From contig JAFLLC010000002.1 of assembly GCA_019162745.1 (NCBI GenBank), positions 1 through 32,306 on the forward strand: 32,306 nucleotides of DNA. Direction: 5' to 3'. The notes beneath the pieces are model-generated. The model was not told the origin of the DNA, made no database searches, and saw nothing but the letters and a program-made list of their open reading frames with translations. Shown here piece after piece: positions 1 to 32,306 of the stretch (position 1 is the first letter of the stretch; each line of letters opens with the position of its first letter). The stretch is from Deltaproteobacteria bacterium (GTDB taxonomy: Bacteria > Desulfobacterota > Desulfuromonadia > Geobacterales > Pseudopelobacteraceae). The translations under genes were made by a program, and so were the position numbers.

Positions 1-443
1 GGTTTTAAATCATAAATCATAACGTTGAAAAAACGTTTGTTTAAGCTCCACGAAAAACCCTCTATTTAAAGCAACCCAGAAAGCTTTGTTTCTAAATCGT
101 GAGTAATCGTGAAGCCATAAAAGTTTTTTATTTTTTTATCGATGGGTCTCAAAAAGCGGCCGGGATAGGCTTTCTCGTAAGTGTCTCCGTATAATTGCTG
201 TCAATAATTTGGCAATATTCCTCTTGATGAAGTACCACAGGGGCTCCAATACAGCAATGATGGGCATCATAATAAACGGCGCCTAAATTGCATAAATAAA
301 CTGTGGCTGAAAACCAAGTTGCCTTGTGTTGTTTATGGTGGTTGCTGAGGCGTGTGTGAGAGTGTGTGGCGGTAAGCTTAGATGACAGTTCAGTTAATAT
401 GGGGAGCCCTGATTTTCTTGGGATCTCATTTATAAAGGCGACT
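1..443. other. AT-rich leader without a convincing gene
   Basis: This stretch lies before the first recognisable coding sequence and is rich in A and T, with long T runs around 125-137. I found no convincing sigma-54, sigma-28 or sigma-70 promoter in it, and no clear terminator. Reading on the - strand gives a 44-codon frame (270 down to 136, ATG to TAA) with a hydrophobic start and a basic tail. Two other - strand frames across the same bases are equally open in part, so I do not call a gene. A GTG at 366 is in frame with the following dehydratase gene but has no ribosome binding site of note; the conserved protein starts at 444. Confidence 0.5.
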
Positions 444-1396
444 ATGGCAACAGTAAAAAAAACTCTGATATGCGGCGTGTCTGGTCAGGATGGTGCATAT
501 CTGGCAAAGCTGCTCGTTGAAAAAGGGTATCAGGTCTTCGGAACAGCCCGGGATGCCCAGATGTTAACCTTCCCGAACCTGAAGACTGTCGGCGTTAAGG
601 ATAAGGTCACCTGCCTATCCATGACGCTCACAGATTTTCGGAGTGTGATCCAGACGCTGGTAAAGGTCCAGCCGGACGAAATCTATAATCTGGCAGGACA
701 GAGTTCGGTCGGGCTCTCTTTCGACCAACCGGTTGAAACGCTGGAAAGTATCAGCGTTGGTGTTCTGAATCTGCTGGAGGCGCTCCGGTTCACCGGCATC
801 AAGGCACGGCTATACAACACCGGATCGAGCGAATGTTTTGGCAATACCGGTGGAGTGCCCGCCGATAAAGAGACCCCCTTTCGCCCCCGCAGTCCGCATG
901 CTGTAGCAAAAGCGACCGCCTTCTGGGAAGTCGCCAACTATCGTGAAGCCTATAACCTGCATGTCTGTACCGGCTCCTCTTCAACCACGAATCTCCATTA
1001 CGGCCAGAACGATTTGTCACCCGCAAGATTGTCCTGGCTTCCGGCCGAATTGCAGCAGGGAGCAAAGAAAAACTTTCTCTGGGGAATATCTCCATCGCCC
1101 GTGACTGGGGCTGGGTGCCGGAATATGTCGAGGCCATGTGGCGAATTCTTCAGCAGGATGAACCGGAGGATTACGTGGTGGCCACCGGTGAGACCCATAC
1201 ACTGGAGGAGTTTGTAGCCGAAGCCTTCAGTTGTGTCGGACTGGATTGGCGTGAACATGTCATCACCGATCCAACGCTGTTGCGCCCATCCGAAATAATG
1301 GTCAGCCGGGCAAACCCCGTCAAGGCAGTTGAGCGACTGGGCTGGCAGGCGCGATATAAAATGGGGGATGTTGTCAGAATGATGGGAGAGGTGTGA
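444..1396 (+). pseudogene. gmd: GDP-mannose 4,6-dehydratase-like gene with a one-base frameshift
   Basis: Read across one frameshift this is about 317 residues, near the family's usual length. The family converts GDP-mannose to GDP-4-keto-6-deoxymannose using bound NADP. The N-terminal Rossmann motif GVSGQDGAYLAK is intact, as are NTGSSECFG and the NYREAY segment. The first frame runs from ATG 444 (preceded by AAAGG) and loses homology after base 974. Inserting one base there restores GILFNHESPLRPERFVTRK and an open frame to TGA 1394-1396. The family's YxxxK catalytic motif reads HAVAK, with His (CAT, 897-899, residue 152) where Tyr is expected. Both changes argue against normal activity, although the frameshift could be a sequencing error. 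It sits first in the sugar operon and its stop overlaps the neuB start. Confidence 0.82.
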
Positions 1397-2427
1397 TGAC
1401 TAAAAACATAAGTAAAGTTTATATAATAGCCGAAGCTGGTGTCAATCATAATGGCAATTTAAACCTAGCAATACAGCTTGTTGACGCGGCAAAAATAGCT
1501 GGTGCAGATTGCGTTAAATTTCAGACATTTAAGGCTAAAGACGTAGTAACGGCATCTGCAACAAAGGCACAGTACCAGCTTGAGGTTACTGACAATAATG
1601 AATCACAACTACAGATGCTTAAAAAACTTGAGCTCGACTTTGATGCCCATCTGGCACTTATCGAATACTGCCGAAAAGTTAATATTGAATTTCTCTCAAC
1701 TCCTTACAGTGTTGCGGATATAAAGTTTCTGACGAAACTCGGAGTGGTTTCCTATAAAGTTGCATCCGGTCAAATTGTGGAACCTGCTTTTCTACAAGCC
1801 GTTGCCAAAACCGGAAAAATGATATTTCTTTCCACAGGGATGGCCACCTTGGCTGAGGTTGATGACGCCGTCCGAACTATTCGGGCAACCGGTAACGACC
1901 AGCTAGTTTTACTGCAATGCACGACAAATTATCCTTCACGCCTTCAAGATGCCAACCTTTTGACAATCCCAACCATGGCAGCGGCCTTCGGAACAGTAAT
2001 GGGATACTCAGATCATACCCAATCAGACACCGCCTGCCTTGTAGCAATCGGCCTTGGGGCAAGAGTGATTGAGAAACACCTTACCCTCGACAGATGTCTC
2101 CCGGGCCCTGACCATGCCGCTTCGGCCACCCCTGAAGAGTTCAAACGCCTCTGTATGACAATCCGTGAAGCTGAACTAACGTTAGGTTCACAAATGAAGG
2201 AACCGTGTGAGGTAGAGGTTATAAATGCTCGTGGTATGAGGCGTAGTCTTGTTGCTTCTCGTCGGATCAAAGTGGGTGAAATCATCAGGGAGAATATGCT
2301 GACCTGCAAGCGACCAGGTACCGGAATTAGTCCAAAACTGCTGCCTGAAGTGGTCGGTTGCATAGCAACACGGGATATTAAGATAGACGAACTTATAACC
2401 TGGGCTGTATGTGGTGACCGCAAATGA
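1396..2427 (+). CDS. neuB: NeuB-type nonulosonic acid synthase
   Basis: This enzyme family condenses phosphoenolpyruvate with a six-carbon amino sugar to form a nine-carbon acid such as neuraminic, legionaminic or pseudaminic acid, in the cytoplasm. The 343 residues match the family's usual length. Visible motifs are IAEAGVNHNG at the N terminus, KFQTFK, FLSTPYS, the GYSDHT segment and EKHLTLDR of the TIM barrel. A C-terminal SAF (antifreeze-like) domain follows, with RRSLVASRRIKVGEII and the RPGTGISP loop. I chose ATG 1396, which overlaps the preceding TGA by one base and has GGGAGAGG upstream; a GTG one codon earlier is also possible. The TGA end overlaps the next ATG. Which nonulosonate is made cannot be decided from sequence; a legionaminate or neuraminate type is my best guess. 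Confidence 0.93.
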   Translation: MTKNISKVYIIAEAGVNHNGNLNLAIQLVDAAKIAGADCVKFQTFKAKDVVTASATKAQYQLEVTDNNESQLQMLKKLELDFDAHLALIEYCRKVNIEFLSTPYSVADIKFLTKLGVVSYKVASGQIVEPAFLQAVAKTGKMIFLSTGMATLAEVDDAVRTIRATGNDQLVLLQCTTNYPSRLQDANLLTIPTMAAAFGTVMGYSDHTQSDTACLVAIGLGARVIEKHLTLDRCLPGPDHAASATPEEFKRLCMTIREAELTLGSQMKEPCEVEVINARGMRRSLVASRRIKVGEIIRENMLTCKRPGTGISPKLLPEVVGCIATRDIKIDELITWAVCGDRK

Positions 2428-2894
2428 ATGATCTTCTTGTCTCAAGATTGTCACCGAATGATGCATCGGCACTTTCCATACTACTGACGGCCGACGGAAA
2501 TGAGTACCAGCAGTACTTCATTCCTTTTGCCACCGACATAAAAAGTTTGAAAGAAAGACTAGCTTCAGTTTGCGAGGATCGCTATTGGGGTGTTTGGTTT
2601 GAAAGTAACCTGGCAGGTTTTTTCATGATGCGCGGCTTTGACGAAGGTTATCAGCGACCATCTTTTGGGGTTTACATTGCTAGCTCCCATTCCGGGAAGG
2701 GCCTTTCCAGATTAGCTCTTGATTACTGCATGAGCTGGTGCAGGATGAACCACATAGGGGCAATGATGCTGAAGGTCCATCCCGACAACCGCTATGCCAG
2801 GCAAACATACGAAAAAGCGGGCTTTACAGTTAACAGCACCTGTTCGCGAACCGGGCATACAATTATGGAGAAGCACTGGAGCGAAGGAGAATGA
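2424..2894 (+). CDS. GNAT-family N-acetyltransferase
   Basis: A 156-residue protein with the GNAT fold, whose members move an acetyl group from acetyl-CoA to an amine. The central strand and acetyl-CoA loop are visible as FGVYIASSHSGKGLSRLALDY, a variant of the R/QxxGxG/A loop. The C-terminal VHPDNRYARQTYEKAGF motif is typical of the family. It overlaps neuB by ATGA at its start and overlaps the next gene by ATGA at its end, so translation is probably coupled. Lying between a nonulosonate synthase and sugar aminotransferases, it probably acetylates an amino sugar on the pathway, like PseH or LegH. The substrate is inference, because the similarity I see is at family level only. Confidence 0.87.
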   Translation: MNDLLVSRLSPNDASALSILLTADGNEYQQYFIPFATDIKSLKERLASVCEDRYWGVWFESNLAGFFMMRGFDEGYQRPSFGVYIASSHSGKGLSRLALDYCMSWCRMNHIGAMMLKVHPDNRYARQTYEKAGFTVNSTCSRTGHTIMEKHWSEGE

Positions 2895-3760
2895 GTTGTT
2901 ACATCTCAACGGGATGCTTCCAGACTAAAGATTTGAAAGAGATTGTGGCGCTTGCTTGTAAGCATGATTTTGACCTCGAACTCAGCTCATCGCTGTCGTT
3001 TTCCCCCGCCATGCTTGAGCCGATATTCCATTCAAAAACAAAGGTTGACTATCTCATACATAATTATTTCCCACCGCCCGCTGTACCTTTTGTCCTTAAC
3101 CTTGCATCCAGTGACCCTGACACACACAGCCGTAGCGTCAATCTCTGCTTAGAGGCAATCAAATTGTGTGCAGACATCGGTGCACCCTGCTATAGCGTCC
3201 ATGCCGGCTTTGCAATGGAGATGGAACTTGGCATGCTGGGGAAGCCGCATTTGCAGAAGTCTGCTTGTTCAACAGCAAAAGCGGATCGTGAAAAGGCATA
3301 TCAAACATTCGTTGAAAGCATCCGCAAGCTTGCCAAATATGCTGCCGAGAAACAGGTCAGTCTGCTTGTGGAAAACAATGTGTTGGCGGTCGAAAACATC
3401 GCAAGTGATGGTACTTTTCCCTTGTTGCTGGCAGATGTGGATGAAATTAAGGGGTTTTTTAAAGACCTGCGCTGCTCGGAGGTCGCTCTTTTACTTGACG
3501 TAGGGCACGCAAAGGTATGCGCTGAAACTCTTCAAATTAATTTACAATCTTATTTCGATGAACTGGAACCATTTATCAGATGCTTGCATCTGAGCGACAA
3601 TGATGGTCGACGGGACAGTAACCATCCTTTCAGTACGAGGTCCTGGTTCGTCCCATATTTGAAAAAATTTGAACACATACCGATGGTTATAGAAGTCTAT
3701 AATTGCACTATTGCGGAAACATTAGAACAACGTGACTTAATTATGAATCTACTTAATTAA
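2891..3760 (+). CDS. TIM-barrel sugar isomerase/epimerase-like protein (AP endonuclease 2 fold)
   Basis: This 289-residue protein resembles the xylose-isomerase-like TIM-barrel superfamily, which includes sugar-phosphate isomerases, epimerases and endonuclease IV. Visible metal-site-type segments are CYSVHAGF, LLVENNV, LLLDVGHAKV, CLHLSDNDGRRDSNHPF and the final VIEVYN. The spacing of His, Glu and Asp at strand ends suits a metal-dependent isomerase. It starts at ATG 2891 inside the GNAT stop and has GAAGGAG about four bases upstream. Context suggests it rearranges or epimerises a sugar intermediate for the NeuB product. It might replace a step normally done by a NeuC-type enzyme, but nothing in the sequence proves that. 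A role outside sugar metabolism is unlikely here. Confidence 0.8.
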   Translation: MSCYISTGCFQTKDLKEIVALACKHDFDLELSSSLSFSPAMLEPIFHSKTKVDYLIHNYFPPPAVPFVLNLASSDPDTHSRSVNLCLEAIKLCADIGAPCYSVHAGFAMEMELGMLGKPHLQKSACSTAKADREKAYQTFVESIRKLAKYAAEKQVSLLVENNVLAVENIASDGTFPLLLADVDEIKGFFKDLRCSEVALLLDVGHAKVCAETLQINLQSYFDELEPFIRCLHLSDNDGRRDSNHPFSTRSWFVPYLKKFEHIPMVIEVYNCTIAETLEQRDLIMNLLN

Positions 3761-3789
3761 AATACCTGTGTGATTGGGGCCAATGCTTT

Positions 3790-5271
3790 ATGAAAAAGGA
3801 TTTCAGTTCACTCCTTGTTACAACTGACGTAACAGTTAAGGATGTCCTAGCAGCACTTGACAAGAATGGGAAGGGTGTGGTGTTTCTTGTTGATCATGAT
3901 CAGATTATGAGGGGTTTGCTCACTGATAGTGATATGCGGCGGGCATTATTAAAAGGTGCATCAATTTCCGATCCAGCAGAATTATACATGAATCGTGATT
4001 TTGTTTCCGGTACGTTACCCAAAGATAAGCCAGAAAACATTACGTTACTAAATGAAAAAATTTGTAGTCTGCCCATTTTGAACCCATCGGGGCGTGTGGT
4101 AGATTTGCTACGCCTGACTGATTTGTGGCGGCTTCCTGTGATGGAACCGGTCCTAAAGGGCAGAGAAATGGAATATGTTCTTGATTGCCTTAATACCAAC
4201 TGGATTTCTTCACAGGGAAAATATGTTGAGCAGTTCGAGGAAAAATTCCGCACATATATTTCAACCGATCACGCATTGAGTGTGTCTAACGGAACAGTCG
4301 CCTTACACCTTGCAATGGCTGCACTAGGAATTGGTCGAGGAGATGAGGTAATAATTCCAGATCTGACCTTCATTGCCCCTGCTAGCATGACAGTTCTGTG
4401 TGGTGCCAAGCCTGTTTTTGTGGATGTCGATCGCTCCACATGGACAATAGATCCGGAAAATATCGAGGTTCACATAACTCCTAGGACAAAGGCTATTATT
4501 GTTGTACATCTATATGGACATCCCTGTGAAATGGATCCGATCATGGAGATAGCAAGGCGGCATGGGCTCTATGTCATAGAAGATTGTGCAGAAGCCTTGG
4601 GTGCCGAATACAAGGGGCGTAAAGTTGGCGCCATTGGGGATGTCGGGACCTTCAGTTTTTTTGCAAATAAAGTGATTACTACAGGAGAGGGTGGCATGCT
4701 GACAACCAGCAACCCTGAACTTTACAATACCTTGCGATTACTCCGCGACCATGGCATGTCCCGTGAAAAACGATATTGGCATCTTGTCGCCGGTTTTAAC
4801 TATCGACTTACCAACCTTCAGGCGGCTATTGGGCTTGCCCAGTTGGAGAGAATTGATGATTTTTTGAGATACCGGGGAGAAGTGGTGAGTCGTTACTCCG
4901 CTCAATTGAAGGATGTTGAAGGAATTGTACTCCCACCACAGAAGGAATGGGCCAAAAATATCTACTGGCTCTATTCGATTCTTGTTGATAAAGAGGCAAC
5001 GGGTATTGATCGTGACACTTTAATGGGACATCTTTCCGTGCACGGTATCGACACAAGACCGTTATTCTACCCTCTACACAAACAACCTCCATTTCCTGAT
5101 GAGGCCGACAATAGCTTTCCAAATGCTGATTGGCTTTCATCCTGTGGCTTGAGTTTGCCTACCTCAAACAATATCAAACTGGAAGATGTGGATAAGGTCT
5201 GTGCGGTAATCTGTTCCGCCACGAAAAATAAAAGCCTTTTTCGAAAATATGAGTTCGGGAAAGACTCATGA
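3790..5271 (+). CDS. CBS-domain / DegT-family sugar aminotransferase fusion
   Basis: A 493-residue fusion. Residues 1 to about 115 form a CBS pair (VVFLVDHDQIMRGLLTDSDMRRALLKG and SLPILNPSGRVVDLLRLTDLW), a module that normally senses adenine nucleotides. Residues from about 118 form a complete DegT/DnrJ/EryC1 PLP aminotransferase with SNGTVALHLA, PDLTFIAPA, VHLYGHPCEMDPI, VIEDCAEALGAEYKG and the PLP lysine Lys294 in FSFFANK. The aminotransferase part looks most like GDP-perosamine synthases and LegC-type enzymes, which aminate C4 of a 4-keto-6-deoxy sugar nucleotide. CBS pairs of this look are known at the N terminus of sugar nucleotidyltransferases such as PtmE in flagellin-modification loci, so their attachment to an aminotransferase is unusual. 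It follows the TIM-barrel gene by 29 bases. Confidence 0.92.
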   Translation: MKKDFSSLLVTTDVTVKDVLAALDKNGKGVVFLVDHDQIMRGLLTDSDMRRALLKGASISDPAELYMNRDFVSGTLPKDKPENITLLNEKICSLPILNPSGRVVDLLRLTDLWRLPVMEPVLKGREMEYVLDCLNTNWISSQGKYVEQFEEKFRTYISTDHALSVSNGTVALHLAMAALGIGRGDEVIIPDLTFIAPASMTVLCGAKPVFVDVDRSTWTIDPENIEVHITPRTKAIIVVHLYGHPCEMDPIMEIARRHGLYVIEDCAEALGAEYKGRKVGAIGDVGTFSFFANKVITTGEGGMLTTSNPELYNTLRLLRDHGMSREKRYWHLVAGFNYRLTNLQAAIGLAQLERIDDFLRYRGEVVSRYSAQLKDVEGIVLPPQKEWAKNIYWLYSILVDKEATGIDRDTLMGHLSVHGIDTRPLFYPLHKQPPFPDEADNSFPNADWLSSCGLSLPTSNNIKLEDVDKVCAVICSATKNKSLFRKYEFGKDS

Positions 5272-5308
5272 TGGGCGCCAGTGTGACCCAAATCAAGGAG
5301 GTTTCTTC

Positions 5309-6766
5309 GTGATCGGAGCGGAACGTCCCACTAATCCTCGAATTTTGTTTATAAATATAAATCCCCGCCCCGAATGGAGTCGGGACAAGACACTTATTTA
5401 CTTCAATAATGGTCTTTGCCAAGTTATGACCCACGTTAAGAAATCTGGCTATAATTTCGACCTTCTCGATTTTTCAGTAACTCCAATTCGTAAGGACGAA
5501 TTTGTCGAGCATATATCACAGGGGCGTTTTGATGTTGTTGCTTTTGGCGGTATGGTGCACACTCTGTGGCAAATGAAAGAAATCGCAACGCTGGTTAAGT
5601 TGGTGAGTCCGGAATCCTGCGTAGTTGTTGGTGGATACGCAACCATGCTTGAGAAAGATGCGGTGTTGCAATGGACCTGTGCAGATGTTGCTATCAGGGG
5701 AGAGGGTGAATTCGCCTTAGTGGATCTTTTGGAGCGAATGAAGCAGGGCAGGGATTTTGATGGAATTCCGGGCGTTGCATATAAAGACCGAGAAGGTGTT
5801 ATACACCCTGCTACCATACGAAAACCTGACCTACCACTTGACCAGAAGGGGTTTCCGGAGTGGGATCTTTTTGATATAGAAGCATATATCCAGTCAGGAA
5901 GTAAGCTTGTCAGTCATCATCTGGGAGCCCTTCGTAATCTGAGATTTTTCCCTATAATTACCACAAGAGGGTGTCCATTCCGATGCACATTTTGTAGTAA
6001 TAATCCAATTATACAGGCGCACAACCCTTATCGTCGGCATTCTCCCGCCTTTGTTGCAGCCATGATCAAGGAGTTGCATGATCACTACTCCATCAATCAC
6101 TTTAAATTTCTTGATGAGCTCTCCTTTCTTACAAAGTCAGATGTTGAGCTACTGCTTGATGAATTGGATCTTCTGAATCTAGATGTTACCTTTGAAGCCA
6201 TTTGTAGGGTTGGTCTTTTTGGAGAAAGTGATCTGGCGCTGGCGCAGCGAATGAAGGCAGCCGGATTCTACAGGCTTTTTTATTCGCTTGAATCCGGTAG
6301 CCCCAGAATTCTGCAACTAATGAATAAGCAGATTTCCATCGAGGCTTTTTCCACCCAGAAGCAAGTTTTGGATGCAGCAGGTATAAGTTCTGGCACAAAT
6401 GTAATTGTTGGGTATCCAACTGAAACAGAGGAGGATATAGCTCAAACATTTAAAGTATGTCGCGAGAATGCTATTTTACCCAGCGTATGCTTTCTCCTGC
6501 CAATCCCAGGGTCCGAAATTTATGATCTCGCCCTTCGAGAAGGTTATATAGAAAATGAACAAAAATACATTTTTGATATTGGCGAGCAGCAATATCTCAA
6601 AATTAATATGACTGACCTTACGGATGAACAGCTTTATTCCTGTACAGTGAATCATTTAAAGAAGATCAGGGATGCATTGTCACTTGATGTTCCAGATGAG
6701 AATCTCATCTGCTCTGTCAATATTGGCGGAAAGCAGAATGGCAAGAAAACCTTATTTGTTAGTTGA
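5309..6766 (+). CDS. B12-binding domain radical SAM enzyme
   Basis: A 485-residue class B-type radical SAM protein. An N-terminal cobalamin-binding-like Rossmann domain (about residues 10-140, with FDVVAFGGM, SCVVVGGYATM and ADVAIRGEGEFALVDLL) precedes the radical SAM core. The iron-sulfur ligands Cys222, Cys226 and Cys229 sit in ITTRGCPFRCTFC. Downstream are FYRLFYSLESGSPRIL and NVIVGYPTETEEDI, normal for the core barrel. I chose GTG 5309 because AAGGAGG lies at 5295-5301 with a seven-base spacer. An in-frame ATG at 5249 inside the previous gene has no such site. Such enzymes often methylate unactivated carbons. In a nonulosonate cassette it may C-methylate or rearrange the sugar (inference). 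Confidence 0.9.
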   Translation: MIGAERPTNPRILFININPRPEWSRDKTLIYFNNGLCQVMTHVKKSGYNFDLLDFSVTPIRKDEFVEHISQGRFDVVAFGGMVHTLWQMKEIATLVKLVSPESCVVVGGYATMLEKDAVLQWTCADVAIRGEGEFALVDLLERMKQGRDFDGIPGVAYKDREGVIHPATIRKPDLPLDQKGFPEWDLFDIEAYIQSGSKLVSHHLGALRNLRFFPIITTRGCPFRCTFCSNNPIIQAHNPYRRHSPAFVAAMIKELHDHYSINHFKFLDELSFLTKSDVELLLDELDLLNLDVTFEAICRVGLFGESDLALAQRMKAAGFYRLFYSLESGSPRILQLMNKQISIEAFSTQKQVLDAAGISSGTNVIVGYPTETEEDIAQTFKVCRENAILPSVCFLLPIPGSEIYDLALREGYIENEQKYIFDIGEQQYLKINMTDLTDEQLYSCTVNHLKKIRDALSLDVPDENLICSVNIGGKQNGKKTLFVS

Positions 6767-6775
6767 GGACTAAAT

Positions 6776-7501
6776 ATGGCTTTAAATATGAACAGCGTTC
6801 TCGGAATCATTCCCGCCAGAGGAGGAAGTAAGCGGCTGCCGCACAAGAATATACTGCCTCTGGCAGGAAACCCCTTGATATCGTACACTATAAATGCCGG
6901 CCTATATTCTCACTATATAGATGAATTGATGGTTTCAACAGATGACAATGAAATAGCCAGAATTTCAGTTAATTTTGGAGCAAAAGTGCCGTTCATTAGG
7001 CCTCCCGACTTGGCACAGGATGATACGAGCACCTTTGCTGTAGTTCAGCATGTTATTGATTACTACAAAAACGAGGAAGGTAAGTTATTTGAATATATAG
7101 TGCTTTTGCAACCGACGTCACCTTTGAGGGATGGAGTGGACATCGATAACGCCATGTCATTAATGCAGGCCAACAAAGCTGATGCTGTGATTTCTGTTAG
7201 CCAGCCCGATCACACACCTCTGTGGTGTAACACTTTGCCAGAAGATTTGTCGATGGAAGGTTTTTTGAGAGATGACGTGAAATTCAAAAGAAGCCAGGAA
7301 CTGGACCGATATTATCGACTTAATGGTGCAATTTACATTTGTAAAACATCCAGATTACTTGAAGAAAAAACCTTTTTCCTGAAAAACCGTATATATGCCC
7401 ACATCATGAAACAAGAGAAATCTATCGATATAGACACCATGCTTGACTTGATGCTCTGTGAAATTTTACTATCAGAAAGAATGTCAGCAAATGTCTCCTG
7501 A
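6776..7501 (+). CDS. neuA: NeuA-type CMP-nonulosonate cytidylyltransferase
   Basis: The family activates nonulosonic acids with CTP to give the CMP-sugar used by glycosyltransferases. This 241-residue protein shows the nucleotide-binding signature GIIPARGGSKRLPHKN at residues 10-25, followed by STDD and LQPTSPLRD, and YRLNGAIYIC further down. Length and motifs match bacterial acylneuraminate, legionaminate and pseudaminate cytidylyltransferases. The start at 6776 has GAGG seven bases upstream; a second ATG at 6788 is possible. It closes the first sugar block, nine bases after the radical SAM gene. Together with neuB it shows that this locus makes a CMP-activated nonulosonic acid, although the precise sugar is not readable. 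Confidence 0.91.
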   Translation: MALNMNSVLGIIPARGGSKRLPHKNILPLAGNPLISYTINAGLYSHYIDELMVSTDDNEIARISVNFGAKVPFIRPPDLAQDDTSTFAVVQHVIDYYKNEEGKLFEYIVLLQPTSPLRDGVDIDNAMSLMQANKADAVISVSQPDHTPLWCNTLPEDLSMEGFLRDDVKFKRSQELDRYYRLNGAIYICKTSRLLEEKTFFLKNRIYAHIMKQEKSIDIDTMLDLMLCEILLSERMSANVS

Positions 7502-7584
7502 GAGCTTTGTAAATGAACTTGCATGGGGATTTCCGCGAAAATTAAACAACCAGGCTTGGCCAAAGGGATAAAACTAAGGAAACC

Positions 7585-10500
7585 ATGAACTATTACTTGA
7601 TACAGGCTCTCAAAGAAATTGAATTGGCTAACTTTGTTGAAGCCGATAAACTCTGCCGATCAAGTTTGGAGTCGGCCGGAACATCATCAGATGCCTATCG
7701 CACACTTGGTCTCGTGTATCTGAGGCAACAGAAATTCAACGAAGCTATTACCTGTCTGGAAACCGCGTTTGCTCTTGACGAAACTGATTTCCAGACTGGC
7801 ACATTGCTTGTGCAAGCCTATGAGAGTGCAAGCAAACCGCGTGATGCCGCCGAACTCAACAAGAACCGTTTACGCTATTTCCCCAGCAATGCTGAGATAA
7901 CCAAACACGTTGTCAATTACTATCAGCAGGATGGCACCTTTGATCAAAAAATTCAGGGGATCCGTTCCTTTGTAAAAAAACAAACTTTTGCTAATCCTGA
8001 TAAAAAACAGCGTGTTCTGTTCGGCATGTCATTCACAATTTATCCACCTTGTAGAGTCCATGACTTTCTACTCTCCCAATCTCTTATCCTCCGTGGTGCT
8101 GAGATAATCCCTCTTGTCTGTGGCATGGCCCAGGAGGGTGAATGTAACGTATTCGGCGGCATCTGGGGGGGGATGACCGGTGATCCTGAACATGACTGCA
8201 ATAAATGCCTTAGTAACTGCCAGACATGCATGGAAGCGGACAATAAACTCTGGAGAGAATGGGCGGAGATTGAACCAGTTGCAGTGAGCAGGTACGTTAC
8301 CCCTGCACTGTGTGAAGAGAAGAAACATCTGGTGGCGCAGATGGACCTGTCTGACTATCGAAACATGGTATTCGACGGTATGCCCATAGGCCATTGGGCA
8401 AGCGATGTGATCCGCAATAACTATATGGTCGGTGATGACTCACTGGTTCCCGATCTGCCAAGGCAGGTGAGGCATTTTTTCTTCAACATTCTTCTCATGA
8501 TTGAAGGTTGCCGACAGGCATTGCAGGATATCTGCCCGAATGTGATCGTGTCCAATGACAGTTACTATTACCAGTGGGCAATTTTGGAAGAGTTGGCCAG
8601 ACGCCAGAATATCCCCTTCTATTCCCACTGGCAGGGGGGAAGGCGCATCGGCTGGTGTTACGCCTATAATGAACCTTCCATGGAGTTGAATCTAAGCCGT
8701 TGTTGGCCTTCATTCAGGGAAGTTCCCCTGCTTCCGTTTGAAGAACGCATCGTTGACGACTTTCTCACAGCCCGCCCCACTGGCGGTACCATGACGCTTA
8801 ATACCGCTGATCCTACCCAAAACAGTGACAGTCATGCCATAGAGGAAATCGATTTTTCAAAACCAACCGTACTATTGGCAGCCAATGTCATCTGGGACTT
8901 GGCCGCCCTTAATCGGGAGGTGCAATTCAATGACATGATTGACTGGGCATGCCAGACGATCGAATTTTTCAGAAGGTACCCTCATTGGCAGCTGATTATA
9001 AAGCCGCATCCGGGCGAACTTAACAAAAGTCTGCCCGCAACCCGCCAACTTCTCGCTGAGGAGATCGCCAAAAGGATTCCACAGTTGCCGCCAAATGTGG
9101 TGGTCTGCAGCCCCCTGACCCAACTTAGTGTTTACGACCTCATTCCTCATGTAAGGTTCGGATTGGTATTCACATCCACCGTTGGTCTGGAAATGGCCTG
9201 CCGGGGTATGGCTGTTGTGACCGGCGGCGTGTCTGTCTATCACGATATGGGATTTACCTTTGACCCTCCAACGGCGCAGGGGTATTTCGAGACGCTCTGT
9301 ACGCTCATGCATACACCATCGATTACTGCAGTAAGCAGGGAGAGGGCAATGTTTGCCCGCAAATTCCTGTATCTCTATCTGTTCCGCTACTACACGGCCC
9401 TTAATCTGTTCGACCACAGTTTCACTGATCATCCCACTCTGCTGATCCATGATGGGCACGAGTTAATGCCCGGAGCAAACGACGTACTCGATTATGTCTG
9501 CGATACCATCCTGGCGCATCAACCCATTGTTTCGAAAGACCGCCTCCCCCCGCTCGGCAGGAATATACGGGGACTTTACAACTTTACCCTTCAAGAAACT
9601 TTAGCTGCTGCCCGTCTGGTCATTGATGGTTATTCCGGGGATGTCCACGAAGAGCTCTTAGAGGAATCAGGTGGAATGCAGTCTGTAAGACTTGCCGATT
9701 CAATCTATCATGTCCCCAAGGGAATATTTAAACCGGGCGAACTCTCCTGGGTTTTTCAGGAGGTTGTGCAGCCATCAAATACTAACCCACATGCCTATGA
9801 GAATAACTCCGTCACCATCCATCCGGGAGATGTGGTTGTCGACGCGGGAGCATGCGCCGGATTTTTTACGCGGCAGGCGCTTGCCAAAGGCGCAAACAAG
9901 GTATTCGCATTTGAACCGTTGCCGGCAATATCCGGTGCTCTGCAGGAAACCTTCCGGCATGAATGTATGGCTGGTATCGTTGTTGTCAAATCAATCGCCC
10001 TGACAAGCTCTACCGGCACAGCCAGCTTCAATGACGGCGACCAGTTTATATGTGAAGCACGCCTGACTTCAGAAGGCACGCATATGGTGATGACGTCAAC
10101 ATTGGACAACTTTGTGCATTTCGAGAACGTAGATCGGATTGACTTCATCAAGATGGATATTGAGGGTGAGGAAATGAACGCGATGATGGGGGCGGTCGAA
10201 ACAATAAACCGCTTTAAACCGCGCTTAGCCATAGCTGTGTACCATCAATATGAAAATGCCGCTCTTGTGAGGGACATCCTCAATGCAAACTGTCCGGGCT
10301 ACACGGTTGAATTCGGCGGCAGGTATATGTTCGAAGTTCCGCACAGGCCGTATATGGTGTATGCGTATTTTGACAGTAATAAAACGAGTTTTGTACCAGC
10401 TAATAGGGAGAGGCTGAAAATTTTATTTACAACACCAGTGATTGAGCACCCCCCTGCCAGCGGCCCTGCATTAAGAATCGAGAACTCCATCAAGGCACTT

Positions 10501-11589
10501 AATCAGGTCAGTGAACTGCATCTTGTCGTACGCATCGATCAAGAGTCGCTTGGGGGGCCTGCCGGTGAAGCGTTTTACCGTCGCCACTGCAATGCCTTTG
10601 CCTATACACCCCACCTTACCGGTTCAGCCAAGCAGCACGATGAGATTCAAAATGCTCAAGCAATTGTTCGCTATGCTGAAGAGCAGGGGATTGGGATCAT
10701 CTGGTGTGGTTATGGCAATATCTCGCACCCGTTAATGAAGGCCATCAAGGAACTCAGGCCAAATCTAAAAGTGGTCTGTGATACTGATTCGGTCTGGTCT
10801 CGTTTTCTATTGAGGGAGTTGCCCTTGGAAAAAGACCCGGGACGGTGCCAACAGATTGAGTACGAAGGCAGGACAAAAGAGCGGGAAGAAGCTGAGTGGG
10901 TCAATTTTTGTGATGTCACAACCGCAGTATCCGAGGTGGACGCGGATTATTACAGGCAACTGGCTACAGACCCTTCACGCATCCATCTGTTTTCCAATGT
11001 GATTGATCTTGATTCTTATGCTGTTGCGCCCCCGCCCGCCCCAGACATGCGTAGCCCCTCCATGTATCTGGCCGGCAGTTTCTACTCAGAAACCTGCCCA
11101 ATGGTGCGTGCAGCCCGCTGGATCATTTCCGAAGTACTGCCAATTATTTTACGGACAACTCCCAATATCACACTCTATATAATTGGCAATGGTGCCGATC
11201 GGATGCTTGCCGATATCCGGCACCCAAATGTCACTATTAAGGGCAAAGTTCCTTCTGTATTACCGTATCTTTACCACACGGATGTTGCCCTGGTCCCTCT
11301 CATGTTTGAATCGGGAACCCGTTTTAAAATATTGGAGGCAGCAGCCTGTAATGTTCCGATTGTTTCTACCACACTTGGTGCCGAAGGTCTGCCGACGCAC
11401 CACGGAGTAGAATTGCTTATTGCAGATAACCCTATTGATTTTGCCAATGCTGTCATACGCTTGATTCGTGATACCAATTACGCGAAAAGTCTCGCTAGCA
11501 ATTGCAAGCAGTTGGTGAACCGGCTCTTTAGTATCAATTCATTGACTGAAGAGGCTCAGTCAATCACGCGATACCTTCTCACAAAATGA
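7585..11589 (+). CDS. Giant TPR / capsule-type / FkbM methyltransferase / GT4 fusion protein
   Basis: A 1334-residue cytoplasmic protein with four modules. Residues 1 to about 110 are TPR repeats. From about 135 to 640 lies a region resembling capsule polysaccharide transferases (Capsule_synth type), with QLIIKPHPGE around 473 and FGLVFTSTVGLEMACRG. An FkbM-type methyltransferase occupies about 740-915, with VVVDAGACAG at 750-759 and IKMDIEGEE around 857. The last part, from about 955, is a GT4/group 1 glycosyltransferase carrying FESGTRFKILEAAACNVPIVST, where Glu1242 and Glu1250 form the EX7E pattern. ATG 7585 follows TAAGGA at a good distance. Such proteins probably build and O-methylate a glycan on a TPR-bound acceptor. 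Flagellin is the likely acceptor from position alone. Module borders are estimates. Confidence 0.85.
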   Translation: MNYYLIQALKEIELANFVEADKLCRSSLESAGTSSDAYRTLGLVYLRQQKFNEAITCLETAFALDETDFQTGTLLVQAYESASKPRDAAELNKNRLRYFPSNAEITKHVVNYYQQDGTFDQKIQGIRSFVKKQTFANPDKKQRVLFGMSFTIYPPCRVHDFLLSQSLILRGAEIIPLVCGMAQEGECNVFGGIWGGMTGDPEHDCNKCLSNCQTCMEADNKLWREWAEIEPVAVSRYVTPALCEEKKHLVAQMDLSDYRNMVFDGMPIGHWASDVIRNNYMVGDDSLVPDLPRQVRHFFFNILLMIEGCRQALQDICPNVIVSNDSYYYQWAILEELARRQNIPFYSHWQGGRRIGWCYAYNEPSMELNLSRCWPSFREVPLLPFEERIVDDFLTARPTGGTMTLNTADPTQNSDSHAIEEIDFSKPTVLLAANVIWDLAALNREVQFNDMIDWACQTIEFFRRYPHWQLIIKPHPGELNKSLPATRQLLAEEIAKRIPQLPPNVVVCSPLTQLSVYDLIPHVRFGLVFTSTVGLEMACRGMAVVTGGVSVYHDMGFTFDPPTAQGYFETLCTLMHTPSITAVSRERAMFARKFLYLYLFRYYTALNLFDHSFTDHPTLLIHDGHELMPGANDVLDYVCDTILAHQPIVSKDRLPPLGRNIRGLYNFTLQETLAAARLVIDGYSGDVHEELLEESGGMQSVRLADSIYHVPKGIFKPGELSWVFQEVVQPSNTNPHAYENNSVTIHPGDVVVDAGACAGFFTRQALAKGANKVFAFEPLPAISGALQETFRHECMAGIVVVKSIALTSSTGTASFNDGDQFICEARLTSEGTHMVMTSTLDNFVHFENVDRIDFIKMDIEGEEMNAMMGAVETINRFKPRLAIAVYHQYENAALVRDILNANCPGYTVEFGGRYMFEVPHRPYMVYAYFDSNKTSFVPANRERLKILFTTPVIEHPPASGPALRIENSIKALNQVSELHLVVRIDQESLGGPAGEAFYRRHCNAFAYTPHLTGSAKQHDEIQNAQAIVRYAEEQGIGIIWCGYGNISHPLMKAIKELRPNLKVVCDTDSVWSRFLLRELPLEKDPGRCQQIEYEGRTKEREEAEWVNFCDVTTAVSEVDADYYRQLATDPSRIHLFSNVIDLDSYAVAPPPAPDMRSPSMYLAGSFYSETCPMVRAARWIISEVLPIILRTTPNITLYIIGNGADRMLADIRHPNVTIKGKVPSVLPYLYHTDVALVPLMFESGTRFKILEAAACNVPIVSTTLGAEGLPTHHGVELLIADNPIDFANAVIRLIRDTNYAKSLASNCKQLVNRLFSINSLTEEAQSITRYLLTK

Positions 11590-11609
11590 GTATACTCTAA
11601 GAGGAATCT

Positions 11610-12029
11610 ATGATCAATGATCCCCAAAAAGTACCAGTCGATCACATAACCTGGAACGATCAGCATATTGCTACCATCATCCGGCGTGACTTTATGCCGA
11701 CGGAAACCACCTTCATCTCACCAGACAGCTATTACCAGCAACTCGGTTTCGTCGTCTACCTGAAGGATGGTGTTGTTGCCAGGCACTCGCACCTGCCGCT
11801 ACAACGACACCTCGTCGGCACACCTGAAACTTTGCTGATCAGGAAAGGTAAAACCGAAGTCGAGCTGTACGCCATGGACAAGAGCCTGCTCGGTACCTGG
11901 GTGCTTGAGGAAGGGGACATGATTCAGCTCGTGTCCGGCGGACACTGCTTCAAATGCCTTGAGGATACTATTTTTCTCGAAATCAAGCAGGGACCGTACA
12001 CCGGTCTGGTGGAAAAGGAACGCTTCTGA
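11610..12029 (+). CDS. Cupin-fold protein of a sugar-modification cassette
   Basis: A 139-residue protein with a beta-rich, cupin-like pattern. It carries VARHSHLPLQRHLVGTPETLLIRKGKTEVEL in the first half and LEEGDMIQLVSGGHCFKCLED in the second, with histidines placed where cupins bind a metal or substrate. Related small cupins in polysaccharide loci include 3,4-ketoisomerases of the FdtA/WxcM kind, but the similarity is too loose to assign an activity. ATG 11610 follows AGAGGA. Its TGA overlaps the ATG of the aminotransferase by one base, so the two are likely co-translated. A sugar-nucleotide isomerase or binding role is inference. Confidence 0.7.
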   Translation: MINDPQKVPVDHITWNDQHIATIIRRDFMPTETTFISPDSYYQQLGFVVYLKDGVVARHSHLPLQRHLVGTPETLLIRKGKTEVELYAMDKSLLGTWVLEEGDMIQLVSGGHCFKCLEDTIFLEIKQGPYTGLVEKERF

Positions 12030-13135
12030 TGATACCTGTCTGCGAGCCGCTGATAACAGCGCATGATATTGAACTGGTGAATGACGCTCTGACCTCGGGC
12101 TGGATCTCATCTGCCGGGAAGTACCTCGATCTCTTTGAAGAGCGCTGGGCTGAGTATTGCAATATGCCGCACGGTATTGCCGTATCCAATGGCTCCACCG
12201 CCCTTGATATTGCAGTAGACCTGCTTGATCTGGAGATGGGGGATGAAGTCATCTTGCCGACCTTCACCATCATCTCGCCGGCACAATCTGTCGTGCGGGC
12301 AGGCGGAGTCCCTGTGCTGGTGGACAGTAATCCCGGGTCATGGCAGATGGACGTTGATCAGATTGAGGGGCGGATCACCTCTCGTACGCGGGCTATTCTG
12401 GTCGTCCATATTTACGGGCATCCCGCGGACATGGACCCAATCATGGCACTGGCCGAAAAACACGGATTGACCGTCATAGAGGATGCAGCTGAGGTTCACG
12501 GTGCCGAGTACAAAGGGCGACGGTGCGGCGGTATCGGCCATATCAGTACATTCAGCTTTTACGCCAACAAGCTGGTAACCACAGGTGAGGGGGGCATGGT
12601 GCTGGTCAAAAGCAGGGAGCATGCTGAACGTGCTCGTTCCCTGCGTAACCTCTGCTTTCAGCCCGGGCGCCGCTTTTACCATGAAGCGCTGGGATACAAT
12701 TACCGCATGACCAATGTTCAGGCGGCAATGGGTGTGGGACAGGTAGAGCGTATTGAGGAGACAGTAGCCCGTAAACGGGAGATTGCACACACATACGATG
12801 CAGCATTCTCCGGGATAGCCTCGATTCAACTCCCCTCCGAGATGCCTGGGATGCGAAATGTCTATTGGGTGTATGGCATAGTGCTGGGCGAAGAGAGGGA
12901 AACGGACGCCGTCCAGGTGATGTCGCAGTTGCGATCACGCGGTATCGAGACTCGCCCGTTTTTTTTAGGCATGCACGAACAGCCGGTATTTCACAGTATG
13001 GGCCTCTTCCGCAATGAGCACTATCTGGTGGCCGAGCGTCTGGCCCGCCGGGGATTGTACCTTCCTAACGGCCTGACCATTAGCAACGATCAGATCGCCG
13101 AAGTGGCTGGCGCTGTAAGGGAGTGTCTTGCGTGA
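12029..13135 (+). CDS. DegT-family sugar-nucleotide aminotransferase (perosamine-synthase-like)
   Basis: A 368-residue PLP-dependent aminotransferase, the standard length for the DegT/DnrJ/EryC1/StrS family, which aminates keto-sugar nucleotides with glutamate as donor. Visible motifs are SGWISSAGKYL, SNGSTALDIA, PTFTIISPA, VHIYGHPADMDPIM, VIEDAAEVHGAEYKG and the PLP Schiff-base lysine Lys181 in FSFYANK. RPFFLGMHEQPVF lies near the C terminus. It is a paralogue of the aminotransferase half of the CBS fusion at 3790 but lacks CBS domains. It resembles GDP-perosamine synthases, which would use the product of a GDP-mannose dehydratase such as the broken gene at 444. It is coupled to the cupin gene upstream and to the methyltransferase downstream. 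Confidence 0.9.
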   Translation: MIPVCEPLITAHDIELVNDALTSGWISSAGKYLDLFEERWAEYCNMPHGIAVSNGSTALDIAVDLLDLEMGDEVILPTFTIISPAQSVVRAGGVPVLVDSNPGSWQMDVDQIEGRITSRTRAILVVHIYGHPADMDPIMALAEKHGLTVIEDAAEVHGAEYKGRRCGGIGHISTFSFYANKLVTTGEGGMVLVKSREHAERARSLRNLCFQPGRRFYHEALGYNYRMTNVQAAMGVGQVERIEETVARKREIAHTYDAAFSGIASIQLPSEMPGMRNVYWVYGIVLGEERETDAVQVMSQLRSRGIETRPFFLGMHEQPVFHSMGLFRNEHYLVAERLARRGLYLPNGLTISNDQIAEVAGAVRECLA

Positions 13136-13890
13136 GTGTTTTCAACGAATATGCCCGTTATTACGACCTGCTCTACCGCGACAAGGACTATGCCGGTGAA
13201 ACGGACTATGTCCACAGCATTATCCAAAGGCAGAGTCCGGGTGCCAAGACCATCCTCAACCTGGGATGCGGTTCAGGACGGCACGATCGCTGTCTGGCGG
13301 ACAGGGGATATGCCGTCACCGGGGTTGATCTTTCGAAGGAAATGCTGACATCGGCGCGGAATGCGGCTGCAGACAATGGTGCACTTGAATATGTGCTAGG
13401 TGACGTATGCACGGTTCGCCTTGATAAAACTTTTGATGTGGTTATTTCCCTCTTTCACGTGATGAGTTATCAGGTGACTAATGGTGACATGATAGCGGCG
13501 TATGCGACTGCTTTTTCCCATTTAAAGCCTGGAGGTTTTTTTATCTTCGACTGCTGGTATGGTCCCGGGGTGTTGACTGACCGTCCGACTGTGCGGGTGA
13601 AAGAACTTGAGGACGAATTCATCACTGTAACTCGTATTGCCCAACCGGTTATACATCCCAATGAGAATGTGGTTGATGTCAACTACCGAGTTTTTCTCAG
13701 AGACAAGGCCAGTGGCAGTGTCCGGGAAATTCATGAATCGCACCGTATGCGCTATCTGTTCCATCCGGAGGTGGACCTGATGCTTGGTTTGTCAGGTTTT
13801 CAGCCCCAAATGTCAGAGGAGTGGTTGACATCTGCCCCCCTGAGCATGACAAGCTGGAGTGCACTATTTACTGCCTGGAAACCAATCTGA
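13132..13890 (+). CDS. Class I SAM-dependent methyltransferase
   Basis: A 252-residue Rossmann-fold methyltransferase. Motif I is LNLGCGSGRH at residues 42-51, followed by GYAVTGVDLSKEML and then LEYVLGDVC, the expected SAM-binding order. FDVVISLFHVMSYQ and GGFFIFDCWYGPGV complete the fold. I chose GTG 13132, which overlaps the preceding TGA and follows AAGGGAG at 13116-13122. The GTG at 13123 would touch that site directly. Coupling to the perosamine-type aminotransferase suggests it methylates an amino sugar, possibly on N, as in several flagellin glycans. The substrate is inference. Confidence 0.86.
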   Translation: MSVFNEYARYYDLLYRDKDYAGETDYVHSIIQRQSPGAKTILNLGCGSGRHDRCLADRGYAVTGVDLSKEMLTSARNAAADNGALEYVLGDVCTVRLDKTFDVVISLFHVMSYQVTNGDMIAAYATAFSHLKPGGFFIFDCWYGPGVLTDRPTVRVKELEDEFITVTRIAQPVIHPNENVVDVNYRVFLRDKASGSVREIHESHRMRYLFHPEVDLMLGLSGFQPQMSEEWLTSAPLSMTSWSALFTAWKPI

Positions 13891-13900
13891 GAGACAAACA

Positions 13901-16450
13901 ATGAAACGCATTATGATTCTCCACCCAGAAGGGAATATCAACAACAACCCCAATCTCACCGGTATTGTCGAAATTTTTTGCGAGCAGGGTTTCGAGGTTG
14001 ATATATTTTTGCGCCGCCGTGACTTTCACACCCAGGAAGCGACTTGCTCCGGCGCAAAAATATTCTTAACAGATTTGGTTGATCCGCTTGATACTGCCAT
14101 TCTATTTGCCCCCGGCGTCCAGATTTCAGAAGAAACCATTGCCAGCTTTGAAAGGGCGTCCCGTCACTATGATCTGGTGATCGGAGTCGATCTTGGCATT
14201 GCTGAAGCCTGCATGGCCGCCAAAATTCTCAATGTACCCTACGGACTTATTTCATATGAATTATATTTTGGTGCAGAGACCGGCCCCGAGTTCAAGGAAT
14301 CCGAAATCATTGCATGTCACGACGTGTCATTTGCCGTATGTCAGGACAAAATCCGATCAGCTTGCCTTACTGCGGAAAACCGGATTCCTATTGATAAAAT
14401 TTTGAATATTCCAGTTGCCGGTCGTTCTGTTATAGCCAGAAAGCGAAGTTACGCCCTGCACGAAGCACTTGGCATCGATAGGAATAAAAAAATTGCGCTC
14501 TATATTGGTAATGCTATAGCAAAGTGGGCAGGTTTTGAAGAACTCCTTGCCAGCACCCTGACATGGGACGACTCCTGGGTACTAGTGCTGCACCATCGTT
14601 ATGGGACTATTATGCAGCAATTTCTGGACAGCTTTGGGTGCGGAAAGAATGTCTACGCTTCTCCATTTAATACGTTAACATTTGATGAAATGCACCGATT
14701 GCTCAACGCGGCTGACATCGGCATCGCATTTTACACCCCTCTTAAGGGCAGTCTAACGCACACCGGGCTTAATCTTGAACACATTGGCATGGCTTCAGGC
14801 AAGATATCGACGTACCTCCAACATGACCTGCCTATTCTGATTAACGAATTGGGTGAAATGAGCGAGCATGTCAGGAACTATTCTTTGGGCAGGGTTGTCA
14901 CTGATTTTTCCGATATTGGCCGAATTCTTGGGCGGATTGATACTAATGAGCTCAGCAAGTTTACCGACAATGGTCATGGGTTTTTTAGCTCGCATCTTGA
15001 CCTTAATGAGACAATCAAACCGTTACTAGATATTATTTCAAAACTTATAAAAAATAATACCCATAAGCAATATATTCCGAAAGCACAATTGTCAAACATG
15101 CCCATACAGAGGCAACTCTGCCCGCGCATCTCAATAATCACCCCTTCCTACAATCAAGCTGAATATCTTGAGGAATGCATTGATTCTATCTTAAGTCAGA
15201 ATTACCCAAATCTTGAATACATCATTATGGATGGTGGCAGCACGGATGGCTCTGTTGAAATCATCCGAAAGTACGAAAAGTATCTCAGCTACTGGCAGTC
15301 CTGCCCCGACGGTGGCCAGTATGCCGCCATTAATGCCGGGTTTGCCCGCAGCACAGGCGATATCATGGCCTGGCTCAATTCTGACGACAAATATCATCCC
15401 AACGCTTTCTTGAAAGTGGCCTGTGCATTTGCCGAACACCCGGAAGCATCATGGATCACAGGTGTTCGCACGATATGGGATGCTAAAGGAGCGATTTCTG
15501 GATTTGAGAAAACACCAGCATATTTTTCGCGGAGAAAGTTTCTTTCAGAAAATTACGGGAACCCCTGCGTCCAGCAGGAAAGCACCTTTTGGCGTCGTTC
15601 CTTGTGGGATATTTCAGGCGGCTACTTGAATACCGCCTGCACCCTTGCGGCAGATGCGGAGCTATGGCTTCGGTTTTTTCGTCACGAATCGCTTTATTAT
15701 CTCGAAGCCCTTTTAGGGGGGTTCAGGTTGCATGGTAATCAACGATCGCTGCTCCATATGCAGACATATATCGCAGAAATTAAAAAAGCTGTTGAGCAGG
15801 AGTTATCTCAGTCTGCGGGAAATGGTTCCTTTGTCCCGATGCCCCCCAATATCTGTATTCCATCTACCATTTACCTCGAGTATGCCTGCCGAAACCTAAT
15901 ACCACTCTTTAATCCACCGCGCCATCAATCAGGCCACCAATATGTCAAAAACATTATTGAGCGGGTACAGGATGTAAGTAATGGGCGATTTGAGCTCGCA
16001 TCTATTCTTAATGCGGAACTTGATCTGTGGCGTGGAGATGAAGAGATAATAGCGCATATAAAAAAGCAGCTTCGGCAATCACTCGAAGAAAAGGAACGTG
16101 CAACTGTCTTAACGTCTAAAGGGGAAGAGTATTACCTATCGGGTAATCTGGATGAAGCTTTAAAAGCGACTTTCGAAGCGCTTGAACTTTGGCCCACCTC
16201 GGTAGAGAGCATGGTTAACCTGGCAGTAATGCTACATCAAAAAGGACGTCATGAAGACGCTGTACAGTACCTAGTTAAAGCGAAAGACATGAACCCCGGT
16301 CTGGCGTCAGCCTATCGTAATCTTGCAATAATCCTGTTTGAACAGGGTGATCGCGCAAAAGCTCAATATACTCTGGAGTATTATCTCGCAAAAAGCCCTG
16401 ATGATGTAGAGATGGAAACATTTTACCGGAGGTTGATGTCATGGGCTTGA
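13901..16450 (+). CDS. GT4-like / GT2 / TPR multidomain glycosyltransferase
   Basis: An 849-residue protein. Residues 1 to about 390 resemble a GT-B (GT4-like) transferase, starting [11 protein letters not shown], though the usual EX7E motif is not obvious. Residues about 405-640 are a GT2 (GT-A) domain with [25 protein letters not shown] and the metal-binding NSDD at 493-496. The C-terminal part, about 730-849, is TPR repeats ([20 protein letters not shown] and following). I chose ATG 13901, with GAGAG upstream. The in-frame ATG at 13859 overlaps the methyltransferase by over 30 bases. Two transferase domains on one chain suggest sequential sugar addition. The GT2 gene downstream starts ten bases before this stop. 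Confidence 0.85.
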
Positions 16451-17244
16451 TTCTGCCTGCACCTTGGGAGCGTGCTATCAGGCCCGCAGCTCCAGCCATC
16501 TCGGTTATTGTTTCAACCTATGCCTCGGAAGCGTTTATGGCAGAATGCTTGGAAGACCTCGTCGGTCAAAGTATTGCTGATCAGATTGAGGTCGTTGTCG
16601 TCGATGCCAATTCACCGGAGGACGAACGGTCTATTGTTGAAAAATTCCAACGACATCATCCAAACATTCATTATATCCGGACGCCGGAGCGTGTCGGTAT
16701 CTACGCCGCCTGGAACATGGCCATCCGCCGCGCTTCAGGGAAATATCTGCTTTCATTCAGTACCAACGACAGGCTGCGGCGTGAAGCGTGCCAGATTCTG
16801 AAGGACGCACTTGATGCACACCCTGAAGTCATGCTGGTGTATGGTGACAGCTATATTACCAGGCTGCCTCACCAGACTTTTGAAAATCATGTCCGCTCCG
16901 GGGAGACCCGTTGGCCGGACTATTCCTACGAGTATCATCTGCGTACCTGCTGTATGGGGCCGCATCCCATGTGGCGTCGTTCGGTGCATGAGTACGTCGG
17001 TTATTTTAACGAGTCTTACCGCGCGGTGAGTGACCAGGATATGTGGCTGCGTATTGGGGAGCGTTTTCCAATTCTGCATGTCCCGGAATTCACCGGTTTA
17101 TACTGGAAGTCTCTTGATGGTATTTCCAACCAGACGAACATCACGTATCCGGAGATGGACGACATTTTTCCGCTCTACCAGGAGCGCTATCGTCAGCGGC
17201 TTGAACGTATCGAACAACATCGGAAGAGGTTCGAGACGCCTTGA
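16441..17244 (+). CDS. GT2-family glycosyltransferase
   Basis: A 267-residue family 2 glycosyltransferase, transferring a sugar from a nucleotide donor. The N terminus [26 protein letters not shown] is typical, followed by [38 protein letters not shown] and, later, [12 protein letters not shown]. The usual DxD metal motif appears as STND, which is seen in some relatives. No transmembrane helix is apparent, so the enzyme is probably soluble and could act on a protein in the cytoplasm. GGAGG at 16428-16432 sits eight bases before ATG 16441, and the gene overlaps the previous one by ten bases, indicating coupling. Confidence 0.87.
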
Positions 17245-17290
17245 CGATGCAACCTGCCCGTAACCTTTTCGATCGACTGGAATAGACCTG

Positions 17291-19147
17291 ATGAGCCATG
17301 ATGAAATTGTGTGCAGCAAGGCGATGGCCATGAAGGGCAGCGGTTCTCTACAGGAGGCCCGCTCGCTCCTCGAGGATCATGCGAGGACCGCTCCTGCCTC
17401 ACCCTCACTCTTGCGCCTGCTCGGTGAAATCTGCGGACTTCAACTCGATCATGTCTCTTCGATACGGTACCTTGAAGCCGCCAATACTCTGGAACCGGGC
17501 AATATGGAATCCGGTTTCATGCTGGGAGTCGAATACTTTCTGACCGGGAGATACTCCGAATCACTTTCCACCATGAAACAGCTCATAAAAGCTTTTCCGG
17601 GAGTATCCACCCTGCACGACTTTCGCGGTCTGGCTCTGCGGGAGATGGGGCAATTTCCGGAAGCGGAGGCTTCCTTCAGGGAAGCGCTCTGTCATGATCC
17701 CCGCTCAGTATGGCCGATGGTGAACCTTGCAAACCTGCTTGTAAAACTATGCCGATTTGACGAAGCGGAGCAACTTCTTGTAAAGGCACTTGAGTTTCAG
17801 CCGGAGCTTGCCGCTGCACACAATGACCTTGGGCGACTCTACCAGAAGCAGGGCCGGATTTCATGCGCGGTAGACCATTTTAGACGGATTTTAGAATTGG
17901 AACCTGCTAACCGCATTGCGGCAAGCAACCTTCTCTATTCACTTTGCTATTCTGACAAAATTTCTCCCGAGGCAATTACTGAGGAGCATTTCGCGATCGC
18001 GAAGCGTCTGTACCCATGGAGAACCACCGGAAAAGAGGATCTTCTGCCGCGTTCAAGCGCTTCGAAGTTACGAATAGGTTATATCTCCAGCGATTTATGC
18101 GAGCATTCCGTATCATTTTTCATTGAGCCGGTTCTCGTAAACCATGACTCTAGCCGGTTTGAGGTATTTTGCTATTCGAATCGAAATGTCCCCGACGAAA
18201 CAACCTTGCGAATGCGCAGTCTAAATCTCGCTTGGCGCGATATTTACGGTATTGAACCTGCTGATGTAGCGCAGATGATTGCTGCAGATCGGATTGATAT
18301 CCTTGTGGATCTCTCCGGGCATACAGCCCACAACCGTCTCGAAGTCTGCGCCTTGAAACCAGCGCCGATTATGTGCACCTGGTTGGGATACCCCCATTCG
18401 ACAGGGATGGGGCAATTTGATTATTATATTTCAGATGCAATCTGTGATCCTCCGCGATTGGTCGAGCATCTCTACAGTGAACAGTTATGGAGGTTACCGG
18501 ACCTTTTCTGTTGTTATCTCCCGCCTGTGGAATTTCCGCCGATAGCTCCGCCGCCCTACCAGCAAGGAGGGAGCATAACTTTCGGCAGTTTTAATAACGT
18601 GGCAAAGGTCAGCGATACAGTTATCAGTGCCTGGACAGATATCCTCCTGCAGGTTTCCGGCTCACGTCTCCTGCTGAAAAGTGCCTCCCTCGGGGGCGCC
18701 TCCATCCAGCAGCATCTTAAAGAACGCTTTTCAGTGCATGGCGTTCAGCCGGAGAGGATTCAATTCATGGCCTATACGCCAACGACACTGGAGCATCTGG
18801 CGCAATACGCCCGGGTAGATATTGCGCTCGACAGCTACCCTTATCATGGCACAACAACGACCTGCGAGGCTCTCTGGATGGGGGTGCCGGTGGTCACGCT
18901 GGCCGGCAGGACTCACCTTTCAAGGGTTGGCGCATCAATCATGGCAAACATTAACCTGGAAGAACTGGTGGCAACAACGATCGAGGAGTATGTTTCCCAT
19001 GCCGTTGGCCTGGCCAATGACAAAGAGCGCTTGCTGGATCTGAGATGCGGACTGCGCGGGAAAATGTCCGGTTCTCCCCTAATGGATTACGCAGGTATGA
19101 CCAGAAAGCTCGAAGAGGCCTATTATGCCATGACCGGGAAGACATAA
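17291..19147 (+). CDS. TPR / SPINDLY-family O-linked glycosyltransferase
   Basis: A 618-residue protein of the GT41 (O-GlcNAc transferase/SPINDLY) type, which attaches a sugar to Ser or Thr of proteins. TPR repeats fill residues 1 to about 215. The catalytic part runs from about 258, with LRIGYISSDLCEHSVSFF, VDLSGHTAHNRLEV, WLGYPHSTGMGQFDYYISD, FGSFNNVAKV and LDSYPYHGTTTTCEALWMG. These match the family's UDP-sugar binding segments, including the conserved Lys in the FGSFNNVAK stretch. ATG 17291 has only a weak ribosome site. Its TAA overlaps the ATG of the next, paralogous gene. Sited a few genes before flagellin, it is a strong candidate flagellin O-glycosyltransferase (inference). Confidence 0.92.
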   Translation: MSHDEIVCSKAMAMKGSGSLQEARSLLEDHARTAPASPSLLRLLGEICGLQLDHVSSIRYLEAANTLEPGNMESGFMLGVEYFLTGRYSESLSTMKQLIKAFPGVSTLHDFRGLALREMGQFPEAEASFREALCHDPRSVWPMVNLANLLVKLCRFDEAEQLLVKALEFQPELAAAHNDLGRLYQKQGRISCAVDHFRRILELEPANRIAASNLLYSLCYSDKISPEAITEEHFAIAKRLYPWRTTGKEDLLPRSSASKLRIGYISSDLCEHSVSFFIEPVLVNHDSSRFEVFCYSNRNVPDETTLRMRSLNLAWRDIYGIEPADVAQMIAADRIDILVDLSGHTAHNRLEVCALKPAPIMCTWLGYPHSTGMGQFDYYISDAICDPPRLVEHLYSEQLWRLPDLFCCYLPPVEFPPIAPPPYQQGGSITFGSFNNVAKVSDTVISAWTDILLQVSGSRLLLKSASLGGASIQQHLKERFSVHGVQPERIQFMAYTPTTLEHLAQYARVDIALDSYPYHGTTTTCEALWMGVPVVTLAGRTHLSRVGASIMANINLEELVATTIEEYVSHAVGLANDKERLLDLRCGLRGKMSGSPLMDYAGMTRKLEEAYYAMTGKT

Positions 19148-22100
19148 TGATTGATATCGATCAGATACTTGCTGAGGCGGCCCGGTTGAGTAGCCAGGGC
19201 GATTCCGCTTCTGCGCTGCATCTTTTGGAAGAAACGGTGAAAACGGCTCCCGGTCATACCGGCTTACTGCATGGACTTGCCCGGCTTTGCCGGGATTGTG
19301 GTGATCATGTGGCGGCGTTGAAATATTTGCGAAGACTTGAGGAGTTGTGCCCAAACGATTCCGATCTGATTGTGCCGTTGGGAATTGAATTGGCAGAAAC
19401 GGGAGATTACAGAACTGCCTTGGATTATTTCAACTGTTATTCCAATAGCCATGCTGAAAATACATCTCTGCGCCTCTTAATGGGTATATGCTGCGGAAAA
19501 CTGAAAATGAATCAGCAAGCGCAGGCTCATTTTGAAAAAACGATCGTTTTGGCTCCATCAGATGCTCTTAACCACATCTATCTGGGGGCGTACTTTGTAG
19601 ATATCCACCAGATGGAGAAGGCAGAAAAATGCCTCTTGGAGGCCATCAGACTGGCCCCGGACAATGCGCTGGCCTATAATAATCTGGGGAGGGTGTATAA
19701 ATTTCAGGGCAAATCGGAAATGGCTGTGCGTAATTTCCGCATCGCCCTGGAGTTGGATCCGGAGAATCGGGTTGTAGTCAATAATCTGTTGCTTAATCTG
19801 AACTATCTGCAAGATGTGGACCCTGGGAAGGTGTTTGAGGAACACAGGTCGCTTTGTGCTCGGGTCTACCAGAGCACTCCCGGGCACCGGGAGCAATCTG
19901 CGCATTCCGGGGATAAACTGCGGATCGGATATGTCTCAGGTGATTTTCACAATCATTCCGTAGCGTATTTCCTTGAACCGGTTCTGCAAAATCATGATCG
20001 ACAACAGTTCGAAATATTTTGCTATTCAAATGATGCGGAAGAGGATGAAACAACCCTGCGTTTAATGTCCCTGGTAGACTTCTGGAAACCAATCATCGGC
20101 TTGAACGATGACTCTGCTGCAGACCTTGTTGTTCAAGACGGTATAGATATACTGATTGATCTTGCCGGGCACACGTTGGGGAACCGTCTCGGTCTCTTTG
20201 CCCTAAAGCCGGCTCCGGTCCAGGTCTCATGGATCGGTTATCCCCATTCAACAGGTCTGGCCCAGATGGATTACTATATTACCGATGCTCTGTGTGATCC
20301 GCCGGGAATGACGGAAGGGTTTTATACGGAACGTCTTGTCCGGCTGCCCGATGTTTTCTGCAGCTATCTTCCGCCGGGGTGTTCTCCAGATGTCACGCCC
20401 CCCCCTTGTACTAAAACCGGCATAATAACCTTCGGCAGCTTCAATAATTTTGCAAAAGTTAATAAACAGTTGATTCGGTTGTGGGCTGAAATTATGGGTC
20501 GGGTACCAGATTCGAGGCTACTGCTGAAGAGTATTTCTCTTGGAAGCCCCGCAACCCAGAGAGAAGTGCTGGAAGCCTTCGCTATGCACGGGATCTCTGC
20601 TGACCGGATTGCCCAGTTGAGTGTTGTAAAATCGTCACAAGAACATCTTGCCCTGTATTCTCAGGTGGACATTGCGCTGGATACCTATCCTTACCATGGA
20701 ACTACCACCACCTGTGAAGCGTTGTGGATGGGGGTGCCTGTCGTGATTTTGGCGGGAAACACCCACGCGTCAAGGGTCGGTGTTTCATTGTTGACAGCGG
20801 TTGGGTGCCCTGACCTGATTGCTCATTCACTCCACATGTATGTAGAAGCAGCCGTTAAACTCGCATCGGATGTGGCACACATCTGTTTCCTGCGAGAGCA
20901 TCTGCGGAAAATGTTCACTGAATCAGCTCTAATGGATTCTGCAAGACTTGTGCATGATCTGGAGATTGCTTTTCATGAAATGCAGAGTAATACTGCCGAG
21001 AAATCTGATGCGGGATTGAATTCAATGATTGCCCAGGCCGAGGATGCATTTAAGGAATTGCGGCTTGAGGAGGCGGAAGCTCTTTACCGCCAGCTTTCAG
21101 GACGTTTCCCTCTTAATCCGAAATTTCATAATGATCTGGCAACAGCTCTGGATAGCCGTGGCCGCTATCTTGAGGCAGCAGGCCATTATACCAAAGCTCT
21201 TTTTCTCGATGATGCGTTCACGGCCGCGCGTTTTAATCTGGCAAATACACTCAAGCGTCTTGGCGATACAAAGGGATGCGAAGAAAACCTGCGGGTTATT
21301 GTGGGAAAATGTCCCGATTATGCTGAAGCGCTGCAGAATCTGGGGCTGCTCCTTTCAGAATCAGGGCGCTTGGCGGAAGCAATACCTTTACTTGAAAAAG
21401 TAGTTGCCGGCGACCCTTCACGTATCGGGGGGTGGGCAATCCTGGGAGAACTCCATTACCGTCTCGGCACCAATCTTGGGCGGGCGCTGGAGTGTTTTGA
21501 CCGGGTGCTTGAGGAGTTGCCTGACAATTCTGCGGTTCTGAACAGCAAAGGGTTGGTTCTGCATGAGCAGGAGGATTACTCTGGTGCTGAAAACTGTTTT
21601 CGCGAGGCCCTTCGACATTCCCCGGATGATTCCGAACTGCTCAACAATCTTGGACTGACGTTTCTCGCGAGGAGTCTGCCCGATCCTGCCCTGGAATACT
21701 TTAACCAGGCGCTGATGCTCAAGCCGGGTGAACCATCGGCGACTTTCAACCGCGGCATGGCATTGCTCGTAAAAGGCGATTTCGATAGAGGTTGGCCTGC
21801 TTACGAACAGAGATTTAATAAAATGGACCCGGTTTTTCTTGAGCATATCGATAAACCATACTGGCGGGGAGAACCTCTTAATGGTAGAACGCTGCTTGTG
21901 CGCTCAGAGCAGGGCTATGGTGATGCTATCCAGTTTTCACGTTACCTTGCGGAACTGCCCAGGTACTGCGGTAGAATAGTTTTTGAATGCCATGATCGAC
22001 AGATAGCGCCTCTCTTCGCAAATTTACCAGGTGTTGATGAGCTGGTTATTCGCGGAGAGAAACAACTTGAAGTTGATCTCCAGGTCCCCTTGATGAGTCT

Positions 22101-22683
22101 GCCGCTGCTTTGTGGCACAGGTTCTCGGATGCCGGGTGCATCGGGTTATCTGAAGGTAGACCCGGCCTTGCATAATAGCTGGGGAACGTTGATCCATAAG
22201 GAGAAGGGCAGCGGCAATCTGGCGGTGGGTATTGTCTGGGGAGGGAGGCAGACACGTTTGAATGCCGACCGCTCGGTAGAATTTTCCCGGCTTGCACACC
22301 TGTTTGAAATTAAGGGTGTAAAGTGGTTCAGTCTGCAGGTCGGTCCGGATGCCGGAATACTTGAAGCAGGGGATATTAATATTGTCGATCTCGGTTCACG
22401 TTTTACCGATTTTGCGGACACTGCTGCGTGCATTTCGTCCCTTGACCTTGTGATTACTATAGATTCGGCTGTGGCGCACCTCTCCGGAACTCTGGGAGTC
22501 CCTGTCTGGATTCTTCTCAAGCTGGGATCGGACTGGCGCTGGCTTCTTGAACGGAGCGATTCTCCCTGGTATTCGTCAGCACGTCTCTTCCGCCAAGAGC
22601 AATCCGGGGGATGGGATGATGTCATCGTTACGATTGCGAATGTGCTGCAGATTGTTGTGAGAAAGGAAGAAGCGGAATTATGA
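19147..22683 (+). CDS. TPR / SPINDLY-family transferase fused to a second TPR + GT9-like module
   Basis: A 1178-residue protein. Residues 1 to about 245 are TPRs and about 257-608 a GT41/SPINDLY catalytic region (LRIGYVSGDFHNHSVAYF, IDLAGHTLGNRLGL, WIGYPHSTGLAQMDYY, FGSFNNFAKV, LDTYPYHGTTTTCEALWMG). From about 625 to 880 there is a second TPR array. The rest resembles the GT9 heptosyltransferase fold, with TLLVRSEQGYGDAIQFSRY, LVITIDSAVAHLSGTLG and the C-terminal SDSPWYSSARLFRQ. I chose ATG 19147, which overlaps the previous TAA; an in-frame earlier ATG lies inside the previous gene. The first half is a paralogue of its upstream neighbour; the second half is a paralogue of each half of the convergent gene at 26278-29007. 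Confidence 0.9.
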   Translation: MIDIDQILAEAARLSSQGDSASALHLLEETVKTAPGHTGLLHGLARLCRDCGDHVAALKYLRRLEELCPNDSDLIVPLGIELAETGDYRTALDYFNCYSNSHAENTSLRLLMGICCGKLKMNQQAQAHFEKTIVLAPSDALNHIYLGAYFVDIHQMEKAEKCLLEAIRLAPDNALAYNNLGRVYKFQGKSEMAVRNFRIALELDPENRVVVNNLLLNLNYLQDVDPGKVFEEHRSLCARVYQSTPGHREQSAHSGDKLRIGYVSGDFHNHSVAYFLEPVLQNHDRQQFEIFCYSNDAEEDETTLRLMSLVDFWKPIIGLNDDSAADLVVQDGIDILIDLAGHTLGNRLGLFALKPAPVQVSWIGYPHSTGLAQMDYYITDALCDPPGMTEGFYTERLVRLPDVFCSYLPPGCSPDVTPPPCTKTGIITFGSFNNFAKVNKQLIRLWAEIMGRVPDSRLLLKSISLGSPATQREVLEAFAMHGISADRIAQLSVVKSSQEHLALYSQVDIALDTYPYHGTTTTCEALWMGVPVVILAGNTHASRVGVSLLTAVGCPDLIAHSLHMYVEAAVKLASDVAHICFLREHLRKMFTESALMDSARLVHDLEIAFHEMQSNTAEKSDAGLNSMIAQAEDAFKELRLEEAEALYRQLSGRFPLNPKFHNDLATALDSRGRYLEAAGHYTKALFLDDAFTAARFNLANTLKRLGDTKGCEENLRVIVGKCPDYAEALQNLGLLLSESGRLAEAIPLLEKVVAGDPSRIGGWAILGELHYRLGTNLGRALECFDRVLEELPDNSAVLNSKGLVLHEQEDYSGAENCFREALRHSPDDSELLNNLGLTFLARSLPDPALEYFNQALMLKPGEPSATFNRGMALLVKGDFDRGWPAYEQRFNKMDPVFLEHIDKPYWRGEPLNGRTLLVRSEQGYGDAIQFSRYLAELPRYCGRIVFECHDRQIAPLFANLPGVDELVIRGEKQLEVDLQVPLMSLPLLCGTGSRMPGASGYLKVDPALHNSWGTLIHKEKGSGNLAVGIVWGGRQTRLNADRSVEFSRLAHLFEIKGVKWFSLQVGPDAGILEAGDINIVDLGSRFTDFADTAACISSLDLVITIDSAVAHLSGTLGVPVWILLKLGSDWRWLLERSDSPWYSSARLFRQEQSGGWDDVIVTIANVLQIVVRKEEAEL

Positions 22684-23711
22684 AAGTTGCCTTTCCTGCC
22701 GGTTCATTCCATGGATGGGGAATTGCCGGTACATATTTAAACCACGAAATTAGCCGTCTCGCACCGGTAGATGGGGTGACACTGCACTGCATCTCTGGTC
22801 ACGATTTCAAGCCGTTTGAAGAGGCTGCCTGGAACCGTATCAATATCGGCTATTGTTTTTTTGAATATGCCCATTTAGCCTATCCGTATATTGCCGAGGC
22901 GGCTGGCCGTTGGGACCATATCGTCGCCGGTTCAAGTTGGTGTGAAGGGCATCTGCGGCAGGGCGGCATGGGAAGAACCAGCACTATTTTGCAAGGCATT
23001 GACCCGATATATTTTTCTTGCCAGGTTCCACGCCATGACGATGGCCGTTTTATAGTTTTTTCCGGTGGAAAATTCGAGTTCCGCAAAGGGCATGATATTG
23101 TTATTGCCGCCATGAGCGTCTTTATGCAGCGCCATGCCGATGTATGGCTTTCGTGCTCCTGGCACAATGCCTGGCCGGCTTCTCTCAAGACCATGGAACA
23201 GACGCATCTGATTGATTATGTATGGCAAGACACTCCCTGCCGTGAGTTGTTATACGATACGGTTGCCCGCAACGGGCTCGATCCAAATCGGGTCCTGTTG
23301 CACCCCCCACTCCATAACAGCAGAATGCCGCTGGTCTATGGTGAAAGTGACATAGGGGTGTTCCCTAATCGTTGTGAGGGGGGCAACAATATGGTTATGT
23401 GTGAGTACATGGCCTGTGGACGCCCGGTGATCGCCTCTGACCGTACCGGTCATGCCGACGTGATCACCCCTGACAATGCATTTTGTATGACTTCATATAT
23501 GCCGATTACTGCTACTCTTGGCGGCCATGATGCGGGCGTCTGGCCGGAGCCCTCTGCCGAGGAGCTATTGGAATTGTTGGAGCGGGCCTATAGAGATCGA
23601 TATATTGCCAGGACAAAGGGTGTGATGGCTGCCGGCGACATGACAAATCTGACATGGGGTGGTGCAGCCCGGCAGTTTCATGGATTGGCAGAACAACTTG
23701 CAAAACGCTGA
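22680..23711 (+). CDS. GT4-family glycosyltransferase
   Basis: A 343-residue retaining GT-B glycosyltransferase. The phosphate-binding style segment FSGGKFEFRKGHDIVIAAM and the EX7E-type motif CEGGNNMVMCEYMACGRPVIASD are both present in the C-terminal half. The N terminus MKVAFPAGSFHGWGIAGTYLNHE contains the glycine-rich acceptor-side loop. It overlaps the SPINDLY fusion by ATGA and is the last gene before the flagellin promoter. I saw no terminator after its TGA, so transcription might continue into the flagellin gene. The sugar and acceptor are unknown; addition to a flagellin-linked glycan is the contextual guess. Confidence 0.88.
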   Translation: MKVAFPAGSFHGWGIAGTYLNHEISRLAPVDGVTLHCISGHDFKPFEEAAWNRINIGYCFFEYAHLAYPYIAEAAGRWDHIVAGSSWCEGHLRQGGMGRTSTILQGIDPIYFSCQVPRHDDGRFIVFSGGKFEFRKGHDIVIAAMSVFMQRHADVWLSCSWHNAWPASLKTMEQTHLIDYVWQDTPCRELLYDTVARNGLDPNRVLLHPPLHNSRMPLVYGESDIGVFPNRCEGGNNMVMCEYMACGRPVIASDRTGHADVITPDNAFCMTSYMPITATLGGHDAGVWPEPSAEELLELLERAYRDRYIARTKGVMAAGDMTNLTWGGAARQFHGLAEQLAKR

Positions 23712-23791
23712 GTCTGCCGCCATCTTCGGTCCTGGAGCGGGGACGTGTCATCTCGTTTACAGAGAAAAATACGTTATGCAGAAAAAAAGAC

Positions 23792-23818
23792 TAAAGTGCC
23801 GAATCCGGATGCCGATAT
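23792..23818 (+). promoter_or_regulatory. Sigma-28 (FliA) flagellin promoter
   Basis: TAAA at 23792-23795 and GCCGATAT at 23811-23818 are separated by exactly 15 bases, matching the sigma-28 consensus TAAA-N15-GCCGATAA at all but one position. Transcription should begin around 23825, giving a leader of about 60 bases before the flagellin ATG. This places flagellin among late, class-3-type flagellar genes. Confidence 0.88.
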
Positions 23819-23839
23819 AACAAATAACAACTCAGATTG

Positions 23840-23855
23840 ACGGCCAGAAGGCCGT
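23840..23855 (+). promoter_or_regulatory. Hairpin in the flagellin mRNA leader
   Basis: ACGGCC and GGCCGT form a perfect six-base-pair stem around an AGAA loop inside the predicted 5' leader. It lies 15 bases before the AAGGGG ribosome site (23871-23876). It lacks a T tract, so it is not a terminator. It may stabilise the mRNA or be a site for post-transcriptional control, for example by FlbT, which is encoded downstream (inference). Confidence 0.5.
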
Positions 23856-23885
23856 AAAAACAAACCTAGAAAGGGGTAACAAACC

Positions 23886-24701
23886 ATGGCAATTTCAGAC
23901 GTTTCATTGACAGCAGGTATGCGTAGCAACCTTCTTCAGCTGCAAGGCACCGCAAAGTTGATCGACCGTACACAGGAGAGACTCTCCACTGGTCGTCAGG
24001 TAAACACTGCTCTTGACAACCCGACCAACTTCTTTGCTTCACAGGCAGCACAGAACAGAGCAGCTGACTTTTCGATACGTAAAGACGGCATGGGAGAGGC
24101 AATCCAGAACGTTAAAGCTGCTGACGCCGGTATTTCCGCCATCACAGCCCTGGTTTCTGCCGCCAAAGGTCTTACCGAGGCAGCAACAGGTACTTCAAGC
24201 ACGGCTGACCGTTCTACATTTGCCGTACAGTTTAACCAGATCCGTAGCCAGATCGATACCCTGGCCAGTGACTCCGGCTATCGCGGCACCAACCTGCTGA
24301 CAGGTGCCAATCTGGCGGTCAACTTCAACGAGAACGCATCGGCAACTCTGACGGTTAATGGTTTCACAGGGACATCTGGAGGCCTCGGTATAGGTACTGC
24401 TACAGGTAACTGGAGCACTGCCAGTGACATTACAACCGCTGGTAACAACCTTACAACGGCTACTGACACCCTCCGTTCGCAGTCCAAGACTTTGGCCGGC
24501 AACCTAAACATCATCACAACACGTCAGAATTTTACTGACCAGATGATCGGCACCCTGCAGACCGGATCTGACAACTTGACACTGGCCGACATGAACAATG
24601 AAGGCGCCAACATGCTGATGCTGCAGACCCGTCAGTCCTTGGGAACCACAGCTCTGAGTATGTCTTCACAGGCTGCGCAGTCTGTCCTCAGACTCTTCTA
24701 G
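23886..24701 (+). CDS. fliC: Flagellin, short alphaproteobacterial-type
   Basis: A 271-residue flagellin, the subunit of the flagellar filament, exported by the flagellar type III system. The N-terminal D0/D1 helices are visible (LIDRTQERLSTGRQVNTALDNPTNFFASQ). The C-terminal helices follow (LRSQSKTLAGNLNIITTRQNF, NNEGANMLMLQTRQSLG and the terminal QSVLRLF). The middle, about residues 140-190, is short and rich in Thr, Ser and Gly, so surface domains D2/D3 are absent. The LRLF end and the NEEGANML-like stretch resemble Caulobacter and Bradyrhizobium flagellins more than enterobacterial ones. ATG 23886 follows AAGGGG by nine bases. Ser/Thr residues of the central segment are probable acceptors for the glycosyltransferases upstream (inference). 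Confidence 0.96.
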   Translation: MAISDVSLTAGMRSNLLQLQGTAKLIDRTQERLSTGRQVNTALDNPTNFFASQAAQNRAADFSIRKDGMGEAIQNVKAADAGISAITALVSAAKGLTEAATGTSSTADRSTFAVQFNQIRSQIDTLASDSGYRGTNLLTGANLAVNFNENASATLTVNGFTGTSGGLGIGTATGNWSTASDITTAGNNLTTATDTLRSQSKTLAGNLNIITTRQNFTDQMIGTLQTGSDNLTLADMNNEGANMLMLQTRQSLGTTALSMSSQAAQSVLRLF

Positions 24702-24733
24702 TCGTAACTGAAGAAGACGAATTATTCCTCCTG

Positions 24734-24763
24734 AACGGGGAGAGGGCAACCTCTCCCCGTTTG
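24734..24763 (+). terminator. Strong hairpin after flagellin
   Basis: An 11-12 base-pair GC-rich stem (ACGGGGAGAGG with CCTCTCCCCGT) closes a GCAA tetraloop at 24746-24749 and is followed by TTGTGT. The T tract is short, so it may be a partial terminator that lowers expression of the downstream genes, or a 3' stabiliser of flagellin mRNA. Confidence 0.75.
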
Positions 24764-24792
24764 TGTATCCCTACTTTGTGAGGTGACAGGCT

Positions 24793-25425
24793 ATGAGAAT
24801 CGAAGGCAACGACCAGCGATTGGCGGCTGCAACGGCCATTCAGATGCAGCAAACAGGGGTCCAGCAGATGCTAACTCCAAAAACCGCACAGCAGCAGGCT
24901 GCCCAAAAAGTGGGTGCAGAAAATACGGTTCAGTCTATTGCGGGTGACAAGGTTTCCATCAAGGTTGAACTCCCTCAAAAAACAGTAGACACGCTGCAAC
25001 ACATGGGCAATATCTCCGATTTCCTCAATTCAGTGGCGACAAATCTTCGCCAGACCAGTGAAGGGCTTACGGCTGCAAATGCTGTCGCAGAACAGATGAA
25101 GGCATCGCTGGACAAGATAATCAAAAACTATCCGCCATATTCGATTGACAGCAAGGAGCGGATTGATCAGTTGATGCAGTACTCGTCTTTGCGAAAGCAG
25201 ATTATGAGCCTGATGACTCCGCCTCCACCACAGCCGGTATATGAAAAAGTGAAGCACTTGTGGGAAGGGCTTACAAGTGGTATTGCAGGAACCATCCAAA
25301 CTCCGGAACTTCCAGTAAATGCCCCGGATTCTCATGTTGCGGCCGCAAGTAAACAGCTTGATGCAATATCCGGTCAAATAGGTCTGGTGCAGGAATCAAT
25401 GAGCAGTTCAGTGATGAGATCCTAG
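24793..25425 (+). CDS. Unrecognised protein of the flagellin operon
   Basis: A 210-residue soluble protein that I do not recognise. The first 45 residues are rich in Gln and Ala (AIQMQQTGVQQM, TAQQQAAQ). A predicted helical core follows at about 60-140 (VDTLQHMGNISDFLNSVA, LTAANAVAEQMKASLDKIIK, QYSSLRKQIMSL). A proline-rich linker PPPPQP lies near 143-148 and a second helical part closes the protein. It has no signal peptide or membrane segment. ATG 24793 follows GAGGTGA, and flbT begins three bases after its stop. Position between flagellin and flbT implies a filament-related role, such as secretion, chaperone or regulator. The FlaG hallmark motifs are not evident. Confidence 0.8.
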   Translation: MRIEGNDQRLAAATAIQMQQTGVQQMLTPKTAQQQAAQKVGAENTVQSIAGDKVSIKVELPQKTVDTLQHMGNISDFLNSVATNLRQTSEGLTAANAVAEQMKASLDKIIKNYPPYSIDSKERIDQLMQYSSLRKQIMSLMTPPPPQPVYEKVKHLWEGLTSGIAGTIQTPELPVNAPDSHVAAASKQLDAISGQIGLVQESMSSSVMRS

Positions 25426-25428
25426 CTT

Positions 25429-25827
25429 ATGCCGCTAAGACTGACATTGAAACCTGAAGAGCGGGTTATCGTGGGTGGTGCCGTCATTAAAAATGGCCAT
25501 ACCGTCGCCCACCTGCTGATTGAGAACAAGGTGCCCCTCCTCAGGGAAAAGGATATCCTGACCGAAGCTGAAGCGACATCGCCGTGCAGGAGAGTCTATC
25601 TGGTTGTCCAATTGATGTATATCGGCGACGGGCTGACATCAGAACTTGCCCAACTGTACTGGGATCTTGTCCGCGATGTCCTTGCGGCGGCACCGAGCAC
25701 AAAGGACTTGATTTCGCAGATAAGCGCGTATATTGTTGACACTGATTTCTACCCCGCGCTGAAGATCGCAAAAAAACTGATTTCCTACGAAGAGGAGCTA
25801 CTTACACATGCAACAACATTCGGTTAA
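25429..25827 (+). CDS. flbT: FlbT-family flagellin regulator
   Basis: A 132-residue protein matching the FlbT family in length and pattern: MPLRLTLKPEERVIVGGAVIKNG, then LLIENKVPLLREKDILTEAEATSPCRRVYLVVQLMY. In Caulobacter, FlbT acts after transcription, binding flagellin mRNA leaders and promoting decay until the hook is complete. A similar role here would fit the leader hairpin in front of fliC, but that is inference. The ribosome site before ATG 25429 is weak, and the stop of the preceding gene lies only three bases away, so translation is likely coupled. The last 20 bases overlap flaF. Confidence 0.9.
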   Translation: MPLRLTLKPEERVIVGGAVIKNGHTVAHLLIENKVPLLREKDILTEAEATSPCRRVYLVVQLMYIGDGLTSELAQLYWDLVRDVLAAAPSTKDLISQISAYIVDTDFYPALKIAKKLISYEEELLTHATTFG

Positions 25828-26185
25828 TGCCTATACAGCGATTCACAAGGAAGCTTTGAGCGGACGGGAACTGGAAGCGTCAGTGCTGTCCAGAGCCGGT
25901 CTCATGCTGAAGGGTGTCAAGGATAACTGGGGCGCTCCCGATCGTGACCAAAAACTGCTGGAGGCTGTTAAATTCAATCAGAAGGTATGGAGCTTTTTTC
26001 AGGCGGAGCTGTCTGATCCGGAAAATCCGCTGCCGAAAAACCTGCGTGAAGATATTCTCAATCTCAGTATTTTTATCGACAAACGTCTCTTCGAAGTGTT
26101 GGCTTTTCCCGATCCTGAGAAACTCTCTATCGTCATTGATATCGATTTCAATATTGCCGCCGGATTGAGGACAAATCCCGAGTAA
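25808..26185 (+). CDS. flaF: FlaF-family flagellin biogenesis protein
   Basis: A 125-residue protein matching FlaF, which in alphaproteobacteria supports flagellin translation and secretion and works opposite to FlbT. Characteristic segments are AYTAIHKEALSGRELEASVLSRAG, LEAVKFNQKVWSFFQAEL and LREDILNLSIFIDKRLFE. GAGGAG lies before ATG 25808, which is inside the 3' end of flbT. It is the last gene of the flagellin operon and is followed by a hairpin terminator. Confidence 0.9.
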   Translation: MQQHSVNAYTAIHKEALSGRELEASVLSRAGLMLKGVKDNWGAPDRDQKLLEAVKFNQKVWSFFQAELSDPENPLPKNLREDILNLSIFIDKRLFEVLAFPDPEKLSIVIDIDFNIAAGLRTNPE

Positions 26186-26210
26186 CATAAATTGGTACGA
26201 CCCTTGTTGA

Positions 26211-26248
26211 AACGCCTCTTGAAAGAACTTTCAAGGGGCGTTGTTTTA
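26211..26248 (+). terminator. Rho-independent terminator after flaF
   Basis: AACGCCTCTTGAAAG and CTTTCAAGGGGCGTT form a stem of about 15 positions with one T-G wobble; the innermost two pairs are probably open, leaving a GAAC loop. GTTTTA follows. It ends the flagellin operon before the convergent gene on the - strand. I see no T tract for the opposite direction. Confidence 0.85.
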
Positions 26249-26274
26249 TGCGTTGGCAATCATCGCGTACAAAC

Positions 26275-29007
26275 TTATTCTGCTTGTCCTGATTTGTATA
26301 GTGTTGATAGGCGGGAAGATATCCTGCTGATTACGGGACCCCATTCACCCGGAGCCTCTTGTCGGAAAAGATGCATTGATGGATACCAGGGGGAGTCACC
26401 GCAATTAAGCAGCCAGCGCCAGTCAGCTGAATACTTGAGCATCACCCAGACCGGTTTGCCCATTGCCCCGACTAAGTGGGCGACAGAAGTGTCGACCGTT
26501 ATAACAAGGTCCAGGTTGCTGATTAAGGAGGCACTGCCGCTGAAATCATGGATTTTGCTTGTGATGTCGATCAAATTTGGATGGTTAGGACTCGGTTCCC
26601 CGATCTGGAGTGAGTACCAGTAGAAATCTTGACAGTCTAAGAGAATGGAAACAAAATCAAAAGGGACTGAGCGGTTCCGGTCGCTGCTCTGATCCCGCCT
26701 GCCCGCCCAAACTAGTCCTATTCTCATTCGTTCCTGTTTTTCATGCTGTTGTAGCAGAGGTTTCCAAGCCAAGGACTTGGCTGGAGGAATCTTGATATAC
26801 GAATGGCATTCCGGGATAGTCCGCAAATGGGTCCTGAATACCATTGGGAGGCTCATGATTGGAAGCTGATAATCAACCGTTTCATTGAATGCACCCCTTG
26901 GATAAACTGCTGTTACACCATCTACGCACTCAAGTAGCGAAATAATTGACGGGTCCTGAGCCTCAACAATTACAACGGCTCCATTTTTTGCCAGCAACCG
27001 CGCGTAACGTATAAACTGTATAGTATCACCATAGCCCTGTTCAGCATGAATCAGAATACGTTTCCCGTGTATGGGCTGGCCCTCCCAGCGGGTTATATTG
27101 CGATGCCTCTGAATTTCAGGGTCAAACTTCAGGAAGCGCCATTCATAATCGGTCCATCCCTCTCGAAAACGCCCCAGTTGGAGAAGAACCAAGCTCCGGT
27201 TAAAATGTCCATCAGCGTGGTCCGGTTGCAGAGCTAAAAGCCTATCATAGCTTTCCAACGCCTCACACAGCCTCCCCGTAGCTCGTTGTATGGTGCCAAG
27301 ATTGTTCAAAGCCTGGGCATATTCAGGTTTGATACCAAGTGCCTGTTGATAACATTTTTCTGCCTCCTCATACTGGTCAACTGATTGCAACGCCATGCCC
27401 AGACCCAGGAGACACTGATAGTAACCCGGATCAGTATTAAGCGCCCGTCGGAATAAACTGATCGCCTCCTGTGTCATTCCCTTTTGAAAACTAACTTGTG
27501 CCAGTCCGCAAAGCACGTCAGGCATATTAGGCATAATTGTTTCTGCTTGGGTGAAAATGAGTTCTGCAGACTCAAGAGCGCCCTGTTTAAGAGCATAAAA
27601 TCCCTGTGAAAGCAGAGTACCTACCTGATCGTGTTCAGAAACCTTTAGGTCAACTATTGATTGAAACTCTACAAGAGAGTTTTTTATTTCCTTAACGACA
27701 ACTCCCCAATCTCCCTGAATGCTCTGTCGGAAAATCCGAATAGATGGATACCAGGGTGAGTCGCTGCGTTCAAGCAGCCAACGCCAGTCCGGTGCGAACG
27801 CAAGCATCAGCCAGACTGGTTTCCCCAATGACCCGGCTAGGTGGGCGACAGCTGAATCAATGGTAATCACAAGGTCGAGCTGTTCTATTAGTGCCGCTGT
27901 GTCCGCAAAGTCACGTATTTGGTTTGTAAGGTCAACGACTCTCTTGGCAAGAGGCGATAGATCAAGCTGTCGCTTAGCATCGCCCATTTGAAGAGAAAAA
28001 AACTGGATGTCTGCTAGATTGGCGAAGGATGAGAAAACTTCCAGCGGTAATGAGCGGGAAATATCATTCCGGTGGATACTGCTGCCAGCCCAGACTATAC
28101 CGATCCTCGGATAAGGATACTTGGATGTTTGCTTTTGCCACTTTTCGCGCCGTTCTGATGTTATCAAAAGATAGTGGCAAGAAGGTATGTTTTCTACCGT
28201 TGTGCCGAAAATTCTGGGCAATGTTAGAAACGGGGCTTGACAATCACACACAGGGAGCTCTTCACCAAACCCGGCGACAAAAAGTACTCCTTTTATGCCT
28301 TGAAAAAGTGAAACTAACTGAGGGTGACACTCCAGTACGACATTTCCTCCGCACTCTACTACCATCGGGACATAGCGCACAAACTGAATGGCATCACCAA
28401 AGCCCTGCTCAGCATGCAGGAGTATAGTACGGCCATCGAGAGGAGATCCGTCCCATAACGGGATGTTGTTATGACGAACCGGCGACGTAAAATCGGGCTT
28501 TTTCCAGCGCCATTCGTATTCCTGCCACCCTTCCTCATATTTTCCTTGCAGCAGTAGATTCAAGGCAAGATTCCAGTGTGCTGCGGCAAAACCGGGATCA
28601 AGCTGTATTGCCCTTCGGCAATCAACCTCCGCTTCAGTAACCTTTCCCATCGCCTGCAGAGCCGTGCACCTCACCGCTAGTGGGACGGGTGATGCTGCAA
28701 GGAGCTCTGCTGCTCTCAAAAAGCTGTCAGCCGCTTCGGTAAAACGTCCGAGCGCCATCAGGCTGTTGCCAAGATTGTTGTAGGCTTCGCCCATTTCAGG
28801 GGTTATTTGAATAGCGTGCAGATATGAGGCAACCGCCTCGTCATAGCGCCCAAGGTCGTGCAGAGCCGCTCCGCTGTAAAGTTGCAGCGTTGCATTCAAA
28901 GGGTCCAATGTTATGGCAGCCTGAAAACAGACCAGAGCTTGTGCGGTATTGCCGGCCTGTAATAATGAATAACCTTTTGCAAACAATTGATGTACCTGCT
29001 TATCCAT
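26275..29007 (-). CDS. Duplicated TPR + GT9-like protein
   Basis: A 910-residue protein containing the same module twice: TPRs at about 1-165 with a GT9-like region at 190-436, then TPRs at 475-620 with a GT9-like region at 646-910. Matching motifs in the two halves are ILLHAEQGFGDAIQFVRY and ILIHAEQGYGDTIQFIRY, LVITIDSAVAHLAGSLGKPVW and LVITVDTSVAHLVGAMGKPVW, and SDSPWYPSIRIFRQ and GDSPWYPSMHLFRQ. I chose ATG 29007, just before the first TPR; an in-frame TTG at 29049 is possible. GT9 enzymes include heptosyltransferases, but TPR-fused relatives in flagellar loci have no firm substrate. It lies alone on its strand, convergent with flaF. Confidence 0.88.
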   Translation of the reverse strand: MDKQVHQLFAKGYSLLQAGNTAQALVCFQAAITLDPLNATLQLYSGAALHDLGRYDEAVASYLHAIQITPEMGEAYNNLGNSLMALGRFTEAADSFLRAAELLAASPVPLAVRCTALQAMGKVTEAEVDCRRAIQLDPGFAAAHWNLALNLLLQGKYEEGWQEYEWRWKKPDFTSPVRHNNIPLWDGSPLDGRTILLHAEQGFGDAIQFVRYVPMVVECGGNVVLECHPQLVSLFQGIKGVLFVAGFGEELPVCDCQAPFLTLPRIFGTTVENIPSCHYLLITSERREKWQKQTSKYPYPRIGIVWAGSSIHRNDISRSLPLEVFSSFANLADIQFFSLQMGDAKRQLDLSPLAKRVVDLTNQIRDFADTAALIEQLDLVITIDSAVAHLAGSLGKPVWLMLAFAPDWRWLLERSDSPWYPSIRIFRQSIQGDWGVVVKEIKNSLVEFQSIVDLKVSEHDQVGTLLSQGFYALKQGALESAELIFTQAETIMPNMPDVLCGLAQVSFQKGMTQEAISLFRRALNTDPGYYQCLLGLGMALQSVDQYEEAEKCYQQALGIKPEYAQALNNLGTIQRATGRLCEALESYDRLLALQPDHADGHFNRSLVLLQLGRFREGWTDYEWRFLKFDPEIQRHRNITRWEGQPIHGKRILIHAEQGYGDTIQFIRYARLLAKNGAVVIVEAQDPSIISLLECVDGVTAVYPRGAFNETVDYQLPIMSLPMVFRTHLRTIPECHSYIKIPPAKSLAWKPLLQQHEKQERMRIGLVWAGRRDQSSDRNRSVPFDFVSILLDCQDFYWYSLQIGEPSPNHPNLIDITSKIHDFSGSASLISNLDLVITVDTSVAHLVGAMGKPVWVMLKYSADWRWLLNCGDSPWYPSMHLFRQEAPGEWGPVISRISSRLSTLYKSGQAE

Positions 29008-29077
29008 GAGAAGCCACCGAGTATAGATGCGTCTAGCTTGATTCCCCAAGGGGAAACAAATTTACCGTGCGTTTTTC

Positions 29078-29106
29078 TTGACGTTATATGCCTTTACACA
29101 TTACAA
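29078..29106 (+). promoter_or_regulatory. Sigma-70 type promoter of vapBC
   Basis: TTGACG at 29078-29083 and TTACAA at 29101-29106 are 17 bases apart. The -10 box lies inside a palindrome, so a repressor bound there would block RNA polymerase. Confidence 0.65.
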
Positions 29107-29114
29107 TGTGTAAA
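29093..29114 (+). promoter_or_regulatory. Operator-like perfect palindrome before vapB
   Basis: TTTACACATT and AATGTGTAAA are perfect inverted arms of ten bases around a two-base AC centre. They cover the -10 region and lie 18 bases before the vapB ATG. This is the place and shape expected for autoregulation by a VapB or VapBC complex. Confidence 0.75.
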
Positions 29115-29131
29115 ATATGTGGAGGTGAGAT

Positions 29132-29332
29132 ATGGCAACAAATCTTGCAATTGATGATTCGCTTATAATTGAAGCCCAAAAACTAGGAGGACATTCAACA
29201 AAAAAAGCAACAGTTTCGCATGCTCTTATGGAGTATATACAGCACCGCCGTCAACTGGAAATTCTGGATTTATTTGGTGCAATACCATTAGATGAAAAAT
29301 ATGATTATAAAAAACAACGGACGCGAAGATGA
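29132..29332 (+). CDS. vapB: VapB-family antitoxin
   Basis: A 66-residue antitoxin of the VapB (DUF2191-like) kind. The N-terminal ribbon-helix-helix DNA-binding part is NLAIDDSLIIEAQKLGGHSTKKATVSHALMEYIQ. The C-terminal tail (LDLFGAIPLDEKYDYKKQRTRR) would wrap the toxin and cover its active site. GGAGGTGA precedes ATG 29132 at a good distance. It overlaps vapC by ATGA, and a perfect palindrome overlaps its promoter, which suits the usual autorepression. Confidence 0.88.
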   Translation: MATNLAIDDSLIIEAQKLGGHSTKKATVSHALMEYIQHRRQLEILDLFGAIPLDEKYDYKKQRTRR

Positions 29333-29733
29333 ACGTTCTTGTTGATACTTGTATCTGGTCTCTGGCGCTACGCCGGTTAGCCCCGCAGGATATTTCTGAA
29401 GTTATGGAACTTCGTGAGCTTATTAGTGAGCAACGAGTGCTAATACTGGGAATTGTACGCCAAGAAATCCTTTCGGGCATTAAAGAAGAACTCAATTTTA
29501 TTCAATTACGAGATCATTTGCGTGCATTTTCGGATATTCAGCTTGTAACTGAGGATTTTGAATGTGCTGCAGAATTTTTCAATATTTGCCGAACAAAAGG
29601 CATTCAGGGTTCAAATACTGATTATCTTATTTGCTCGGTTGCCTGCCGCTTAAATGTACCAATACTAACTACGGATGCAGATTTTCTCAAGTATAGCCAA
29701 TTTATCCCCATAAAACTTCATGTAAGCAGATAA
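29329..29733 (+). CDS. vapC: VapC-family PIN-domain toxin
   Basis: A 134-residue PIN-domain ribonuclease. VapC toxins cut tRNA or rRNA and stop translation until VapB binds them. The acidic metal-binding residues are visible: Asp6 in VLVDTCIW, Glu46 in RQEILSG, Asp98 in SNTDYLI and Asp116 in TTDADFL. All four are present, so the toxin is probably active. Translation is coupled to vapB by an ATGA overlap. It converges on a second PIN gene on the - strand, with about 50 bases and no clear terminator between them. Confidence 0.9.
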   Translation: MNVLVDTCIWSLALRRLAPQDISEVMELRELISEQRVLILGIVRQEILSGIKEELNFIQLRDHLRAFSDIQLVTEDFECAAEFFNICRTKGIQGSNTDYLICSVACRLNVPILTTDADFLKYSQFIPIKLHVSR

Positions 29734-29785
29734 ACAAGCAAGGCAAATACAATTACATACTGAACCCTTACACTTTCAGGCTGTG

Positions 29786-30196
29786 CTACCGCATTATATT
29801 TACCAGCTCCGCAGATGAGTACACGGATATTTTGGATTTTCTGAAATATTTTTGATTGCGTGTTACGATCGCTTCAGCGCCAACATGGCAAGCCGCTTCG
29901 TAGATCACCGCATCTTCAAAATCCACAAAATTAGCCGCCAGAGCGGCTTCAAGGACAGCTCTGTTGACAGGTGCCACTTCGAACAGATTCAGGAGTTTTT
30001 TTACCTCTTCCTGCGCCCGCACTGTCCCTATTGTCTTTGAGGCAATGTAATATATGGTTGTTATGGAAGTGCTGCAGACATAGCCGCTGATAGTCCCCCC
30101 TTCAACTCTGCTGAACAGCTCTACAGCTGCTTCTGCAAAGGGTGCTCTGTCCATGAGGAGATCGAGAAATATGTTTGTGTCAAACAAAACCCTCAA
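29786..30196 (-). CDS. PIN-domain toxin of a second module
   Basis: A 136-residue PIN-domain protein (PIN_3-like), probably a ribonuclease toxin. Asp6 in VLFDTNIFLDLLMDR, Asp92/Asp95 in NFVDFEDAVIYEAA and the TRN segment near 112-114 are the expected catalytic-site landmarks. The second acidic residue of classic VapC proteins is replaced by the Ser/Thr-rich CSTSITTIYY, normal for this subfamily. It overlaps its upstream antitoxin gene by four bases, giving antitoxin-then-toxin order. Its sequence is clearly different from the vapC at 29329, so the two are separate systems. Confidence 0.87.
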   Translation of the reverse strand: MRVLFDTNIFLDLLMDRAPFAEAAVELFSRVEGGTISGYVCSTSITTIYYIASKTIGTVRAQEEVKKLLNLFEVAPVNRAVLEAALAANFVDFEDAVIYEAACHVGAEAIVTRNQKYFRKSKISVYSSAELVNIMR

Positions 30197-30435
30197 CGGT
30201 ATTTTTCCTCAAGATATTTTTTATAGTCATTTTCGTCGATTTTTGAATTTCGAAGCAGTCCGCGAAGAGAATTTGTAATCGGAGCGGGTTTTGAAATTTG
30301 TTCCACTTTTTCCTTACCCAGATATTTAAAGTAGTCAGCAACAACCTGCGACAGTGATTTTCCTACTGTGACGGCGTACCTTTTTGCCTGGTCTATCAAT
30401 TGATCTTCCAGGCGAAGCGTAAGTTTTGTCTGCAT
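30193..30435 (-). CDS. DUF6364-like antitoxin paired with the PIN toxin
   Basis: An 80-residue protein with an N-terminal ribbon-helix-helix pattern (KLTLRLEDQLIDQAKRYAVTVGKSLSQVVADYFKYL) and a charged C-terminal tail (SLRGLLRNSKIDENDYKKYLEEKYR) of the kind that blocks PIN toxins. This matches the small DUF6364-type antitoxins. GGGAGG precedes the ATG on the - strand. A sigma-70 type promoter and an inverted repeat lie just upstream, so it is probably autoregulated. Confidence 0.85.
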   Translation of the reverse strand: MQTKLTLRLEDQLIDQAKRYAVTVGKSLSQVVADYFKYLGKEKVEQISKPAPITNSLRGLLRNSKIDENDYKKYLEEKYR

Positions 30436-30451
30436 ACCAACCTCCCAAAAC

Positions 30452-30501
30452 GTGACGTATATATTACGTATAATGATACGTCACCATTCATTGTTTGTCA
30501 A
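30452..30501 (-). promoter_or_regulatory. Promoter and operator of the DUF6364/PIN module
   Basis: On the - strand TTGACA (30501-30496) and TATCAT (30478-30473) are 17 bases apart, a good sigma-70 promoter. An inverted repeat with nine-base arms, GTGACGTAT (30452-30460) and ATACGTCAC (30476-30484), overlaps the -10 box and has a TACGTA palindrome at its centre (30465-30470). This fits two antitoxin dimers bound side by side. Confidence 0.75.
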
Positions 30502-30550
30502 CATACAACCAGATTAGTGCATCTAATTGACTGCCCTGTCAGATTCATAA

Positions 30551-31417
30551 TCAAACAGGCTTGATCCTGTTGACAACATCCCGGAAGAAGTCGTGTGACC
30601 AGATGGCAAGTACTGATGGATCTTTAACAAACGGCATCACGTCTCTTCGCGCCTGGTTAATGTCGAGACCATCGATAGCTGAAGATACAAGTTCTTCAAA
30701 AGCAGCCTGCGTGAGCGGCAGGTCCCCACTCCAATGCCCGGTTTGGCGCATTCGCTGTTCCAGATGATGCAGATCCAACTCCGGGAAATTAGCGGCATAC
30801 CAGATAAGATCATACCAATCGCGCCCTTTTACCCTGTTTTTCCAGCGCCTGAAAAGGAGAGCATGCATCTTGCCTGCAAACAGACTGGGGAGTGTGTAGC
30901 ATCTCACTGCAAAGGGGATAGGGCGGAGCAAAAAGCGGGTATGAGTTGAAAAACCGGTTGGAGGATCTGTATCTATCTCAAGCTTTATCTTCAATAGACT
31001 ACCGACTGGAACTGACTTTATAATCTCGTCCGCAGTTTCAATCACCAGCAGCTCAGTGCGAGTGTTGCTCTTTAAAAATGCTGATTGTACGGCACTGTCT
31101 GCGGTTTTATCATTTTTTTCAGCTCTGATATTAAAACCAAATGCCCGCAACTCATCTTCAAGCGGTGAGAGAAACCGTGAGATATCGAAATCGCTGCACG
31201 GCTCAAGCAGTGAAAAGTCGAGATCTTCGGAAAAGCGGTCAAGTCCGTACATTATTCGCAGGGCGGTGCCGCCATAGAAAGCGGCATGCTCAAAAAACTT
31301 TGCCCGCCAGAGCCCAAGCAAAGCTACCTCCTGGAGTATCTCGCGCAATGCCTGCACGGCATCTGTGCTTTTCCTGGCTTCGTATCCGGAAAGCATCCGG
31401 GCAATGGCTTCATGCAT
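30551..31417 (-). CDS. abiEii: AbiEii-family nucleotidyltransferase toxin
   Basis: A 288-residue nucleotidyltransferase toxin of the AbiEii/AbiGii kind (type IV toxin-antitoxin, also known from phage abortive infection). The nucleotidyltransferase signature AAFYGGTALRIMYGLDRFSEDLDFSLL is intact, with GGT at 49-51 and the metal-binding Asp65 and Asp67. A downstream LLKIKLEIDTDPP segment supplies the further conserved Lys and acidic residues. CRDWYDLIWYA-like KGRDWYDLIWYA is another family mark. It starts inside the last eight bases of the preceding antitoxin gene, so the pair is translationally coupled. Related MenT toxins add nucleotides to tRNA; that activity is not demonstrated here. Confidence 0.92.
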   Translation of the reverse strand: MHEAIARMLSGYEARKSTDAVQALREILQEVALLGLWRAKFFEHAAFYGGTALRIMYGLDRFSEDLDFSLLEPCSDFDISRFLSPLEDELRAFGFNIRAEKNDKTADSAVQSAFLKSNTRTELLVIETADEIIKSVPVGSLLKIKLEIDTDPPTGFSTHTRFLLRPIPFAVRCYTLPSLFAGKMHALLFRRWKNRVKGRDWYDLIWYAANFPELDLHHLEQRMRQTGHWSGDLPLTQAAFEELVSSAIDGLDINQARRDVMPFVKDPSVLAIWSHDFFRDVVNRIKPV

Positions 31418-32075
31418 TTGATACTCCCGCTGCTGCCTTTTGCAGAGAAGAAACTACCGCCGCGAGCAGCCGTACACGCCGTGAACGGCACCGAGCCGAG
31501 ATATCCAGTAACCTGTCATGATTAAGTCTGCGTAAAGATTCCGGGGCAATACGAAGATGATTAAGCAGGTAGTCGAGCAGGTCCCTTTGGGTAGATATGG
31601 CTGCACTGCGGTCGGAGATGAGTGTATCGGCCAAAGCTTTCTCGGCGGTTGCCATGAGGAAGGCGCGGTCGTCGTCTGATGCTATTCGGTCCATCCCGGC
31701 ACGAAACGACTCCAGCGGCGTCATCCTGTAGGAAAAATAGCCGACAGGCGTGTCGAACGTACGGGATCTCCCTAAGCAGACAGAGGTTATCATTTCTGCC
31801 CGTTCCGGTATAAGACCATAGTAGAATAGAGCGAATTCGAACGAAATATAGGAAGGTCCATAGATCAGGTTGGCGAGTAGTTCCCGGCAGACCGGTTGGC
31901 TCCGTTCCTCCTCGCCGAGAACGTACAGCCCCTTCTTTACCCGTATAATAGTCCCCTTGCGCAAGAGGGCAGATATTTTTGTGCGCGGCCGGGAATATCC
32001 CTTCAGGGCCTCCACAAGAGTTTGGTAGTCAAATTCTACATGGCCGATTATTTTACGGAGTGGAATGTTTTTCAT
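31410..32075 (-). CDS. abiEi: AbiEi-family antitoxin / transcriptional repressor
   Basis: A 221-residue protein resembling AbiEi antitoxins, which have an N-terminal winged helix and repress their own operon through inverted repeats. The winged-helix part is visible as FDYQTLVEALKGYSRPRTKISALLRKGTIIRVKKGLYVLG, followed by the family core GPSYISFEFALFYYGLIPE and AEKALADTLI. I chose ATG 32075. The open frame extends 21 codons further upstream (to 32138), but that part runs through an inverted repeat and into the threonine ammonia-lyase stop. No strong ribosome site precedes 32075, so the start is not certain. Confidence 0.85.
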   Translation of the reverse strand: MKNIPLRKIIGHVEFDYQTLVEALKGYSRPRTKISALLRKGTIIRVKKGLYVLGEEERSQPVCRELLANLIYGPSYISFEFALFYYGLIPERAEMITSVCLGRSRTFDTPVGYFSYRMTPLESFRAGMDRIASDDDRAFLMATAEKALADTLISDRSAAISTQRDLLDYLLNHLRIAPESLRRLNHDRLLDISARCRSRRVRLLAAVVSSLQKAAAGVSNA

Positions 32076-32095
32076 AATGCACGATAGCACTTTTA

Positions 32096-32132
32096 AGCAT
32101 AGTATGTCCACGAAATAGAGACTTACTATGCT
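32096..32132 (-). promoter_or_regulatory. Inverted repeat before abiEi
   Basis: AGCATAGTA (32096-32104) and TACTATGCT (32124-32132) are perfect nine-base inverted arms separated by 19 bases. They lie 21 bases upstream of the abiEi ATG, and the outer arm covers two bases of the neighbouring stop codon. Spacing and place suit an AbiEi operator. A weak terminator for the upstream gene is less likely because no T tract follows. Confidence 0.6.
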
Positions 32133-32306
32133 AAACAACCGTCAGTTTGTAGCCCTTCCCTTCCAGATAACCGACAATCTCCCTGATATGCTCATAGCCC
32201 CGTGTCTCCAACTCCAGTGAAACATCGGTCCGGCCAATGGCGAGTGATTTCGAACGCCGGTCATGGGTGATGTGGAAGATATTGGCACGAGTCTCGGCAA
32301 TGTTCT
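32131..32306 (-). CDS. ilvA: Threonine ammonia-lyase, C-terminal ACT-domain end (partial)
   Basis: The last 57 codons of a gene that enters from the right edge on the - strand. The translation begins NIAETRANIFHITHDRR and ends YLEGKGYKLTVV before a TAG at 32133-32131. This matches the C-terminal ACT domain of threonine ammonia-lyases (IlvA/TdcB type), including SLELETRGYEHIREI. The enzyme deaminates threonine to 2-oxobutanoate for isoleucine synthesis, and the ACT domain binds an amino acid regulator. The catalytic part lies outside the window, so assignment rests on this tail alone. Confidence 0.75.
   Translation of the reverse strand, partial: NIAETRANIFHITHDRRSKSLAIGRTDVSLELETRGYEHIREIVGYLEGKGYKLTVV

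Follow-up and report, generated by a model that had tools for sequence, protein, structure and literature searches.

The 32,306-nt stretch of DNA analysed here (the window) carries two overlapping genes, ORF1 and ORF2, that encode TPR-GT41 proteins next to a flagellin gene, and the locus raises the question of which protein these enzymes modify and in what manner. To our knowledge, the bacterial relatives of OGT and SPINDLY are mostly without known acceptors. The genome context, present twice in this genome and also order-wide, points here to flagellin, a small and abundant protein, and ORF1 and ORF2 probably attach sugars to the neighbouring one.

Two Overlapping Genes Encode Paralogous TPR-GT41 Proteins

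ORF1 (17291..19147, + strand) encodes a 618-aa protein with TPRs and a GT41 module (PF13844, E 9.7e-56), and ORF2 (19147..22683, +) encodes a TPR-GT41-TPR-GT9-like protein of 1178 aa (PF13844, E 9.2e-68). The stop codon of ORF1 and the start codon of ORF2 overlap in a TAATG read from the sequence (19145..19149, +); the mechanical frame of ORF2 has an earlier ATG at 19045, and the ATG at 19147 is the start that gives this overlap. At its other end, ORF2 overlaps the downstream GT4-family gene in an ATGA (22680-22683). The two proteins are paralogues with 43% identity over 612 aa; coordinates, Pfam matches and identity all agree with the preliminary description of two paralogous TPR-GT41 proteins coupled by the TAATG.

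Pfam, our own profiles and the helices of a predicted model divide ORF2 into a first half of about six TPRs and GT41 (19147..20985, +; the boundary is approximate) and, by Pfam, own profiles and the model, a second half of about eight TPRs and the GT9-like module (20986..22683, +). Our profiles place GT41 at residues 256-612 and the GT9-like module at residues 867-1170, and the modelled TPR helices of the first half span residues 4-203, with low confidence outside the TPRs. In the Pfam matches, TPR families precede GT41 in both proteins and recur before the C-terminal part of ORF2, which, together with a weak PF01075 match, supports the additional TPR and GT9-like half that had been proposed for this protein.

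Both GT41 modules score far over the PF13844 cut-off of 25 bits (189.6 for ORF1 and 229.2 for ORF2), each in two stretches and with both lobes over the cut-off. The top match in a PDB sequence search was Arabidopsis SPINDLY for ORF1 (E 1.3e-116) and for ORF2 alike, so that the naming of both as SPINDLY-family proteins was apt. ORF1 residues D268, H272, S273, N435, K439, H502, Y518 and T521-523 align with SPINDLY D491, H495, S496, N661, K665, H728, Y744 and T747-749, and ORF2 also has every SPINDLY-equivalent active-site residue checked, which settles the alignment of catalytic residues that had been proposed as a check. The catalytic Lys (OGT K842, SPINDLY K665) is K439 in ORF1 and K437 in ORF2, the catalytic His (OGT H558, SPINDLY H495) is H272 and H270, and the Tyr at the SPINDLY Y744 position is Y518 and Y516, respectively. 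A SPINDLY K665 mutant is reported to be dead and Y744 to set the sugar pocket (PMC9715652). Among the GT41 modules at the order's loci, the K665 equivalent is kept in 108/108, that of H495 in 103/108 and that of D491 in 98/108, and the pocket position of Y744 is Y, F or W in 106/108. Judged by these alignments, the GT41 active sites of ORF1 and ORF2 are intact and SPINDLY-like.

Plant SPINDLY, a GT41 protein O-fucosyltransferase, shares with ORF1 and ORF2 the succession of TPRs and then GT41; it has 11 TPRs (PMC9715652) as against about six predicted before GT41 in the window protein, and unlike SPINDLY the window GT41s stand in tandem, one of them fused to a second TPR-GT unit. The Tyr at the Y744 position is not diagnostic of an O-fucosyltransferase, because XcOGT and TtOGT have it as well (PMC9715652). 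The only candidate GDP-fucose gene found in the window is a Gmd-like ORF (366-1217), whose profile match covers 180 of 342 positions.

The Second Half of ORF2 Carries a Distantly GT9-Like Module

The PF01075 match of ORF2 (E 0.0064) covers 34 residues and reaches 16.3 bits against a cut-off of 22; the module alone scores 18.3 bits, still under this cut-off, and the modules of some relatives pass it (e.g., 24-27 bits). PF01075 was matched at E ≤0.01 by 18/18 GT9-like modules, and a profile comparison with hhalign aligned 54 columns only, covering a C-lobe motif, with a probability of 94%. A search of PDB sequences with the module at E up to 10 gave no match, so that, by sequence, this family has no relative of known structure. 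The likeness to GT9 heptosyltransferases (PF01075) seen by profile covers this motif; the ORF2 module is below the cut-off and fused to TPRs, and by sequence the label GT9 denotes a distant likeness, fair but weak. Within the family, E921, G925, R932, W1031, H1111, R1131, W1132 and Y1142 are invariant in 206/206 GT9-like modules of the order's loci.

The second half has a TPR block of its own, of about eight repeats according to the predicted model helices. The AlphaFold inputs for ORF2 and for its second half consisted of three window sequences only, and the two models have mean pLDDT values of 67.8 and 52.2 and are poor outside the TPRs, so that they do not confirm a GT-B fold for the C-terminal module; a fold comparison with one of them returned matches to TPR proteins only. 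TPR-GT9-like matches to the second half of ORF2 also occur in 157 of 72,556 plasmid records, with identity below 60% throughout.

The Pair Adjoins a Flagellin-FlbT Set and Recurs at a Second One

Upstream of the pair, a GT2 glycosyltransferase gene (16441..17244, +; PF00535, E 1.2e-20) is separated from ORF1 by 46 nt. Downstream, the overlapping GT4-family glycosyltransferase gene (22680..23711, +; 343 aa; PF13692, E 2.6e-11) is followed by a putative sigma-28-like promoter (23792..23818, +; one mismatch to the consensus) located 5′ of the flagellin gene (23886..24701, +; 271 aa; PF00669, E 3.1e-12), the product of which is presumed to be the acceptor of ORF1 and ORF2. Then come a gene for a conserved 210-aa protein (24793..25425, +), for which Pfam and NCBIfam gave no match within the limits applied and which is present in 79 of the 91 FlbT loci surveyed below, flbT (25429..25827, +; PF07378, E 6.3e-38) and flaF (25808..26185, +; PF07309, E 6.5e-32). 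On the opposite strand lies a gene for a TPR-GT9-TPR-GT9-like protein (26275..29049, −; two modules by our own profile; PF01075, E 5e-10; start uncertain). The sugar genes of the cluster include GT2, FkbM and sugar-synthesis genes; NeuB is over its cut-off (TIGR03569, 410 bits), and a PseF-like cytidylyltransferase and LegC/PseC-like aminotransferases are both below theirs.

A second pair, with the same order and the same fusion, adjoins another flagellin-FlbT set of the same genome on contig C56, which argues that the arrangement is beyond chance. The four GT41 proteins found in the genome are these two pairs, and all eight of their PF13844 matches fall at its two flagellin-FlbT loci. The C56 flagellin is 80% identical to that of the window and is also preceded by a sigma-28-like site with one mismatch to the consensus; the C56 locus includes a stretch 67% identical to the GT2 gene. 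FlbT is 97% identical between the two loci as against 51% and 49% for the two transferases, the ORF2 copy having the lower value; this difference suggests that glycan variation is what changes. It is hardly credible that the GT41-TPR-GT9 fusion is an artefact of assembly or reading frame: the assembly comprises 237 contigs and the modules occur apart in relatives, but the two copies lie on two contigs, are 49% identical and are both open throughout, and in the trees the GT41 halves of the two fusions pair with each other (SH-aLRT 94), as do their GT9-like halves (89).

TPR-GT Genes Accompany FlbT Across the Order

The survey covered 91 FlbT loci from 88 of the 89 FlbT-positive genomes of the order (Geobacterales group), the FlbT fragments of G022 being left out. 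Seventeen of the 89 fetched stretches were below 15.4 kb or for other reasons did not reach 19 kb, mostly at contig ends, five (L110, L127, L131, L133 and L138) were off centre towards known matches, and the 204 module ORFs include one gene twice, in the overlapping stretches L133 and L157. TPR-GT41 and/or TPR-GT9-like genes were present at 72/91 loci, the nearest module lying at a median of 1.0 kb and at most 6.1 kb from FlbT. With flagellin-FlbT adjoining the pair both in the window and on C56, this corroborated the link to flagellin that had been drawn for the pair. Both module types occurred at 41 loci, GT9-like only at 23, GT41 only at 8 and neither at 19; among loci of at least 19 kb, these numbers were 38, 16, 6 and 11.

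These counts bear on how the two halves of ORF2 might work together. Canonical GT9 enzymes put sugars onto sugars. The preliminary description had GT41 lay the first sugar on Ser/Thr and the GT9-like half extend it, and as a strict rule this is doubtful: the two module types occur fused and adjacent and coexist at the 41 loci, yet 11 FlbT-positive genomes without a detected GT41 have retained TPR-GT9-like genes at their flagellin locus (some of them are incomplete, and 4/11 are at least 99% complete), GT41 stands without a GT9-like module nearby at the 8 loci above, and the GT9-like half has its own TPR block. Extension of the GT41 sugar stands as one possible role of the GT9-like half, and not as its obligatory or only one.

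A strong match to Maf (MptE-like, PF01973; E <1e-30) was found about 2 kb from FlbT at 5/19 loci without TPR-GT genes and at 0/72 loci with them (Fisher p 2.5e-4, uncorrected for kinship, the Maf loci being from two genera). Strong Maf takes the same place near FlbT in five genomes, never sharing a fetched FlbT locus with TPR-GT, as expected if both kinds fill one role; the other 14 of the 19 loci have neither TPR-GT nor strong Maf. PF01973 was absent from the Pfam matches of ORF1 (20 families) and ORF2 (25 families) at E 0.01, and the one MptE-like match of their genome in the order-wide search sits on contig C53. Four TPR-GT genomes (G057, G058, G065 and G072) also have weak MptE-like matches, at 14-15 kb from FlbT, and a further weak match, in G083, falls within a 3388-aa frame of a locus that has no TPR-GT.

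Polysaccharide clusters are often surrounded by TPR and GT genes. The proteins could glycosylate another protein, exopolysaccharide or LPS, their proximity to flagellin being due to chance or shared regulation. Sugar genes abound in the cluster, 18 genomes that lack FlbT have GT41 genes, and further GT41 chains found in the order (about 230 bits, 770-1380 aa) are located away from FlbT, which indicates that the family is not flagellin-only. For ORF1 and ORF2 such a target is nevertheless improbable, given the order-wide linkage to FlbT, the replacement by Maf in five genomes and the second copy with a second flagellin. SPINDLY-family (COG3914) GT41 enzymes were previously reported in enterobacterial flagellin glycosylation islands (PMC4875605); these are reported mostly to have methyltransferase domains, and the passages of that report describing them mention no second TPR-GT9-like half.

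Comparison With FlmG

Caulobacter FlmG consists of an N-terminal TPR domain and a 288-residue GT-B-like domain and acts with NeuB-made pseudaminic acid (PMC7591256). The second half of ORF2 and the 26275-29049 protein share this layout, with an N-terminal TPR followed by a GT of about 290-300 residues, by flagellin genes, and Phenylobacterium flmG, like the window pair, lies beside flbT-flaF-flagellin (PMC2529317). Layout and pseudaminic acid use of FlmG, the Phenylobacterium gene order and the window NeuB, with its sub-cut-off PseF-like and LegC/PseC-like companions, would all suit a TPR-GT9-like unit that sets nonulosonic acid directly on flagellin. This is unlikely, since strong NeuB (E <1e-30) is missing in 44/71 genomes with TPR-GT at FlbT, including G006, G023 and G138, which have the nearest GT9-like relatives, and nonulosonate as the general donor was rejected on this count. 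FlmG is moreover a single, pseudaminic acid-dependent unit, whereas units of the window type are chained and occur also in genomes without strong NeuB, and the likeness noted here is one of layout. At three alphaproteobacterial plasmid FlbT loci, our own profiles detected no TPR-GT41 or TPR-GT9.

Proposed Mode of Action

Taken together, it is rather likely that ORF1 and ORF2 are cytoplasmic O-glycosyltransferases dedicated to flagellin and built of TPR-GT units, each of which would dock flagellin. The TPR superhelix of each unit would hold unfolded or monomeric flagellin; in Caulobacter FlmG it is the TPRs that confer specificity for flagellin (PMC7591256), and PMC13317340 relates the same of Maf-1. 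Each of the two SPINDLY-like GT41 units would move a small hexose or 6-deoxyhexose onto Ser/Thr, with GlcNAc presumably excluded on account of the pocket tyrosine. The TPR-GT9-like unit would be a transferase in its own right, adding another sugar, either to the GT41 product or at different residues, and the overlapping GT4 gene may add or supply a further step. With GT41 and TPR-GT9 fused into a single chain, their ratio would be fixed and one flagellin could pass between active sites.

Relatives Vary the Order and Number of Modules

In related bacteria, modules of these kinds are arranged differently: the orders GT9-GT41, GT9-GT9-GT41-GT41 and GT4-TPR-GT9 occur at the order's loci, and the longest chains have six GT41 or six GT9-like modules. 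It is possible, though we offer this tentatively, that flagellin glycosylation is assembly-line-like, with TPR-GT units being shuffled, joined and multiplied to as many as six per chain; the number and order of units would then write the sugar set of a given flagellin, and every flagellin gene would travel with its own fast-diverging enzyme set.

In some relatives, the GT4 protein is fused N-terminally to a TPR-GT9 unit akin to the second half of ORF2. In G006, G023 and G138, GT4-TPR-GT9 is fused and GT41 is separate, and in the window GT41-TPR-GT9 is fused and GT4 is separate; the window GT4 is 69% identical to residues 9-342 of the 914-aa GT4-TPR-GT9 protein of G006. In the GT9-like tree, built without 23 near-duplicate loci, the modules of the window, C56, G006, G023 and G138 form one clade (SH-aLRT 95). 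GT4 relatives occur in 26/58 genomes, and FlbT is present in 26/26 genomes with GT4 versus 14/32 without. These natural GT41, GT9-like and GT4 fusions and splits are ready-made tests of whether TPR-GT units act sequentially or at separate sites, in an order with cultured members such as Trichlorobacter lovleyi and Pelobacter propionicus. Both were recognised by plasmid contigs 100% identical to NC_010815.1 (T. lovleyi SZ) and NC_008607.1 (P. propionicus), respectively; the fetched FlbT locus of T. lovleyi has two GT41 genes and none of the GT9-like type, and P. propionicus has one GT41 and two GT9-like genes as a pair.

The domain order GT41-TPR-GT9, for which a search had been suggested, is new to the searches made: among the matches listed and opened, it was found in one chain only in the window's genome, and the long frames left unopened include G042:C14, G062:C14 and G098:C438. 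A search of the phylum for the fused chain (E 1e-120, 395 sampled genomes) returned, in G499, a match seemingly covering both halves that was rejected as a fusion, as it crosses three stop codons; its GT41x2 and GT9 frames are separate and lie side by side.

Tandem TPR-GT41 genes at the flagellin locus

The preliminary description had placed two coupled TPR-GT41 genes in the window (48% GC), and this was borne out by direct reading of the frames and their overlap: ORF1 (17291-19147) and ORF2 (19147-22683) are long open frames on one strand, joined by TAATG. A Pfam profile search found TPRs and both lobes of GT41 in each protein and, additionally in ORF2, further TPRs followed at the C-terminus by a module whose GT9 motif is weak. 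The two proteins share 43% identity across 612 aa. A GT2 gene lies 5′ of ORF1 (gap of 46 nt) and a GT4 gene (22680-23711) lies 3′ of ORF2 with an ATGA overlap, followed by a sigma-28-like site, the flagellin gene (23886-24701), a 210-aa protein, FlbT and FlaF.

Active-site conservation

When the proteins were aligned with SPINDLY, the plant O-fucosyltransferase, residues D491, H495, S496, N661, K665, H728, Y744 and T747-749 were found to be identical in ORF1 and in ORF2. The assignment to the SPINDLY family was right. Among 108 GT41 modules of the order Geobacterales, the K665 equivalent is present in 108, H495 in 103, D491 in 98, N661 in 93, T748 in 82 and H728 in 73; S496 is kept in 32 only (P or A in 72), and the Y744 position holds Tyr in 86, Phe in 13 and Trp in 7. 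According to PMC9715652, the SPINDLY K665 mutant is dead, Y744 narrows the sugar pocket, and XcOGT and TtOGT, with little or no O-GlcNAc activity, also have Tyr at this position. On the analogy of these enzymes, a donor smaller than GlcNAc might be guessed for the GT41 modules.

The name "GT9-like" proved loose: in profile comparison the likeness to canonical GT9 is confined to 54 columns (94% probability). The module showed no likeness to the GT41 profile in the same kind of comparison, and no match to PDB sequences at E up to 10. Residues E921, G925, R932, W1031, H1111, R1131, W1132 and Y1142 are present in 206/206 modules, D926 in 205/206 and D1106 in 197/206.

Linkage to flagellin across the order

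The order sample, which includes Trichlorobacter lovleyi SZ (Geobacterales, Desulfuromonadia in NCBI) and Pelobacter propionicus DSM 2379, both recognised by plasmid stretches 100% identical to theirs, has GT41 in 88 and FlbT in 89 of 141 genomes, with both in 70 (Fisher p 2.8e-7, without kinship correction). We scored 89 stretches around FlbT with profiles built from the modules of the window and of C56, another contig of the same genome that carries a second flagellin-FlbT locus; with these two, 91 loci from 88 genomes were counted. GT41 and GT9-like modules occur together at 41 loci, GT9-like only at 23, GT41 only at 8 and neither at 19. The proposed link to flagellin was much strengthened, and modules are present at 72/91 FlbT loci. 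At these 72 loci the nearest module lies at a median of 1.0 kb and at most 6.1 kb from FlbT, so the linkage is not created by five off-centre stretches. Flagellin was found at 89/91 loci. The 210-aa protein (24793-25425) was found between flagellin and FlbT at 79/91; it had no Pfam or NCBIfam match and is perhaps an undescribed flagellar accessory protein.

An MptE-like (Maf-type) match was obtained in 24 genomes and was strong (E below 1e-30) in 12. Five strong matches, from two genera only, lie about 2 kb from FlbT (genomes G012, G017, G018, G030 and G040), all within the 19 loci without TPR-GT and none in the 72 TPR-GT loci (p 2.5e-4); the remaining 7 are in genomes without FlbT. At the five loci, Maf appears to replace the TPR-GT genes. 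Fourteen FlbT loci, several truncated at contig ends, have neither TPR-GT nor strong Maf. Near the start of L069, the stretch from genome G083, a 3388-aa frame with an MptE-like match lies close to FlbT; this locus has no TPR-GT.

A duplicated locus on C56

C56 has the gene order of the window: TPR-GT41 (643 aa), TPR-GT41-TPR-GT9 (1193 aa), flagellin, 210-aa protein, FlbT and FlaF. This genome has 8 PF13844 matches in 4 proteins, and every one of them falls within these two flagellin loci. Phylogenetic trees group ORF1 with its counterpart on C56 (SH-aLRT 99), and likewise join the GT41 halves (94) and the GT9-like halves (89) of the two fusions; these pairings indicate that tandem and fusion predate the split of the two loci. 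Identity is 97% for FlbT and FlaF, 90% for the 210-aa protein and 80% for flagellin, versus 51% for the GT41 proteins and 49% for the fused proteins; the enzymes are now much further apart than the regulators. On C56, the fusion gene and flagellin have no GT4 gene between them, and a single match in the genome was found when GT4 was searched for.

Module shuffling

We counted 204 module-bearing frames (one gene twice), comprising 79 single GT41, 53 single GT9-like and, for the remainder, chains, with six modules of one kind at most. Six GT41 modules occur in two frames of 3750 and 3769 aa (stretches L149 and L150), and six GT9-like modules in ten frames of 2202-2254 aa or nearby (L073, L076, L067, L134, L136, L142, L143, L144, L147 and L124). 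These frames of about 2200 aa adjoin flagellin in relatives. Four chains are mixed: GT41-GT9 in the window and C56, GT9-GT41 in genome G123 and GT9-GT9-GT41-GT41 in G089. In the GT41 tree, the latter two are placed at a great distance from the window chain (the G123 branch being long), and therefore mixed chains seem to have more than one origin.

A GT4 domain is fused to TPRs and a GT9-like module in proteins of 899-929 aa from G006, G023, G138 and four more of the loci retrieved. Their GT4 parts share 57-69% identity with the separate GT4 of the window among the matches listed, and the GT9-like modules of G006, G023, G138, the window and C56 form one clade (SH-aLRT 95), so that one and the same TPR-GT9 unit is fused to GT41 in this genome but to GT4 in some of its relatives. 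The left-over fusion partner lies next door where it is not fused to this unit. Such an exchange of partners is a classical sign of parts serving one pathway. GT4 relatives occur in 26/58 genomes (4 fused, 22 in own-size frames), and FlbT is present in 26/26 of these versus 14/32 of the rest (p 1.3e-6, without kinship correction).

The domain-order search met GT41-TPR-GT9 in the window and C56 only; among the frames opened, no such chain was found beyond this genome at 91 FlbT loci and 10 further array loci, in 20 additional long GT41 frames from the order, or among the hits from 395 sampled genomes of the phylum. A search of the open-access literature by title and abstract start (subscription papers and preprints lying outside it) found no description of GT41-GT9 fusions or of Geobacterales flagellin glycosylation. 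GT41 genes in flagellin islands are already known in Enterobacteriaceae, as stated in PMC4875605; the GT41-GT9 fusion is, within the material searched, a new form of a known kind, and the modular variety around the pair raises its interest.

Putative mechanism and donor

Every GT unit carries TPRs of its own. FlmG (PMC7591256) and Maf (PMC13317340), TPR-linked flagellin transferases that have been characterised, served for comparison. GT41 and GT9-like units would both be flagellin-docking transferases, and the fusion would couple either two steps or two sites. Extension by the GT9-like module of a sugar laid by GT41, as first proposed, is one of two possible readings. Eleven genomes with no GT41 match (4/11 at least 99% complete) have GT9-like units at FlbT, and 8 genomes have GT41 units there with no GT9-like gene close by; since each occurs there without the other, they are not mutually required in general.

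The window carries NeuB and further nonulosonate genes, and within this gene set 5249-6766 encodes a B12-binding radical SAM protein. Of the 71 genomes that have TPR-GT at FlbT, 44 are without a strong NeuB, and the genomes holding the closest GT9-like relatives are among these 44, so nonulosonic acid is not a likely donor for the TPR-GT units; a different enzyme in the island may handle it. The 1334-aa protein at 7585-11589, with an FkbM methyltransferase domain, a C-terminal GT4 domain and an N-terminus TPR-like by eye, is another multi-domain candidate for flagellin modification. At 366-1217, the profile match of a GDP-mannose 4,6-dehydratase-like frame stops at position 180/342; by eye, the rest lies in another frame, and the gene may be broken or mis-sequenced. 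Beyond the flagellin set, 29329-32138 holds what we take to be two PIN/VapC-like frames and an AbiEi/AbiEii-like pair.
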